From Chromatiales bacterium (lineage in GTDB: Bacteria > Pseudomonadota > Gammaproteobacteria > JAGRGH01), in assembly GCA_020445605.1 (NCBI GenBank), contig JAGRGH010000014.1, forward strand, positions 1-64,000: a stretch of DNA of 64,000 bases. The letters run 5' to 3'. This document shows, in pieces, positions 1-64,000 of this stretch (positions are counted from its first letter, which is position 1; the number at the start of each line of letters is the position of its first letter). The notes under the pieces are model-generated. The model was not told the DNA's origin, searched no databases, and worked only from the letters and a program-made list of their open reading frames with translations. Made by a program: the position numbers and the translations under genes.

Positions 1-63
1 CGGCCGGCACCGCAGCGCCACCGTGGCGGCGCCCGCCGGATCGACGACGCGGTCGACGTCCAT
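1..63 (-). CDS. Possible 5' end of a gene cut by the window edge
   Basis: An open frame starts at an ATG at base 63 on the minus strand and stays open for 21 codons to the window edge. It lies 14 bases downstream of the PHP gene stop, so it could be the next gene of the same operon. The 21 residues show no recognisable motif, so no function can be given. Confidence 0.3.
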   Translation of the reverse strand, partial: MDVDRVVDPAGAATVALRCRP

Positions 64-77
64 CACGCGCCGTCGCC

Positions 78-965
78 CTAGCCGCCCGCGAGCAGGCGCT
101 CGACGGTGGCGCGCGGCGTGCCGTCGGCGGGCCGGACGTAGGTGGCGTGGCCGTGATCGTCCGACGACGCGGTCCACAGCTTGCCGGTGGCCTCGGCGCG
201 GGTCAGGAAGCCGGCGGCGACCTCGGCGACGTGGCGCGAGGTGTAGACCTCGTGGCCGCGGGCGTGATCGAGGACGCGGGCCATCCGCGCCTTGTCGCGG
301 ATCCGCGCCGGGTGGGCGACGATGTCGATCGCGCCGTCGGCGCGGATCGTCTCGATCGCCTCCTCGGGCGACCAGCCGAACAGCGCGGCGTCCTCGGTCC
401 AGAACCGGACGTGGTGGCGGATGAACTCCTGGTAGACGCCGCGATCGCGGGCCAGCAGCAGGTTCAGGAAGCTCTGCAGCTGCGGAAACTCGGTGCCGTG
501 GCGGCGCTCGAGCGCGCGATCGGGGTCGATGAACCAGCGGCGCGCCGCCGGCAGCCGGTCGAGCCAGTCGAGGCACAGCTCGCGCCAGCGCCGGCACACC
601 CGCACCGCCCGCGCGCCCAGCGCGGTGTCGCCGAGCGTGCCGTCGAGGGCGCGGCCCGGCGGGAAGTAGGCCAGGACGTGGACCTGCTCGGCGCGCGGCG
701 TGCCGAAGTGGACGAACGAGGTGACCTCCATCGCCGGCAGCAGCGTGACGCCGAGCGTGCGCGCCGCGGCGGCCGCGCGCGGCACGCCGGCGAAGGTGTC
801 GTGATCGGAGATCGCGATCACCTCGAGGCCGAGCTCGGCGCGGAACTGGACGTAGTCCTCGGGCGTGGCGCGGCCGTCGGAGAAGATCGTGTGGCCGTGC
901 AGATCGGTGGCCACGCGATCGGCGCCGGGCGCGGCCGCGGCGGTGACGGCGCGCGCGGCGATCAC
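78..965 (-). CDS. PHP-domain metal-dependent phosphoesterase
   Basis: This 295-residue protein has the PHP (polymerase and histidinol phosphatase) signature. DLHGHTIFSDG near residues 21-31 supplies the HxH metal ligands, AISDHD lies at residues 51-56, HPARI lies in the middle, and SSDDHGHA lies close to the C-terminus. Stand-alone PHP proteins hydrolyse phosphoesters such as nucleotides or oligoribonucleotides; the substrate cannot be read here. The chosen GTG start overlaps the stop of the upstream gene (GTGA), which implies translational coupling. The frame stays open further upstream, but that part only shadows the neighbouring gene. No signal peptide is visible, so a cytoplasmic location is likely. 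Codon third positions are almost all G or C. Confidence 0.8.
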   Translation of the reverse strand: MIAARAVTAAAAPGADRVATDLHGHTIFSDGRATPEDYVQFRAELGLEVIAISDHDTFAGVPRAAAAARTLGVTLLPAMEVTSFVHFGTPRAEQVHVLAYFPPGRALDGTLGDTALGARAVRVCRRWRELCLDWLDRLPAARRWFIDPDRALERRHGTEFPQLQSFLNLLLARDRGVYQEFIRHHVRFWTEDAALFGWSPEEAIETIRADGAIDIVAHPARIRDKARMARVLDHARGHEVYTSRHVAEVAAGFLTRAEATGKLWTASSDDHGHATYVRPADGTPRATVERLLAGG

Positions 966-1948
966 GTCGGCCCCGGGGTCTGCTTGTCGACGCGGTAGTT
1001 GCTGCCGCCGTTGTTGTCCCAGAACTCGTAGGTGCGGGCGCCGTTGACGACGCCGTGGCGGTAGACGACCGCGTACTCGAAGGCGTCGGCGCCGCCCGGC
1101 AGGTCGAGGTCGATCTGCCAGCGCTCGCGGCCCGGGCTCCACGGGAAGTCCTCGACCCAGTACCAGGCGTTGTGGTCGCCGGCGCTGCCCATGCCGAGGC
1201 GGATCACCGTCTGCCAGCCGTCCTTCGACGCCACCAGCTCGATGCCCTTGTCGTAGTCGAGGTCGGCGATCTGCATCGACAGCGTGCCCTGGACGCCGTC
1301 GTCGGTGACCGTCACGGTGCTGGTCCACGGCTCCATGCGGATGACCTGGTAGTCCGGGCCCTCGTTGACGACGTGCAGCTCGCCCTGGTTGTCGTCGAGG
1401 AAGGTGTGGCCGGCGCCGTCCTGGTACCAGCTGTCGAACAGCACCGTGGTCTGCCAGGTCGGCACGTTCATGACGACGTGCCACTCCTCGTCGCTGCCGT
1501 TGCTGCCGACGTAGTAGCCGACCGCGGTGCGCTCGGAGAGGTCGTCGGGCGTGTGGTACACCACGCCGACCCGCTTCCACGCCAGGTCAGCGCCGGCGAC
1601 CGGCTTGACGCGCAGCTTGACGAAGACGTCGATCGAGCCGCAGCCGAAGCGGGTGTTGGGCTGGCGACAGACCGACCAGTGGTCGCCGGTGAAGCTGACC
1701 ATGGAGGTGTTGCGCTGGCCCTCGAACTGGGCCCAGTCGGCCTGCTCGGCCGAGCCCAGCTCGGGATCGTCGACGCAGGCGGCGGCCAGCGGCAGCTGCA
1801 GCGCGGCGGCGCCGGTGAGGGCGAGGCCGCCGGCACCGGCGGCGGCGGTGCCGGTGCGCAGCCGGCGCATCGCGCGGGCCAGCAGCGTCGGGATCGCCGG
1901 GGTGGAGGAGGACGGCACGAGGGAGTCGTCGTGGATGGGGGAGGTCAT
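962..1948 (-). CDS. Secreted protein with CBM21-like carbohydrate-binding modules
   Basis: This 328-residue protein has a positively charged N-terminus and a hydrophobic Ala-rich stretch (roughly residues 27-58) ending in LAAAC, so it is probably exported and perhaps lipidated, although the lipobox is not ideal. Two beta-rich halves follow. The first contains VKLRVKP, YYVGSNGSDEEWHV and FLDDNQGEL. The second ends FEYAVVYRHG then FWDNNGGSNYRV, close to the conserved W-D-N-N-x-G-x-N-Y end of CBM21/CBM53 starch-binding modules. The family match is recalled from this signature, not searched. No catalytic domain is seen. The stop overlaps the start of the PHP gene. It diverges from the cyclase-like gene at 2085. 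Confidence 0.65.
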   Translation of the reverse strand: MTSPIHDDSLVPSSSTPAIPTLLARAMRRLRTGTAAAGAGGLALTGAAALQLPLAAACVDDPELGSAEQADWAQFEGQRNTSMVSFTGDHWSVCRQPNTRFGCGSIDVFVKLRVKPVAGADLAWKRVGVVYHTPDDLSERTAVGYYVGSNGSDEEWHVVMNVPTWQTTVLFDSWYQDGAGHTFLDDNQGELHVVNEGPDYQVIRMEPWTSTVTVTDDGVQGTLSMQIADLDYDKGIELVASKDGWQTVIRLGMGSAGDHNAWYWVEDFPWSPGRERWQIDLDLPGGADAFEYAVVYRHGVVNGARTYEFWDNNGGSNYRVDKQTPGPT

Positions 1949-2084
1949 CTCGACCGGGGGCGGCAGCAACCGACGTGCCAGCCGCCGGCGCACGCAGGTT
2001 GCGAGAATCGGTGGGCCGCGTGGTCTGGCCGGCGGGGCGCGCGTTGCCGAACGCGACGCTGGCAACACGAGTATCCTGGGAGCC

Positions 2085-2711
2085 ATGTTCGACCCCGGCG
2101 ATCCACGTCTCAAGGGCAGCGAGGCGCGGCTGTGGCGGCTCATCGAGGAGCGCACCCGCCCCGGCGCCGACAAGGCCGCGATCGACCGCCGCATCTGGGA
2201 CCTGTTCGGCGAGACCTGGGCCGTGATGTTCACCGACCTGTCCGGCTTCTCGCGACGCGTCGAGGAGTACGGCGTCATCCACTTCCTGCAGACGATCCAC
2301 GAGCACAAGGAGCTGCTGCTGCCGATCGTCGCCGACCACGACGGCATCCTCATCAAGGCCGAGGCCGACAGCTTCCTGATCCTGTACCGCCGCCCCGACG
2401 CCGCCCTCGACTGCGCGCGCGCGATGATGGCGGCGTGCGAGCGGATCAACGTCGGCCGCGCCGAGGAGGAGCTGATCCTGCTGTGCGTCGGCATCGGCTA
2501 CGGCCGGCTGCTGCGCATCGGCGACCACGACGTCTACGGCGCCGAGGTCAACGCCGCCAGCAAGCTCGGCGAGGACGTCGCGCGCGCCAAGGAGATCCTG
2601 CTGACGGCGGCGGCGGTCGAGGAGCTGAAGGCGCGAGACGACGTCGAGGTCGAGCCGGTCGGCGCCGAGGTGAGGGTCGCGCCGGGCAGCTTCCGTCTGA
2701 TCGGCGGGTGA
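2085..2711 (+). CDS. Class III adenylate/guanylate cyclase-like protein
   Basis: The 208-residue protein contains VMFTDLSGFS at residues 47-56, the metal-binding aspartate strand of class III nucleotide cyclases. HDGILIKAEADSFLILY resembles the second metal-binding hairpin, and GIGYGRLLRIGDHDVYGAEVNAASKL resembles the block that closes the catalytic pocket. It would make cAMP or cGMP if active. The second metal site reads EAD-S rather than the usual GDG, so activity is uncertain. No receptor or membrane domain is attached. The ATG at 2085 is used because the longer open frame upstream overlaps the divergent neighbour. A hexanucleotide repeat begins soon after the stop. Confidence 0.7.
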   Translation: MFDPGDPRLKGSEARLWRLIEERTRPGADKAAIDRRIWDLFGETWAVMFTDLSGFSRRVEEYGVIHFLQTIHEHKELLLPIVADHDGILIKAEADSFLILYRRPDAALDCARAMMAACERINVGRAEEELILLCVGIGYGRLLRIGDHDVYGAEVNAASKLGEDVARAKEILLTAAAVEELKARDDVEVEPVGAEVRVAPGSFRLIGG

Positions 2712-2731
2712 GGCGGCCGCGGGGGAGGCCG

Positions 2732-2824
2732 CGGAGGCGGAGGCGGAGGCGGAGGCGGAGGCGGAGGCGGAGGCGGAGGCGGAGGCGGAGGCGGAAGCGG
2801 AAACGGAAACGGAAACGGAAACGG
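2732..2824. repeat. Hexanucleotide repeat (GGAGGC)n passing into (GGAAAC)n
   Basis: About ten tandem GGAGGC units are followed by about four GGAAAC-type units, then a short patch of GATCCCGGTCAC repeats up to about 2,860. The repeat starts roughly 20 bases after the cyclase-like stop codon. On either strand it reads as low-complexity RP- or RL-rich peptide, which is not regarded as coding. Confidence 0.9.
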
Positions 2825-2923
2825 ATCCCGGTCACGGATCCCGGTCACGGTCACGGACCACGGATCGCGGAAACGGATCCGGCCGGCGGACCCGGTCGGC
2901 TCTGCCGCTCCGCGCGGCGCCCG

Positions 2924-3646
2924 TTACTCTCTCCGAGCGCTGCGCTCGGTGCCCGCGCTGCCCGCGCTGCCCGCGCCGCCCGCGCTGCCCGCGCTGCCCG
3001 CGCTGCCCGCGCCCTCGAGGTGCTCCCGCAGTAGCTTCGCCAGCCACGTCAAGAATCTCCCGTTCGCTCCCGCGTCGACGTCGTCTCCGATCCCCGCGCT
3101 CGTCCGCAGCGCGTCGCCCGCGATCGCGTTGCCGAACAGCGCGAGGCCGGCGAGCAGGACGGTGAACAGCGTGTCCTCGGCGTCAGCCTTGGTGGCGCCG
3201 CACGCGCCGCCCGCGACCCGCATGGCGTGGATCGTCTGCGCGATGTGCTGCATGCGGACGCCGTAGCCGACCGGGTCGACGTCGTGGCCGCTGAGGTACA
3301 TCCACACCAGCAGGCGCGCGTGGCCCTCGTCGGCGAGGGCGCGGAACAGCCGCTCCATGAGCGACACCGCCTGGTCGTCGCCCAGATCGCCGCGCAGGGT
3401 GGCGAACACCTGGGCCTCGATGCGCCGCGCGGTGCGCTCGACCACGGCGCGGACCAGGCCGTCGCGGCTGCCGAAGTGGTGGAGGATCGCCGGGTGCGAC
3501 ATGCCGATCTCGTCGGCGAGCTGGACCAGGCGCAGCGAGTCGGGGCCCTGGCGCGCCAGCTGGGCCTCGGCGGCGTCCAGGATCAGCTCGCGTGCGTCGT
3601 CGGCGGTCCGCCGGATGCGCCCGGGTCGTGGCCCTTTGGTTCCCAT
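2924..3646 (-). CDS. TetR-family transcriptional regulator
   Basis: The 240-residue protein begins with a TetR DNA-binding domain: residues 15-60 include ARELILDAAEAQLARQGPD and the helix-turn-helix LADEIGMSHPAILHHFGSRDGL. The rest is helical, as expected for the ligand-binding and dimer region. The last 30 residues are an AGS/GAG low-complexity tail encoded by a short GC-rich repeat, and this tail is atypical for the family. Upstream lie two matching palindromes (3672-3711) that suit an autoregulatory operator. No divergent target gene of the same compositional style is present on the other side, because the sequence changes character there. Confidence 0.85.
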   Translation of the reverse strand: MGTKGPRPGRIRRTADDARELILDAAEAQLARQGPDSLRLVQLADEIGMSHPAILHHFGSRDGLVRAVVERTARRIEAQVFATLRGDLGDDQAVSLMERLFRALADEGHARLLVWMYLSGHDVDPVGYGVRMQHIAQTIHAMRVAGGACGATKADAEDTLFTVLLAGLALFGNAIAGDALRTSAGIGDDVDAGANGRFLTWLAKLLREHLEGAGSAGSAGSAGGAGSAGSAGTERSARRE

Positions 3647-3671
3647 GGTTCCGCCATCTTACACCCTGCTA

Positions 3672-3711
3672 TTGACAGTGCTGTCAACAGGTACTACTGA
3701 CAGAGCTGTAA
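3672..3711. promoter_or_regulatory. Paired palindromic operators upstream of the TetR gene
   Basis: A perfect palindrome with 7-base arms, TTGACAG-TG-CTGTCAA, lies at 3672-3687. A second, slightly degenerate copy, TGACAG-AG-CTGTAA, lies at 3698-3711. Their centres are 25 bases apart and the first is 26 bases upstream of the TetR ATG. This is the usual arrangement of a TetR autoregulatory site. TTGACA half-sites could also serve as -35 elements. Confidence 0.6.
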
Positions 3712-3720
3712 CTAGCTCGC

Positions 3721-3755
3721 CGCCAGCCGCCAGCCGCCAGCCGCCAGCCGCCAGC
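3721..3755. repeat. (CGCCAGC)5 tandem repeat at the compositional boundary
   Basis: Five exact copies of the 7-mer CGCCAGC separate the very GC-rich block on the left from the gammaproteobacterial-style block on the right. The SOR gene stop follows at 3771. A short repeat at the point where the two styles meet is a typical place for assembly misjoining. Confidence 0.85.
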
Positions 3756-3770
3756 AGCCGTCGGTCGGTG

Positions 3771-4781
3771 CTACTTGCCCTTCGGGCGACGCTTGGCGCC
3801 AGCGCTCTTGCCGACGCTGCCGCCGCTCAGCGCCGGGGCCATGCCGGCGAGAATCTCGCGGTAGCCGTGCTCGCGGAACATCGACTCGCTGATCATGACG
3901 CTGGGCATGCGCAGGCAGTTGTCGAGCACGCCGGGACCGTGCAGGAACAGGATCTCGGGTTTGACGTTCACATGCGGCATGCCGGACTGCGCCGAGCGCA
4001 GGTCCTCCCACTCGACCATGACCAAGTATTCGGCCGGCACCGTGTAGCCTTCCCAGACCTCGGCGGTGCGCTTGAGCTTTGGCCCGGACGGATCGATCAG
4101 GTCCTGCATCACGGATTCGACCGTCGCGTGCCCGCTGCCGAGCGTCGAAAGCCCCACGCGCTTGAGGATCTGGTAGCCGATCATGCCCGGCGTTTCCTTG
4201 AGCAGCGACATGGTCTGGATCTCGGCGTTCTCGAATTCGGCCTCCTTGCCGGGCCGCACGATGTGGCGCGCCAGCACCGTGACCGTCTCGCCGGAATCGA
4301 GCGCGAAGCCGCTGGTGTCGCCGGCGTTCTCGAACCCGCGCTTGATCATCTGGTTCTTCGAGATCAGCTTCGGCAGGTCCGAGGCGACCACGCGATAGAC
4401 CGGCTCCTCCGGCCCGTCGAGCAGCACGTCGCCGCACTTTGCGCAGGCGTCGACCACGACGTCCTCGTAGGTCTCGTGGAAACGCTCGTGCGCCTCGGGA
4501 CTCTCCCAGTAGGTGAACTGGTCTATCCAGATATGCGAGAGCTTCTCGCTCATGTCGGAACTCGCGCCCCAGCGCAGCCCCATCGGGCAGGTACCGAGCT
4601 GGCGCATCAGGTCGAAACCGCGGAAGCCCGGGGTGAGCGCCGTGGCGAGGCACATCTTCGAGCTCGCCTGCTTCATCATGCGCATCAGCGCGGGATCGTT
4701 GTTCACGAGCACCCGGTTGATCGCGACGTACAGGGGCGATTTCGGTTCGGCGTCGTAAAGCGCCTTGATGTCAGCGGACAT
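3771..4781 (-). CDS. sor: Sulfur oxygenase/reductase
   Basis: This 336-residue protein matches the archaeal/bacterial SOR family, which disproportionates elemental sulfur with oxygen to sulfite, thiosulfate and sulfide in the cytoplasm without external cofactors. The active-site residues are present: Cys44 in KMCLATALTPGFRGF (the persulfide cysteine), His98 and His102 in HERFH plus Glu126 in GPEEPVY (the mononuclear iron ligands), and Cys113/Cys116 in CAKC. RPGKEAEFENAEIQTM and AEYLVMVEWEDL also fit the family. The length is slightly above the usual roughly 310 residues because of a Lys/Arg-rich tail. A GGAGTGA ribosome-binding site precedes the ATG. It stands alone, with a short gap to the VOC gene upstream. 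Confidence 0.9.
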   Translation of the reverse strand: MSADIKALYDAEPKSPLYVAINRVLVNNDPALMRMMKQASSKMCLATALTPGFRGFDLMRQLGTCPMGLRWGASSDMSEKLSHIWIDQFTYWESPEAHERFHETYEDVVVDACAKCGDVLLDGPEEPVYRVVASDLPKLISKNQMIKRGFENAGDTSGFALDSGETVTVLARHIVRPGKEAEFENAEIQTMSLLKETPGMIGYQILKRVGLSTLGSGHATVESVMQDLIDPSGPKLKRTAEVWEGYTVPAEYLVMVEWEDLRSAQSGMPHVNVKPEILFLHGPGVLDNCLRMPSVMISESMFREHGYREILAGMAPALSGGSVGKSAGAKRRPKGK

Positions 4782-4846
4782 GCATCACTCCAGTCAGAAA
4801 CGACCCGTTGCGAGGCGGGCCAAGGTAACAAACTCGCGCGCGGAAT

Positions 4847-5263
4847 TCAGCGCGCAAACAATTGCGACGGATCGCGAAACGCCTTGAATTCCAGCGCGTT
4901 GCCGGCAGGATCACGAAAGAACATCGTCGCCTGCTCGCCGACCCGGCCGGCAAAGCGGATATGCGGCTCGATCTCGAACGCCACGCCGTGCTCGCTCAGC
5001 CGTTCGGCGAGTCGCTGCCAGTCGTCCCAGCCGAGCACCACGCCGAAATGCGGCACCGGTACGGCATCGCCGTCGACGCCATTGAACGCCTGCCGGCCGG
5101 CGAGCCCGGGCGCGTGATGCGCGACGATCTGGTGGCCATAGAGGTCGAAATCAACCCAGTCCGGCGCCGAACGACCCAGCCCGCAGCCGAGCACATCGCG
5201 GTAGAATCGGGTCGCGGCCTCCAGGTCATCCACCGGGAAGGCCAGATGGAACGGTGGTGTCAT
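4847..5263 (-). CDS. VOC (glyoxalase/bleomycin-resistance fold) protein
   Basis: The 138-residue protein starts [25 protein letters not shown], the first beta-alpha-beta unit of the vicinal oxygen chelate fold, and ends with [15 protein letters not shown], the usual C-terminal metal-ligand glutamate strand. [13 protein letters not shown] in the middle supplies another candidate histidine ligand. Members include glyoxalases, dioxygenases and antibiotic-binding proteins; the substrate here is unknown. It lies on the same strand as the SOR gene, 65 bases upstream of it, and could be cotranscribed with it. It diverges from the kinase gene. Confidence 0.8.
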
Positions 5264-5316
5264 GCGTGCAGCTCACTTCTAAGAACAGCGTGAACGAGCC
5301 TACCCCGATCACCGTG

Positions 5317-6285
5317 ATGAGTTCGGTACCCGACCCAAACGGGATCGCCGAACTCATTCTCCCGCAGTACGAGCTGCCGCGCTCGGCCGAGTGCACGTAC
5401 TTCGCGCGCGGCATGCACGACACCTACCGCGTCGACACAGAAGCGCAGCGCTTCTATCTGCGCGTGTACCGACCGCGCCTGCGCGACGAGGCGGCGATCC
5501 GTTATGAACTGGAACTCCTGCTGTTCCTGAAGAGCAAACACTTTCCCGCCGCCTGGCCGATGCAGACGAAAGACGGCCGGCCCTACACACTGATCGACGC
5601 CCCCGAGGGCCCGCGCATCGCCGTGCTGTTCATCGAGGCGCCGGGGCGCTCGGTCGGTCGCTGCCTGACCGAATCCCAAGCCCGCGCACTGGGTATGCGC
5701 GTGGCCGAGATGCACACCCTGTGCAAGGACTTTCGCACGCCGCACCGCCGCGCCGCGCTGGATGTCGAGACGCTGATCGACACCCCGATCAAGATGCTCG
5801 AACCACTGTTGCGCTCGCGCCCGAACGACCTGGCACTGCTCCAGCAGATCGGCACGACCCTGCGCCGCGCCGTCGCGGACCTGCCACGCAAGCCGCCGCT
5901 GTGGGGCGTGTGTGCCGGCGACATCCACACCGGCAATGTGCACTTTGGCGATGACGACGATCCGACCCTGTTCGACTTCGACCAGTGCGGACCCGGCTGG
6001 CGGGTGTTCGAGGTCGCGAAGTTCCTGCAATACGCGTTTACGGTCGACCTGCCCTCGAGCGTGCGCACGGCATTCGTTTCGGGCTACCAGTCGCTGCGCC
6101 CGCTCGATGCACGGGAGATCCGGCTGATCCCGGACTTCATGCAGGCCGCGGTGATCTGGATGATGGGTTTTCGCGCGGCGCTGCCCGAGGTGGTACCGCG
6201 CTCGACATTCTCGATCAGTTACTTTGATCGTCGCTTTGCGACACTGCGTGCCATCGCCGGCCGCGGCGCGGCCGTGCTGCGCTGA
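5317..6285 (+). CDS. APH-fold (aminoglycoside phosphotransferase/SrkA-like) kinase
   Basis: The protein of about 322 residues has the bilobal APH kinase signatures. RFYLRVYRP is in the nucleotide-binding lobe, VCAGDIHTGNVHF is the catalytic Brenner-type loop (Asp and Asn), and TLFDFDQCGPGWR carries the metal-binding DFD. Such proteins phosphorylate small molecules or protein Ser/Thr (SrkA/YihE type). The start is uncertain. GTG codons at 5254 and 5290 are also in frame, but the first overlaps the divergent VOC gene and none has a strong ribosome-binding site. The last 134 bases of this gene reappear, decayed, at 13967-14098, on the far side of the electron-transfer block. Confidence 0.75.
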   Translation: MSSVPDPNGIAELILPQYELPRSAECTYFARGMHDTYRVDTEAQRFYLRVYRPRLRDEAAIRYELELLLFLKSKHFPAAWPMQTKDGRPYTLIDAPEGPRIAVLFIEAPGRSVGRCLTESQARALGMRVAEMHTLCKDFRTPHRRAALDVETLIDTPIKMLEPLLRSRPNDLALLQQIGTTLRRAVADLPRKPPLWGVCAGDIHTGNVHFGDDDDPTLFDFDQCGPGWRVFEVAKFLQYAFTVDLPSSVRTAFVSGYQSLRPLDAREIRLIPDFMQAAVIWMMGFRAALPEVVPRSTFSISYFDRRFATLRAIAGRGAAVLR

Positions 6286-6373
6286 AGTTCAGAAAAACTC
6301 CGAGCGATTCAGAATTTCCGGCGACACGAGGAGGCACTATCTGGCAGTCAGGAGCGGATTGAGCTGATCATCA

Positions 6374-6400
6374 CAAAATCGCGACACATCCGTGTGTCGC
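6374..6400 (-). terminator. Intrinsic terminator after fccB
   Basis: A perfect 8-base stem, GCGACACA with loop TCCG and TGTGTCGC, occupies 6381-6400. Read on the minus strand it is followed by ATTTTG. It lies 32 bases past the fccB stop, so it likely ends transcription of the fcc genes. Confidence 0.6.
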
Positions 6401-6431
6401 ACAACGACCCTGAGTCATTGGGCCCCGCACC

Positions 6432-7709
6432 TCAGCCCCAGATGTCACCAACGATGTTGCGATACCAGCTGTGCGCGTACACGGCTTCGCGTTTGTGCAG
6501 AGCGGTATCGCCGTCGGCCGGGGATACCCCACCAGAGTTCTTGACGCTTACGATCTTTCCATCCACGAACTGATACACGCCGGCCACCGATATGCCGTGC
6601 TCGGGCGCGATCAGGCTGTAGCACGTGTTCACGTACGACGGCGGCGCCACGCTGTGTCCGTTCGCGCGCGCGGCAATGTTCGCAGCCGCGACCTTGCCCT
6701 GTGAGTTCGCCGCATAGCCAGATTTCGGCATGGCACCGGCGATGCAGGCATCGCCGATCACAAAGACATCCTTGTGCAGCGTGGACTCGAAGCTGCGTTG
6801 GTCGACCGGGCACCAACCGGATTCATCCACGAGCCCCGCGCGGGCTGCAATCGCGCCGGCCTTCTGCGCCGGGATGATGTTCGCGACATCGGCATGATGC
6901 TCTGCGAACTCGGTCATCACGATGCGCTTGCCGGTATCCACACCCAGAACCTTGCCGTCGTCGCTGCTCGACACCCAGGTAATCATGTCGCCGTAGTGCT
7001 GCTTCCAGCCAGCCTGGAACAGGCCCTGTTTGGAAAACTTGCTCTTGGCGTCCAAAATCATGATCTTCGAACGCGGCTTGTGGTGCTTGCAGTACAGCGC
7101 AATCTGCGCCGCTCGCTCGTATGGACCAGGCGGACAACGAAACGGGTTCGGCGGCGCCGCGATGATGACGGTACCGCCATCGGGCATGGACTCGATCTGC
7201 TTTTTGAGCAGCAGGGTCTGCGGCCCGGCCTTCCAGGCATGCGGCATGATCTCGGCCGCGGTCTCGCTATAGCCGGCAATGGAATCCCAGCGCAGGTCCA
7301 CGCCCGGGGACACAACCAGATAGTCATACCCCAACGTCTGACCATTGCCGAGCTTCACGCGCTTGGCAGCTGCATCGATCTCGCCAACCTCGGCGTGGAC
7401 GACCTTCACACCGCGCGCGGCCAACCCATCAAATCCGATCGTCAGCGACTCCATCGCGCGCTCGCCCGAAAGAACTTCGTTGCTCAACGGGCAGGAGATG
7501 AATTTTTCATCGCGGTCGATCAGCATAACCTCAATGCCCGGGTCGTACAGGCGCAGATACTTTGCGGCCGTCGCGCCACCATACCCCCCCCCAATGACCA
7601 CGACCCGCGCCTTCGCCCCCGCGCGGGCGGACAGCGGGATACCCGCCGCGCCCAGCAGCAGCCCGCCACCAAGCAGGCCGACGAATTCTCTGCGATTGAT
7701 TCGAGACAT
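6432..7709 (-). CDS. fccB: Flavocytochrome c sulfide dehydrogenase, FAD subunit
   Basis: The 425-residue protein begins with a Tat-type signal (NRREFVGLLGGG) cut near ARA-G. The FAD-binding GGGYGGATAAKYL follows. Cys73 in ISCPLSNEV sits at about mature position 42, where the family links FAD covalently. Cys192 in PFRCPPGPYERA and Cys363 in NTCYSLIAPEHGISVAGVY are the pair that forms the redox-active disulfide where sulfide is oxidised. The C-terminal part matches the FCSD flavin-binding domain. It works in the periplasm with FccA and passes electrons from sulfide to c-type cytochromes. fccA lies directly upstream with a 27-base gap. Confidence 0.93.
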   Translation of the reverse strand: MSRINRREFVGLLGGGLLLGAAGIPLSARAGAKARVVVIGGGYGGATAAKYLRLYDPGIEVMLIDRDEKFISCPLSNEVLSGERAMESLTIGFDGLAARGVKVVHAEVGEIDAAAKRVKLGNGQTLGYDYLVVSPGVDLRWDSIAGYSETAAEIMPHAWKAGPQTLLLKKQIESMPDGGTVIIAAPPNPFRCPPGPYERAAQIALYCKHHKPRSKIMILDAKSKFSKQGLFQAGWKQHYGDMITWVSSSDDGKVLGVDTGKRIVMTEFAEHHADVANIIPAQKAGAIAARAGLVDESGWCPVDQRSFESTLHKDVFVIGDACIAGAMPKSGYAANSQGKVAAANIAARANGHSVAPPSYVNTCYSLIAPEHGISVAGVYQFVDGKIVSVKNSGGVSPADGDTALHKREAVYAHSWYRNIVGDIWG

Positions 7710-7736
7710 GTGCCGATCCTCTGAGCAAATCTTCGG

Positions 7737-8327
7737 TTACTTCTGGCTAGCGTAAAAGGCCGCCAGCGCCAGCTTGTCCTCTTCAGACAGGCCCGTGAAC
7801 ATCGCCCGCATCACGGATGCACCGGCGGAGATTCCGACCGCCGGGTTCTGGATGTCCTGCATCTGAAAATACAGATAGTCCGCGTACTGGCCGTTCAGGT
7901 TCGGCGTGGTCGGGCTGGGCGAGACGCCGGTCGGGCCATGGCAGGCCGAGCAGAAGCGGCTGGCTTGCAACTCGCCACCATGCGCGGCAAGGCCTGTATC
8001 CACAGTCTGTGCGGCAGGTTTCCACGGCTGGGCCGCGAAGAAATCCGCCATGGCGTTGATCTCCTCGTCCGAGTAGCCGCGTGCAAGCCGCCCCATGATG
8101 GTCGAGGCGCGCTCGCCACTCTTGTAGGCGAGCATGGCGCTACGGATGTAGGTCGCCGGAAGCCCCGCGATCAGCGGCGCCTGCCCCTGGCTTTGGCCAA
8201 GCGTGCCATGGCAACCCGCACAAGGATGACTCACCATGGCCGCGGCGGGCGACTCGGCTCGAACCGGCGTGATCGCGAGCGCGATAGGTCCGACGATTGC
8301 GGCCAGAACAATGTTCTTTATGCTCAT
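7737..8327 (-). CDS. fccA: Diheme cytochrome c subunit of sulfide dehydrogenase
   Basis: This 196-residue exported protein has a signal peptide (about residues 1-24) and two class I heme motifs. CAGCH is near residue 36 and CSACH is near residue 127. Each is followed by the cytochrome c4-type pattern with a distal Met candidate (for example STIMGRLARGYSDEEI and SVMRAMFTGLSEEDK). It is the electron-accepting partner of FccB and lies immediately upstream of it. Its own promoter may be in the 209-base gap behind mtrB, which holds a large hairpin. A plain cytochrome c4 is the alternative, but the fccB linkage argues against that. Confidence 0.88.
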   Translation of the reverse strand: MSIKNIVLAAIVGPIALAITPVRAESPAAAMVSHPCAGCHGTLGQSQGQAPLIAGLPATYIRSAMLAYKSGERASTIMGRLARGYSDEEINAMADFFAAQPWKPAAQTVDTGLAAHGGELQASRFCSACHGPTGVSPSPTTPNLNGQYADYLYFQMQDIQNPAVGISAGASVMRAMFTGLSEEDKLALAAFYASQK

Positions 8328-8473
8328 TACCGATTTCTCCGAAATTCATGTGGCGTGTCGACCGGCAACCTTGCCGTAGGAAGCCTGGGTCAATGGGGAT
8401 GTTGATCATATGAACCCCGATAATTCACGCGAAAGCGGGCTTGGCGAAATCTAGTCTCGCGACATCGGGCACC

Positions 8474-8520
8474 GAGACCGACCGGGACCCAGACCACCCG
8501 CGCGGTCCGGGTCCGGTCTC
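8474..8520. other. Long imperfect hairpin between mtrB-like gene and fccA
   Basis: GAGACC at 8474 pairs with GGTCTC at 8515. The arms between them (CGGGACCC/GACC and GGTCCGGGTCC) pair further, giving a strong GC-rich hairpin 17 bases beyond the mtrB-like stop. There is no T-run, so it may be an mRNA-stabilising or partial-termination element rather than a clean terminator. Confidence 0.5.
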
Positions 8521-8536
8521 GACCCGCCTGACAACA

Positions 8537-10663
8537 TCACTCGAACATGTGCTTGTATCGAACGCCCACGAATGTAGCCGACTGCTTTGGATCCTGCAGC
8601 ACGGTCGTGCCGTCGTTCGTCGTGCCGTAGGTAAACGGGGAACCATCGGCGAACTGCCAGCTCCAGTCGTTGGTGCGCCAGCGCTCGTGGATGACGTCCA
8701 CACGCACCAGTGAACTCTTTGACAGCGAGTACTCGGCGAACGCATTGAGGATCGTCGCCTTGTTGACGACGTCATCCAGCGGACCGCCGCTGGCGGCGTT
8801 GTAGTCCGTATCCGGATCACCGTTTTCACCGATCGGGATGACCGTGTCGTTGTACTCGCTCTTGGTACGGGTATAGCTCGCGTTCGCACCGACCTTGAGC
8901 CGACCCATGGGCTTGCCTTCAATACCCAGGCCCACGGAGGTTCCGGTATCGCGCAGCGTACTGTCACGGTCGAGTTCGTGGTTTTCGGTAACGCGATCCC
9001 AGCTGCCGTTGAATTGATCGGCCTCGGTGCGGTCATACGCGGCCCAGGCCGTGACGTGCCAATCCGCGTTGATTGCAAAGTCCGCGTCCACGGAATAGAA
9101 GTTTGCCGTGCCTTCGCTCAGTCCATATCGGTTTGAGCCGGGGCCGTAGTCGTCCTGCGAATGCTCTGCGGTGAACTGCAGGCCGAGGTTCTCCGTTGGC
9201 GTCCAGTTCACCGTTCCGCGAATCTTGTCTCGATCACGGTCGGCAATGTTGATCGGGTTGATGCCCGAGCCCGCCACGCCTTCCGAATGCACGGCCGGCG
9301 CATAGTCCGACCCATCGCGTTTACTGTGCAGGTAGGCAATGGAGCCGTTGATGGTCTCGGACATCGCCTTGCGCAACTGGATGCGGTAGGTGGTCTCGTC
9401 GATGTCCGCACGCCACGGCACGTAGCGCTCGTCATCCAGCCCGTCCATGTCGCCGTCGGCGCCGAACGGCACCGTGCGATCCTGCTCGCGGTAGTCCACA
9501 CCGGCGATCAGGCTGAGTCCATGGCCAAAGGTGTAGGTACCCTCGACCTTGCCGGTCAGCGTCTCGTAGTCCAGCGGGGTGCTGTGAACACCGCTGCCCG
9601 TGGTAACGACCAACCACTCTGGCGTCTTCTCGTTGACCCGGTGATAGTTCACGCTCGCGGCCAGATGCAGCATCGGCAATGGCCGAGCCGTGAGTCCAAA
9701 GTACAGCTGTGTCGTATCCAACTCGCCGTCGAGGCTCGATGGAGCGATCGGGTCGGCCAGGCCCGGAATGTCCGCGGTCGGCAGATGCTCGTCCTGGGTC
9801 GCATGCGTGTACGAGGCACGGAAGGTCGCGCGCGTCGTGGGCGTAACACTGAAACCACCGTTCAGGAACACCTGATGCGCCTCGTTGCTCATCGGCAGCG
9901 ACAGGTAGTATTCCGAGCCCGGCGACATGATGCCGCGGTAGCTCGTGACCAGGTCGTGGTCATTGTCATACCAGCTGCCGTAGTAACCGCCCGATAGCTG
10001 CAACTGGTCGCCGACGTAGTTCAGTGTGGCTTCGACCTGTTTGATCGTGGAATCGATCGGCTCGACCGCGAACTCGGGCTGGCCGCCACGCCCCCAGTGG
10101 CGCGTGCCGTCCTTTTCCTCGTTCTTGAAGTCGATCTTGATGTTGAACTGGGGCGTGATGTAGTAAAAGCCGTCCAGCCCGATCTTTTCACGGTCCGTGC
10201 CGATATGCCGGTCGGCACCCGTACCCGGCACATAGCCATCGGCAGAATCGGGCACCATTTGCTCGGTCGTGCCAAAGCCCGCCATGCCCGTATTCACCGT
10301 CCACGGCGCGTTGCGCACGATGCGGTCGTAACTCAGGCCCAGTCCGAACCTGCCCTGCTGCTGGTAGTGGATGTCGAACTCGCGACTGTCGATGCCGAGG
10401 TCACGCACCTTGCCCGTGAGCCAGGAGCCATTGCTCAGATCGCGCCCACGCAGGTCCGCGTCCAGCAGCAGGATGGTCTCGTCGTCGCGAATGCCGTCGA
10501 ACATGCCGAACTGCTCGCGCTCACCGCTCCAGTGACCGACGCCGACCGACACGCTACTGCCCTTGAAGTCCAGCCCGCCTTCGGCCTGCACGGAAGTCGC
10601 AAGCACCGTCGCGATGGCCGCGGAGATCGCGGTCAGTACCCAGGTCTGTTTGTTGGTTTTCAT
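8537..10663 (-). CDS. mtrB: MtrB/PioB-family outer-membrane beta-barrel
   Basis: The 708-residue protein has a signal peptide cut near VQA-EGG. A long chain of alternating amphipathic strands rich in Tyr, Trp and Asp turns follows, and it ends with an aromatic strand (VGVRYKHMFE) typical of outer-membrane barrels. Internal phrases such as GLGLSYDRIVRNAPW and RIQLRKAMSETINGSIAYLHSKRDGSDY fit the decaheme-associated MtrB/PioB family. The barrel encases the decaheme MtrA so that electrons cross the outer membrane. The mtrA gene is 18 bases upstream. A GGGGAG ribosome-binding site precedes the ATG. No outer-surface MtrC-type cytochrome follows, which resembles the PioAB/MtoAB iron-oxidation modules more than the Shewanella set. 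Confidence 0.88.
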   Translation of the reverse strand: MKTNKQTWVLTAISAAIATVLATSVQAEGGLDFKGSSVSVGVGHWSGEREQFGMFDGIRDDETILLLDADLRGRDLSNGSWLTGKVRDLGIDSREFDIHYQQQGRFGLGLSYDRIVRNAPWTVNTGMAGFGTTEQMVPDSADGYVPGTGADRHIGTDREKIGLDGFYYITPQFNIKIDFKNEEKDGTRHWGRGGQPEFAVEPIDSTIKQVEATLNYVGDQLQLSGGYYGSWYDNDHDLVTSYRGIMSPGSEYYLSLPMSNEAHQVFLNGGFSVTPTTRATFRASYTHATQDEHLPTADIPGLADPIAPSSLDGELDTTQLYFGLTARPLPMLHLAASVNYHRVNEKTPEWLVVTTGSGVHSTPLDYETLTGKVEGTYTFGHGLSLIAGVDYREQDRTVPFGADGDMDGLDDERYVPWRADIDETTYRIQLRKAMSETINGSIAYLHSKRDGSDYAPAVHSEGVAGSGINPINIADRDRDKIRGTVNWTPTENLGLQFTAEHSQDDYGPGSNRYGLSEGTANFYSVDADFAINADWHVTAWAAYDRTEADQFNGSWDRVTENHELDRDSTLRDTGTSVGLGIEGKPMGRLKVGANASYTRTKSEYNDTVIPIGENGDPDTDYNAASGGPLDDVVNKATILNAFAEYSLSKSSLVRVDVIHERWRTNDWSWQFADGSPFTYGTTNDGTTVLQDPKQSATFVGVRYKHMFE

Positions 10664-10681
10664 GTTCGTCTCCCCTGGTGA

Positions 10682-11668
10682 TCAGCGACGGAACCGGCCG
10701 GCGGTCGCACTGTTCTGCGTGCTGTTTCCGCCGTGGATGTTCGTGTGGCAGTTCAGGCAGCCGCGACCCACCGTGCCCATGAGGCTGGAACTGGTCGAGC
10801 GCGAGCCCGGGAGCGTGGGCAATTGGCCCGGATGACTCGTATGGCTGTGGCATTCCTGGCACAGATACGGTGGCCGGTACTTGAGCATGTTCGCAACGAT
10901 CGTGCCGTGCGGGTTATGGCAGATCGTGCAGTCCTCGGTCACCGGCTGATGGTTGTGCACGAACGGACCGCGCTTCTCGGCATGGCACTGGTAGCAGGTC
11001 TCGTTGACGCTGTCCTTGATCAGGTTCTTCGTGCCCGCCGAGCCGTGCGGGTTGTGGCAGTCCGAACAGCCCATCTCACCTTCCAGCACCGGGTGGTGCG
11101 AAGGCCGGTGCAGTTCTGAGCGCTTGTCCTTGTGGCAGGTGAAGCAGACCTCGGTCTGCGTTTCCTTGTCGCGCGCCTTGTCATGCGCCTCGTGAACCGT
11201 GTGGCAGCTCGCGCAGGCAACACCGCGCGACTCGTGCGCGCTGCCAGCCCAGAACATGTGCTTGCCGCCCTTGTGGCAGCCGGTGCAAACCTCGTTCTTC
11301 TCGTCGGCGCTGGCGTGCTTGAGGCTCTTGGGATGCGAGGCCTTGGGATTCTTCAGATGCTCGCTGGCGTCGCCGTGGCAGGCCTGACAGCCACCGTTCG
11401 CCGCCGGTGTACGCCCGTCGGCCTTGACCCCGTGCTTACTGAGCCAGATCGCCGGCTCATTGCTGTCAGGGCCGGCGGTCGGCACCCTGGGGGCATCCGG
11501 ATTGGAGCCGTTATGGCAGTTCATGCACAACTGGCCGGAATCAATCATTGCCGTGATTGGGTTTACGGCTGGCGTATCCGCAAGAGCCAGGCCCGGCAGG
11601 GCCAGGGACAGCAACCACGCGGCAACAGCAGCACTTCGGCGTGCGAGCACCATGAGCCCCTCCTTCAT
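10682..11668 (-). CDS. mtrA: MtrA/DmsE-family decaheme c-type cytochrome
   Basis: The 328-residue protein has an N-terminal signal peptide (to about LALA-DT) and exactly ten CxxCH heme motifs: CMNCH, CQACH, CTGCH, CASCH, CFTCH, CSDCH, CYQCH, CTICH, CQECH and CLNCH. This count and the length match MtrA/PioA/MtoA periplasmic decahemes, which plug into the MtrB barrel and form a heme wire across the outer membrane. Whether electrons run inward (Fe(II) or mineral oxidation) or outward cannot be told from sequence. In this sulfur-oxidising context, inward flow or sulfide-linked export are both conceivable. Confidence 0.92.
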   Translation of the reverse strand: MKEGLMVLARRSAAVAAWLLSLALPGLALADTPAVNPITAMIDSGQLCMNCHNGSNPDAPRVPTAGPDSNEPAIWLSKHGVKADGRTPAANGGCQACHGDASEHLKNPKASHPKSLKHASADEKNEVCTGCHKGGKHMFWAGSAHESRGVACASCHTVHEAHDKARDKETQTEVCFTCHKDKRSELHRPSHHPVLEGEMGCSDCHNPHGSAGTKNLIKDSVNETCYQCHAEKRGPFVHNHQPVTEDCTICHNPHGTIVANMLKYRPPYLCQECHSHTSHPGQLPTLPGSRSTSSSLMGTVGRGCLNCHTNIHGGNSTQNSATAGRFRR

Positions 11669-11799
11669 CCAGTGTTATGCGTCGCCCGGCCGGGGAGACC
11701 GACGCGACGTGGGCCAGAGGCCCTGGTTTGGTTCTAGGGCGGGAATGCGCGCACGACGATCGACCGGCGTGTCCCGTTGCCAGAAATGTAGAGCGACGG

Positions 11800-11875
11800 A
11801 ATTAAAAAAAAATTAATTTCCTGTCGCGGCCTGGCAACTTGTTGCGTTGTTGACATATGTCAACGTGCAACGGCG
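11800..11875. promoter_or_regulatory. Divergent control region between mtrA and the response regulator
   Basis: The 315-base gap between the two divergent genes holds an AT-rich near-palindrome (AATTAAAAAAAAATTAATT, 11800-11818) in otherwise GC-rich sequence. It also holds a perfect 14-base palindrome, TTGACATATGTCAA, at 11850-11863, flanked by GTTGC/GCAAC half-sites. The palindrome sits 121 bases before the chosen response-regulator start. It is the best candidate binding site for that regulator or another dimeric factor. No clear -10 box was fixed. Confidence 0.5.
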
Positions 11876-11983
11876 CAACACCGGGGGGGCAGACCCTCTC
11901 GGGGTTCTACAATTTCACAGAGGGCCACGGCCCGTTGAAGCAGTCTGTCCAAGTACCCGGGCTTGCCCATGGAGTCTTCCGCA

Positions 11984-12649
11984 ATGCGATTGCTGCTGGT
12001 CGACGATGACCCCGCGCTCACCGACGGACTTTCCCGTTTGCTCGCCGGAATTGGCTACGAGGTGGAACTGGCGGGCGATCTGGCGATGGCACGGTCTGCG
12101 CTGAAGCGCGGCGGTTTTGATGTCGCGATCCTCGACCTCGTGCTCGCCCGCGGCAACGGACTGCAGCTGCTGGCCGAATTCAAATCACTGTTCAGCACGC
12201 TTCCGGTGCTGGTCTTGAGCGGCTGCGGCACGCTGCGCGACAAGTTGCGCGCGTTCGAACTTGGCGCGTCCGACTACCTGGCGAAACCGTTTGAATTCCC
12301 GGAACTGGGCGCGCGGCTCAAGGCCATCTGTCGACGGCACGCAGAGCCGGACCGGCATCTGCTGCGCTTTGCCGATCTGGAACTGAACCTGCACACCCAC
12401 ACCGCGACCCTGCGCGGCGAGGAAGTCGCGCTGTCACGCCGCGAGTTCTGCATCCTGCGCAGCCTGGTCGAGCACCCCGGCCAGATCGTGACCCGCGCCG
12501 TGCTGGAGAGAGCCTTTGACCGGCAGGTTCGCGAACTCGCCAGCAACAGCATCGAAGTTCACATCCACAACCTGCGCAAGAAACTCCCGGCGAAGGTCAT
12601 TCGTACCGTTCACGGTCTCGGTTACACGCTGTCAGTACCCGCAGCGTGA
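11984..12649 (+). CDS. OmpR/QseB-family response regulator
   Basis: The 221-residue protein has a receiver domain with the acidic pocket VDDD (residues 6-9), phosphoacceptor Asp51 in VAILDLVL, and the conserved Lys in YLAKPFEFPE. A winged-helix effector domain follows (LSRREFCILRSLVEHPGQIVTR to NLRKKLPAKVIRTVHGLGYTL). The ATG at 11984 is chosen because a GGAG box lies 9 bases upstream; an ATG at 11969 is possible. The stop overlaps the kinase GTG by four bases. It diverges from mtrAB-fcc, so control of the electron-transfer genes is the natural inference. Confidence 0.9.
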   Translation: MRLLLVDDDPALTDGLSRLLAGIGYEVELAGDLAMARSALKRGGFDVAILDLVLARGNGLQLLAEFKSLFSTLPVLVLSGCGTLRDKLRAFELGASDYLAKPFEFPELGARLKAICRRHAEPDRHLLRFADLELNLHTHTATLRGEEVALSRREFCILRSLVEHPGQIVTRAVLERAFDRQVRELASNSIEVHIHNLRKKLPAKVIRTVHGLGYTLSVPAA

Positions 12650-13944
12650 ACTCGCTGCACCATCGGCTGTTCTCGATTTTAGGCGCACTGGCGGTCATCG
12701 TCTGGACCGTGGTGCTGGTCATCGCGGCCGTGATGGCAGGCGAACGTGAGCGCGCACACTTTGACGCAGAACTCGCGCGACTCGCGTCATCTCTTGCCGG
12801 TGGCGGGCTGAACGCGGAAGCCACGCCACCGGAACCAGACCACCCGAGGTTGCGGGTTTCGGTTCATCGTGCGACCGGAGACCCACAAGCCAGGAATGGT
12901 CGCATCGCGTTCGACTGCGGGCCGCCCGGAACGCCCCGCGACATCTCGCTCGACGGTGAACCATGGCGTTGCCAGAGCGTCGCGGGCGCGGACGGCACCG
13001 TGGCCGCAGTCGCGTCGCCGATTGACCTACGAGAAGCGCGGGCGGCCGACGAGCTTGCGCATTCCCTGTGGCCGATCGTGCTCGGCCTGCCGCTTTCCAT
13101 CGTTGCTTTGTGGCTGGGCATTCCGGTCTGTCTCGGCCCGCTGAACCGCGTGGCGCGAGAGATTTCAGCCCGCGATGCCGATCACCTCGATCCCGTGCAG
13201 ATGCTCGACACGCCGCGCGAAATCCGCCCGCTGGTAGCCGAGCTGAATCGCCTGCTGTCGCGGCTCGAAGAGGTCTTCAGCCGTTCGAGCCGTTTTGCGT
13301 CCGATGCCGCGCATGAACTGCGTGCGCCGGTGACTGCGATTCGCGCGCAGGCCGAAGCCGGACTTGCCGCGGCAACCGATGCTGAACAACGGCAGTCGCT
13401 CGAACAGATCCTGGGCGTCGCCAACACCTGTAGCGGGTTGGTGGAGCAGATTCTGGTGCTGGCCCGACTCGAGCCCGAGGTCCTGATGGATATGGGCGAC
13501 GAGGTCGATCTGCAGGCGGCCGCACAGTCCGTGCTCGGTCTGATCGCGCCGGCTGCGTTCGCGAAAGACATCGAGCTGTCCTACGACGAATCCGGGCCAG
13601 CGAGCGTGCACGGCAACGCGGAACTGGTTCGTGTGTTGCTGCACAACCTGCTCGACAACGCGATTCGCTGTACGCCGATCGGTGGCGATGTCCGGATCTC
13701 GATTCGCGCTGACGCGCGATCGATCGGCGTGTCGGTGGAAGACACCGGACCGGGGATCCCGGCCGCGGACCGCGAACGTGTGCTGCAGCGATTCTGCCAG
13801 CTGCCGGAATCCGTGGGTGCCGGCTATGGTATCGGACTATCCATCGTCGAACGCATCGCCCACGCGCATGACGCTCACATCGCACTGGACGACGGGCCCA
13901 ACGGCAGGGGGCTGCGGGTGAGCGTGCGGTTTCCGCGTCCCTGA
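12646..13944 (+). CDS. Sensor histidine kinase paired with the response regulator
   Basis: The 432-residue protein has two membrane helices (about residues 10-31 and 140-165) that enclose a short periplasmic sensor of about 105 residues. A HAMP-like linker follows, then the dimerisation box SSRFASDAAHELRAPVTAI with the phosphoacceptor His. The ATPase motifs are N-box LLHNLLDNAIRCTP, G1 VEDTGPGIP and G2 GAGYGIGLSIV. The architecture resembles QseC/TctE-type kinases. It starts with a GTG that overlaps the regulator stop (GTGA). The sensor has two Cys residues (DCGPP and WRCQSV) that could respond to redox state; this is only a suggestion. Confidence 0.9.
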   Translation: MNSLHHRLFSILGALAVIVWTVVLVIAAVMAGERERAHFDAELARLASSLAGGGLNAEATPPEPDHPRLRVSVHRATGDPQARNGRIAFDCGPPGTPRDISLDGEPWRCQSVAGADGTVAAVASPIDLREARAADELAHSLWPIVLGLPLSIVALWLGIPVCLGPLNRVAREISARDADHLDPVQMLDTPREIRPLVAELNRLLSRLEEVFSRSSRFASDAAHELRAPVTAIRAQAEAGLAAATDAEQRQSLEQILGVANTCSGLVEQILVLARLEPEVLMDMGDEVDLQAAAQSVLGLIAPAAFAKDIELSYDESGPASVHGNAELVRVLLHNLLDNAIRCTPIGGDVRISIRADARSIGVSVEDTGPGIPAADRERVLQRFCQLPESVGAGYGIGLSIVERIAHAHDAHIALDDGPNGRGLRVSVRFPRP

Positions 13945-13966
13945 GCACCTACAGCCGGCCGCCCCA

Positions 13967-14098
13967 ATCTGGATGATGGGCTTTCGCGCGGCGTTGCCAG
14001 AGGTCGCACTGTGATCGACATTCTCGGTCAATTGCTTCGATCGTCGCTATGCGACACTGTCGCCATCGCCGGCCGCGGCGCGGTCGTTCTGCGCTGAA
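13967..14098 (+). pseudogene. Decayed duplicate of the 3' end of the APH-kinase gene
   Basis: These 132 bases align to 6154-6287, the last part of the kinase gene and its stop, at about 85 percent identity with one short indel. The shared blocks are the start ATCTGGATGATGGG, the middle TCGACATTCTCG, and the end GCCATCGCCGGCCGCGGCG. In the kinase reading frame an early TGA appears after about 15 codons, so it is non-functional. It lies just past the histidine kinase stop, so the fcc-mtr-regulator block is bracketed by the intact and decayed copies in direct orientation. Confidence 0.85.
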
Positions 14099-14102
14099 AC
14101 AG

Positions 14103-15221
14103 TCATACGCCGGCCACGCGCTCTGTGAGCCAGAACGCCCCGATCACGGCAATGAAAAGTGAACCGGCGCGCAGCACCACATACCGATAGATCTTTGAGT
14201 TGCGCAGCGTAAACAGTGGCGGTGCAATCAAGGCGACAATGGCCAGCTGACCCGCTTCCACGCCGAGGTTGAATCCGGCCAGCGCCCAGCCGCGAGCCGC
14301 ATCCGGCAGGCCGAGTTCCGTGAGCGCGCCGGCAAACCCCAATCCGTGAATCAACCCGAATGCGAACGCGAGAATCCAGCGACGGCGTGTGACGACCGGC
14401 CAGACATTGTTCAGCGCCGCGACGATGACGGAGGCGGCGATCATTGGTTCGACGAACGCAGGTGACAGTTCAAGCCAGCCGAACAGACCAAGCGCAAGCG
14501 TGATGGAGTGCGCAATCGTGAACGCCGTCACCACCACGGCGGTGTCAGCAAGCACTCCGCTCAGATGGGCGTGTGGCTGGTACGGTCTCGGATAACGACG
14601 AAACACGGCGGGCAACAGCAGCGTCAACACGAACAGCAGATGGTCAGTGCCCAGACCGATATGCTGAACGCCGTGGCGGAAATAATCCCATGCGTGCGAG
14701 ACGCCACTCGCTTCGACGAGTTCAAACGTCCGCATGCCGGCGCTTGGATCCAATACGGCACTTTGTACTCCGGCCACCGAGCTCAGTCGAAGCAGCGCCC
14801 TGTGCTGTGCGTCCAGGGCAGCGAACAGTCGGTAATCCACGGTCACACGCCGCGGTTCGCTTTCACACCGGGCCCGCCATGTGAGCACCGCCTGATAGTC
14901 CCCGCCGCGCTGGTCGACCCGCAGGCGCCGCGCGCCTGAGCGGCAAGGGCCCGCTTGCGAACCCAATGACAGCGCATCGTCCACGAACCCCTCGATCGGC
15001 GCCTGGCGGGCGCGGAGTTCGCCCCAGGTCACGCTGCCGTCGCCGTCCGCATCCAGGCCGATTGCGAACTCCAGGTCCCTCGGCGTCAGGTCCAGCCGCA
15101 CGTCGAGCGTCGCCCCCTGCACACGTATGTCGAGCCAGCCACTGCTGGACTGATGGGCACGGGCCGGCGAAGACAGTTGCGCCCATACAAGCACCAATGT
15201 CGCGAGCAAACTCCGGGTCAT
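14103..15221 (-). CDS. HupE/UreJ-family membrane protein
   Basis: The 372-residue protein has a signal peptide and then an extracytoplasmic domain containing an EF-hand-like loop, DADGDGSVTWGEL (near residues 57-69). Six or so membrane helices follow, with HGVQHIGLGTDHLLFVLTLLLP, AFTIAHSITLALGL and FGLIHGLGFAGALTELGL. These His-rich helices define the HupE/UreJ_2 group, which is linked to nickel or other metal transport; the role here is unproven. Its start overlaps the stop of the TPR gene by four bases. It is the last gene of the DUF4331-TPR-HupE operon. Urease genes lie about 23 kb away and are not linked to it. Confidence 0.8.
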   Translation of the reverse strand: MTRSLLATLVLVWAQLSSPARAHQSSSGWLDIRVQGATLDVRLDLTPRDLEFAIGLDADGDGSVTWGELRARQAPIEGFVDDALSLGSQAGPCRSGARRLRVDQRGGDYQAVLTWRARCESEPRRVTVDYRLFAALDAQHRALLRLSSVAGVQSAVLDPSAGMRTFELVEASGVSHAWDYFRHGVQHIGLGTDHLLFVLTLLLPAVFRRYPRPYQPHAHLSGVLADTAVVVTAFTIAHSITLALGLFGWLELSPAFVEPMIAASVIVAALNNVWPVVTRRRWILAFAFGLIHGLGFAGALTELGLPDAARGWALAGFNLGVEAGQLAIVALIAPPLFTLRNSKIYRYVVLRAGSLFIAVIGAFWLTERVAGV

Positions 15222-16393
15222 GGCGCCTTGGCCAACAACGCCGCGATACGCACATCGATCAACCCGGTATCGCTAATCCACTCGCGTACGGCCTGTACTG
15301 CATCGGCATCACCGGCTGCCAACGCTGCGCGCGCCAGAAGCCAAAGGTCGTGTGGCCGTTTCTGTTCACTCCAGTTCAACCGGGCCGCCGCCAGCGCCCG
15401 AGCGGCATCGGGTTCGACATCCAGCCGCCACAGCGCACGCTCGGCGGAATGGATCGGTTCTCCGCGCGCCTGCTCGGACTCGAACCACCCACGCAGGCGA
15501 CGGTTCAATTCGAGTTCGTTGCCGCCCATCGCCTTGACGCTGATTGCGCGCCGCAGTGCGAGCACCAGCGGCGCATCCGCGGACACTGCCTCCAGCACCT
15601 TTGCGTGCTGTCCCGCAGCAATCCAGACATCGGCCTGCAATGCCGCGCGGTAAGGGTCAACGGGCTCGATGCGCCGGGCGGCATCCAGATGCCGTTGCGC
15701 CAGGTTGAGCTCGCCATTGCGGATGGCGAGTTCGGCGGCCGCCAGCCTGACCGCGTGAGCCTGGGTCGCGGCGACAACCTGCTCCTGATCAACCAACCGT
15801 TCGAACATCAAGCGTGCGCGCTCGGCTGCGGCGCCAAGCCCCATCGTCTCGGCAACGCAGGCCGTGGCGAGATACAGGCCCACGTCGTTGGCCGCCGCGC
15901 GGCAATCGCCCAGCGCGACTGGAGCATCGCCGCGGATGCGCCACAGCGCAGCCCGCGCCAGCAGCGCCGGCCCGAAACCTGGCCTTCGCTCGATCAGTCG
16001 GTCCAGTTCAGCCCTCGCCGAATTGAAATCGTGTCGTCGTTCGAATAATCGAGCGCGAACCAGGCCTAGCTCGAGCGGCGGATTGGGCTCCTCCCGCCAT
16101 GCGGCAAGTGCGGCCTCGGCGTAGCCATCGAAACGCGGATCCGCCCGACGACGCCCAAGTTCCAGCCACTCGTGCGCGAGCGCAATCGCCGCTGACGGAT
16201 CGGTGGCACCGTCGTCCACGCGCCGCTGCCCGGCGCGCAGCCGCACCAACGCCGCGTCGACCGGCACGCTGGCAAGCACCATGTGGTCGTCCTGCGGGAC
16301 ATACGGTTCGGCACTGGCGATCGAGATCGCAAACACGACAAAAAGCCCGGCCTGCGTCAACAGACCGGGCGACCGCAACGCGATCACAGGCAT
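15218..16393 (-). CDS. Exported tetratricopeptide-repeat protein
   Basis: The 391-residue protein has a hydrophobic N-terminus (LLTQAGLFVVFAISIASA) consistent with export. Alpha-helical repeats rich in Ala, Leu and Arg follow, with TPR-like units such as RHDFNSARAELDRLIERRPGFGPALLARAALWRIRG and NGELNLAQRHLDAARRIEPVDPYRAALQADVWIAAG. It most likely acts as a scaffold for its operon partners (DUF4331 upstream, HupE/UreJ downstream). An ATG at 16393 is chosen because the longer open frame would run into the upstream gene. No enzymatic motif is seen. Confidence 0.75.
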   Translation of the reverse strand: MPVIALRSPGLLTQAGLFVVFAISIASAEPYVPQDDHMVLASVPVDAALVRLRAGQRRVDDGATDPSAAIALAHEWLELGRRRADPRFDGYAEAALAAWREEPNPPLELGLVRARLFERRHDFNSARAELDRLIERRPGFGPALLARAALWRIRGDAPVALGDCRAAANDVGLYLATACVAETMGLGAAAERARLMFERLVDQEQVVAATQAHAVRLAAAELAIRNGELNLAQRHLDAARRIEPVDPYRAALQADVWIAAGQHAKVLEAVSADAPLVLALRRAISVKAMGGNELELNRRLRGWFESEQARGEPIHSAERALWRLDVEPDAARALAAARLNWSEQKRPHDLWLLARAALAAGDADAVQAVREWISDTGLIDVRIAALLAKAP

Positions 16394-16419
16394 CGACCCG
16401 CGGCGACCACCGGGCCGAT

Positions 16420-17859
16420 CTACTGCTGGGGAGCGCCCGGCAGCGGAGTGGTCAGGTACGGGAACGCATTGTCGAATTGCGAGGCATCCTGCAGGGTCTG
16501 ATCGGTATACGGAAGCAGACCGTCCGGCGCATCGGTCGGCCCGCACCCGAAGGCTCCCGGGAATGCATGGCACAAAACACCCATCGCCACCCGCAGTTCG
16601 ATGTCTACAACATCGTCACCGGGACGACGGCCGTTTGGAAATCCGGCCAGGTCGCCGCCGAGCGCGCCGAGGTTGTCCTGCATGTCGCCCGCCACCGGCG
16701 GGATCGTGACGTTGAGCCGCTGCATCTCTCCGACGCCGAGATCATTCAGGCCGGCCAGCCCGGCCACGAACGCCGCTACCAGATCATTGCGGGGAAAGTT
16801 GTTCGGCGCCTGAACTCCGAAGAGGATTTCCAGGATCTCCGGCAGGGTCGGGTTCGTCACATAAGTTGCAAAGTTGGCCAGATCATCCGCGGGTCGACTG
16901 GCGTTGAACCGGTCCTTGTCGGGGAGACCGATTACAACTTCGTTCACCAGCGGCATTCCCAGGCGCGACACCTGAATAAAGTTTCCGCTGACGGTCTGCG
17001 GCTCGGTGAAGTCGGGGCCATCGGGATTCAGGCTGCGGTCGCGCGGGAGCCGGGCCGTGGTCCAGCCACCGATGACAGGGCCAGCGCCCTTCAGGCAGTC
17101 GATCGGCACCTCCAGCGCAAGCGAGGTGACGTTCTTGTCGGCGATATCCGATGCCTTCGCGTCGCGCGCCCCAAGCGGATTCAGGTTGACCAGATCGAAG
17201 ACCTCTCCGAGGTTTACCGCAAATGACTCACGTCGCTGTCCAACGAACAGACGGCCATTCGCGCAGCCCGGGATCTGCACATCGTGTATGTGCGAATTCG
17301 CGTAACTCGCATAGTCCTCAATGGTCATCTCGCCAGCGTTGTCAAACGGCTTCTCCATCAGGCTTCTGCCGCTACCCACCTCGGTCAGGAAACCGGCGAG
17401 CGTGCCATTACGCAGCATCTGCACGTTGAAAAACTCCGGCTGGTTTGCGTCAGCGCTGCTGGCAATCGGCTGGATCGTGCGCAGAGGCACGGCGACGTCC
17501 ACGCCGTTGACCGGAACGGTTTGACCGCGCAGGAAGTTGAAAAAGTTGAAGGTGAACCGGATGTCGTCGACACCATCTCCGCTGTTGTCGATATGGATGG
17601 TATACAACGCGTCCGGATCCATCGTGAAGTAGTTGGGGCCACCGTAGGAATCCTGCAGAGGCAGGTAGTTCGCAATCAGGGTCACGAACCCACTGCGGCC
17701 CTCCTCGTAACTGCGAAACATGTAGAAGTCAGACGCGTCTACCTTCGGCATCGACGTGATCAACGGGGCCTCTCGGTGGCTGGACGCCTGCGCCAGCCCG
17801 GCCGTCACGCCGCCGGCCACCGCCAGTGCGAACAGCGACTTTTTCATATGGGACTGCAT
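16420..17859 (-). CDS. DUF4331-domain exported protein
   Basis: The 479-residue protein has a signal peptide (KKSLFALAVAGGVTAGLAQA) followed at once by SSHREAPLIT, the hallmark of DUF4331 proteins. DASDFYMFRSYEEG, IHIDNSGDGVDDIRFTF and NFPRNDLVAAFVAGLAGLN also fit that family. The function of DUF4331 is unknown. It is often coded next to TPR and HupE/UreJ-type genes, as here, which suggests a shared envelope function. A very strong ribosome-binding site (AAAGGAGGT, 7 bases before the ATG) implies high expression. Only 26 bases separate its stop from the TPR gene start. Confidence 0.88.
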   Translation of the reverse strand: MQSHMKKSLFALAVAGGVTAGLAQASSHREAPLITSMPKVDASDFYMFRSYEEGRSGFVTLIANYLPLQDSYGGPNYFTMDPDALYTIHIDNSGDGVDDIRFTFNFFNFLRGQTVPVNGVDVAVPLRTIQPIASSADANQPEFFNVQMLRNGTLAGFLTEVGSGRSLMEKPFDNAGEMTIEDYASYANSHIHDVQIPGCANGRLFVGQRRESFAVNLGEVFDLVNLNPLGARDAKASDIADKNVTSLALEVPIDCLKGAGPVIGGWTTARLPRDRSLNPDGPDFTEPQTVSGNFIQVSRLGMPLVNEVVIGLPDKDRFNASRPADDLANFATYVTNPTLPEILEILFGVQAPNNFPRNDLVAAFVAGLAGLNDLGVGEMQRLNVTIPPVAGDMQDNLGALGGDLAGFPNGRRPGDDVVDIELRVAMGVLCHAFPGAFGCGPTDAPDGLLPYTDQTLQDASQFDNAFPYLTTPLPGAPQQ

Positions 17860-18024
17860 GGATGAACCTCCTTTGCCTGTCTCGGATTGGACCTGCGTGC
17901 CCGAACAGCGAGCGCCGCAGAGTCATGGACCCGCTGACCCGCTGAAAGGTGACATGCCGTCCTGTCCAGACACGCCGGCGCAGCGCCCGCTTCTGTGGTC
18001 GCCGCGTTGATCCAGCCGAACCAT

Positions 18025-18193
18025 TAGCAGGCTGTTGAAACTCTCATTTCGACAGCCTGTTATCGCGAGACAGGGACGTCTCGCCCGAAAATCGAACATG
18101 CAAGTGTTTGATTTTCGTGAGCAACCGGAAACCACGCTTTTCGGTTGCGACGCTGAAAAGGCCATGGATGGGCCTTCTTCAACAACCTGTTAG
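18025..18193. repeat. MITE-like element with terminal inverted repeats and several hairpins
   Basis: The ends, TTAGCAGGCTGTTGAA (18025-18040) and TTCAACAACCTGTTAG (18178-18193), are inverted repeats with one or two mismatches. Inside are stem pairs 18029-18036/18053-18060 (CAGGCTGT), 18068-18072/18079-18083 (GAGAC), 18087-18094/18111-18118 (CGAAAATC) and 18121-18127/18142-18148 (GCAACCG). It fills the gap between DUF4331 and pgi. The remaining gap sequence (17860-18024 and 18194-18381) shows nothing else recognisable. Confidence 0.65.
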
Positions 18194-18381
18194 TGCAGCA
18201 GCGGCTTGTCCACGGCCGCATCCAGACAAGCCGCTACGGTCCGACCCGTGGCCTCCGCGTGCGGACCACGTTGCGCGGGAATTTCATGCGCCGTGCCGCC
18301 ATCAGGGTCTTCATCGTGGACCGAGTCGAGGCTGCATCGGGCGCCCCGTCTCCCTGGATTGGCTGACTGCCATCACGAGGT

Positions 18382-20052
18382 TCAGTCGGTATCGGCCACC
18401 CGGGATCGGGCCTGAAGGCATTCGGCCAGGGTTCGCGTGGAGGCATCGCGGCTGGCGAGACCGCCCGGCGAACGCGATGCGCTCTGGATGGAACCGGCCA
18501 GCTGCTTGCCGAGTTCAACGCCCCATTGATCGAACGCATTGATGTTCCAGATCACGCTCTCTACGAACACCTTGTGTTCGCACGCGGCGATCCACGCGCC
18601 GAGCGTTGCCGGCGTCAGTGCATCGAGCACGACGGTGCTGCTCGGCCGATTGCCGGGAAACGAAACATACGGCAGCCGCGCGGCGATCACGTCCGCGGGC
18701 AGCCGAGCTGATGCCAGTTGCGCGCGGGCGGTTTCGGCGCTGCGCCCGACCATCAGTGCCTCGCTCTGCGCGAGGCAGTTCGCGGTCAGGGCCTCGTGGT
18801 GTTCGGCCCATGGATGATCCGCGCGCGCGCAGACCAGAAAATCGACCGGCACGATCTGCGTGCCCTGATGCAGCGCCTGAAAAAACGCGTGTTGTGCATC
18901 CGTACCGCAGGCACCCCAGACGACCGGCGCCGTTGCATAGGCAATCCCGCGGCCATCGCGATCCACGCGCTTGCCGTTGCTCTCCATTTCGAGCTGCTGC
19001 AGAAACGCCGGAAGCAGACGCAGCCGCGCGTCGTAGGGAATGACCGCACGCGCGGCATGACCGCAGAAATTCACCTGCCAGATCTCGATCAATGCAAGCA
19101 GCACCGGAAGATTCTCTTCAACCGGTGCGGACTCGAAATGCGCGTCCATCGCGGCGGCCCCGTCGAGCATGGCCTCGAATGCCGAACGGCCGAGCGCCAG
19201 CGCGATCGGCAGACCGACCGCCGACCACAGCGAGAACCGTCCGCCGACCCAGTCCCAGAAACCGAACACGTTGTGCGCTTCGATCCCGAACGCAACGGCG
19301 GCCTCGACATTGGTGCTGACCGCGGCGAAATGTGAACGGGTCGCAGCCTCGCCCAGTGCAGCGACCAGCCAGCGGCGTGCGCTGTGTGCATTGGTCATGG
19401 TTTCGAGTGTCGTGAAGGTCTTGGAGATCACCACGAACAGCGTCGATGCGGGCTGACAGTTCGCGAGCACACGCTCGAGTTCGCTGCCGTCGACATTCGA
19501 GACGAAATGCACGCGCGGTCCGTCGCCGGACGCCGAACCGAGGGCATCACAGACCAGCGCCGGGCCGAGATGCGATCCGCCAATTCCGATCGCGACGACA
19601 TCGCGCAGCCGCTGACCGGTCGCACCGGTCAATGCAACGCGGCGCACGGAATCGGCGAACGCGAGAATGCGTTCGCGCACCGCCGCGACCTCCTCGCGCA
19701 CCGGCTCGCCGGCCGCCTGCCACTCGCGCACGGAACGATCGCGCAGCGCCATGTGCAGCACCGCTCGGTTTTCGGTGTGATTGATCGCCTCGCCGGCAAA
19801 CAGGCGTCGACGCCAGCCCGTGAAGTCGCTCGCGGCCAGCAACGCAAACAGCGTGTCCATGGCCTCGCCGTCAAGCAGTTGCTTGGAATAGTCCAGATAC
19901 AGCTCGTCGACCCGCAGGGACATGCGCTCGACACGTTCGGGCTCGCGCGCAAACAGCTCGTCGATGCGCGTATCGGCCAGCGTCTGTGCCTTGCGCAGCA
20001 GCGCCTGCCATTCAGGGCGTTGATCGGGCATCGGGCCTTTATTCATTGTCAT
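18382..20052 (-). CDS. pgi: Glucose-6-phosphate isomerase
   Basis: The 556-residue protein interconverts glucose-6-phosphate and fructose-6-phosphate in the cytoplasm. Family signatures include VVAIGIGGSHLGPALVCDAL, FVVISKTFTTLETMTNA, the Glu-containing VGGRFSLWSAVGLPIAL, and the C-terminal VESVIWNINAFDQWGVELGKQLA with the catalytic Lys. The length is normal. The ATG at 20052 overlaps the stop of the ROK kinase gene (ATGA), so the five genes from CHAD to pgi form one translationally coupled run. After the Lys motif the tail is Arg/Ser-rich and poorly conserved. Confidence 0.95.
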   Translation of the reverse strand: MTMNKGPMPDQRPEWQALLRKAQTLADTRIDELFAREPERVERMSLRVDELYLDYSKQLLDGEAMDTLFALLAASDFTGWRRRLFAGEAINHTENRAVLHMALRDRSVREWQAAGEPVREEVAAVRERILAFADSVRRVALTGATGQRLRDVVAIGIGGSHLGPALVCDALGSASGDGPRVHFVSNVDGSELERVLANCQPASTLFVVISKTFTTLETMTNAHSARRWLVAALGEAATRSHFAAVSTNVEAAVAFGIEAHNVFGFWDWVGGRFSLWSAVGLPIALALGRSAFEAMLDGAAAMDAHFESAPVEENLPVLLALIEIWQVNFCGHAARAVIPYDARLRLLPAFLQQLEMESNGKRVDRDGRGIAYATAPVVWGACGTDAQHAFFQALHQGTQIVPVDFLVCARADHPWAEHHEALTANCLAQSEALMVGRSAETARAQLASARLPADVIAARLPYVSFPGNRPSSTVVLDALTPATLGAWIAACEHKVFVESVIWNINAFDQWGVELGKQLAGSIQSASRSPGGLASRDASTRTLAECLQARSRVADTD

Positions 20053-20945
20053 TCGTTCCACAACCATGCGGCGCCACGCACGCCGCTTGAATCACCGTGT
20101 CGTGGCGCGACCAAGCGCGTGCGTACGACATCGGAAAACACGTATTCACCCCAGCGCGCGGGCACGTTGCGATAAAGCCGGCGCAGGTTGGAAAGTCCGC
20201 CACCGAGCACGATCGCGTCCGGGTCCAGCACATTGATGACGCCAGCCAGCGACCGCGCGAGACGATCTTCGTAGCGCTCCAGCGCGGCCTCGCAGACCTC
20301 GTCCCCGGCCGCGGCCGCGGCGACGATGCCGACCGCATCCACCGGCTGCGGGCCGTGGTGATCGCGTGCCAGCCCGGGACCGGAAAGCCAGGTCTCGATG
20401 CACCCGCTGCGTCCGCAGTAACAGGCCGGCCCGGGCAGTTCCTCGGGCCGTGGCCAGGGCAGCGGATTGTGCCCCCATTCGCCGCCGATCGCATTGATGC
20501 CCTCGAGCAGACGGCCGTGCACGACCACGCCGCCGCCCACGCCGGTGCCGAGGATCACGCCAAACACCACGCCCGCACCGGCCGCCGCGCCATCGGTGGC
20601 TTCGGACAGCGCGAAGCAGTTGGCGTCATTCGCAATGCGGACCGGCCGGCCGATACGCCGCTCGAGGTCCTCGCGCAGCGGCCGCCCGTTCAGGCAGGTG
20701 GAATTCGCGTTGCGGATCAGCCCGCTCGCGGGCGAAGGCGAACCCGGCGTGCCGATACCGACCGTGCCGCGCGCACCCAGCGCCGCATCGGCGCCCGTCA
20801 CGAGTTCGGCGACCGCGGCCAGCGTGGCCGCATAGTCTCCCTGCGGCGTGGCGACCCGGCGCCGGTACCGCTCCAGTCCGTCGGCCAGCGCGAGCAGTTC
20901 GATCTTGGTGCCGCCGAGGTCCACCCCCAGCCGCAGGTCGGTCAT
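20049..20945 (-). CDS. ROK-family sugar kinase (Mak/NagK-like)
   Basis: The 298-residue protein has the N-terminal phosphate loop GVDLGGTKIELLAL, the sugar-binding NDANCFALSEA with catalytic Asp, GTGVGGGVVV, and the ROK zinc site GEWGHNP plus CYCGRSGCIETWLSGPG. The combined pattern is closest to fructokinase Mak or N-acetylglucosamine kinase NagK. Pgi directly downstream fits fructose or glucose entry into hexose phosphate. Because a CHAD polyphosphate-binding gene heads the operon, polyphosphate use as phosphate donor is a speculative alternative to ATP. The ATG at 20945 overlaps the sixA stop by four bases. Confidence 0.85.
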   Translation of the reverse strand: MTDLRLGVDLGGTKIELLALADGLERYRRRVATPQGDYAATLAAVAELVTGADAALGARGTVGIGTPGSPSPASGLIRNANSTCLNGRPLREDLERRIGRPVRIANDANCFALSEATDGAAAGAGVVFGVILGTGVGGGVVVHGRLLEGINAIGGEWGHNPLPWPRPEELPGPACYCGRSGCIETWLSGPGLARDHHGPQPVDAVGIVAAAAAGDEVCEAALERYEDRLARSLAGVINVLDPDAIVLGGGLSNLRRLYRNVPARWGEYVFSDVVRTRLVAPRHGDSSGVRGAAWLWNE

Positions 20946-21457
20946 TCGTCGCGATCCGGCGGCGGGCACTTGGGACAATCAAACCAGACGAATTCACAGT
21001 GCTTCGGCGCCAGCGCCGCCCAGTCCGCAAGCTCGCAGCGAAAGCGCACAATCCCGCAGGTCGGCACATTGTCGATGTTCAGTCCGAGGCGGTTCGCGAG
21101 TTCCGTCAGTGCCGGGTTGTGTCCGACCACGCCGACCGAACGCGCCTGCACCGGAGCGGACTCACGGATCGCGTCGAGCACGGCACGCCAGTCTTCCGTA
21201 TACAGCGCATCGACGGTGAGCAGCTGCGGCTGCGTATCGACCAGCGCACGCAGCATGGCCTGCGCGGTGGCCTGCGCGCGCACGGCGGGACTGACCAGCA
21301 GGGTATCCGGCGCATCGACCCGCGCGGCCAGCCGCGCGGCCATGACCGGCGCGTCGCGCTCGCCGCGCGCATTGAGCGGGCGTTCGTGGTCGATCTGCAG
21401 CGGCTCGGCCCAGCTCGACTTTGCGTGTCGGATCAGCGTGAGGAATCGATCGTTCAT
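20942..21457 (-). CDS. sixA: SixA-like phosphohistidine phosphatase
   Basis: The 171-residue protein has the histidine-phosphatase start LTLIRHAKSSWAE (catalytic RHA(K)) and the second catalytic His in VGVVGHNPALTELANRLG, with SPAVRAQATAQAML between them. This is the short SixA form, which removes phosphate from phosphohistidine on proteins. Four-base overlaps couple it to the ParA gene upstream and the ROK gene downstream. In other bacteria SixA genes are often found near CHAD and polyphosphate genes, as here. A C-terminal FDCPKCPPP looks like a half zinc-binding motif and is not typical. Confidence 0.85.
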   Translation of the reverse strand: MNDRFLTLIRHAKSSWAEPLQIDHERPLNARGERDAPVMAARLAARVDAPDTLLVSPAVRAQATAQAMLRALVDTQPQLLTVDALYTEDWRAVLDAIRESAPVQARSVGVVGHNPALTELANRLGLNIDNVPTCGIVRFRCELADWAALAPKHCEFVWFDCPKCPPPDRDE

Positions 21458-22218
21458 CGCGTTTCGGGCCGTTCGATGAGCATGCGTCGCGCTGCTTCGT
21501 GCCAGAGCGCGGCGTAGGCTTCGGCCGCCGGATGCGAGGCCGCGAACACGCCGACCGGCGCGCGCTGCTCGCCCATGCGTTCGATCACGCTCGAATACGG
21601 AATCACCGCGCTCAACACGCGCGGATCATCGCGCTGCAACTGGCGAATCGTGTCGACATGCATGCGCTTGCGGCGGTCGGCCATCGACACGAACGGCAGC
21701 AGCAGGGGCCGGCGATCCGGGTTCTCGCCAAAGTAGTCCAGGAGCTGCGCATAGGTGCGCAGCGACAGCGTCGTCGGGATCAGCGGCACCAGCAGCGCAT
21801 CGGCCGCGCGAAAGATGTTCTCGGAAACGATCGAGATGCTCGGCGGCGCATCCAGAATCAGCAGATCGTAGTCCTCGCTCAGCGGCCGGATCAGGCGCAG
21901 CAGCTGCTTGACGGGCTTCTTCGCGCCGTGCAGCTCGATGTCGAGGTTCCGGTAGGAGAAATCCGCCGGGATCAGATCCAGGCGTTCATAGTCGGTCGCG
22001 TGCACGGCCTCGGCCAGCGCGTCCTTCTTCTCGACCAGGCGTTCGACGCCGCCGCGCACGCCGGCCTCGATGCGAAAGTAGAACGTCGCGGCGGCCTGCG
22101 GGTCGAGGTCCCAGATCACGGTGCGCAGGCCGTCGCGTGCGGCCAGCCAGGCGATGTTCACGGCGGTCGCGGTCTTGCCGACGCCGCCCTTGATGTTGTA
22201 GGTCGCGACGATTTTCAT
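21454..22218 (-). CDS. ParA/MinD-type ATPase
   Basis: The 254-residue protein opens with the deviant Walker A KGGVGKTATAVNIAWLA, then VIWDLDPQAAATFYF (Walker A') and LLILDAPPSISIVSENIF (Walker B), as in ParA-family partitioning ATPases. No ParB gene is adjacent, so it is an orphan that probably positions a non-chromosomal cargo. Its operon partner 48 bases upstream is a CHAD protein, a group that binds polyphosphate granules. Placing such granules is therefore an attractive but unproven role. The stop overlaps the sixA start (ATGA). Confidence 0.88.
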   Translation of the reverse strand: MKIVATYNIKGGVGKTATAVNIAWLAARDGLRTVIWDLDPQAAATFYFRIEAGVRGGVERLVEKKDALAEAVHATDYERLDLIPADFSYRNLDIELHGAKKPVKQLLRLIRPLSEDYDLLILDAPPSISIVSENIFRAADALLVPLIPTTLSLRTYAQLLDYFGENPDRRPLLLPFVSMADRRKRMHVDTIRQLQRDDPRVLSAVIPYSSVIERMGEQRAPVGVFAASHPAAEAYAALWHEAARRMLIERPETR

Positions 22219-22266
22219 TGGCGTCTTGTATCGGCGGACTCGTGGCGCAGGATCACGCGAAGTACG

Positions 22267-23763
22267 CTAGCCGAAACACCGGCGCAGGCGTTTGCGCAGT
22301 TTCGTATGTGAAGCGTGAACGATACGCTGATTGGCACGCTCTCGCGCGCCGACCTGATCGGATGCCAGCAACTGATTCATCGCACGCGCCAGCGCCTCGA
22401 ATTGCGGATGCTGCACGGCCAGGCGCTCGAGGCGCGCGCGCTCCACGACGCAGTCCTGATAACGACCGAGGTCCGATTGCAGACCGCGCAGCGGCCGGAT
22501 GAGATCGGCCATCGCCGCGCCATCACACAGGCTCTGCAGGGCCTCCAGTCCGTAACGCAGCATGCGGGCGCGCGAGCGCAGCCGATGCCAGGACTCATCA
22601 GGCGCTTCGTCATCCAGTTCGCGTATGTCTTTCGCAATACGCCGGTAGCGCCTGCCGAGGCGCCGGGCCGCGCAATCGCGCAAGGTCTCGCCGGTCTTCG
22701 GCAACGCCTCCAGCCCCGCGAGCAGTCCCAGCAAGCGCTCGAAACGCCGACTTCCGAGCACGCGCTCCAGCGAACCCTGCGCCACGGAGCGCGCACGATC
22801 CAGATGGGCCGCGTACGCATCCACGGTTGACTGCAATCCAGCGTCCAGACGTGCCCGCATGGGTTCGATGTCGAGCCGCTGGACATCCAGATCGCGCGCC
22901 GGGCCCGCCGCGCGCTGCAACCACGCAAGCTCGCTCGCGAGCTTTTCGCGCTGCTTCCGGTTCAGGCAATCCCGCGCAATGATGAGAATCGCGCGAACCC
23001 GGCGCACGGTGACCCGCAGCTCGTGCAGAAACTCGAGGTCGTAAGGCGTTTCACGCACCCCAAGTGCGTTCATGCGCAGGGGCTCGACCATCGCGGCGGC
23101 CATCGCCCCCAGCTGCGAAGCGGCATCCTTGCGCGGCCTGAGCTTTGGTGACGCCGGCGCCGATGGCGCGCATGTGGTCACGCCAGCGGCGCGAGCCATG
23201 CGTATGAACGGGTCCTCGCCGCAGGCCTGCACCCCGGTGATTTCGCCGATGCGTAGCGCAGCGGTATCCGCATCGTCCGCATAGCCGCGCAGCGGTCGCA
23301 GCAGCAATGTGCGGCCCTCGTCGCGGCCACCGATCGCGCGCAGTTCCAGGCGCAGGACCGTCTTGCCGTCGGCATTGCGGCAATCCAGCTGCTCGCAGTA
23401 CTGGTCTACTTCGAGCAGCGGCAGCAGCGCCCGCCCCGCCATGCGCTCGGCAAGCCGAGCAGATGGACGACGCCCGGCCAACGCGCTGGCATCGATCGGC
23501 CACGCAACGCCACGCAGGCGCAGCCTCGAATGCGCGGAGCCCAGGTCCCGCCAGACCAGCCGGCCCAGATGACCCTTGGTGTCCGGCTCGAACTCCGCGA
23601 TACCGCCGTCGGCCAGCAGGCTGCGCCGGTGCGTATCGAGCCAGCGCAACCGGCCGCTGCGCCGGCTGGCGATCTGGCACTTCAGCCCAGGACCGAGGGC
23701 ATCGAACAAGGATTGGGCGTCGACCTCGGCCGGCAGCCAAAAGCACAGCGGATGTGTCGCCAT
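22267..23763 (-). CDS. CHAD-domain protein
   Basis: The 498-residue protein has a C-terminal CHAD domain from about residue 220, with conserved His/Arg/Lys helices such as DLEFLHELRVTVRRVRAIL, ARDLDVQRLDIEPMRARL and ESWHRLRSRARMLRYGLEAL. CHAD domains bind polyphosphate and are found on polyphosphate granules. The first 200 residues resemble a degenerate CYTH-like region (FEPDTKGHLGRLVWRDLG, KTVLRLELRAIGG), but the usual ExExK start is missing. It is the first gene of the CHAD-ParA-SixA-ROK-pgi operon and diverges from the lipoprotein gene across an 82-base gap. Confidence 0.82.
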   Translation of the reverse strand: MATHPLCFWLPAEVDAQSLFDALGPGLKCQIASRRSGRLRWLDTHRRSLLADGGIAEFEPDTKGHLGRLVWRDLGSAHSRLRLRGVAWPIDASALAGRRPSARLAERMAGRALLPLLEVDQYCEQLDCRNADGKTVLRLELRAIGGRDEGRTLLLRPLRGYADDADTAALRIGEITGVQACGEDPFIRMARAAGVTTCAPSAPASPKLRPRKDAASQLGAMAAAMVEPLRMNALGVRETPYDLEFLHELRVTVRRVRAILIIARDCLNRKQREKLASELAWLQRAAGPARDLDVQRLDIEPMRARLDAGLQSTVDAYAAHLDRARSVAQGSLERVLGSRRFERLLGLLAGLEALPKTGETLRDCAARRLGRRYRRIAKDIRELDDEAPDESWHRLRSRARMLRYGLEALQSLCDGAAMADLIRPLRGLQSDLGRYQDCVVERARLERLAVQHPQFEALARAMNQLLASDQVGARERANQRIVHASHTKLRKRLRRCFG

Positions 23764-23845
23764 TCTGAAACTCTAGCAACTGGCGCTTTCGCCGGCCGCT
23801 GATGCACACTGACACAAGTCAAGCAATGCCCGGTTACTTGCGATC

Positions 23846-24364
23846 ATGCCCACGCCGAACCGACTGATTTTCCTGCTGATTGCCACGTTGATGCTCGCCG
23901 CCTGCGGCGATGCCGGCGATCCGGCCCGGACGACCGACGATTTCTGGAAGGCCGTGCTCGCGGGCGACCGCGCGAAGGCGCAGTCGCTGGCGCTCGACCA
24001 GCTGCCGGACAAGATGCAGCCCGAAGGCGGCGAGACCGCACCGAGGATCGAAGTCGGCGAGGCCGCGATCACGGCGGATCGCGCGGAAGTCCCGACCACC
24101 CTGTATGTAGTCGAAGATGGCGGGCGGCTGATCCCGGTGCCGTTCAAGACGGTGCTCGCCAAGACCCTTTCCGGCTGGCGCGTGGACACCACGCAGACGC
24201 AGGCCTCGATGCTCGGCGGCGCGCTGGGATCGGCGTTTCGCGAGATCGGCCGCGCGTTTGGCGATGCGCTGCGCGAATTCGGCGAGGGCATGCAGAAGGG
24301 CCTGCAGGAGGCCGAGCCGGTGGACCCGGCCGCGCTGCCGCCGCCCCCGCCCGAGGCGCGCTGA
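23846..24364 (+). CDS. Small lipoprotein of unknown function
   Basis: The 172-residue protein has a lipoprotein signal, LIFLLIATLMLAACGD, with Cys20 as the lipidation site. The mature part begins with TTDDFWKAVLAGDRAKAQSLAL and contains a beta-rich segment (TTLYVVEDGGRLIPVPFKTVLAKTLSGWRVDTTQT), reminiscent of NTF2-like or DUF4878-type lipoproteins. It ends with Gly/Ala helices and a proline-rich tail. It diverges from the CHAD operon, so the shared 82-base gap must carry both promoters. No function can be assigned. Confidence 0.75.
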   Translation: MPTPNRLIFLLIATLMLAACGDAGDPARTTDDFWKAVLAGDRAKAQSLALDQLPDKMQPEGGETAPRIEVGEAAITADRAEVPTTLYVVEDGGRLIPVPFKTVLAKTLSGWRVDTTQTQASMLGGALGSAFREIGRAFGDALREFGEGMQKGLQEAEPVDPAALPPPPPEAR

Positions 24365-24389
24365 TCGTGCGTGGGTACCGGGCGTAAAG

Positions 24390-25154
24390 ATCGCCGGGTC
24401 CACCCCTGCGGGGGATACCGAAATCGGCGCCAGTTTCAAACATTCGGGCGATCTGGGCGACATCATCTACAGCCTGCCCGTCATCCGCGCGCTCGGCGGC
24501 GGCGTGCTGTATCTGGACCCGGCCGGCGGTGCATCCGAGCGCGGCGTACAGATCACCTGTCCGGACAAGCGCACCCGCCTCGATGCCGAACGCATCGCAT
24601 TCATCGAGCCGCTGCTGCGCGCGCAACCGTATATCGAAGACGTACGCAGCTGGAACGGCGCGCCGGTCGACTACAACCTCGACCGCTTCCGCGAAGTGCT
24701 GAAGAGCCCCGACCGACGCAGCCGCACCGGCAATCTGGCCGACTGCCATCTCCAGGCATTTGATCTTGCATTCGACGAGGTCACCCGGCCCTGGCTCGAT
24801 GTCGACGAACCCATCGTGCTGGGCAAAAACGTCATCGCGCGTTCCGCGCGCGTACAGGGCGGATTTGGCTGGCTGTACGGAAACAAACACGCAATCGCGC
24901 GGAATTACGTATTCGTCGGGCTGCCGAAGGAACACGAGTACTTCGAGTGGACCTTCGATTCAAAAATTGCGTTTCATCCGACCACCAGCGTGCTGGAACT
25001 CGCGCGGGTGATCCGCGGCGCGCCTCGCTTCATCGGCAATTCCAGCTTTCCGCTGGCGCTGGCGATCGGCATGGGACATCCGGACATCACCCAGGAGGTC
25101 GACCCCAAACTTCCGACCACGGTGTTCGACAACATTCGCATGCAATATATCTGA
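24390..25154 (+). CDS. Glycosyltransferase family 9-like protein without a standard start codon
   Basis: The recognisable part starts SFKHSGDLGDIIYSLPVIRALGG, typical of a heptosyltransferase-like (GT9-related) nucleotide-sugar-binding protein. A second Rossmann-like half contains NYVFVGLPKEHEYFEWTF and IRGAPRFIGNSSFPLALAIGMGHP. The frame has no ATG, GTG, TTG or CTG between the lipoprotein stop and this motif. The only ATG codons in frame (24258 and 24264) lie inside the lipoprotein gene. The coordinate given uses an in-frame ATC at 24390 as a placeholder. A GTG at 24371 would reach the frame if one base changed in the CCCCTGCGGGGG run. It may modify an envelope glycan. Confidence 0.55.
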   Translation: MAGSTPAGDTEIGASFKHSGDLGDIIYSLPVIRALGGGVLYLDPAGGASERGVQITCPDKRTRLDAERIAFIEPLLRAQPYIEDVRSWNGAPVDYNLDRFREVLKSPDRRSRTGNLADCHLQAFDLAFDEVTRPWLDVDEPIVLGKNVIARSARVQGGFGWLYGNKHAIARNYVFVGLPKEHEYFEWTFDSKIAFHPTTSVLELARVIRGAPRFIGNSSFPLALAIGMGHPDITQEVDPKLPTTVFDNIRMQYI

Positions 25155-25202
25155 ACACCTTGGGAAACTCTGAACGAGTCCTTCCAGGATCGTCAGAGCA
25201 GC

Positions 25203-25314
25203 GAAAACGAAAAAATGCGACTTTTCGTTTTCTTTCATTCTCGACGGTTGTAGCCGTCGAAAATGGCGGCACCTCCATGTGCCGCGGGAACCCCTGATTC
25301 AACCAGAGGTTCCC
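25203..25314. repeat. Four consecutive hairpins, first one probably a terminator
   Basis: In order: GAAAACGAAAA (25203-25213) pairs perfectly with TTTTCGTTTTC (25222-25232) and is followed by TTTC, so it can end transcription on the plus strand. CGACGG/CCGTCG lies at 25242-25259, GCGGCAC/GTGCCGC at 25266-25285, and GGGAACC/GGTTCCC at 25286-25314. Four close, unrelated stems in 112 bases look like an inserted repeat element as much as a terminator. It separates the glycosyltransferase-like gene from the convergent ybbP-like gene. Confidence 0.6.
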
Positions 25315-25320
25315 AAGCGA

Positions 25321-27813
25321 TCAATGCCCGCGCAACAGCAGCCGCGGCGGACGACTGGCGACGCCACGCAGCGCGAACACGCCCGCAAGCGCACTGGCGA
25401 TCCACGCCAGCAACACGGCCGCGGACCACAACGCGGAATCGAACACATAGGCGATCTCCAGCACGCGCGTTGCGATCCACCAGTGCGCCAGGGACGCCAC
25501 TGCGGCCGCCGCGATGGCCGCCGCGAGGCCGAGCAGCAGAAACTCCCACGCGGCCGCGGCACGCAGTTCGCGCCGACTGGCGCCAAGCGCACGCGCAATC
25601 GCGGCCTCGTGGCGGCGCGCGCGCAGTCCGTAACGCGTCACCGCGATGATCACGAGCACCCCGCCCGCCAGCGCGAGCCCGAACACCACCTGTAGCGCAG
25701 CGGTGATCTGATCAAACAGGCCGCGCGCCTGATTGAGCAATGCCGCCACGTCAATGACGGTGACGGCCGGAAACGCACGCAGCAGATCCGCCAGCACGGC
25801 CGCACGTTCCACCGGCAGATGGAAACCCGCGAGATAACGCAGTGCCAGATCATTGCCCGCCGCACGCGGGAACAGCACGAAGAAGTTCGGCCGGAAGTTG
25901 CCCCACTCGACATAGCGAAGACTGTCGATGCGCGCCTCCAGCGTGCGCTCGCCGATGCGAAAACGCATGCGGTCATGGAGCTTCAGGCCCAGCGTCTGCG
26001 CCAGCCCTCGATCGACCGAGATCGAACCGCTGTCCGTCGAACCATCGACCCACTCGCCCGCGACCACCCGGTTGTCGTTCGGCAGCGTGTCACTGAAGCC
26101 GAGGATGAACTGGCGTGTCGCAAGCCGCTTCGCGCGCGCGTCCTCGTAGTCTTCCGCCCGCACCGGCGTATCGTTCAACGCCACGTAGCGAGCGGATGCC
26201 GTGGGATAGAAAAGAACGTTCCCCAGCCCGCGGGCATCGAGCCAGTCACGCAGGGGCGCAACCTCGGCGGCCTGCACATTGATCAGAAAGCGGTTCGGCG
26301 CATCGGCCGGCAGGCTTGCCAGCCAGCCGTCGACAAGACTCTGGCGCACGAAGGCGAGCAGCAGGATCGCCGTCAGGCCGATCGCGAGCGCGGCCGCCTG
26401 GATCGCCGTCGCCAGCGGCCGCCGGCGTGCCGCCGCGAGCCCCTGACGCAGGGCAAAGCCGCGTGCGCGCCGACCGAACCGGGCGACCATGCGCAACGCG
26501 ACGACGGTGACCAGCCCGAGCACCAGCAGTGCGCCGATCAGCGCCAGAAACACCGTGCTGGCAAGGTTCCAGTCCGTACCCGACTGCACGGCCAGCAGCA
26601 CGGCGACAATCAACAGCGCGAGCAGCGCGGCAACGCCGTCGCCAAACCGCCAGCCCGCACTCGTGCGGCGCAAGGCATCGCGCGCGGCAACGCGTCCGAC
26701 CACGGCCAGCGGGCCGATTGCCCCGGCCGCCACCAGCGCCGCGGCCGCGAACCACGCGCCGGCGATCTGCCAGAACGCCGGCCGCGCGAGTTCCACCGGT
26801 ATCAGCGCCTGCACCTGCCCGGCGATGAACGCCTGCACGGCCCAGCCGGCGAGCGTGCCGAGCAAGGCCCCCGGCAGGGCGATCCACGCGAGCTGCCAGG
26901 CGACCAGCCCGATGCTGCGCGCGCGCGACTCCCCCAGACACATCACCAGCGCCGCCTCGCGCACGCGCTGTTCGGCGTACTGGCGCGCGCTGATCGCAAT
27001 CGCCGCGGCCGCAAGCAGGGCCGCGACCAGCGCGGCGAGCGTGAACACCCCGCGCGCGCGATTGAGCGCGCTGTCGAGTTCCGGGCTGGCGTTGTCGAGA
27101 TCGAGCATCCGCGCGCCCGGCGGCAGTTGCGGTCGCAGCACCGCGGCCACGCGCGCGACCGCCTGGCGCGGACCGGCGCTCAGCCAGCGGTATTCGATTC
27201 GCGAGCCCGGTCCAAGCAGGCCGGATTCCGCGAGCCCCGCCCGCGCGACCAGCACCCGTGGGGCGAGCTGGAACACCCGGCCGCCGCGGTCGGGTTCGAC
27301 CGTCAGCACGCGTTCGATCCTGTAGCGGTTGTAGCCGAGCTCCAGCGTGTCGCCGACCGCAAGCTCGAGCTCGTGCAACACGCGCGCATCCACCCAGACC
27401 TGACCGGCAGCCGGAATGCCCGCGGCCGGCTGATCCGGCGTGGCCGGGTCCAGCGTGGTGCGCAGCGCACCGCGCAGCGGATGGCCCGGGTCGACGCCCT
27501 TCACACCGACCAGCACGGTGCGCTCGCCGGCGAGTGCGACGGACGGAAAGCTCACCGCCACGGCCGTGCGCAGACCCTCGGCCGCGGCCAGCGCGGCCCA
27601 GTCGGCGGGCGGTTCGGCATCGGTCTCGACGACCAGATCGGCGCCCAGCAGCTCGGCGGCGCGCGCCTCCAGCGCCGTGCCGGCACGCGCGGCCAGCAGG
27701 CCCACGCCGGTGAGCACGGCGAACGCCAGCGCCACCGCCACCACGAGCAACCGTGCATCGCCGCCGGCCAGGGCACGCCGCGCCAGGCGCGCGGCCAGAG
27801 TCACGTCACGCAT
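25321..27813 (-). CDS. ybbP: YbbP-like ABC transporter permease (FtsX/MacB fold)
   Basis: The 830-residue integral membrane protein has about ten membrane helices arranged as two FtsX-type units with large periplasmic domains. The N-terminal helix (ARLLVVAVALAFAVLTGVGLLAA) is followed by a periplasmic MacB-like domain (residues about 50-255). Middle helices follow, and the C-terminal unit includes VFGLALAGGVLVIIAVTRYGLRARRHEAAIARALGASRREL, the coupling region contacted by the ATPase. It partners the ATP-binding gene upstream, whose stop it overlaps by eight bases. In Enterobacteria the YbbAP pair lies next to tesA, exactly as here, and is thought to handle hydrophobic envelope compounds. Confidence 0.88.
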   Translation of the reverse strand: MRDVTLAARLARRALAGGDARLLVVAVALAFAVLTGVGLLAARAGTALEARAAELLGADLVVETDAEPPADWAALAAAEGLRTAVAVSFPSVALAGERTVLVGVKGVDPGHPLRGALRTTLDPATPDQPAAGIPAAGQVWVDARVLHELELAVGDTLELGYNRYRIERVLTVEPDRGGRVFQLAPRVLVARAGLAESGLLGPGSRIEYRWLSAGPRQAVARVAAVLRPQLPPGARMLDLDNASPELDSALNRARGVFTLAALVAALLAAAAIAISARQYAEQRVREAALVMCLGESRARSIGLVAWQLAWIALPGALLGTLAGWAVQAFIAGQVQALIPVELARPAFWQIAGAWFAAAALVAAGAIGPLAVVGRVAARDALRRTSAGWRFGDGVAALLALLIVAVLLAVQSGTDWNLASTVFLALIGALLVLGLVTVVALRMVARFGRRARGFALRQGLAAARRRPLATAIQAAALAIGLTAILLLAFVRQSLVDGWLASLPADAPNRFLINVQAAEVAPLRDWLDARGLGNVLFYPTASARYVALNDTPVRAEDYEDARAKRLATRQFILGFSDTLPNDNRVVAGEWVDGSTDSGSISVDRGLAQTLGLKLHDRMRFRIGERTLEARIDSLRYVEWGNFRPNFFVLFPRAAGNDLALRYLAGFHLPVERAAVLADLLRAFPAVTVIDVAALLNQARGLFDQITAALQVVFGLALAGGVLVIIAVTRYGLRARRHEAAIARALGASRRELRAAAAWEFLLLGLAAAIAAAAVASLAHWWIATRVLEIAYVFDSALWSAAVLLAWIASALAGVFALRGVASRPPRLLLRGH

Positions 27814-28513
27814 CGGCGTCCACGGCGATGCGTCCGTCGTGCAGGTGGCAGGTCCGGTCGCAATGCCCCGCCAATTCCGCGTTGTGGGTGACCAGCAGCA
27901 GTGCGCTGCCGTGGGCCCGCACGAGGTCGAACATCTGCGCGCTGACTTCGGCGGCGCTGACCCGGTCGAGATTGCCGGTCGGCTCGTCGGCGAACAGCAC
28001 GGCGGGCTCGGTTACGAAGGCCCGCGCCAGCGCGACACGCTGCTGCTCGCCGCCGGAAAGCTCGGCCGGCCGATGCCGCGCCCGTGCGGCGAGCCCGAGG
28101 CGTTCGAGCGCTGCGCGCGCGCGACCCATCGCGTCCGGCGTGCCGGCGAGGTCCAGCGGCAGCGCGACGTTCTCCAGCGCCGTCAGCGTCTCGACGAGCT
28201 GAAAATCCTGAAACACGAAACCGACACGGCCGCGCCGCAGCTTGGCCCGCGCGTCCTCGTCCAGACCGGTGAGTTCGCTGCCGAACAGCGTGACTGAGCC
28301 GCCCGTCGCGCGATCCAGCCCCGCGAGCAGGCCGAGCAGCGTGGACTTGCCGGCGCCGGAGGCCCCGGTGATCGCCACGGACTCGCCCGCATGCACGTCC
28401 AGATCCACGCCGTCGAGGATGGTCAGCACCCCGGTCGGGCCGCGCACCTGGTAGCCGAGCGCGCGTGCCTGCACTATGGTTTCGTGTTTGTGGTCCGGAG
28501 CGGAGTTCGACAT
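27806..28513 (-). CDS. ybbA: YbbA-like ABC transporter ATP-binding protein
   Basis: The 235-residue protein has Walker A GASGAGKST, the Q-loop FQDFQLVETLTALENVALPL, signature LSGGEQQRVALARAF, Walker B VLFADEPTGNLD and the switch His in VTHNAEL. This is the MacB/LolD-type ATPase class. It energises the YbbP permease. The ATG at 28513 shares bases with the ATG of tesA on the other strand (the tetramer CATG), so each gene must be read from a leader that lies inside the other coding sequence. Confidence 0.92.
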   Translation of the reverse strand: MSNSAPDHKHETIVQARALGYQVRGPTGVLTILDGVDLDVHAGESVAITGASGAGKSTLLGLLAGLDRATGGSVTLFGSELTGLDEDARAKLRRGRVGFVFQDFQLVETLTALENVALPLDLAGTPDAMGRARAALERLGLAARARHRPAELSGGEQQRVALARAFVTEPAVLFADEPTGNLDRVSAAEVSAQMFDLVRAHGSALLLVTHNAELAGHCDRTCHLHDGRIAVDADA

Positions 28514-29162
28514 GCGCAATCGCAGGGCTCGGTGGCGGCTCGTCTGGTTCGCCGCGTTGCTGTTGGGTGCCGCTGACGCGATGGCACAGCGGCCGGTGTT
28601 GCTGGTGCTCGGTGATTCACTGAGCGCGGGCTATGGCCTGGCCGATCTTAACGACTCGTGGGTCGCGCTGCTGGCCGGCGCACTGCACCAGCGCAACCCA
28701 CCCTGGGACACCGTCAACGCGTCCATCAGCGGCGAGACCACCAGCGCTGCGCTGGATCGTGTGACCGAAACCCTGATCGTCGAAGCCCCGACCGTCGTAC
28801 TCATCGCACTCGGCGCCAACGACGGCCTGCGTGGTCTGCCGCCCGCGGGCCTCAGCGAACGCCTGCAATCACTCGCGCGTTTCGCGAAGGCCGCCGGCGC
28901 CACACCCGTCATCGCCGGCGTGCGTCTGCCGTTGAACTATGGCCCCGTGTATGCGGAAAAGTTCGCCCAGGCGTTTCGCGATGCCGCAACGGCCGAGGAC
29001 GCGGCGCTGATCGAAAACCTGCTGGAAGGCGTGGACGAAAAGCGCGGCCTGTTCCAGGACGACGGCCTGCATCCCGCCACGGCCGCACAACCCGTCATCG
29101 CGAAACACATGGGCGCGGCGCTGGCACCGGTGCTCGATCAAACCAGCTCAGCGGCCCCATGA
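28512..29162 (+). CDS. tesA: GDSL-family thioesterase/lysophospholipase, TesA type
   Basis: The 216-residue protein has a signal peptide (RRARWRLVWFAALLLGAADAMAQ) and is periplasmic. Catalytic blocks are LVLGDSLSAGYG (nucleophile Ser), the Gly in SISGETT, GANDGLRG (oxyanion Asn) and DDGLHPATAAQ (Asp and His). It hydrolyses acyl-CoA thioesters, lysophospholipids and other esters. The divergent pairing with ybbA-ybbP is conserved from Escherichia coli, which supports the start codon choice even though the two ATGs overlap. The next 310 bases to 29472 contain no gene; only the inverted repeat at 29417 and the attachment-core site were noticed. Confidence 0.92.
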   Translation: MRNRRARWRLVWFAALLLGAADAMAQRPVLLVLGDSLSAGYGLADLNDSWVALLAGALHQRNPPWDTVNASISGETTSAALDRVTETLIVEAPTVVLIALGANDGLRGLPPAGLSERLQSLARFAKAAGATPVIAGVRLPLNYGPVYAEKFAQAFRDAATAEDAALIENLLEGVDEKRGLFQDDGLHPATAAQPVIAKHMGAALAPVLDQTSSAAP

Positions 29163-29416
29163 GGCGAATTGCCGCCCGGGCAAAGCCGTGCTAGGTTCAA
29201 CTTCAGGTATCAGGAGATTCACACGGGAGCGGGACCGGGAACCATGCGGCAGGGAACCGACCAGGATCACCATCAGCGCGGGGGCCGTCACCCGGAGCCT
29301 GCGGGCCTGCCCGAGCCATACGAAACCCACTGCTCATTTGGTGCGTTTCAAGCTGTTCGGGGCATCTCTGGCGCACAAGAGTGGTGCGCTTGGCCGCATA
29401 TTACCAATATCGTGCC

Positions 29417-29464
29417 GGCACAATATTGCCGATATTGTGCCAGCTGCATAATCTGCTGTTAGGC
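29417..29464. other. Perfect inverted repeat followed by an integron core site
   Basis: GGCACAATAT (29417-29426) and ATATTGTGCC (29432-29441) form a perfect 10-base stem around TGCCG. A third related arm, ATATCGTGCC, ends at 29416. GTTAGGC at 29458-29464 is a canonical integron recombination core (GTTRRRY) and lies 8 bases before the next ATG. The inverted repeat could be an operator or part of an attI/attC-like structure. No matching upstream RYYYAAC arm was found, so this first site is incomplete. Confidence 0.5.
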
Positions 29465-29472
29465 AATAAAAA

Positions 29473-29883
29473 ATGGAGCCATCGATAATCGCGGCAATCA
29501 TCGGAGCACTTGCAACAGTGTTGGCTGTGGTAATTGGTTGGTGGCTGCCGCAAAGAAAAGCAACACGCTCCAAGTCCGCAGAATCAATCAAATTCCAGCC
29601 AGATAAAGATGGCATCTATTTCATGCAATATTTGCTGCATGATGCTTACGAGCAACAAACACCGCTATCAACTACCGAGCTTGCGGAACATCACAGAGAT
29701 TACGCGCCACTGGAATTGGAAGTGAAGCTCATAGGCCTTGAAAATCATGGCTATGTTCAGCGGGTAACTCGAAAGAACACAGGCATGGGCAAATGGCAAA
29801 TCACCCCAAAAGGAGTCGAGTTCATGTTCAAGCACGGGCATCAATTACACGATTTGGTTGAGGAAAGTCGGAGTAATGCCTAA
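29473..29883 (+). CDS. Membrane-anchored winged-helix-like protein in a gene cassette
   Basis: The 136-residue protein starts with one membrane helix (IIAAIIGALATVLAVVIGWWLP), then a basic linker. A cytoplasmic domain follows (LSTTELAEHHRDYAPLELEVKLIGLENHGYVQRVTRKNTGMGKWQITPKGVEFMFKHGHQ) that looks like a winged-helix domain, with the final ITPKGVEF strand typical of such domains. I do not recognise a named family. The ATG follows a core site directly and the stop codon TAA is part of the next attC, as expected for an integron cassette. Its base composition is far more AT-rich than that of the chromosomal genes. A membrane-tethered sensor or regulator role is only inferred. Confidence 0.65.
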   Translation: MEPSIIAAIIGALATVLAVVIGWWLPQRKATRSKSAESIKFQPDKDGIYFMQYLLHDAYEQQTPLSTTELAEHHRDYAPLELEVKLIGLENHGYVQRVTRKNTGMGKWQITPKGVEFMFKHGHQLHDLVEESRSNA

Positions 29884-29967
29884 CAAGTGCATCATGTCAC
29901 TGCCCTTCGGGCAGCTGGGACGTGCCACCGCTGCGCGGCGGCCCGCCCCATATGCTTGTCGTTATAC
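29878..29967 (+). other. attC-like integron recombination site
   Basis: The 90-base element begins GCCTAAC (inverse core, RYYYAAC) and ends GTTATAC (core, one mismatch to GTTRRRY). The next bases inward, AAGTGCAT and ATGCTTGTC, pair with a few unpaired bases, as attC arms do. The centre has small hairpins such as CTGCCC-TTC-GGGCAG. It sits exactly between two genes on the same strand. Confidence 0.65.
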
Positions 29968-29985
29968 GACTATGGAGAGTTTTAG

Positions 29986-31617
29986 GTGCGAATAAGTCGC
30001 GTTGAAATATCAAACTTCAGGGCACTGCGAACAATCGCAGTGCCTATGACACAATTTAGCGTGCTTCTTGGTGAAAATGATGTTGGGAAAACGTCATTCC
30101 TATACGCAATCGAAAACTTTTTCGTTGCTAAGAAACTGAGCGATCCAAAGGACTGGTACAAAAGAGACACGAATAACGATATAAGGATCACCATCACTTT
30201 CTCGGACATCCCTGATGATGAATCCCTGAATGATCTGAAAAGAAGTGACGAAACAATTATCGTTAATCGGATCTTTGCTTTTAATAAGCCACCGGAAACG
30301 AAAGTCATACTGGACGACAATTCGGCAATAACCATTGCAAAACCTATTGCAGCCAGATGGTTTTCCAATGATAACTTTCACTTCATACCTGTAAGACGGG
30401 ACTTGTCAGTCCAGTTTTCTATGAATAAGACCGCCATGCTCGGAAAATTGCTTCGCGCCAAGATGAAGCAGGCAATTGTAAACGCCGGTGCTGAAACACC
30501 ACTACAGGAAGTTGCGAGAATACTCCAAGAGGCTGTCGACGAACCACGAGAAACGATGGAAGCGTTTCTCAAAGAACAATTGAGCAACGAAACAGTAAAA
30601 CTGGGGTTTGATGATCTAGAAATTGATCCTACTGAAGGAGTTAAATTTGCAGTCACTCTTTCAGATGACCGAGTTGAGAGTATAGAAATTCAAGACCGTG
30701 GCGCCGGTACGCAGAATAATCTAATAATTGCATTGTTTCGGTTACTTGCTACTTCAAACTTAGAAGCAGAGTTCATTTTCGCAATGGAGGAACCTGAAAA
30801 TAGTCTTCACCCAAAAGCTCAGCGCCAGCTTTTGAGCGTGATTCAAGAGATTAGTAAATCCACACAAGTGATCGTTACAACGCACTCCCCAGTATTTATT
30901 GATCGTAGCCAGTTTGAAAGTAATATTTTGCTTACTCGTACTACAGCAGGAAACACAGTTGCAAAGGTCTTTGATTCAGAAGACCTACCTTCAATTAGAA
31001 CGGATTTAGGAATTCGAGCCTCGGATGCTCTTCTAAAAGGTGGCGGCAACTGCGCTATCCTCGTGGAAGGTTCCACTGAGGAAGACGGATTCCCAACATT
31101 TATGGAAATGCTCGGCCTCAGCGAGTTCGAGTTAGGTATTGCCATTATTAATATGGGTGGTTCCGATTTCCCCAAAGCTCATGGCATCGTGAAACTTCTT
31201 GGCGGTTACGACATCCCATGCGTGGTGGTTCTGGATAGAGATGCATATAAAACCGCAGACGATCTCAACAGGATTAAAGGAGATCAACTTCCAAACCTCA
31301 GAGAAGTTTACTGTCTTCAGAATGGAACCATCGAAGATTACTACCCGCCAAGCGTCGTAGCTGAAATCATCAACCGCACCTTGTCGCCGAGTACCGAAGT
31401 TCAAGAACATGAATTGAACGGAGACTGGTCCGGCCAAGACCGACTAAATGCATATAAACGCATCATGCATGAGCACGAGGCAGGGAGTTCTATCGAGTAT
31501 TTAAAAAGAGCCCTTGGTGGCCAAGGTACTAAAATTCTTCAAGAGCAAAAATGTGATGTCCCCGACGAGATCAAGTTAATTCTTGAACGTGTAGCTGAAA
31601 TAGCGAGAGATGGCTGA
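29986..31617 (+). CDS. OLD-family ATP-dependent nuclease
   Basis: The 543-residue protein has an ABC/SMC-type ATPase: Walker A LLGENDVGKTSFLYAI (residues about 27-42), signature DRGAGTQNNLIIAL, Walker B FIFAMEEPENSLHPKAQ and switch TTHSP. A C-terminal Toprim domain follows (ILVEGSTEEDGF, then VVLDRDAY) that would carry nuclease activity. OLD proteins act in phage defence, alone or with a partner helicase (GajA/GajB), but no UvrD-like partner is adjacent. The GTG start has a GGAGAG box. The GC content is low compared with flanking genes. It lies between a GTTATACGAC site and its inverse GTCGTATAAC (31623-31632), consistent with an integron cassette. Confidence 0.88.
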   Translation: MRISRVEISNFRALRTIAVPMTQFSVLLGENDVGKTSFLYAIENFFVAKKLSDPKDWYKRDTNNDIRITITFSDIPDDESLNDLKRSDETIIVNRIFAFNKPPETKVILDDNSAITIAKPIAARWFSNDNFHFIPVRRDLSVQFSMNKTAMLGKLLRAKMKQAIVNAGAETPLQEVARILQEAVDEPRETMEAFLKEQLSNETVKLGFDDLEIDPTEGVKFAVTLSDDRVESIEIQDRGAGTQNNLIIALFRLLATSNLEAEFIFAMEEPENSLHPKAQRQLLSVIQEISKSTQVIVTTHSPVFIDRSQFESNILLTRTTAGNTVAKVFDSEDLPSIRTDLGIRASDALLKGGGNCAILVEGSTEEDGFPTFMEMLGLSEFELGIAIINMGGSDFPKAHGIVKLLGGYDIPCVVVLDRDAYKTADDLNRIKGDQLPNLREVYCLQNGTIEDYYPPSVVAEIINRTLSPSTEVQEHELNGDWSGQDRLNAYKRIMHEHEAGSSIEYLKRALGGQGTKILQEQKCDVPDEIKLILERVAEIARDG

Positions 31618-31622
31618 GATAA

Positions 31623-31632
31623 GTCGTATAAC
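31623..31632 (+). other. Inverse core of a truncated attC after the OLD gene
   Basis: GTCGTATAAC is the exact reverse complement of GTTATACGAC at 29961-29970, on the other side of the OLD gene. It is the expected left arm of an attC. The rest of the site appears replaced by the TTAAGGGGTCAGAGCCC repeat that starts at 31636. Confidence 0.5.
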
Positions 31633-31635
31633 GAT

Positions 31636-31975
31636 TTAAGGGGTCAGAGCCCTTTTCATGAGGTCGGGCGGCGTGCATGGACGTCAGGTCAACAGCCGTT
31701 TGGCCGCCGTTTCTTTTCGTCTTTTTGAAAGTCCAACAGGGTCGCCTAGATGATCGGCATTCTGTTTGACCTGTTGAAGGAGCTGTCAGCCTCATTCGCA
31801 TTCCGAATTTCGCAAAGATTTCATCTATCAAGTCAACCAAAGCTGACAATTTTTATCCAGTTTCTGGTTTTTGCTTTTGTCCTGATAACCATCTTTGCCG
31901 GTTTGATTACCGGCATCACCTGGCTGCTCGCTAAATAGCGCGGATTTAAGGAGTTAAGGGGTCAGAGCCCTTTTC
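31636..31975. repeat. Block bounded by 22-base direct repeats
   Basis: The same 22 bases, beginning TTAAGGGGTCAGAGCCC, occur at 31636-31657 and 31954-31975, 318 bases apart. They enclose a small membrane-protein gene. The second copy is preceded by another partial TTTAAGGAG. This suggests a small mobile or duplicated unit, but no transposase is present. Confidence 0.7.
31750..31938 (+). CDS. Small single-helix membrane protein
   Basis: The 62-residue protein has a basic, amphipathic N-terminal half (KELSASFAFRISQRFHLSSQPK) and a strong C-terminal membrane helix (IFIQFLVFAFVLITIFAGLITGITWLLA). The ATG lacks an obvious ribosome-binding site. It lies between two identical 22-base repeats and next to defence and toxin-antitoxin genes. 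Small hydrophobic proteins in such places can be toxins, but nothing proves that here. It could also be a chance reading frame. Confidence 0.4.
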   Translation: MIGILFDLLKELSASFAFRISQRFHLSSQPKLTIFIQFLVFAFVLITIFAGLITGITWLLAK

Positions 31976-32043
31976 CGGCGTCGCCCCCCGATAGATTCTA
32001 AGAGGTCCGCTCACTTTGTCGCCGAGCCCTTGATAAGGGTAAC

Positions 32044-32072
32044 TTGACGAGACGTACGCAAATACGTACCAT
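32044..32072 (+). promoter_or_regulatory. Promoter with YefM-type operator
   Basis: TTGACG (32044-32049) and TACCAT (32067-32072) are separated by 17 bases. Two ACGTAC hexamers (32052-32057 and 32064-32069) lie in the promoter with centres 12 bases apart, also forming the inverted pair GTACG/CGTAC. The geometry matches the paired hexamer operators bound by YefM-YoeB complexes, so autoregulation of the toxin-antitoxin operon is likely. Confidence 0.6.
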
Positions 32073-32099
32073 CTTGGGCCATCCACCCGGAGATCGAAG

Positions 32100-32342
32100 A
32101 TGGCCACCCTGACTGCCAGCGAGGCACGCGCCAACCTGTATCGGCTCATTGACCAGGCCGCCGAGTCACATCAGCCGATTCATATCGCTGGAAAGCGGAC
32201 CAGCGCCGTCCTCCTTTCGACTGAAGACTGGGAGGCGATTCAGGAAACGCTATACCTCCTTTCCGTTCCGGGCATGCGGGAGTCCATCAAGGAGGGCATG
32301 GCCGAGCCCCTTGGCAGAAGCGCCAAGGAGCTTAAGTGGTAG
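32100..32342 (+). CDS. yefM: Phd/YefM-family antitoxin
   Basis: The 80-residue protein starts MATLTASEARANLYRLIDQAAES, the Phd/YefM DNA-binding fold, followed by PIHIAGKRTSAVLLSTEDWEAIQETLYLLSVPGM, the conserved middle of YefM antitoxins. The acidic, flexible C-terminus would wrap the toxin. It overlaps the toxin gene by seven bases and is preceded by a paired-hexamer operator, the normal order for these modules. Confidence 0.92.
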   Translation: MATLTASEARANLYRLIDQAAESHQPIHIAGKRTSAVLLSTEDWEAIQETLYLLSVPGMRESIKEGMAEPLGRSAKELKW

Positions 32343-32602
32343 GGTGGCGGATCGTCTATTCCAAGCACGCCAAGAAGGATGCAACAAAACTTGCGGCTGC
32401 GGGCCTGAAAGCCAAAACGTTGGAACTACTGGCGGTCCTGGCTGCCGACCCATTCCAAACCCCACCGCCCTACGAGAAGCTGGTCGGCGACCTGGCTGGC
32501 GCATATTCGCGGCGCATCAATATTCAGCACCGTTTGGTTTATGAGGTCTTTCCGAAAGAACGGGTCGTTCGAGTGCTGCGCATGTGGACGCACTATGAAT
32601 GA
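32336..32602 (+). CDS. yoeB: YoeB/Txe-family mRNA interferase toxin
   Basis: The 88-residue RelE-fold protein ends with the YoeB signature. RRINIQHRLVYEV carries the catalytic Arg, and VLRMWTHYE supplies the His-Tyr pair used to cut mRNA in the ribosomal A site. Glu47 in PPYEKLVGDL matches the general base. The GTG start lies inside the last codons of yefM, so the two are coupled. The catalytic residues all appear intact. The 116 bases from here to the next gene show nothing recognisable. Confidence 0.92.
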   Translation: MVGWRIVYSKHAKKDATKLAAAGLKAKTLELLAVLAADPFQTPPPYEKLVGDLAGAYSRRINIQHRLVYEVFPKERVVRVLRMWTHYE

Positions 32603-32718
32603 GAGGCCCGACCCACCGAGTCGCTGCCGGTCGGAAGTACGACGCGAGCAGTGCGGCCGCCGGCCCCATGAATGGCCCACACCAGACAACCGTCCGGCGT
32701 AGATATCCACCGCGCGAA

Positions 32719-34401
32719 TCAGCGCACCGTGAACCCGTCGCGGGCCCGAACGATGGAGTCACCACTGGACTGGTGAAAACGGACTTCGTATTCGCCGGGC
32801 GCTGTCAGTCCCCGGAATGTGAAGGTGCCGTTGCGCACCTGCCCGGTTTTCATCCACTGTTTGTACGCACCGCCGTAGGCGCCCTTTGGCGTGATGGTGA
32901 TCCATTCGTCGCTGCGCTGGGCCGGCAGATCGAACACGTCGACGACGATGTCCTCGCCCACGGCGTAGGCGTTCTTACGCGCATCTAGACGCGGCCCATT
33001 GCCGGGCCCCGGAACCTGCACGTAGATTTCACGATCGACGACCTTCGGGGTCGCGGCCGACAGTGTTCGGTCGAGCGACACCCGCCGCAGTGCGGAATAG
33101 TCGGTGCCGGCACCGTACTCGGCCCGAATGCGCAGATCAGTCACGTTCGCCAGCACATCACCGAGCGTGCGGGCACCGCCGGACAACCGCCAACCGGCGC
33201 CGCTGAGCGGCAGGGTGAATTGCCGCCAGTTCGTGGAGTGGTCGGGGGCGATGTCGTAGCGGGCGCTCATGGGGCCGCTGCTGACGATGACGTCTCCGCG
33301 TGCGCCGTATTCGTCGGGGCCGTAGTAGTCCCCGCCCCAGCTCCGCTTTTCGAAGGATAGTTGCGCATATCCGCGCCAGTCGCCGTGGAAGGAGGCGGGT
33401 GCGATGTAATAGCTGGTCTGGCCCTCGCCCGGCGGCGCCACGGTGATGGCTTCGCCTTCGACCGCGAGCGTGCCGTAATTCACGGTCCACTCCGACCGTG
33501 CCGCGGTGCTGGTGGAACCGACCCGGAACCGGTCCCGCGCACGGACGATCCGGTCGCCGTTGGACTGATGGAAACGCACTTCGTACTCGCCGGGTTCCGA
33601 CAGGCCCCGGAAGGTGAATGTGCCGGTCTTCTGCTTGTTCGTGTATTGCCACTGCCGGTAGGAACCCTCGGCGGCGTCGGCCGGCACGACCGTGACCCAC
33701 TCGTCACCGCGCTGCGCGGGCAGATCGAACACCTCGACGGCGACGGCCTCGCCGACCGCGTAGACATCTTTGCGCGCGGTGACCCGGGGCTGCCCAGCGG
33801 GGGGCGGGAGCTGAACGTAGATTTCACGATCGACCTCCTTCGTCTGCGTTGCCGCACCCGACACGAACGTGAAGCTGGCGCCCCAGCGCCCATAGCGACT
33901 GGAGGTGATGCCGTTGCGCACGGAGCCCTCGTAGCTGTCCTGACCGCGCCGGACCTCGAAGGTCACCCGCCCACCTGCGGCCTCGGTGATGACGCCCGAG
34001 TGGGCCGCGGCCAGGCAGATGGATGAATCCGTTGTATAGACGAGCGTGCCCCAGATCGAGCCGGCCGCCGAGCCCGCGCGCGGCGGGCAGCAGTAGCTGA
34101 AGCGCTCGCCAAACCGATCGTTGACGCGAAAGGAATTGGTCGACTGATTCCACGCGATGTCGGCCCGGCATTGGTCCGCCTGTGCCTTGCCCGACGGAGT
34201 CGCGCGGGCGTTACCGGCGGCATCGAAAAGTCCGGCCGTGTAGTCGTCGCGCGGATGGGACAGCAGCTCCATCAGCTCGATCGATTTCTCGAGATGATTG
34301 ACGAGCTGATCTGGATACGACTGCGCTTGAACTGAAACAGACAACACGAGAGCCGCGCCTGACACCAGCGCACGAGCGATGAACCTGTTTCTCTTTTTCA
34401 T
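32719..34401 (-). CDS. Secreted LCCL / laminin-B multidomain protein
   Basis: The 560-residue protein has a signal peptide (ALVSGAALVLSVSVQA-Q). Residues about 75-185 form an LCCL domain (SIWGTLVYTTDSSICLAAAH then GSVRNGITSSRYG). A beta-sandwich module follows, from VDREIYVQL to IVRARDRFRV (about 188-293). Residues about 300-440 match laminin B (domain IV): SYYIAPASFHGDWRGY, RGDVIVSSG and VLANVTDLRIRAEY. A second copy of the beta-sandwich module (VDREIYVQV to GFTVR) ends the protein. These domains are mostly known from animal extracellular proteins and bind glycans or other proteins. The upstream coiled-coil gene is separated by two bases and is probably its partner. Confidence 0.8.
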   Translation of the reverse strand: MKKRNRFIARALVSGAALVLSVSVQAQSYPDQLVNHLEKSIELMELLSHPRDDYTAGLFDAAGNARATPSGKAQADQCRADIAWNQSTNSFRVNDRFGERFSYCCPPRAGSAAGSIWGTLVYTTDSSICLAAAHSGVITEAAGGRVTFEVRRGQDSYEGSVRNGITSSRYGRWGASFTFVSGAATQTKEVDREIYVQLPPPAGQPRVTARKDVYAVGEAVAVEVFDLPAQRGDEWVTVVPADAAEGSYRQWQYTNKQKTGTFTFRGLSEPGEYEVRFHQSNGDRIVRARDRFRVGSTSTAARSEWTVNYGTLAVEGEAITVAPPGEGQTSYYIAPASFHGDWRGYAQLSFEKRSWGGDYYGPDEYGARGDVIVSSGPMSARYDIAPDHSTNWRQFTLPLSGAGWRLSGGARTLGDVLANVTDLRIRAEYGAGTDYSALRRVSLDRTLSAATPKVVDREIYVQVPGPGNGPRLDARKNAYAVGEDIVVDVFDLPAQRSDEWITITPKGAYGGAYKQWMKTGQVRNGTFTFRGLTAPGEYEVRFHQSSGDSIVRARDGFTVR

Positions 34402-34403
34402 GG

Positions 34404-35294
34404 CTAGATGATCGAAGTCGGGGTGTCGTGGATGATGATCCTCTGATCGTTGTCGGGGGCGGCCGGCGGCGGGTTGTTGCTTCCCGGCCGCGGTGCCTGC
34501 TGTTTCACGCAGTAGTAGCGCTTGAGCCAGCCGCGCGCGTTCGCCTTGAGCGCGGGTATCTGCGCGAGCAAGGCCTTGTGTTTCGCCCGGTAGGAATCGA
34601 TCAACTGCAATCCCTTGCGAACGTCAGCATCAATCTCGTTGATACTCTTGTGACCAAGGAACGGAATCGGCACAACGCCCAGTGTGCCGGCGCGCAGTTC
34701 CGCATCGACCGCCCGCAGACGCTTCTGTTCCTGGGTTGCGCTCGTGCGTGCTCTGGCGATGTCGACAAGCTGCTGACGTCGCCGATTGATCCGGGCGTCG
34801 TACCAACCAATCGCATCCGCGGGATAATTCGTTGGGTCGCGCAGTATCTCGGCGTATTCCTGCTCCGAGGCTTTCAGCGCCTCGCTCGCGACCCGCTCCT
34901 GCCTTTCGAGGACGCGCAAGGTGTCGTTCAGCGCCTGCTGTCGCTTCTTGATCGCGTCGGCTTCCTGACTCCAGTACATACCGGCCCAAGACGCAAGGGT
35001 GCCCAGATAGCGTTCACCCTCCTGGAGCCAGTACTGGATGTGCGCGAGCTCGAAGTTGACCCGATCGATTTCATCGAGCGCATCGCGCATGCCGCGACCG
35101 GCCGCCTGCCTGGCGTCGTGGATCGCCGCGGCATTCGCGCCGGCGAGATCGTCGCAAGAGACCGGCGCCTGCGCCAGGTTTGCCCCGTGTGACAGCGCCG
35201 GCAGCAGCAGGGACACAACCGCCGCGAACGAGCGCGGCGACGCAACGAATGCACGGCCGGCGGCGCACAGACGTCGCCACGGTGTGATGCTCAC
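34404..35294 (-). CDS. Exported coiled-coil protein, operon partner of the LCCL protein
   Basis: The 296-residue protein has a signal peptide (AFVASPRSFAAVVSLLLPALSHG-A). A long heptad-rich helical region from about residue 60 to 190 follows (for example DAIKKRQQALNDTLRVLERQERVASEALKASEQEYAEIL), and then a Pro/Asn-rich tail. Two Cys residues (VSCDDLAG and RYYCVKQQ) could form a disulfide. No family is recognised. The GTG at 35294 is chosen because it follows a GGAGAGG box and begins the signal peptide. The two-base gap to the LCCL gene implies a shared transcript and perhaps a surface complex. Confidence 0.7.
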   Translation of the reverse strand: MSITPWRRLCAAGRAFVASPRSFAAVVSLLLPALSHGANLAQAPVSCDDLAGANAAAIHDARQAAGRGMRDALDEIDRVNFELAHIQYWLQEGERYLGTLASWAGMYWSQEADAIKKRQQALNDTLRVLERQERVASEALKASEQEYAEILRDPTNYPADAIGWYDARINRRRQQLVDIARARTSATQEQKRLRAVDAELRAGTLGVVPIPFLGHKSINEIDADVRKGLQLIDSYRAKHKALLAQIPALKANARGWLKRYYCVKQQAPRPGSNNPPPAAPDNDQRIIIHDTPTSII

Positions 35295-35517
35295 AACGGC
35301 CTCTCCCACTTCGGTCCCCGCTTCGAGTGTAGCAGGCGAATCCGGGAAATTTTGGACAAGCCTGGATCGAGCCATTCCGGCTTGCCGGGGCCGGAACTTC
35401 CGGTGCCCGGCTGGCTCACCCGACCTGACGGGCAACCCCCGCGCTGGCCACGGTCGATGTCGCGCCGCACAATACGCAAGGGTCGCTGACGACACCCGAA
35501 CCACCGCACTGCCAGGA

Positions 35518-36726
35518 ATGTTTGCTCGCACCGCACTGATCGCAATCGCGCTTGCACTGACACCGCTCGGCTGCAGCGATGAACGCCCGCAACACGCGAG
35601 CGCACACACGCCGCACGCGGTGCGGCTGTTCCTCGCCGGCGATGTGATGACCGGGCGCGCCATCGATCAGATACTGCCCGTGCAGAGCGATCCGGTCCTG
35701 CACGAACCAAACGTGCATGACGCACGCGTATACCTTGCGCTGGCGGTGAACAAGGGCGCACAGATCGCGCTGGCGGTCGACTGCGCGGCGATCTGGGGCG
35801 ATGCGCTGTCGATACTCGACGAGTTCGCGCCGCAACTGCGCTTCATCAACCTGGAAACCAGCATCACGACCAGTGACGCATTCTGGCCGCGCAAGCCGAT
35901 TCACTATCGAATGCATCCGGATAATGCGCGCTGCCTGAACACCGCCGGCATTGATCTGGTCACCCTCGCGAACAACCATGTGCTGGATTTTGATCGCAGC
36001 GGGCTGGACGAAACGCTCGACAGCCTCGACAGCGTGGGCGTGCGCCACGTCGGCGCCGGAAGGCATCGCAGCGACGCCGCCGCGCCCGCCATATTCGACC
36101 TCGACGGGCCTGCGCGACTGGCGGTGTTCGCATACGGAATGAGGTCTGCCGGCATTCCGCCGGACTGGGTCGCGACCGATGAACAATCGGGCCTGAACTG
36201 GCTTGCGGATCTATCGGATGCGAGCTTTGAACGCGTTCGTGACCAGCTGCGCAAAGTCACCCGGAACAGTGACATCGTGGTGGTTTCGCTGCACTGGGGC
36301 GGCAACTGGGGCTATCAGATTCGCTCAGCGCACCAAACATTCGCGCACCGGCTGATTGATGAGGCCGGCGTTGACATCGTGCATGGGCACTCGTCCCATC
36401 ACCCGCTGGGCATCGAGGTTTACGGCAACCGGCTGATCCTGTACGGCAGCGGCGATCTGCTGAACGACTACGAGGGCATCGGGCACGGACCACGGTTTCG
36501 CCCGGAACTGTCGCTGATGTACTTCCCGGACGTGGAAGCCGACACCGGCAAGCTGCTGGCGTTACGGATGGTGCCGACGCGCATCGCGAACTTTCGCGTC
36601 AATCGCGCGGACGCAGCCGATGCGCAATGGCTCGCGGACATGCTAAACCGCGAAGGCGCATCGGTCGGTACACGCGTCGCCATTCAGCCGGACGGGACTC
36701 TCGCCCTTGGCTGGAACGGTCGATAG
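35518..36726 (+). CDS. CapA-family lipoprotein (PGA_cap metallophosphatase fold)
   Basis: The 402-residue protein has a lipoprotein signal ending LTPLGC. The CapA fold follows: RLFLAGDVMTGRAIDQ (metal ligands), FINLETSITTSD, TLANNHVLDFDRSG, VVVSLHWGGNWGYQ, and VHGHSSHHPLGIEVYGNRLILYGSGDLLND near the C-terminus. Relatives act in poly-gamma-glutamate capsule synthesis, but no CapB or CapC gene is nearby, so a stand-alone envelope phosphoesterase is as likely. It diverges from the coiled-coil gene. GGTGCGCGGTGCGCACC repeats begin right after its stop. Confidence 0.85.
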   Translation: MFARTALIAIALALTPLGCSDERPQHASAHTPHAVRLFLAGDVMTGRAIDQILPVQSDPVLHEPNVHDARVYLALAVNKGAQIALAVDCAAIWGDALSILDEFAPQLRFINLETSITTSDAFWPRKPIHYRMHPDNARCLNTAGIDLVTLANNHVLDFDRSGLDETLDSLDSVGVRHVGAGRHRSDAAAPAIFDLDGPARLAVFAYGMRSAGIPPDWVATDEQSGLNWLADLSDASFERVRDQLRKVTRNSDIVVVSLHWGGNWGYQIRSAHQTFAHRLIDEAGVDIVHGHSSHHPLGIEVYGNRLILYGSGDLLNDYEGIGHGPRFRPELSLMYFPDVEADTGKLLALRMVPTRIANFRVNRADAADAQWLADMLNREGASVGTRVAIQPDGTLALGWNGR

Positions 36727-36870
36727 ATTCCCGGTGCGCGGTGCGCACCCTACATGCGTTGGATTCCCGGTGCGCGGTGCGCACCCGAAGCGCCGAAATG
36801 TAGGTGCGCAATGCGCACCATCCTCCGAGTTGTAGGGCGAGCAATGCGCACCATCCGGATGCAAGCAGAT
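36727..36870. repeat. Cluster of GGTGCGCGGTGCGCACC-type repeats
   Basis: Two copies of a 25-base unit beginning ATTCCCGGTGCGCGGTGC occur at about 36728 and 36763. Two shorter relatives, TGCGCAATGCGCACCATCC-like, end near 36,856. The same core, GGTGCGCGGTGCGCACC, appears in the array at 52970-53372, so this is a dispersed genomic repeat family. It fills the gap before the convergent terC-like gene. Confidence 0.8.
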
Positions 36871-36909
36871 CGAACCAGATGCGCTGTTCGCAACGCTGTA
36901 TCCGAGCCC

Positions 36910-37665
36910 CTATCCGCCGAGCTCCGGCAGCTTCTTGCCGAGCTGAATCGTCGCCACCGATGCACGCCGGCGCAGGCGCATGTTCAACAGCTCGACGGCC
37001 ACCGAGAACGCCATGGCGAAGTAGATGTAGCCCTTCGGCACATGGACCTCGAAGCCCTCGGCGATCAGCGTCATGCCGATCAGGATCAGAAAGGCCAGCG
37101 CCAGCATCTTGATGGTGGGATTGGCATCGACAAACGCACCGATGGGCTTGGCCGCAACGAGCATGACCGCCACCGATGCCACGATGGCCAGCACCATGAT
37201 CGAAGTCTGTTCGACCAGCCCGACGGCCGTGATCACGGAATCCAGCGAAAAGACGATATCGAGCACCGCGATCTGCACCACCACCGACAGATAGGCGGCC
37301 TGCGCACCCGGCGCGTCAGCCTGGGGTTCGACCTCGAAGCTGGCGTGTATCTCGTGTGTGGACTTGGCGATCAGGAACAGCCCGCCACCGATCAGAATCA
37401 GGTCGCGCCCGGAGATCGCGTGTCCGAAGGCGCTGAACAAGGGTTCGATCAGCCCCATGACCCAAACTAGACTGAACAAGAGCGCCAGTCGCGTCGCCAT
37501 GGCGAGCGTCAGCCCGAGTCGTCGCGCCGAGTCGCGGCGCGCCGGCGGCAGACGCCCGACCAGGATGGATATAAAAATGATGTTGTCGATTCCGAGTACG
37601 ATCTCGAGCGCAACCAGCGTGGCAAACGCGGCCCACGCCTCCGGCATCAACACCCAGTCGAACAT
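36910..37665 (-). CDS. TerC-family integral membrane protein
   Basis: The 251-residue protein has about seven membrane helices. The TerC acidic motifs are present: ALEIVLGIDNIIFISILVGRLP near the start and VLDIVFSLDSVITAVGLV in the middle. Family members are linked to metal ion export (for example manganese for maturing exoenzymes) or tellurite resistance; the Asp residues in both motifs would bind the metal. A GGAG box precedes the ATG at 37665. It lies 32 bases after ureG on the same strand and may share its transcript, which could tie it to metal handling, though this is inference. Confidence 0.88.
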   Translation of the reverse strand: MFDWVLMPEAWAAFATLVALEIVLGIDNIIFISILVGRLPPARRDSARRLGLTLAMATRLALLFSLVWVMGLIEPLFSAFGHAISGRDLILIGGGLFLIAKSTHEIHASFEVEPQADAPGAQAAYLSVVVQIAVLDIVFSLDSVITAVGLVEQTSIMVLAIVASVAVMLVAAKPIGAFVDANPTIKMLALAFLILIGMTLIAEGFEVHVPKGYIYFAMAFSVAVELLNMRLRRRASVATIQLGKKLPELGG

Positions 37666-37697
37666 GTCCGTTCTCCAGCCCCCAAACGAGCCACCTA

Positions 37698-38333
37698 TCA
37701 ACCGATTCCAGCAACAGCCAGCATGCCTTCGCGGCGGATGAAGGCGATCACCTCGTCCACGCCCTGCCCGGTCTTGAGATTCGTGAACACGAACGGACGT
37801 TCACCGCGCATGCGTTCGCTGTCACGCTGCATGACTTCGAGCGATGCGCCGACGTGCGGGGCAAGATCGATCTTGTTGATCACGAGCAGGTCCGAGCGCG
37901 TGATGCCCGGCCCGCCCTTGCGCGGAATTTTTTCGCCTTCGGCGACGTCGATCACATAGATCGTCAGGTCCGCCAGCTCCGGGCTGAACGTCGCGCTGAG
38001 ATTGTCGCCGCCGCTCTCGACGAAGATGACGTCGAGTTCCGGCCAGCGCCGCTGAAGATCCGCCACCGCGGCCAGGTTCATGGATGCATCCTCGCGGATC
38101 GCAGTGTGCGGACAGCCGCCGGTCTCCACGCCCACGATGCGCTCGGGTGCGAGCGCCTGGCTGCGGATCAGAAACTCCGCGTCCTCACGTGTGTAGATGT
38201 CGTTGGTGACCACCGCGATCTCGTGCGCGTCGCGCATGGACTTGCACAACCGATCGAGCAGGGCGGTCTTGCCGCTGCCCACGGGGCCGCCCACACCGAC
38301 GCGCAAGGGCGCCTTTGCCGAAGAATTCATCAT
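37698..38333 (-). CDS. ureG: Urease accessory GTPase UreG
   Basis: The 211-residue protein has the P-loop [17 protein letters not shown], the metal-binding [15 protein letters not shown] (Cys-Pro-His), [15 protein letters not shown] and the G4 motif [11 protein letters not shown]. It hydrolyses GTP to deliver nickel to apo-urease as part of the UreDFG complex. It follows ureF on the same strand after a 27-base gap. All key residues are intact. Confidence 0.97.
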
Positions 38334-38360
38334 TTGGTTGCTGTTGGATGAATGCCTGCC

Positions 38361-39038
38361 TCAGGAACGAAACAGGCGTGTGTACTGGGTCTCGTGAAGG
38401 CTGCTCGCCATGGCCAAGGCCGGCGCGCTGGCGCCAATGTCATCGTCGTCGAGCGTCATTGCGGTTTCAACGGCCCGCTCCAGCGCGGGACCGAGCGCCA
38501 GCAACACACGCTGGCCGGCGGTCTGACCGAGCGGGACGAGCTTGATCGCGCAGGCGACCTGGTTCTCGAGCCAGGCCCAGGCGTAACCGAGCAGTGCATC
38601 GCGGGTTGGTATTTTCCATGCGTAGGCCGCACAGGCAAAGCCCGCGCATTGGGCCATGCCCAGCGTTTCACGCCATTCGCGGGCATGGCCCACATCCAGA
38701 TCGGCCAGCAACGTGGCCAGCGCCCGTGCACGCGTGGACTCCTCGGCACGCAGTTCGGCAGTCTCGCGTGCCGCCACGATTCGCTTCGCAAGGCTGCGCA
38801 GTTCGGACTCATCACCACGCGTGCATGCCGCTTGCATGCGGAACAGGATCGGCAGTTCCAGATGCGCCAGCGTGTCGTCGATCAGGCCGGCCAGCCAGTC
38901 GGCGGTTTCATTTTCATCGCGCACCCAACCGGCTTCGACCGCGTACTCAAGCCCCTGCGAATACGCGAAGGCGCCGACCGGCAGCGTCGGGCTGGACAGC
39001 TGCAACAGGCGCAGGCGCGCGAGCGCCTCAGTGCCCAT
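38361..39038 (-). CDS. ureF: Urease accessory protein UreF
   Basis: The 225-residue all-helical protein starts ALARLRLLQLSSPTLPVGAFAYSQGLEYAVEAG, the conserved UreF N-terminus, and contains EWRETLGMAQCAGFACAAYAW and LVPLGQTAGQRVL. It gates UreG action during urease activation. The ATG at 39038 lies inside the His-rich end of ureE, overlapping it by 11 bases. The usual UreF C-terminal tail is present (LHETQYTRLFRS). Confidence 0.95.
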   Translation of the reverse strand: MGTEALARLRLLQLSSPTLPVGAFAYSQGLEYAVEAGWVRDENETADWLAGLIDDTLAHLELPILFRMQAACTRGDESELRSLAKRIVAARETAELRAEESTRARALATLLADLDVGHAREWRETLGMAQCAGFACAAYAWKIPTRDALLGYAWAWLENQVACAIKLVPLGQTAGQRVLLALGPALERAVETAMTLDDDDIGASAPALAMASSLHETQYTRLFRS

Positions 39039-39492
39039 GGTCGTGATGGTGTTCGTGGGCGTGCGCGTGTCCGCCGCCGTAGGCGCCCGGTTCCGGTTCG
39101 AACGGCAGGCGTTCGAGCCCGGGGCGTAGTCCCAGGCCACGCAGCATGTCGTCGAGCACATGATCGTGACGGTAGCGCAGTTCGGTCAGCGAGATCTCGA
39201 GTTCCACGTGACGGTTGCCCAGATGATAGGCCGCGCGCATCAGCGCATGCGGATCGGCGCTGCGCACAACGCTCACGGGTTCGGCGGCGGCATGCACCTG
39301 CACGATCTCGCCGGTTTGCGCAAGCAAGAGATCACCGTGACGCAGTCGAATTCCGCGTTCGAGGAACAAGCCAGCCTCATTGCCATTGTCCAGCGTGACG
39401 CGCAGACGCGCGCGGATGCGCTGATCCAGCGTCAGCGTCACCGTCGCGACGGGATGCCCCGTCTCCACGCGTTGCGTGAGTTCAAGCATCAA
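39028..39492 (-). CDS. ureE: Urease accessory nickel chaperone UreE
   Basis: The 154-residue protein has the UreE peptide-binding N-domain and a metal-binding domain with YHLGNRHVELEI (the conserved His of the dimer nickel site). It ends with the metal-binding tail GGGHAHAHEHHHDHGH. It carries nickel to the urease complex. It sits five bases downstream of ureC and overlaps ureF. Confidence 0.95.
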   Translation of the reverse strand: MMLELTQRVETGHPVATVTLTLDQRIRARLRVTLDNGNEAGLFLERGIRLRHGDLLLAQTGEIVQVHAAAEPVSVVRSADPHALMRAAYHLGNRHVELEISLTELRYRHDHVLDDMLRGLGLRPGLERLPFEPEPGAYGGGHAHAHEHHHDHGH

Positions 39493-39497
39493 GAGTG

Positions 39498-41201
39498 TCA
39501 GAACAGGAAGTAACGCTGCGCCATCGGCAGTTCGGCGGCCGGCTCGCAGCTCAGGAGTTCGCCGTTCGCACGCACCTGATAGGTCTGTGGATCGACCTCG
39601 ATCTTCGGCTGCCAGTCGTTCAGCCGCATGTCGGCCTTGGTGATCTCGCGGCAGTTGCGCACCACGCCAATCTGCGATGCAAGACGCAGGCTTTCCGGGA
39701 TTCCGGCATCCGCCGCTGCTTTGGACACAAAGGTCATCGTCGTCGCACCGCAGGCGCCACCCAGCGCGCCGAACATGTGACGGTAATGCACGGGTTGTGG
39801 TGTGGGGATTGACGCATTCGGATCGCCCATCGGCGCGGCGGCAATCATTCCGCCCTTGATGATCAGGCTCGGTTTCGCGGCGAAAAATGCCGGCTTCCAG
39901 AGCACCAGATCCGCGAGTTTGCCGACCTCGACCGAACCGACTTCATGCGCGATGCCATGCGTGATCGCCGGGTTGATTGTGTATTTCGCGATATAGCGTT
40001 TCGCGCGCGAGTTGTCGTGTGTCGCCGGATCGCCCGACAGTGCACCGCGCTGCACCTTCATCTTGTGCGCGGTCTGCCACGTGCGCGTGATGACCTCGCC
40101 GACGCGGCCCATGGCCTGCGAGTCCGAGGAGATCATCGAGAACGCGCCGAGATCGTGCAGGATGTCCTCGGCGGCAATGGTTTCCCGGCGAATGCGCGAT
40201 TCGGCGAACGCGACGTCTTCGGGTATCGACGGCGACAGGTGATGACAGACCATCAGCATGTCGAGGTGTTCGTCCACGGTGTTGACCGTGTACGGGCGTG
40301 TCGGATTCGTTGATGACGGCAGCACGAAGGATTCGCCACAGGCCTTGATGATGTCCGGCGCATGACCGCCGCCCGCGCCTTCGGTGTGATAGGTGTGGAT
40401 GGTGCGCCCGCGCATGGCGGCCAGCGTGTCCTCGACGAAACCCGATTCGTTCAGCGTGTCGGTATGAATCGCAACCTGCACGTCCTGTTCCTCGGCGACG
40501 GCAAGACAGTTGTCGATCGCGGCCGGCGTCGTGCCCCAGTCTTCGTGCAGCTTTAGCCCCATCGCGCCCGCGGCGATCTGCTCATGCAGCGGTCCGGGTT
40601 GCGAGGCATTGCCCTTGCCGAGGAAGCCGAGGTTCATCGGCAACCCGTCGGCGGCCTGCAGCATGCGTGCGATGTTCCAGGGGCCTGGCGTGCAAGTCGT
40701 CGCATTGGTACCGGTTGCAGGCCCCGTACCCCCACCAATCATCGTGGTGATGCCAGACATCAGCGCGTCGTCGATCTGCTGCGGACAGATGAAATGGATG
40801 TGTGCGTCGATGCCGCCGGCGGTGAGAATCTGGCCCTCGCCCGCGATTGCTTCGGTGCCAGGTCCAATGACGATCTCCACATTCGGCTGCACGTCGGGAT
40901 TGCCGGCCTTGCCGATGCCGCTGATGCGGCCGTTCTTGATGCCGACGTCGGCCTTGATGATGCCCCACCAGTCGAGGATCAGTGCATTGGTGATGACGAC
41001 ATCGGCAACCTCGGCCGCGCCGCGCTGGCTCTGCCCCATGCCATCGCGGATCACCTTGCCGCCGCCGAACTTGACCTCGTCGCCGTAGATCGTGCGGTCG
41101 GCCTCGACCTCGATCACCAGCGCGGAATCGGCCAGCCGCACGCGGTCGCCCGTGGTCGGCCCGTACATCTCGGCATAGGCGCGTCGGGTGATCGTGCTCA
41201 T
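39498..41201 (-). CDS. ureC: Urease alpha subunit
   Basis: The 567-residue catalytic subunit hydrolyses urea to ammonia and carbamate. [11 protein letters not shown] supplies two nickel His ligands, [12 protein letters not shown] contains the carbamylated Lys, [14 protein letters not shown] the next His, [22 protein letters not shown] the flap His, and the metal Asp is in [12 protein letters not shown]. The length and motifs are complete. The start overlaps ureB by four bases. Confidence 0.98.
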
Positions 41202-41509
41202 GCGTCCAGCGCTCCCTGAATCTTCGCGTTGAAACCGTAGACCTGGCGGTCGCCGGCATAGGCGACCAGTTCGACCTCGCGGGTCTGTCCCGGCTCGAAG
41301 CGCACGGCCGTGCCGGCCGGGATGTTCAGCCGGAAACCGCGCGCGGCTTCGCGATCAAAACGCAATGCGCCGTTGGTCTCGTAGAAATGGTAGTGCGAGC
41401 CGACCTGGATCGGCCGGTCGCCGGTATTCGCGACGGACAGCGTGATGCGCTCACGTCCCGTGTTGAGTTCGATCTCGCCGTCGGCGGCGATGACTTCACC
41501 TGGGATCAT
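41198..41509 (-). CDS. ureB: Urease beta subunit
   Basis: The 103-residue protein matches UreB along its whole length ([56 protein letters not shown]). It is a structural subunit of the urease core. It is not adjacent to ureA: a CTERM-like gene on the opposite strand and a PiuC-like gene lie between them. ureBCEFG therefore needs its own promoter in the 113-base gap at 41510-41622. Confidence 0.97.
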
Positions 41510-41622
41510 CGTGGAGTCTCCGGTGGGGTGCGATTGAGTAGAGCCGGCGGCCCTATGGTTCCCGAAACGAGCCGGTTGTATACTCCAAGCCTGCTAATGA
41601 ACAACAAGTATTCGGGTGACCT

Positions 41623-42168
41623 ATGAAGGCTAGCGAAGTGGCGATTGCCATCGCGGCGGTATTGGGCGCGGGACCGGCTTCGGCGGTGCTCTACGACGAA
41701 TACTCCGGATCGGATCCCCAACTCGGTAATACTTTCGCCGCGCGGACGACACTGGATCCGTCGGTCGATCAGGTCCGCACCGAAGCCCGGAGCGACGACG
41801 ATTTCTTCGTCTTTAGTGGGCTCACAGCGGGCCACAATTTCACCATGACGGTGGACTGCGAGGCTGGTGACGGCGTGGCGATGTGCGGTATCGACTGGCT
41901 GAGTGATGCCCAAGTCTCCCTCTACTCTCAAGTCATCGCCAGCGGGACGCAGGATGTCTTCAACGGAGTTGTACCCGGCTCTGGCGTGTTGAATATCTCG
42001 CATCGATTTCTGTCTGCCGAGTTCAACGTAGCGCTTTTCACCCTGGAGACGTCGGCACCGCCCCAGGTCGGTGTCCCACTGGCGGACACAGGTGCGTTGC
42101 TGGGTATCGGCGCAGCAACCGCGGGTCTGACGCGGCGCCGTCGCAAGCGTGTTCTGCCCAATACCTGA
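41623..42168 (+). CDS. Exported protein with a VPLPA/PEP-CTERM-like C-terminal sorting tail
   Basis: The 181-residue protein has a signal peptide (ASEVAIAIAAVLGAGPASA). A beta-rich body follows with DDDFFVFSGLTAGHNFTMTVDCEAGDGVAMCG (two Cys), and then VGVPLADTGALLGIGAATAGLTRRRRKR. That tail has the form of a CTERM sorting signal: a short Pro motif, a membrane helix and an Arg cluster. Such proteins are processed by exosortase-type systems and placed on the cell surface. No exosortase gene is in the window. It is inserted between ureA and ureB in the opposite orientation and converges with the hydroxylase gene. Confidence 0.65.
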   Translation: MKASEVAIAIAAVLGAGPASAVLYDEYSGSDPQLGNTFAARTTLDPSVDQVRTEARSDDDFFVFSGLTAGHNFTMTVDCEAGDGVAMCGIDWLSDAQVSLYSQVIASGTQDVFNGVVPGSGVLNISHRFLSAEFNVALFTLETSAPPQVGVPLADTGALLGIGAATAGLTRRRRKRVLPNT

Positions 42169-42189
42169 AGTCGATCCCGTCCCTGTCAT

Positions 42190-42864
42190 CTAGACCTCCG
42201 CCAGCTTGCGCAGCAGGTTGGTGTAGGTCTTGTTGACCAGTCGAGCGGCCTCGCCGCCGGCATTCTCCGCATTCAGCAGTCCGCTGGCTTGGCTGAGCTC
42301 AAAAAGCATCGCCCGGTCGTTCGGGTCCCGCACGAAGCTCTGCACCCACAGCACCGCGGCGTCACGGCGGCCGGCGGTCACCGGCTCCACCCAATGGTGG
42401 AAGATCGAGGGATAAATCACCGCGCTACCGGCCGGCAGCTTGATCTCCTCGTCGACGATATCGGTCTGGATGATCAGCTCGCCACCCTCATAGTCCTCCG
42501 GCTCGGTGAGGAAGACGGTGACCGAGACGTCGGCACGTAGTGGGGTCTCCCGGGCACCCATCAGCGCGGCGTCCACATGCGGGCCGTAGTGCATGCCGAC
42601 CTCGTAGCGGTTGAATAGCGGTGGAATGATTCGCCGGGGCAGGGTGGCCCGCTCAAATTCCTCGTTGTGGCGCAGGGCATCGACAACCAGCAGGTCGAGG
42701 TCATCCGCCTGCCGGCTGGTGCGCTCACGTTGCAGATTGTATTTCCGGTCATGCAGCATCGCCGACGCGCTGGCCCGGCCGTCGACGAAGTTCATTCCCG
42801 CCAGCGCCTCGCGGACAGCGTCCAGAGCATTCGCATCCAGCACCTTGGGAATGAGTCGGATCAC
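42190..42864 (-). CDS. PiuC/YbiX-type Fe(II)/2-oxoglutarate hydroxylase
   Basis: The 224-residue protein is a PKHD-type (prolyl-hydroxylase-like) dioxygenase. YEVGMHYGPHVDAALMG supplies the HxD iron ligands, DYEGGELIIQTDIVDEEIKLPAGSAVIYPSIFHHWVEPVTAGRRDAAVLW gives the distal His and the 2-oxoglutarate-binding Arg, and FVRDPNDRAMLFEL follows. PiuC relatives usually accompany TonB siderophore receptors and iron starvation genes; none is nearby. It lies 15 bases after ureA on the same strand, so it is probably cotranscribed with ureDA. Confidence 0.88.
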   Translation of the reverse strand: MIRLIPKVLDANALDAVREALAGMNFVDGRASASAMLHDRKYNLQRERTSRQADDLDLLVVDALRHNEEFERATLPRRIIPPLFNRYEVGMHYGPHVDAALMGARETPLRADVSVTVFLTEPEDYEGGELIIQTDIVDEEIKLPAGSAVIYPSIFHHWVEPVTAGRRDAAVLWVQSFVRDPNDRAMLFELSQASGLLNAENAGGEAARLVNKTYTNLLRKLAEV

Positions 42865-42879
42865 CGGTCGCCCGTGTAT

Positions 42880-43182
42880 TCAGACGATGGGGTCGTGTAC
42901 GGTGACGAGCTTGGTGCCGTCCGGAAAGGTCGCCTCGACCTGCACCTCATTGATCATCTCGGCGACACCGTCCATGACATCGTCGCGACCCAGCAGGGTA
43001 CGCCCGTAATCCATGAGTTCGGCGACGCTTCGGCCATCACGCGCGCCTTCCATGATCTCGAAGCTGATCAGCGCCATCGCCTCGGGATAGTTGAGCTTCA
43101 GCCCGCGTGCACGACGACGCTCGGCGAGCTGCGCGGCGGAGAACAGCAGCAGCTTGTCTTTCTCTCTCGGGGTCAGTTCCAT
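42880..43182 (-). CDS. ureA: Urease gamma subunit
   Basis: The 100-residue protein matches UreA throughout: [79 protein letters not shown]. It is the small structural subunit of urease. The ATG at 43182 is standard; the open frame further upstream only shadows ureD. The gene lies 19 bases after ureD. Separation from ureBC by two unrelated genes is unusual. Confidence 0.97.
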
Positions 43183-43201
43183 CGCAAGGCTCCGGGTAGG
43201 T

Positions 43202-44098
43202 TCAGGTTGCCCAGACGCGCGGCAACTGGGCGGGTTTGTCCAACACCGGCTCGCGCAACACCTGCCATGCGGCCGTGAACACCTTGCGACATTGCTCGGT
43301 GGAGCCGCCAAGGTAGCGCAAAGCCAGCAGGTCGTCGAGGCGGGTGGCGGCGAACTCCCCACCGCCCGGCAGCAGCCCGCGCACCCGGTCCAGGAGCGCG
43401 GAGTCGCAGCCCGTGGCAATCAGGGTCCCGGTCACCGGGCGACCCGCGAGCAGGGCGCGACGCCCGAGGCTGGATTCGGTCACGCGCAGGCGCTCCTCCA
43501 GCAGCGGTTCACCGTCGCGCGCAACGCTCAGGGAAAACCCGGCGTTCCCGTGCGTAAAGGCCTCATCGATTACCGGACGACCGAAACAATGGATTTCCCA
43601 TAACAGGGCGCGCGCGTCGCCGACCAGATCAAGCCGTGTGCCGGCCCGCAAGCACGCACCCGGGAAAATGATGTTTTCCTGAGGCAGCCATTCCAGTCGC
43701 GCACCGGCCCCCACGCGAAGCCGCTGACCAACCTCGGCCAGCGGACCACTGCTGCGGTAGAACTTGGCGGCACCCGGCGTGGTGATCAGCGCGTGACCGG
43801 CCGGCAGATCGAGGTCGATGTCCAGCGTGTCGCCACCGGCGATACCGCCCGGCGGGTGCAGCACATAGACATGGCAGGTCTCGCCTTCCGGATAGAACGG
43901 CCGTTGCACGGCCAGCGGACCGAACCTGCGCCGGTGCGACAGGACCGTGCGCCCCGCCTGCTCGCGAAACCCCAGTTCCAGCCGCGCGGCCCAGCCGTCC
44001 GCCGACGCAGTGGTCTCCGGCGCGGGCATCAGGGACACCCGCCCGGCCGCCACGGCCAGGAACCCTGACTCGGTGGCGCGGGTTCGTGGAGCATTCAA
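43202..44098 (-). CDS. ureD: Urease accessory protein UreD
   Basis: The 298-residue protein has UreD signatures [70 protein letters not shown] and [12 protein letters not shown]. It scaffolds UreF-UreG onto apo-urease. The ATG overlaps the stop of urtE (ATGA), so urea transport and urease genes form one run. The first 30 residues are variable, so a later start is possible. Confidence 0.95.
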
Positions 44099-44790
44099 AC
44101 CGTCAGATATTGATGAACCAGTTCGTCGCTGAGTTCGCCGATCGCGCCGGTCGCGACATTGCGACCGCGGTCCATGATGCAGAAACGGTCGCCGACGCGG
44201 CGCGCGAACGGCAATTTCTGCTCGACCAGCAGAACGGTGATCCCCAGATCGTCATTCAGGCGGCGGATGATATCGCCGATCTCGTGGACGATGTTGGGCT
44301 GGATGCCCTCGGTGGGCTCGTCGAGGATCAGCATCTTCGGGTCGGTCACGAGCGCACGCCCGATCGCGAGCTGCTGCTGCTGACCGCCGGAAAGGTCACC
44401 GCCGCGCCGGGCGCTCATTTTTTTGAGCACCGGAAACATCTCGAAGATCGCATCCGGAATCGCTTTCAGCCCATCGCGGCGCGCGGGTAGTCCGATCCGC
44501 AGGTTCTCCTCGACCGTCAGTAACGGAAAGATCTGCCGCCCCTGTGGCACATAACCAATGCCCATGCCGGCACGACGTTCGGCCGGCACATCGACGAGAT
44601 CGTCGTCGTTGTACGCAATGCGGCCGCCACGCACCTTCAGCAGACCCATGATGCATTTCAGCAGCGTGGTTTTGCCGACACCGTTGCGACCCATGAGCAC
44701 AGTGCACTGGCCGTCGGGCACCTCGAGTTCGACATCCCACAGCGTATGCGACTCGCCGTAAAACTGGTTCAGTTCGCTAACGCTCAGCAT
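44095..44790 (-). CDS. urtE: Urea ABC transporter ATP-binding subunit UrtE
   Basis: The 231-residue ATPase has Walker A GRNGVGKTT, signature DLSGGQQQQLAIGRAL, Walker B LILDEPTEGIQPNIV and the switch His replaced by Gln in LLVEQKLPF, as in LivF/UrtE proteins. The second ATPase of the urea importer, it lies two bases after urtD. Its stop overlaps ureD. Confidence 0.95.
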   Translation of the reverse strand: MLSVSELNQFYGESHTLWDVELEVPDGQCTVLMGRNGVGKTTLLKCIMGLLKVRGGRIAYNDDDLVDVPAERRAGMGIGYVPQGRQIFPLLTVEENLRIGLPARRDGLKAIPDAIFEMFPVLKKMSARRGGDLSGGQQQQLAIGRALVTDPKMLILDEPTEGIQPNIVHEIGDIIRRLNDDLGITVLLVEQKLPFARRVGDRFCIMDRGRNVATGAIGELSDELVHQYLTV

Positions 44791-44792
44791 GA

Positions 44793-45617
44793 CTACGCGC
44801 CCAGATAGACTTCTTTCACGCGCGGATCGCCCTGCACGTGATCCATACTGCCCTCGGCCAGCACGCTGCCCTGGTGCAGCACGGTGACGCGGGAATTCAG
44901 CGCGCGTACGAAGTCCATGTCGTGCTCGACGACGACAATCGAATGCGTGCCCGCGAGCGAGGTCAGCAGTTCAACGGTGCGATCCATCTCCTGGTGCGTC
45001 ATGCCGGCAGCCGGTTCGTCGACCAGCAACAGCGCCGGGTTCTGCACCAGCAGCATGCCGATCTCGAGCCACTGCTTCTGACCGTGTGACAGCGCACCGG
45101 CGTGGCGTACCTTTTCGTCGGCCAGGCCGATGGTTTCCAATGTGCTGTCGATGAAATCGCGCTGCTCGGCCGACAACCGTGCGCGAAACGTGGACCACAC
45201 GCCCTTGTCGCCGGCCATGGCCATCTCGAGGTTCTCGAAAACGGTGTGATTGTCGAACACTGTCGGCTTCTGGAATTTGCGGCCAATACCGGCACGCGCA
45301 ATCTCGGCCTCGGACATCTGCAACAGATTCATGCTGCCGCCGAACCAGCACTCGCCATGATCGGGGCGCGTCTTGCCGGTGATGATGTCCATCATCGTGG
45401 TCTTGCCGGCACCGTTCGGCCCGATCACGCAACGCAACTCGCCGGCATCGACATAGAAGTCCAGATCGTTGATGGCCTTGAACCCATCAAAACTCACCGA
45501 CACGCCGGACATATACAGCACCGTGCCGCGCTCGAGTTCGAGGCCTTCGACAACCTTCGGCACGAGAAAGTTATAGACACGGTCGCGACGAAATGCGGTG
45601 CGAATTCCGCTCTTCAT
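44793..45617 (-). CDS. urtD: Urea ABC transporter ATP-binding subunit UrtD
   Basis: The 274-residue LivG-type ATPase has Walker A IGPNGAGKTTMMDIITGKTRPD, GRKFQKPTVFDNHTVFENLEMA, signature ALSHGQKQWLEIGMLL, Walker B LLLVDEPAAGMTHQEMDR and switch VVVEHDMDFV. The ALSHGQKQWLEI form is characteristic of UrtD. The N-terminus is about 30 residues longer than usual. The start overlaps urtC by four bases. Confidence 0.95.
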   Translation of the reverse strand: MKSGIRTAFRRDRVYNFLVPKVVEGLELERGTVLYMSGVSVSFDGFKAINDLDFYVDAGELRCVIGPNGAGKTTMMDIITGKTRPDHGECWFGGSMNLLQMSEAEIARAGIGRKFQKPTVFDNHTVFENLEMAMAGDKGVWSTFRARLSAEQRDFIDSTLETIGLADEKVRHAGALSHGQKQWLEIGMLLVQNPALLLVDEPAAGMTHQEMDRTVELLTSLAGTHSIVVVEHDMDFVRALNSRVTVLHQGSVLAEGSMDHVQGDPRVKEVYLGA

Positions 45618-46699
45618 GCCGGCGCTCCGCGGCGACGCAGCAGGCCGACCACGCCGCGCGGCAGGAACAGCGTGGTCAACACGAACAGCGCGCCGAGCGC
45701 GAACAGCCAGGCATCGGGGATCACGCCGGTCAGCCAGGTTTTCGCATAGTTCACGGCCAATGCGCCGACCACCGCGCCATACAGCGTGGCACGCCCGCCG
45801 AGCGCGACCCAGATGACGATCTCGATCGAGGCCAGCGGCGCGAACTCACTGGGATTGATGATGCCGACCTGAGGCACATACAGCGCGCCCGCGACACCGG
45901 CGAGCACGGCCGACACCGTGAACACGGCAAGCTTCACGTGTTCGACCCGGTAGCCGATGAAGCGCGTGCGGTCCTCGGAGTCGCGGATCGCCACGGCCAC
46001 GCGTCCAAGACGCGAGGTCACGATCGCGCGGCACACGAGATACCCCAGCGCGAGCGCCACCGCGGAGGCCACGAACAGCCCCGCACGGGTCGCATCCGAT
46101 TGCAGGTTGAAACCGAGCAGGTCCTTGAAGTCCGTCAGGCCGTTGTTGCCGCCAAAGCCCATCTCGTTGCGGAAGAACGCCAGCATCAGCGCGTAGGTCA
46201 GTGCCTGCGTGATGATGGACAGATACACACCGGTCACGCGCGATCGGAATGCAAACCATCCGAATACGAACGCCAGCACGCCGGGCACCAGCACGATCAT
46301 CAGCGCGGCGAACCAGAACTGATCGAAGCCCTGCCAGAACCACGGCAGTTCTTTCCAGTTCAGGAACACCATGAAATCCGGCAGATCGGGATTGCCGTAG
46401 ACGCCGCGATCGCCGATCTGGCGCATGAGATACATGCCCATCGCATAACCGCCCAGCGCGAAGAACGCGCCGTGGCCCAGGCTCAGGATGCCGAGATAGC
46501 CCCAGACCAGATCGACCGCGATCGCCAGCAACGCGTAGGTCAGGTACTTGCCGACCAGCGTCATCGTGAAGGTGGATACATACAGCGGATCGTCGGGCGG
46601 CAGGCTGTTCAGCACGGGCACGCCGACGGCCACGAGCAGCAGCACGGCCAGCATGATCTGGCCGCCACGGTCGTTACGGAGCAGACGCATCATGAACAT
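45614..46699 (-). CDS. urtC: Urea ABC transporter permease UrtC
   Basis: The 361-residue LivM-type permease has eight to ten membrane helices and family motifs DLVWGYLGILSLGHGAFFALGGYAMGMYLM, FFRNEMGFGGNNGLTDFKDLLGF, AVAIRDSEDRTRFIGYRVEHVKL and SIEIVIWVALGGRATLYGAVVGA. FRNEMGFGGNNGLTDF is a typical UrtC phrase. Three closely spaced ATGs (46699, 46693, 46690) are possible starts; the first lies four bases after the urtB stop. Confidence 0.95.
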   Translation of the reverse strand: MFMMRLLRNDRGGQIMLAVLLLVAVGVPVLNSLPPDDPLYVSTFTMTLVGKYLTYALLAIAVDLVWGYLGILSLGHGAFFALGGYAMGMYLMRQIGDRGVYGNPDLPDFMVFLNWKELPWFWQGFDQFWFAALMIVLVPGVLAFVFGWFAFRSRVTGVYLSIITQALTYALMLAFFRNEMGFGGNNGLTDFKDLLGFNLQSDATRAGLFVASAVALALGYLVCRAIVTSRLGRVAVAIRDSEDRTRFIGYRVEHVKLAVFTVSAVLAGVAGALYVPQVGIINPSEFAPLASIEIVIWVALGGRATLYGAVVGALAVNYAKTWLTGVIPDAWLFALGALFVLTTLFLPRGVVGLLRRRGAPA

Positions 46700-46703
46700 T
46701 GCG

Positions 46704-48362
46704 TCAACCCTCGGCCGCGCGGCCCTTCTGCGGGAACAACCCGCGCGGGCGCTTCTGGATGAACAGGACGATGAAGACCAGCACGAGGATCTTCGCGAGC
46801 ACCGCGCCCGCATAGGGCTCCATGAACTTGTTCGCCACGCCGAGCGTCATGCCGCCGATCAGCGTGCCCCAGAGATTGCCGACCCCGCCGAACACGACGA
46901 CCATGAAACTGTCGACGATATAGGCCTGCCCGAGGTTCGGACCGACGTTGGTGAGCTGCGACAGTGCCACGCCGGCGATCCCGGCGATGCCCGAACCCAG
47001 ACCAAACGTAAGCGCATCCACCCGCGCGGACCGCACGCCCATCGCGCGCGCCATGGCCCGGTTCTGCGAAACGGCACGCACCTGCAGGCCGAGTCGCGTC
47101 TTCTTGAGCGTAATGAACAGTGCCGCGAACACGATCAGGCAGAAGCCGATGATGTACAGGCGGTTGTAGGTCAGCGACAGCACGCTGTTGATCTGCCAGA
47201 AGCCGGAGAGATACTCCGGGTTCTCGACCGGCACGTTCTGCGGAGAGATCACTGTACGCACGAGCTGTTGCAGCGCGAGTGAGATACCAAAGGTCGCGAG
47301 CAGCGTCTCGAGCGGTCGTCCGTACAGAAATCGAATCACGCCGCGCTCGATCAAAATGCCGACAAAACCCGAAACCAGAAACGCCGCGGGTATGGACAGC
47401 GCGACGGCCAGCCCCGGCATGCCGGGCAGTGCCTGCTGCATCAGATAGGTGGTGTAGGCGCCAAGCATGATCAGCTCGCCATGCGCCATGTTGATCACGC
47501 CCATCACGCCAAAGGTGATGGCCAGACCGATCGCGGCGAGCACCAGCACCGAACCCGCCGAGAGTCCGAAAAACAGCGTTTCGATGAAGCCGTAATAGGA
47601 AACCTCGCGCTCGATCGCGGCAAGCGCGTGCTGCGCGGCGGCCTTGACGGCCTCGTCCGGATCGTCCTGCGCGACGCGCGTGAGTGCGTTGCGGATCGTC
47701 GGTTCCAGACTGCCGCTGACGGCGGCCACGGCCTTCAAGCGATGTGCGGGATCCTCGTCGCCAAGGTCCGACAGCGCGATCGCAGTGCGCATGGCCTCGC
47801 GCACGCCCGCATCCTGCTCGGCGTCGACGCGCGTGCGCAGCACCTCGGCGTTCGCCGGTGCGGGTCGCTCAAGCATCTGTTGCACGGCCGCGAGGCGCCG
47901 CGCCGGATCGGAACTGTCGATGTCCAGCTTGGCAAGCGCCGCCTGAATCTGGCTGCGCACGGCATTGTTGATGCCGATCTTGCGCACGCCGCGCCGGGAG
48001 GTCTCGCCGAGGTCCTCGCCGGTGATCGCATCGCGGATGTGATAGCCGCTGTCCGCGCGCTCGGCAAACACCACGCGGCCGGTCTTCTTGTCGATCTGGA
48101 TATCGCCTTCCAGTACGCCGGAAAGCAGCTGCGCGGCCTTCGGATGGCCGCTCGCGGCCAGGGCTTCGATGCCCTCGCCCTTGCGGCTGAAATTGTCGTC
48201 GAGCAGGGCCTCGAATGCCGGGTCCAGCGCAGGCACGCCGCTTGCGACATCGACCGCGAGCACCGGACGGGCCATCAGGATGGCCAGCACGACGAGGGAC
48301 TTGATTGCGAACTTGCGAATCAGGGTTTGCACGGAATTCGGGCGCATCCGGTTAGCGGTCAT
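46704..48362 (-). CDS. urtB: Urea ABC transporter permease UrtB
   Basis: The 552-residue protein has a signal peptide and a long periplasmic helical-repeat (HEAT-like) extension to about residue 255. This extension distinguishes UrtB from amino-acid LivH permeases. The LivH-type membrane domain follows: LAAIGLAITFGVMGVINMAHGELIMLGAY, LETLLATFGISLALQQLVRTVISPQNVPVENPEYLSGF and NRAMARAMGVRSARVDALTFGLGSGIAGIAG. The 116-base gap to urtA has only modest hairpins and no clear promoter. Confidence 0.95.
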   Translation of the reverse strand: MTANRMRPNSVQTLIRKFAIKSLVVLAILMARPVLAVDVASGVPALDPAFEALLDDNFSRKGEGIEALAASGHPKAAQLLSGVLEGDIQIDKKTGRVVFAERADSGYHIRDAITGEDLGETSRRGVRKIGINNAVRSQIQAALAKLDIDSSDPARRLAAVQQMLERPAPANAEVLRTRVDAEQDAGVREAMRTAIALSDLGDEDPAHRLKAVAAVSGSLEPTIRNALTRVAQDDPDEAVKAAAQHALAAIEREVSYYGFIETLFFGLSAGSVLVLAAIGLAITFGVMGVINMAHGELIMLGAYTTYLMQQALPGMPGLAVALSIPAAFLVSGFVGILIERGVIRFLYGRPLETLLATFGISLALQQLVRTVISPQNVPVENPEYLSGFWQINSVLSLTYNRLYIIGFCLIVFAALFITLKKTRLGLQVRAVSQNRAMARAMGVRSARVDALTFGLGSGIAGIAGVALSQLTNVGPNLGQAYIVDSFMVVVFGGVGNLWGTLIGGMTLGVANKFMEPYAGAVLAKILVLVFIVLFIQKRPRGLFPQKGRAAEG

Positions 48363-48478
48363 CGCACAACCGCGGGGCGATGAGTCGGAGATTGACCCGG
48401 GCCGCGGTTTGAAGCCTGCGGCCCGGATCCGGATCAGGACCGCGACGGGTGGATGCCCGCCGCGGTACGGGGCTCAGA

Positions 48479-49771
48479 TCAATAGTTCTGACCCGAGCAC
48501 TTTGCGGTCTTCACATTGTAATTGCCGCACGACAGCGGGGCACGCCAGTCGGCGATCAGGTCCTTGGAACCCGGCAGGAAGTCCGACCACTCGTCACCAG
48601 CGACCAGGCCCGGCGTCTTCGAAACGACCTGGAACTGGCCGTCGTCCTGGATTTCGCCGATCAGCACCGGCTTGGTGATGTGATGGTTCGGGAGCATCGC
48701 GCTGTAGCCACCGGTCAGGTTCGGAACGGCGACGCCAATCAGCGCATCGCCGACCTTGGAAGGATCGGTCGTACCGGCCTTCTCGACGGCCTTCACCCAC
48801 ATGTTGAAGCCGATATAGTGGGCTTCCATCGGGTCGTTGGTCACGCGCTTTTCGCTCTTGATGAACTTGTGCCAGGCCTCGATGAACGCATCGTTGGCCT
48901 CGTCCTCGACACTCATGAAGTAGTTCCACGCGGCGAGATGGCCGACCAGCGGCTTGGTGTCGATGCCGGAAAGTTCCTCTTCACCCACGGAGAACGCCAC
49001 GACCGGAATGTCCGTCGCGGAGATGCCCTGGTTGCCGAGTTCCTTGTAGAACGGCACGTTTGCATCGCCGTTGATCGTCGAGACCACGGCGGTCTTCTTG
49101 CCGGCCGAGCCGAACTTCTTGATGTCGGAGACGATCGACTGCCAGTCGGAATGACCGAACGGCGTGTAGTTGATCATGATGTCCGATGCGGCGACGCCCT
49201 TGGCCTTCAGATAGGCCTCGAGAATCTTGTTCGTCGTGCGCGGATAGACATAGTCGGTACCGGCCAGCACCCAGCGCTTGACGCCACCGGCCATCAGATA
49301 ATCCACGGCCGGAATCGCCTGCTGGTTCGGCGCCGCACCCGTGTAGAACACGTTCTTGGAGGATTCCTCGCCCTCATACTGCACCGGGTAGAACAGCAGC
49401 GAATTCAGCTCTTCGAACACCGGCAGCACGGACTTGCGCGAGACGGAGGTCCAGCAGCCGAACACGGCAGCGACCTTGTCCTTTTCGATCAGCTCGCGCG
49501 CCTTCTCGGCGAACAGCGGCCAGTTCGAAGCGGGATCGACGACCACGGCCTCGAGCTTCTTGCCGAGCAGGCCGCCCTTCTTGTTCTGCTCGTCGATGAG
49601 CATCAGCATCGTGTCCTTCAGTGTGGTTTCACTGATGGCCATGGTGCCGGACAGTGAGTGCAGCACGCCGACCTTGATGGTGTCGGCGGCGACCGCGGCG
49701 TTGGCCGCGAACATGGACGCGGCGACGAGCGCCGCAGCACGGCCGGTGAGGCGCTTGTGCTTGATCTGCAT
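48479..49771 (-). CDS. urtA: Urea ABC transporter substrate-binding protein UrtA
   Basis: The 430-residue periplasmic protein has a signal peptide (GRAAALVAASMFAANAAVAA-D). The type I binding fold of urea/amide receptors follows: IKVGVLHSLSGTMAISETTLKDTMLMLIDEQN, FGCWTSVSRKSVLPVFEELNSLLFYPVQYEGEESSKNVFYTGAAPNQQAIPAVDYL and LAGTDYVYPRTTN. The ATG at 49771 follows an AGGGGA box and begins the signal peptide. It is the first gene of the urtABCDE-ureDA run and is read from a sigma-54 promoter. Confidence 0.96.
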   Translation of the reverse strand: MQIKHKRLTGRAAALVAASMFAANAAVAADTIKVGVLHSLSGTMAISETTLKDTMLMLIDEQNKKGGLLGKKLEAVVVDPASNWPLFAEKARELIEKDKVAAVFGCWTSVSRKSVLPVFEELNSLLFYPVQYEGEESSKNVFYTGAAPNQQAIPAVDYLMAGGVKRWVLAGTDYVYPRTTNKILEAYLKAKGVAASDIMINYTPFGHSDWQSIVSDIKKFGSAGKKTAVVSTINGDANVPFYKELGNQGISATDIPVVAFSVGEEELSGIDTKPLVGHLAAWNYFMSVEDEANDAFIEAWHKFIKSEKRVTNDPMEAHYIGFNMWVKAVEKAGTTDPSKVGDALIGVAVPNLTGGYSAMLPNHHITKPVLIGEIQDDGQFQVVSKTPGLVAGDEWSDFLPGSKDLIADWRAPLSCGNYNVKTAKCSGQNY

Positions 49772-49868
49772 GGAAATCCCCTCGTGTGAACGATTCTTGG
49801 CCGCGCCCGGCGCGACCGATGGATACGGCTCCGCGCGACGGGAATTCGCCACGCGTCGAGGGGGTTCG

Positions 49869-49885
49869 AGCAGGTTCCGTGCCAA
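49869..49885 (-). promoter_or_regulatory. Sigma-54 promoter for urtA
   Basis: On the minus strand the sequence TTGGCACGGAACCTGCT matches the -24/-12 consensus YTGGCACGRNNNTTGCW at all but one position, with the required 10 bases between GG and GC. It lies 98 bases before the urtA ATG. This fits NtrC-type nitrogen control of urea uptake. The whole gap from 49772 to 50313 holds no intact gene; besides this promoter it contains an IS3 remnant. Confidence 0.75.
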
Positions 49886-50099
49886 GCGGCTGGAATACGA
49901 TAAAACGGCGCTAGCAAGCCATTTTACTGCCGACAGAGTGTCTAACGAAGGAGGTAGAGATCGCCCTCCCGCACCATTGTGGTGCTACGCGCCGAAATCG
50001 AGCGCCGGTTTCAAATACCCGCGCACGGTAAGGGTGCGACGTCCTCTCTCCGTGCTCCTCGCCGGGAGCAGAAGTAGCAGGTGATTTATGAGTCTGCAC

Positions 50100-50216
50100 C
50101 TAAAGTGCGTCGAGCACATCACGCTCCGCGACACCGGCAAGCTCACTCAGCCGAACCGCCGTTGCCTTGAATTCATCACTGTACCTGTATGTCGTTCTCG
50201 GACTTGGTCTTGGCAT
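50100..50216 (-). pseudogene. Truncated IS3-family transposase OrfA remnant
   Basis: A 38-codon frame with an AGGAG box reads MPRPSPRTTYRYSDEFKATA and onward through VRLSELAGVAERDVLDAL before a TAG. This is the N-terminal helix-turn-helix start of IS3/IS911-type OrfA proteins. The rest of the transposase is absent. GGTGTCCACTAAACCGTAGG at 50247-50266, just outside the frame, is probably part of the former IS end. Confidence 0.7.
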
Positions 50217-50313
50217 CGCAAACACTCCTAAAGGGTTAGTTCAGGGTGTCCACTAAACCGTAGGAACTATCACGTCCGCTGCAACGATTTGTTCGGCGGC
50301 AACGCCACCACGC

Positions 50314-51378
50314 CTATAGGTACTGTTGGACAGCTTCCAAAATTACGGCTTTGTGCTTGTAGAGTTCATTCACTTTCGCAATATCGAACTTTTGCTCGCC
50401 GGCAGGCACAAAAACCGAGAACGCCATGCGGGTTTTACCAAAGTAGAATCGACAGATTGGACGGCGATTATTGTCATCGAACAGGATCGCGCAGTAGCTC
50501 TTTGCATCCCGAATGGCGACGCGCTCGGGGTCTGCAATTTCAGCGGCGATGGCTCGAATAATCCGATGACCTGACAGTTCGTCTTCGGTTGTTTCAATGC
50601 CGCTATCATCGACCGGTGCGGCGGACATGAGTTGTCCTGAGGCTGGCGAAGCTTGCTCGCCTTTATCCGTGTCCAGCGCGGACTTGAGCCGGTCATTTAC
50701 ACGTTCCCGAACATACTCCCGAAGGGCGCCATGAACCAAACCGGTGAAATCTTCCCGAACTTGGTGGGTGAAGCGACCAGAATAGACCTTCGCGGCAAAG
50801 TGCCTGACAAGTTCCTCGCTGGGACTTTCAAACTCTTGCCGGATTTCAGACATCAGAGCGCGATGATATTTGAGTTTGTTCGCCGTTCCGATAATGGTCT
50901 CAAGATCAAAGCCGCTCCGCGTGAACTTCTTGAGCTCTTCAACGTGCGTTTCTGTATAGCCCAAGAGATTGAATTCAAAAAACGGCCTGTCGTCCATCTT
51001 GTTGGCACTTTCCAGATCGGAAAAGAACAGGTATTTGACGCCATCAGTCAAAACACCAAAACGAGCGTCCGTAACGGAAAAATACCGAAACAGCTGCCCG
51101 GCATGTTTTGCTGCAAGGTCAGCTCCGACCGTCTTGCATTCGATTAGAATCATGATCTGGCCATCTCGCTTGATGGCGTAATCGACCTTCTCACCCTTCT
51201 TTACGCCATGATCGGCGGTAAATTCGGGAACAACTTCATCTGGGTTGAATACGTCGTAGCCCAGCGTTTGAAGAAAAGGAAGGACGAATGCCGTCTTTGC
51301 CGCCTCCTCGGTCATGACCAGGTCTTTCTGCCGCGTTATGCGTGAAGCAAGGTCGTTGATCTTATCGATTAGGTCCAT
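50314..51378 (-). CDS. Orphan type I restriction HsdR-N-like nuclease
   Basis: The 354-residue protein has a PD-(D/E)xK nuclease core: FVLPFLQTLGYDVFNPDEVVPEF, KVDYAIKRDGQIMILIECKTVG (Asp, Glu, Lys) and LFRYFSVTDARFGVLTDGVKYLFF. This matches the HSDR_N group, which otherwise heads HsdR subunits. No ATPase domain, HsdM or HsdS follows. A separate C-terminal domain (about residues 265-354; RIIRAIAAEIADPERVAIRDAKSYCAILFDDNNRRPICRFYF) may bind nucleic acid. It lies among cassette-like elements, so a defence role is plausible. Confidence 0.8.
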   Translation of the reverse strand: MDLIDKINDLASRITRQKDLVMTEEAAKTAFVLPFLQTLGYDVFNPDEVVPEFTADHGVKKGEKVDYAIKRDGQIMILIECKTVGADLAAKHAGQLFRYFSVTDARFGVLTDGVKYLFFSDLESANKMDDRPFFEFNLLGYTETHVEELKKFTRSGFDLETIIGTANKLKYHRALMSEIRQEFESPSEELVRHFAAKVYSGRFTHQVREDFTGLVHGALREYVRERVNDRLKSALDTDKGEQASPASGQLMSAAPVDDSGIETTEDELSGHRIIRAIAAEIADPERVAIRDAKSYCAILFDDNNRRPICRFYFGKTRMAFSVFVPAGEQKFDIAKVNELYKHKAVILEAVQQYL

Positions 51379-51472
51379 TGTTCCTCCGTTGTTCTAGCAA
51401 TGAGGGATTATCATACGTATTTCTTCACCATCGCCGGACTCGTCACCATCGGCACCCTTGCCGCCGAACGAT

Positions 51473-51554
51473 TGGAGTTGAGCTGCGCGCCACGGCATTT
51501 CCGCGAAGCGCCGCTTGTTATAAATCGCGGGCCTGCGTTGACCGCCTGTTAGGC
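51473..51554 (-). other. attC-like site downstream of the HIRAN gene
   Basis: Read on the minus strand, GCCTAAC (51554-51548) begins the site and GTTCGGC (51479-51473, one mismatch to GTTRRRY) ends it. The inner sequence AACAAGCGGCGCTTCGCGG and the late GCTCAACTCCAATC resemble common attC arms. The 82-base length is typical. It begins nine bases after the HIRAN gene stop. The remaining gap to the HsdR-N gene shows nothing else. Confidence 0.55.
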
Positions 51555-51562
51555 GCGCCTCC

Positions 51563-51970
51563 TCACTCCATGGGTAAATCAAGACGTACCCCATAGTGAC
51601 CTTCATCGCCGCCACCACGATTCCAACCGCCGACAATCAAGGCATCACAGACTGCGGGCCTTCCAGCGCCACCGGCCTCTGCCATTAATTTACGGAATTG
51701 CCTTGCATGCTCTCTGCTTAGATAACCGACGATCTCGCCTTCGACACTTACGGCGATAGCTTTGTTGTCATACGGATTGCGATCATCGTGAATGAGGATC
51801 GCTTCAACCTCCATATGATGACCTTCTTCTGTTTTTCCGCCGGTTATTTTCAATAGGGCTTTTTGATAATTCGACTCACCCACAGCATCAAGCTCATAAC
51901 CACCATTCCCAGTCAATCTTGCGATTGGTGGTTTTTCCTTCTTTCCGAATAGGTTGCTGAAAAATCCCAT
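51563..51970 (-). CDS. HIRAN-domain protein in a gene cassette
   Basis: The 135-residue protein starts MGFFSNLFGKKEKPP and then carries a HIRAN domain (about residues 22-120): GYELDAVGESNYQKALLKI, HMEVEAILIHDDRNPYDNKAIAVSVEGEIVGYLSREHARQFRKLM. HIRAN domains bind free DNA 3' ends in repair factors such as HLTF and also occur as small bacterial proteins near mobile elements. A GTTAGGC core (minus strand, 51996-51990) lies 19 bases before its ATG and an attC-like site follows, as for an integron cassette. The gene is less GC-rich than the chromosomal genes. Confidence 0.8.
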   Translation of the reverse strand: MGFFSNLFGKKEKPPIARLTGNGGYELDAVGESNYQKALLKITGGKTEEGHHMEVEAILIHDDRNPYDNKAIAVSVEGEIVGYLSREHARQFRKLMAEAGGAGRPAVCDALIVGGWNRGGGDEGHYGVRLDLPME

Positions 51971-52028
51971 ATTGCTTCCCTTCTTTTACGCCTAACTACT
52001 GAGTAGACGTCAAAATGGCGTGATGTTT

Positions 52029-52214
52029 TACGTCAGACTTACGTATAACTCCCCCGCAACGACCCGGCCGCGCTGCTGGCGCCAAGCGCAAGCCGGCACA
52101 CTTTCTACCGCCCGTAATCCGATCGATCAATGCCTTACCAGCGGGCAGCGTATGCGAAGTCGCGGAATTTTGAGCGCGAGTGCAGACGGAAATTACGTCA
52201 ATCTGACGTATAAC
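52029..52214. repeat. Two copies of a palindromic TACGTCA...TGACGTATAAC element
   Basis: TACGTCAGACTTACGTATAA (52029-52048) and TACGTCAATCTGACGTATAA (52194-52213) are related, each followed by C and then a C-run and GCG. They are 165 bases apart. The second contains a perfect ACGTCA-ATC-TGACGT palindrome. GTATAAC at each end is also the form of the attC inverse core seen at 31626. The surrounding gap, 51971-52500, holds no convincing gene. Confidence 0.6.
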
Positions 52215-52500
52215 CCCCCGCGACCGAATTGCGGGACACAGGTTGATAGGGCGTGGCAATCGCCGCCGCATGACGAGCGGGGGATTGACTGGCAGTTGGG
52301 CGCGCCCATGAGCGTGCCTACAGAGGCACCGGCACGAAGCGTTACTCGATCTTCCGATGGCTGAGACCCTGTCCACGGCGAACCTTGCTCCCGGGGCGAA
52401 ACCCCTTTTCCTGCCCTGGGCCGAAAGCTAGCACGGGGGCGCGGATGCCACAAGCGTTCGACTGCGTCGCAGGCGGCGTCCCATACGGACGGCGCAGCGG

Positions 52501-52890
52501 CTACCCCACCACGCGTCGCCAGTAACTGGTTCGCCAGTAGTACAGCACCGTGGTGTCTTCCAGCGGATAGCTGTCGGCGTAGTTGTTGCCGCGCGCCGGC
52601 CGTTCGACGTTGTCGCGCTTGAGGTCCAGCGGTCGCCACTCCTCGTCGCGACGTTCGCCGACCGGTGTACGCACATCGGTCTGTCGGCTCTGGCTGCACG
52701 CACCGGTCGCCTCGTAGGCGCGTTGCGCCTCATACAGCGATTGTGGGTTGGAGCTGCCGACCATGAGCGGAAAGCGAAGCTGCGCAAGATCGTCTTCCCA
52801 GGCGCAGATCGGGCAGCGTTCACTGGAACCGGGCTGATAACGAAACACCCGGTAGCCGCAGCATGGGCATGGAAAACGTTTGTGGAACAT
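52501..52890 (-). CDS. CPCC-family cysteine-rich protein
   Basis: The 129-residue protein begins FHKRFPCPCCGYRVFRYQPGSSERCPICAWEDDLAQLRFPLMVGSSNPQSLYEAQRAY. The CPCCG and CPIC pairs with WEDD are the signature of the CPCC zinc-binding family, usually small proteins near toxin, immunity or mobile genes. The rest (PLDLKRDNVERPARGNNYADSYP and YYWRTSYWRRVVG) is unassigned. Function unknown. Confidence 0.75.
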   Translation of the reverse strand: MFHKRFPCPCCGYRVFRYQPGSSERCPICAWEDDLAQLRFPLMVGSSNPQSLYEAQRAYEATGACSQSRQTDVRTPVGERRDEEWRPLDLKRDNVERPARGNNYADSYPLEDTTVLYYWRTSYWRRVVG

Positions 52891-52969
52891 GAGCTGGTTT
52901 TTCTGAATCTCTCTCGAATCCTACGCAGTCGCAGCCACAATTTTTCGAATCATGGCGCGACGCGGCAAG

Positions 52970-53372
52970 CACAGGAAGTCGGTGCGTGGTACGCACCCTA
53001 CCCGGCTTCGAATCGTGGCGCGACGCGACGGGTGCAGTAAGTCGGTGCGTGGTACGCACCCTAGCCGGCTATCTGGAGGCCCGATGTGGTGCGCGGTGCG
53101 CACCCTACGTGGGCTCCCATGCTGCGTGGTGCGCACCCTACGCAGGCTGTCTGGGGGTCCCCCATGGTGCGCGGTGCGTGCCCTACGCGGGCTGTCTGGG
53201 AGTCCCCCATGGTGCGCGGTGCGTGCCCTACGCGGGCTGTCTGGGAGTCCCCCATGGTGCGCAGTACGCACCTTACGCGGGCTGTCTGGGGGTCCCCCAT
53301 GGTGCGCGGTGCCCACCCTACGCGGGTTATTTGGAAGCCCGATATGGTGCGCGGTGCGCACCCTCAGGGTAA
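52970..53372. repeat. 45-bp tandem repeat array with degenerate leader units
   Basis: Five contiguous 45-base units run from 53148 to 53372. The first four are almost identical (starting TGTCTGGGAGTCCCCCATGG) and the last is divergent. Three or four looser units precede them from about 52970. Each unit contains GGTGCGCGGTGCGCACC or a variant, the same core as at 36727-36870. There are no spacers, so this is not a CRISPR. The unit length is a multiple of three, so reading frames stay open, but the peptides look artefactual. Confidence 0.85.
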
Positions 53373-53395
53373 ACCGGCCCTAGCTAGGACTACAA

Positions 53396-53423
53396 CGAAA
53401 AAGGGGCGCATGAAGCGCCCCTC
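53396..53423 (-). terminator. Intrinsic terminator of the tkt-gap-pgk-pyk-fba run
   Basis: AGGGGCGC (53402-53409) pairs perfectly with GCGCCCCT (53415-53422) around ATGAA. On the minus strand the stem is followed by TTTTT. It is 24 bases beyond the fba stop. Confidence 0.85.
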
Positions 53424-53446
53424 TTTCAGTTCGGATCGAACCGATC

Positions 53447-54511
53447 TCAATTCACCTTCGGGTCGAGTTCACCCTTGGCATAACGCGAGGTCATGGCCTC
53501 GAGCGACAGCGGGACGATCTTCGACGCATTGCCGGCGGTGCCGAAGGCCTCGTAGCGATCCTTGCAGATCTGCTTCATGGCCTTGGTGGCGGCGGTCAGG
53601 AACTTGCGCGGGTCGAATTCCTTCTTGTTCTCGACGAGGAACTTGCGCACCGCGCCGGTCGATGCCATACGCAGGTCGGTGTCGATGTTGACCTTGCGCA
53701 CGCCGGACTTGATGCCTTCGACGATTTCCTCGACCGGCACGCCATAGGTCTCGCCCATGTCACCGCCGTAGTTGTTGATGATCGCCAGCCAGTCCTGCGG
53801 CACGGACGACGAACCATGCATCACGAGGTGCACGGTCGGGATGCGCGCATGGATTTCGCGGATGCGCTCGATTGCAAGGATGTCACCCGTGGGCGGACGC
53901 GTGAACTTGTAGGCGCCGTGCGAGGTGCCGATGGCGATTGCCAGTGCATCCACGCCCGTCTTCTTGACGAAGTCCGCGGCCTCTTCCGGATCGGTCAGCA
54001 GCTGGCTGTGATCGAGCTTGCCTTCGGCGCCGATGCCGTCCTCCTCGCCGGCCATGCCGGTTTCGAGCGAGCCCAGGCAACCGAGTTCGCCTTCGACGGA
54101 CACGCCGCAGGCATGTGCCATCTCGACGGTGCGACGCGTGACATCGACGTTGTACTCGTAGGAGGTCGGGGTCTTGCCGTCCTCACCCAGCGAGCCGTCC
54201 ATCATCACGGAGCTGAAGCCGAGCTGTATGGAACGCTGACAGACCGCCGGCGAGGTGCCGTGGTCCTGGTGCATGCACACTGGGATGTGCGGGAATTCCT
54301 CGATCGCGGCCAGGATCAGGTGGCGCAGGAACGGGGCACCCGCGTATTTGCGCGCACCCGCGGAGGCCTGCACGATGACAGGCGAATCGGTCTCGTCCGC
54401 GGCTTCCATGATGGCGCGCATCTGCTCGAGGTTGTTGACGTTGAAAGCCGGCACGCCGTAGCCACGCTCGGCGGCGTGGTCCAGCAGCTGGCGCAGTGAA
54501 ATCAGTGCCAT
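53447..54511 (-). CDS. fba: Class II fructose-bisphosphate aldolase (Calvin-cycle type)
   Basis: The 354-residue zinc enzyme condenses dihydroxyacetone phosphate with glyceraldehyde-3-phosphate (and erythrose-4-phosphate in the Calvin cycle). It has [41 protein letters not shown] with zinc His and catalytic Asp, [22 protein letters not shown] and [14 protein letters not shown]. The form matches the CbbA-type aldolases of autotrophic Proteobacteria. It is the last gene of the carbon cluster, 50 bases after pyk, and is followed by a terminator. Confidence 0.96.
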
Positions 54512-54561
54512 GGTTCGTTCTCCTCGTTCGGATTTCGTACGGTAATTAGGCGGGCTTGCCC

Positions 54562-56010
54562 TTACTCGAGCACCGGTAGCCGGTGCTCGCCGACGCGCAT
54601 GATGCGCATGATGTTGGTCTGTCCCTCGACCCCCCAGCGATCGCCCTTGGTCATGACGACCAGGTCGTTCTCGCGCACCGCGCCGCGGCGCAGCAGTTCG
54701 TCGATCGCTTCCTCATTGGCCTTGTGCACATCGGCATCGGCCATCTCAAAACTCACCGGGTACACCCCGCGGTACAGCGTGACCTTGCGGCGGGTGGATA
54801 CGTGTTTGGTCAGCGCATAGATCGGGATACCCGAGCTGATGCGTGACATCCAGCGCACGGTCGAACCGGATTCCGTCAATGCGGCGATGGCTTTCACGTC
54901 GAGATGATTCGCCGTGTACATCGCGGACATCGCGATGGCCTCGTCGACGCGGCCGAATACGCTGTCGATGCGATGATCGGACACGCGCGCGCTGCGATGT
55001 TTTTCGGCTTCACAGCAGATGCGGCTCATGGCCTTGACGGCCTGCACCGGGTAATGACCGGAAGCCGTCTCGGCGGACAGCATCACCGCATCCGTGCCAT
55101 CGAGCACGGCATTGGCAACGTCGAACACTTCGGCGCGCGTCGGCACCGGATGGTCGACCATCGAGTGCATCATCTGCGTCGCGGTGATTACGATGCGATT
55201 GCGCTGACGCGACAGCGAGATCAGGCGCTTCTGGATTGCGGGTAGTTCGGCATCGCCGAGTTCCACGCCAAGGTCACCGCGCGCAATCATCACCACATCG
55301 GTGGCTTCGAGGATGTCCTCGATGTTGTCCAGCGCCTCGGCGCGCTCGACCTTGGCGATCAGATCGCCGGTGCCGCCGGCCGCACGCAACAGGTCGCGCG
55401 CCTCGCGAATGTCGTCGCCATTGCGTGGAAACGACACGGCCATGTAGTCGGCCTCGATCTCGGCCGCGAAACGGATGTCCTCGCGATCCTTGTCGGTCAG
55501 CGCGCCGGCGGAAAGCCCGCCACCGAGGCGGTTGATGCCCTTGTTGTTCGACAGCGTGCCGCCCTGTTCGACGCGGCAGCGGATCACCGTGCCTTCCACG
55601 CCCTCGACCCACAGCACGATGGCGCCGTCGTCGAGCAGCAGGGTGTCGCCGCGCGCGACATCATTCGGCAGGTTCTTGTAGGTCACGCCGACGCCGTTTC
55701 GATCACCCGCGTCGGTCGCCATGGCGGCATCCAGCACGAAGCTGTCGCCTTCGGTCAGATAGACCGGGCCTTCGGCGAAACGCTCGGTGCGGATCTTCGG
55801 GCCCTGCAGGTCCAGCAACACGCCGACCTGACGACCGCTGGCACGCGCGCGATTGCGGATGGTTTCGACCCGGCGCAGGTTTTCCTCATGACTGCCGTGC
55901 GAGCAGTTCACCCGCACCACATCCACACCGGCCGCGATCAATGCGTCCATGACCGACGGGTCGTCGGTCGCCGGACCGACCGTGGCAACGATCTTGGTGC
56001 GTCTGGGCAT
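54562..56010 (-). CDS. pyk: Pyruvate kinase
   Basis: The 482-residue enzyme converts phosphoenolpyruvate and ADP to pyruvate and ATP. Motifs include [43 protein letters not shown] (here CSHG), [12 protein letters not shown], the catalytic Lys block [30 protein letters not shown] and [43 protein letters not shown]. The C-terminal allosteric domain is complete. It lies 20 bases after pgk. Confidence 0.97.
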
Positions 56011-56030
56011 GGTTTTGTCGCCGGGGCCGT

Positions 56031-57212
56031 TTAACCGGCCGCGCGCGCCTCCAGCATTTCCACGGCCGGCAGCTTCTTGCCCTCGAGGAACTCGAGGAAT
56101 GCACCACCACCCGTGGAGATATACGAAATCCGATCACTGAGGCCATATTTGTCCACGGCCGCAAGCGTATCGCCGCCACCGGCAATGGAGAAGCAGCTGG
56201 AATCGGCGATCGCATTGCCGAGCGTCTTTGTGCCTTCGCCGAACTGGTCGAACTCGAACACGCCGACCGGACCGTTCCACACCACGGTGCCCGCGGCCTT
56301 CATCATTGCCGCGAACCGCGCAGCGGTTTCCGGTCCGATGTCGAAGATCATGTCGTCGTCGGCGACCTCCGAGACCTGCTTCACGGTCGCCTCGGCGGCC
56401 TCCGAGAACTCCTTGCCCACGACCACGTCGGTCGGCACCGGAATCTCGCCGCCCTTGGCCTTCGCGGCTTCCATCAGGCGCTTGGCCTCGGGGATCAGAT
56501 CGGCCTCATACAGCGATTTGCCGACCTTGTAACCGGCTGCCGCAATGAACGTGTTCGCGATGCCGCCACCCGGGATGAGCTGATCGACGATCTTCGAGAG
56601 CGAATCGAGCACGGTCAGTTTGGTCGAGACCTTCGAGCCGCCGACGATTGCCGCCATCGGGCGCGCGGGATTGTCGAGCGCCTTGCCGAGCGCGTCGAGT
56701 TCCGCCGCCAGCAGCGGGCCGGCGCAGGCGACGGGCGCGAACTGACCGGCGCCATGCGTGGAGGCCTGCGCACGGTGCGCGGTGCCAAACGCGTCCATCA
56801 CATAGATGTCGCACAGCGCCGCATATTTTTTCGACAGGCCCTCTTCGTTCTTCTTCTCGCCGGCGTTGAAGCGCACGTTCTCGAGCAGCACGACCTCGCC
56901 ATCAGAGAACGCCGGTGCGCTGTCCAGATAATCGGCCACAAGGCGCACGGGCTGACCCAGCGCATCGGAGAGAAAATCCGCAACCGGCTGGAGCGAAAAT
57001 TCCGCGGCCGGCTGACCCTCGGTCGGGCGCCCCAGATGCGACATGAGCATGACGCGTGCACCCGCAGCGATGCAATGCTGGATCGTCGGCAGCGACGCAT
57101 TCAGGCGCGCCGCGGACGCGACGCGGCCGTCCTTGATCGGGACGTTCAGATCCTGACGAATCAGGACGCGCTTTCCACCCAGATCGAGATCGGTCATTTT
57201 GATGACGGACAT
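56031..57212 (-). CDS. pgk: Phosphoglycerate kinase
   Basis: The 393-residue enzyme has [106 protein letters not shown] and [13 protein letters not shown]. It phosphorylates 3-phosphoglycerate in carbon fixation or runs in reverse in glycolysis. An AGGA box precedes the ATG at 57212. The 114 bases between it and gap hold only a GC-rich stretch. Confidence 0.97.
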
Positions 57213-57326
57213 ACTGTTTTCCTGACCAGTCAAATCAAACCATCCGCTCACGTCGGGCCCCACGCGGCCCGGGAGCGAACCGGCTGCCGCAGCCTCGCGG
57301 CCGCGGCAGCATCTCAAGGCAGTGCC

Positions 57327-58409
<1,083 letters not shown>

Positions 58410-60407
58410 TCAGAGCACCGAGGCGACGACGTCCGTGACATTCTCGGCGGTGATGCCGAAGTGCTTGAACACGTCTTTGTCCGGCGCGGACTCGCCAAAG
58501 GTATCGATGCCGACGACCTTGCCCGCAAGCCCGACGTACTTCGCCCAGAAACCGGTCACACCGGCCTCGACGGCGACGCGTTTGGTCACCGATGACGGCA
58601 GCACCGATTCGCGATAGGCCGCGTCCTGCGCGTCGAACACGTCGGTGCTCGGCATGGACACGACGCGGATGTTCTTGCCATCGCGGTGCTTGATCGTCTC
58701 GGCCGCCGCGACCGCAAGACCGACCTCCGAACCCGTCGCGATCACGATCGCATCAGGCGTGCCGCCGCCATCGCGCAGCACATAGCCGCCGCGGGCGATC
58801 GCAGCGATCTGCTCGGGCGTGCGCTGCTGATGATGCAGGGCTTGGCGCGAGAAGATCAGGCTCGACGGACCGTTGCGGCGCTCGACCGCAGCCTTCCAGG
58901 CGACCGCGGACTCGACGGCATCGCAGGGGCGCCACACACTCATGCGCGGGATCATGCGCAGGGTCGCGGTCTGTTCGACGGCCTGATGGGTCGGACCGTC
59001 CTCGCCAAGACCGACGGAATCGTGCGTGTAGACGAAGATGCTCTGCACCTTCATCAGCGCGGCCATGCGCAGCGCGTTGCGCGCATATTCGGAGAACATC
59101 AGGAACGTCGCGCCGTACGGGATGAACCCGCCGTGCAGTGCGATGCCGTTCATCATCGCGGACATGCCGAACTCGCGCACGCCGTAATAGATGTAGTTGC
59201 CGGCGCCGTTGTCCTTCGAAACGCCTTTCGAGCCCGACCAGATCGTCAGGTTCGAACCGGCCAGGTCGGCCGAACCGCCCAGCAGTTCCGGCAGCACCGG
59301 GCCAAACCCGTTCAGCGTGTTCTGCGAGGCCTTGCGGCTCGCAATGCTCTCGCCCTTGGCGTTGACCTTCTCGATGAACTCGGCGGATTTCGCCGCCCAG
59401 TCGGCCGGCAACTCGCCAGCGACGCGACGCTCGAACTCGGCCGCCAGTTCCGGATGCGCGGCCTTGTAGGCGGCGAAGCGCTTGCTCCAGGCCTGCTCGG
59501 CGGCGGCGCCCTTGGCCTTGGCGTCCCAACCGGCATAGATGTTCGCGGGCACTTCGAACGGCGGATGCGACCAGCCGATCGTCTCGCGCACCAGCGCAAC
59601 TTCATCGACGCCCAGCGCCGCGCCGTGACACTCTTCCTTGCCCTGCTTGTTCGGCGAGCCCCAGCCGATGATGGTCTGGCAGCAGATCAGGGTCGGTTTG
59701 TCGGTGACGGACTTGGCCTCGGCGATCGCCGCGGCGACGGCATCCGCATCGTGGCCGTCGACCTTCGGGATCACATGCCAGCCGTAGGCCTCGAAACGCT
59801 TCGGCGTGTCATCGGTGAACCAGCCCTCGACGTGACCGTCGATCGAAATGCCGTTGTCATCGTAGAAGGCAATCAGCTTGCCGAGACCCAGCGTGCCGGC
59901 CAGCGAGCAGGCCTCGTGCGAGATGCCTTCCATCATGCAGCCGTCGCCGAGGAACACCCAGGTGTTGTGGTCGACGATCTCATGCCCCGGACGGTTGAAC
60001 TGCGCAGCCAGCGCCTTTTCGGCAGCGGCCATGCCGACGGCATTGGTGATGCCCTGGCCGAGCGGACCGGTCGTGGTTTCCACGCCCGGGGTATAGCCGT
60101 ACTCGGGATGACCCGGGGTCTTGGAATGCAGTTGGCGGAAGCGCTTGATCTCGTCGATCGGCAGGTCGTAGCCGCTCAGATGCAGCAGCGAGTAGATCAG
60201 CATCGAACCGTGGCCGTTCGACAGCACGAAGCGGTCGCGGTCGATCCACTTCGGGTTCGCGGGGTTGTGCTTGAGGTGATCGTTCCAGAGCACTTCGGCG
60301 ATGTCGGCCATGCCCATGGGGGCACCCGGGTGGCCCGAATTGGCCTTCTGCACGGCGTCCATGCTGAGCGCACGAATCGCGTTGGCAAGCTCTCGACGTG
60401 TGGGCAT
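58410..60407 (-). CDS. tkt: Transketolase
   Basis: The 665-residue thiamine-diphosphate enzyme transfers two-carbon units in the Calvin and pentose-phosphate cycles. Motifs include [39 protein letters not shown], the ThDP motif [19 protein letters not shown] to [32 protein letters not shown] and RVSMPS near the C-terminus (here [15 protein letters not shown]). A GGGAGGG box precedes the ATG at 60407. It heads the tkt-gap-pgk-pyk-fba run, a gene order usual in autotrophic Gammaproteobacteria. Confidence 0.97.
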
Positions 60408-60831
60408 GCAACCCTCCCAAAGATTGATCAAGCGGTAGATTTCGAGCGTGTTGCGGTGCGTGTGCCGCCTGGCGACCCGCATGGACGGCCGTGGAGCCGT
60501 CCGGCGCGAGCCTACGCTCGGGGTTCTGTTCGGCGCCCGCGACAGCGGGCGGAATTGCCCATTTTCTTCAATGCGAACCGACGCTTGCAACCAAGCGAGC
60601 GTCTATGGGCGCATAAGTCGGGGTGGCGACCGCCGAATGCCCCGGACCAGCGCACCCGGTCAGAGCTTGCCCGAGCGCCCGGGAAACGCTCATTGATTGA
60701 CCGTTTCCGGCGCCAGGCTGAAGCGCCGGCAATTTTGACAGCCGCAAGCCGTTGAAAATGAACGAAAACAACAGGCCGACCCTGCGTTCTCGGCACGCCG
60801 GCCCTCCGGCTGGGATCGATCAGAGCTGCCC
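60408..60831. other. Leader/promoter region of the tkt run
   Basis: No convincing gene lies in these 424 bases. They contain several perfect hairpins: GGACGGC/GCCGTCC near 60484-60503, CGCCCGC/GCGGGCG near 60535-60552, and GACGCT/AGCGTC near 60582-60604. These may shape the tkt leader or end the transcript of the peroxiredoxin-like gene on the same strand. No clear -35/-10 pair was fixed. Confidence 0.5.
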
Positions 60832-61392
60832 TCAGGCGGCGCGGGTCCATTTGATGGAGCAGCCGATGCTAGGCGTCTGCTCGGCCGGGCCCTGGCCGGT
60901 TTCGGCGACCTGGCGCATCGCCTCGAACAGCTCGCGCGGCGCGTCCTCGGGGGCGGGATTGCGGCCGCTGGCGTCCAGTCGGCCGCGATACTGAAGTTCG
61001 AAGCGGCGGTTGTAGCCGAAGAAATCCGGCGTGCAGATCGCCCCGTACGCACGTGCGACGGCCTGGGTCTCGTCGTAGAGATACGGAAACGGAAAGTCGA
61101 ATTCCGCGGCCACCCGGCGCATGTTGTCGAACGAGTCGTCCGGATAGTCGTTCACGTCATTGGCGGAGATCGCGACCACGCCGATGCCGAGCCCGGCAAG
61201 TTCCCGCGCATCGCGCACCAGCCGCGGACGGATGGCCTGCACGTACGGGCAGTGGTTGCAGATGAACATGACCAGCAGGCCGTTCGGACCGGCGCTGGTC
61301 TCGCGCGTCCAGACCTTGCCGTCGACGCCGGGCAGTGCGAATGCGGGCGCCACCGCACCGAAATTGCAGACGGGGGTTTCCAGAGCCGGCAT
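60832..61392 (-). CDS. Thioredoxin-fold peroxiredoxin-like protein
   Basis: The 186-residue protein belongs to the AhpC/TSA-redoxin group: VAPAFALPGVDGKVWT, then MFICNHCPYVQAIRPRLV with a CxxC motif, GVVAISANDVNDYPDDSFDNM, FPYLYDETQAVARAYGAICTPDFFGY. The CNHCPYV form defines the widespread thioredoxin family protein of this subgroup, thought to reduce disulfides or peroxides; the substrate is unknown. There is no signal peptide, so it is cytoplasmic. It is read towards tkt with a 424-base gap. Confidence 0.85.
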   Translation of the reverse strand: MPALETPVCNFGAVAPAFALPGVDGKVWTRETSAGPNGLLVMFICNHCPYVQAIRPRLVRDARELAGLGIGVVAISANDVNDYPDDSFDNMRRVAAEFDFPFPYLYDETQAVARAYGAICTPDFFGYNRRFELQYRGRLDASGRNPAPEDAPRELFEAMRQVAETGQGPAEQTPSIGCSIKWTRAA

Positions 61393-61533
61393 GGGTCGCC
61401 TCCTGATCGGATCGGGTGCAAAACGGAATCCGGCAGTCTACGGGCCCGCGCGCCAGTCGTAAACCGCGACCGGGCTTGCTAATGTTGCGGGTTCCGTGCC
61501 CCCTGCGGGGTACGCCCCGGCCTCCACGCCCGC

Positions 61534-62618
<1,085 letters not shown>

Positions 62619-62622
<4 letters not shown>

Positions 62623-63497
62623 ACCGCAAGGGCATCCTGCTGGCCGGCGGCTCCGGTAGTCGCCTCTACCCACTGACGCTCGGTGTGAGCAAACAGCTGT
62701 CGGCGGTCTACGACAAACCGCTCGTCTATTACCCGCTTTCGGTGCTGATGCTCGCGGGGATCCGCGACATCCTGATCATCTCGACGCCCGACGATCTCCC
62801 GGGGTTTCAGCGCCTGTTCGGCGACGGCCGACAGTTCGGGCTGAATCTCGAATACGCCGTGCAGGAACGGCCCGAAGGCATCGCGCAGGCCTTCCTGATC
62901 GGGCGCCGGTTCATCGCCGGCGCTCCGGTCGCGCTCGCGCTCGGCGACAACATCTTCTACGGCCACGGCCTCGCCGACTATCTGGACACGGCATCCGCGC
63001 GCGAATCCGGCGCGACCGTGTTCGGTTATCACGTGCGCGACCCGCAGCGCTACGGCGTCGTCGAGTTCGACCCCGCCGGCCGGGTGCTCAGCCTGGAAGA
63101 AAAGCCGCGCCAGCCGCGATCCTCATATGCCGTCACGGGGCTGTATTTCTACGACAGCCAGGTCTGCGACATCGCCGCTGAACTGCGACCCTCGGACCGC
63201 GGGGAACTGGAGATCACCGACGTGAACATGGCCTACCTGCGCGCGGGCCAGCTGCATGTCGAAAAGATGGGCCGCGGCATCGCCTGGCTGGACACCGGCA
63301 CGCACGAATCGCTGCTGCAGGCGGCGAACTTCATCCAGGCGATCCAGGAGCGCCAGGGCCAGATGGTCGCGTGTCTGGAGGAGATCGCGTTCCGGCTCGG
63401 CTACATCGACGCGGGCCGGGTACGGGAAACCGCCGAGACCATGCGCAAGAACCGCTACGGGCAGTACCTCCTCGCGATGCTCGAACACCCGGAATGA
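62619..63497 (+). CDS. rfbA: Glucose-1-phosphate thymidylyltransferase
   Basis: The 292-residue nucleotidyltransferase has [102 protein letters not shown] and [17 protein letters not shown]. It makes dTDP-glucose, the substrate of RfbB. The length and motifs are those of RmlA. Its start overlaps rfbB (ATGA). Confidence 0.96.
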
Positions 63498-63615
63498 GCC
63501 GCGGAGCAACCCGCGGGCATCGCCATCCGGGCGGTGGCAGCACGACGGCCCAGACCGTACACTAATTGGTTACCTGCGCCCTGATGCGCGGCGATCAGCC
63601 CTGAGGAATCCCAGC

Positions 63616-64000
63616 ATGAACGAATACATCTTCACGTCGGAGTCGGTGTCCGAGGGCCACCCGGACAAGATGGCCGACCAAGTCTCCGACGCGATCCTCG
63701 ACGCGATCCTCGCCGAAGACCCGCATGCGCGCGTGGCCTGTGAAACGGCTTTCAAGACCGGGCTGGCACTGATCGCGGGCGAGATCACGACCACCGCGAA
63801 ACCGGATTACGAGCGCATCATTCGGGAAACCATCCGCGAGATCGGCTACGACGACTCGTGCAAGGGTTTCGATGCAGCCACCTGCGCGGTGCTGACCGCC
63901 ATCGGCGTGCAGAGTCCGGACATCAAGCAGGGTGTCGACCGCTCCCGCCCAGAGGATCAGGGCGCCGGTGACCAGGGCCTCATGTTCGGCTACGCGACGA
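63616..64000 (+). CDS. metK: S-adenosylmethionine synthetase (partial, cut by window end)
   Basis: The first 128 residues are visible: [87 protein letters not shown] and [13 protein letters not shown]. These are the methionine- and ATP-binding blocks of MetK. The ATG lies after a weak ribosome-binding site. The 118 bases before it contain a CCGCGG hairpin but no riboswitch that I can recognise. Confidence 0.96.

Follow-up and report, generated by a model that had tools for sequence, protein, structure and literature searches.

The stretch of DNA analysed here (the window, 64,000 nucleotides) is part of contig 14 of a Chromatiales genome of 3.36 Mb in 63 contigs, rated 100% complete. Four consecutive genes on its minus strand, running from position 11668 down to 6432, form the row mtrA-mtrB-fccA-fccB, with gaps of 18 bp between mtrA and mtrB, 209 bp between mtrB and fccA and 27 bp between fccA and fccB. 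The first gene, mtrA (10682-11668), encodes a c-type cytochrome of 328 aa with ten CxxCH motifs and a signal peptide-like N-terminus, which scored 259 bits against the DmsE/MtrA family model TIGR03508 (cut-off 192) and had 6r2q_A as its nearest solved chain (1e-62). The product of mtrB (8537-10663), a 708-aa outer-membrane beta-barrel predicted to sheath MtrA, matched PF11854 with 428 bits and TIGR03509 above its cut-off. Its AlphaFold2 model was a barrel (pLDDT 85) for which Foldseek returned the Mtr-complex barrel 6r2q_B as best PDB match (TM 0.84, E 7e-38), the runner-up matches being ordinary TonB-dependent receptors with TM values of roughly 0.4. Judged from this model, MtrB belongs to the known Mtr barrel fold, and the locus holds both elements of a porin-cytochrome conduit, namely a ten-CxxCH MtrA-family cytochrome and an adjoining gene for an MtrB/PioB barrel.

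The two genes that follow encode a flavocytochrome c sulfide dehydrogenase (FCSD). FccA, the cytochrome subunit (7737-8327, minus strand), carries two CxxCH motifs, and its best match among all PDB chains was the FCSD cytochrome of A. vinosum, 1fcd_C (2e-28); like 1fcd it is diheme, the cytochrome chain of the T. paradoxus enzyme 5n1t being short (102 aa). FccB, the FAD subunit (6432-7709, minus strand), exceeded the cut-offs of PF21706 and PF09242 and matched the T. paradoxus chain 5n1t_A best (1e-142). Cysteines 73, 192 and 363 of FccB aligned with C42, C161 and C337 of the A. vinosum protein (1fcd), which we take to be the FAD-linking and redox-active cysteines, and were invariant across the eight FccB sequences aligned. 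The sequence thus contains the flavoprotein domains, the key cysteines and the adjoining c-type cytochrome gene expected of an FCSD, and the subunits, the cofactor-binding and redox cysteines and the fccA-fccB order are those of the A. vinosum and T. paradoxus enzymes; what differs from known FCSD is that fccAB is encoded here directly after mtrAB. Family matches and coordinates therefore bore out the original prediction of a decaheme mtrA and an mtrB barrel gene followed on the same strand by fccA and fccB. Its statement that a surface cytochrome is missing also held, since no MtrC/OmcA homologue was detected with TIGR03507 either at the locus or in the whole genome.

The gene content of the genome was probed family by family. 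It encodes one MtrB and four FccB proteins, and no tetraheme quinol dehydrogenase of the NapC/CymA/NrfH family was found with PF03264, a model that matched in E. coli as expected. A conventional quinol entry to MtrAB was thus not found in this genome within the NapC/CymA/NrfH family. The oxidases comprise one CtaD-type and one CcoN-type protein, to which three more members of the COX1 family are added, and NapA, a periplasmic nitrate reductase, is followed by a NapG-like protein, so labelled for its resemblance to a ferredoxin-type protein of the Thiobacillus locus L013 described below. The organism looks like a sulfur oxidiser that respires oxygen and probably nitrate as well. As to the other fccAB copies, one (L095:4094-8142) is preceded on the same strand by the gene of an octaheme cytochrome (PF13447) and that of a TPR protein, and another (L097, on C63 of the same genome) adjoins apparent cytochrome c maturation genes, as does fccAB in the loci L013, L135 and L136; in the Thiobacillaceae rows of this kind a heptaheme cytochrome gene stands in between (PF02335 in L013).

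Two kinds of known MtrAB system offer a comparison. The FccA of Shewanella is not related to FCSD but is a fumarate reductase of the flavocytochrome c3 type. In the MtrCAB system of Shewanella oneidensis a decaheme MtrA is likewise held in an MtrB barrel (6r2q), and there too a periplasmic flavocytochrome, FccA, can deliver electrons to MtrA (PMC8805035), whereas the genome analysed here differs in having neither MtrC/OmcA nor CymA. The MtoAB proteins of Sideroxydans, Gallionella and Thiomonas and the PioAB proteins of Rhodopseudomonas, the former proposed and the latter required for the uptake of electrons from extracellular Fe(II) (PMC5566968, PMC8805035), share with the window an MtrAB core without a surface cytochrome and an adjacent gene for a small periplasmic carrier. 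Their partner is MtoD/CymA/MtoC or the iron-sulfur protein PioC, whereas that of the window would, judging from the genes, be an FCSD. Exchangeable partners are a well-known trait of MtrAB cores, whose modularity has been discussed by Baker et al. 2022 (PMC8805035).

We then compared the best 80 MtrA loci in GTDB genomes. In nearly all of them mtrB adjoins mtrA, and in most of them additional cytochromes are encoded nearby, the partners varying from a monoheme cytochrome, alone or with a tetraheme one, to cytochromes with seven to nine hemes or a diheme and tetraheme pair. In the MtrB tree the window grouped with L007, L010, L009 and L014 (SH-aLRT 96), with L007 as its closest relative (SH-aLRT 99). 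Three of these four nearest relatives (L009, L010 and L014) have mtrA, mtrB, a diheme cytochrome c gene and a tetraheme gene in direct succession, the tetraheme protein having been assigned to NapC by a family test for L009 and by heme count, size and position for L010 and L014. In L007 no cytochrome gene follows mtrB, so that it has neither fccAB nor the diheme and tetraheme pair. The slot filled by that pair in L009, L010 and L014 is occupied by fccA and fccB in the window; all of these rows share a diheme cytochrome gene right after mtrB, but in the window it is a true FccA, followed by FccB, in a genome without a NapC-family protein. We considered whether FccA could be a relic of the diheme carrier of those loci and rejected this, because its match to the carriers was weak (57-68 bits, phmmer) compared with that to an FccA of its own genome (167 bits, BLAST) and because its best PDB match was 1fcd_C; it shares 47% identity with its counterpart FccA in the paralogue on C30. 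A search for other genomes of the window's family or order gave its own genome alone, and no further MtrB was detected in the order of the L007 genome.

Among the best 80 MtrA loci, the order mtrA-mtrB-fccA-fccB recurred only in Thiobacillus sp. RI_561 (L013), where mtrA, mtrB, a DUF302 gene, fccA, fccB, a heptaheme cytochrome gene and the gene of an ABC-transporter ATPase, which looks like CcmA, lie on one strand. MtrB was present in 10 of the 117 genomes of this family (Thiobacillaceae), and among the mtrAB regions fetched from them only one besides L013 has fccB nearby. This locus, L113, has fccAB and mtrAB 2.4 kb apart in the row napB, fccA, fccB, monoheme cytochrome, NapC, mtrA, mtrB, ccmE; as a whole (L113:617-15513) it is a compact one-strand cytochrome island of nap, fccAB, cytochrome, NapC, mtrAB and ccm genes. 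In a sample of the window's class, 8 of 369 genomes (its own included) encode MtrB, and fccAB adjoined mtrAB in none of the regions fetched from the others. The adjacency is therefore not confined to this contig, so that the original prediction is not refuted on its own terms and its interpretation is supported in part, and the survey for a conserved gene order that had been suggested with the original prediction gave a divided answer: the order is found again in L013, with one extra gene, and more loosely in L113, but was not kept in the four closest MtrB relatives.

The phylogenies point to more than one origin of this arrangement. The FccB proteins of L013 and L113 fell inside a Thiobacillaceae clade (100/99), and that of the window grouped with two copies from its own genome (94/92 for the three), the node joining it to the nearest paralogue being weak (82/78); in the MtrB tree L013 and L113 were distant from the window. 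Since the window and the two Thiobacillaceae loci thus belong to unrelated MtrB and FccB clades, the pairings look like separate events, and the grouping of the window FccB with its own-genome copies suggests that mtrAB may have acquired a spare fccAB copy as its neighbour. L013 was also considered as proof of conservation, a use weakened by the unit of fccAB, heptaheme cytochrome and ccm genes that occurs without mtrAB in the Thiobacillaceae loci L135 and L136. Moreover, FccB is present in 36 of the 50 MtrAB genomes scanned, nearly always outside the flanks examined around mtrAB. For both reasons L013 and L113 are no strong proof of a functional link.

We also estimated how often such neighbourhoods would arise at random. 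With the four fccAB units of this genome, about 1e-4 same-strand starts would be expected in the first 210 bp downstream of mtrB, a figure calculated after the adjacency had been noticed and for a window chosen because of it. Across the 80 MtrA loci, random placement predicted 0.4 loci with an FccB within 9 kb of MtrA and 0.015 loci in which a same-strand fccAB begins no more than 1.3 kb downstream, one being observed in each case, and for the 10 Thiobacillaceae 0.125 were predicted with FccB within 5 kb and 2 observed; these expectations are rough, overlap (L013 counts in all three) and ignore the clustering of cytochrome genes.

mtrB and fccA may be transcribed together, although the 209-bp gap between them (8328-8536, minus strand) carries a GC-rich hairpin. 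As this hairpin lacks a T run and its z-score was only -1.5, its reading as a terminator or structured RNA was not supported, and the gap, flanked by genes of the same strand, contains no clear promoter and no clear terminator. A scan of positions 3600-12000 returned no sigma-70-like promoter on either strand. On the 3' side of fccB, a terminator-like hairpin with a 9-pair stem and a T-rich tail was found at 6380-6401 (minus strand), to be read in the light of the about equal number of terminator-like sites that the scan gives in shuffled sequence. Upstream of mtrA, the divergent plus-strand genes of an OmpR-type response regulator (11963-12649; PF00072 and PF00486) and its partner sensor histidine kinase (12646-13944; PF00512 and PF02518) were identified; a regulator divergent from mtrA was seen again in L038, L046, L051, L069 and L079. 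The perfect, strandless 16-bp palindrome GTTGACATATGTCAAC lies between mtrA and the regulator gene (11849-11864) and, allowing up to 3 mismatches, has no other match in the window, where 0.09 would be expected; it is a possible operator. An operator common to the mtrA and fccA upstream regions was considered, but the fccA side resembles the palindrome only loosely.

Beyond fccB, a plus-strand kinase gene (5254-6285) is followed, 1.7 kb from fccB, by a minus-strand gene for a sulfur oxygenase reductase (3771-4781; PF07682, 213 bits), whose nearest solved relative is PDB entry 9rdn (2e-154), all other family members of known structure being much more distant. This gene provides a sulfur-metabolism context, but its inclusion in an mtrAB-fccAB operon was rejected because of the intervening kinase gene.

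In our best reading of these sequences, FccAB would have replaced the quinol dehydrogenase as the partner of MtrAB. We tentatively favour, at somewhat less than even confidence, the view that the four genes make up one module leading electrons from sulfide in the periplasm to the outside of the cell. FccB would oxidise periplasmic sulfide at its FAD/disulfide site and transfer the electrons gained to FccA with its two hemes, as is known for homologues of these proteins; FccA would then hand them to the decaheme MtrA, which would conduct them inside the MtrB barrel towards an external acceptor, for instance metal oxides, soluble shuttles or a neighbouring cell. Because such a route neither contacts the quinone pool nor pumps protons, its likely role is not that of an energy-yielding respiration on its own but that of clearing sulfide or disposing of excess electrons under a shortage of oxygen and nitrate, while the sulfur would be retained and oxidised later on. 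This outward flow explains the pairing best, since FccAB stands where relatives keep an electron-transfer partner, and a direct link between FccAB and MtrAB is newly supported by the absence of a NapC/CymA homologue from the genome. It is further favoured by the intact catalytic and heme motifs of the adjacent same-strand genes, by the low probability of their placement together with the comparable row of L013 and the looser one of L113 in unrelated clades, and by the precedent of the Shewanella periplasmic FccA feeding MtrA (PMC8805035). Several observations weigh against it: MtrC/OmcA, usual in outward conduits, is absent; L007 has no fccAB downstream and the adjacency occurs in one of the 80 MtrA loci; the FccB found in 36 of 50 MtrAB genomes nearly always lies outside the examined flanks of mtrAB; the direct route conserves no energy; and the hairpin-bearing 209-bp gap, the weak FccB paralogue node and the post hoc nature of the chance estimate count on the same side. 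That the arrangement is a dedicated sulfide-to-outside conduit, in which FCSD replaces the quinol dehydrogenase, bypasses the quinone pool and has been assembled more than once, is a more doubtful proposition.

The missing surface cytochrome, as in the MtoAB and PioAB systems, would suit electrons moving inwards just as the neighbouring sulfur oxygenase reductase gene would. MtrAB would then draw electrons from outside the cell, supplied by Fe(II) or iron-sulfide minerals, and FccAB would oxidise the sulfide set free, both donors feeding periplasmic cytochromes that lead to the cbb3/aa3 oxidases or Nap, and the genes would lie together since both donors come from one mineral. With CtaD, CcoN and NapA in the genome such a route would conserve energy, and Thiomonas offers a known case of an MtoABD set that lacks a redox partner in the inner membrane (PMC5566968). 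However, inward flow does not require a partnership between FccAB and MtrAB, and the row encodes no exit carrier besides FccA; we regard it as somewhat unlikely. Slightly less likely still, in our judgement, is that mtrAB and fccAB are independent units, each in its usual role, that have become neighbours by chance. The three further fccAB copies among the four FccB of the genome, the tendency of c-type cytochrome genes to cluster, the absence of the order from the closest relatives and the 209-bp gap are all compatible with this, as are the Thiobacillaceae fccAB, which form their own unit with heptaheme and ccm genes even without mtrAB, and the single FccB seen within 9 kb of MtrA where about 0.4 per 80 loci was predicted. 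Against mere coincidence stand the tight same-strand order, the independent repeat in Thiobacillus L013, where only about 0.015 in 80 loci was expected on the rough estimate above, and the lack of NapC in the genome.

If outward flow of sulfide electrons is correct, sulfide removal would be tied to extracellular electron transfer by a minimal set of four genes, a periplasmic dehydrogenase would be seen to supply MtrAB directly, so that the quinone pool is not its sole source of electrons, and sulfide-driven metal reduction and sulfide-fed electrodes would become accessible to genetic work. The metabolic idea itself has been put forward before. A 2025 Nature paper, in its main text, proposes Sqr and FccBA together with MtrCAB for iron-oxide-dependent sulfide oxidation on the basis of gene co-occurrence in two Rhodoferax species, the cultured example there using reverse Dsr and Geobacter-type cytochromes; no linkage of FccBA and MtrAB in a gene cluster was seen in that main text (PMC12545173). 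The two cases thus differ in that co-occurrence, Sqr and MtrC are involved there, whereas here FccAB adjoins MtrAB and MtrC is missing. Our literature search, with supplements and most subscription papers outside its range, likewise found co-occurrence only and no published single cluster of mtrAB and fccAB. The claim that no characterised system joins the two modules accordingly stands as regards the gene pairing, of which no report was found, but not as regards the idea, and, as far as the main text of that paper goes, what appears to be new is the mtrAB-fccAB pairing, the combination of sulfide oxidation with MtrCAB having already been proposed (PMC12545173).

Three further loci of the window deserve mention. 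A low-GC3 island at 29473-31614 (plus strand) encodes an OLD/GajA/AriA-like ATPase-TOPRIM protein preceded by a small gene, possibly a defence gene, for which no partner was recognised. At 50317-51378 (minus strand) lies the gene of a stand-alone HSDR_N-domain protein with a GC3 below that of its neighbours, and the product of 32722-34401 (minus strand) combines LCCL and laminin-B domains, which are better known from eukaryotes.
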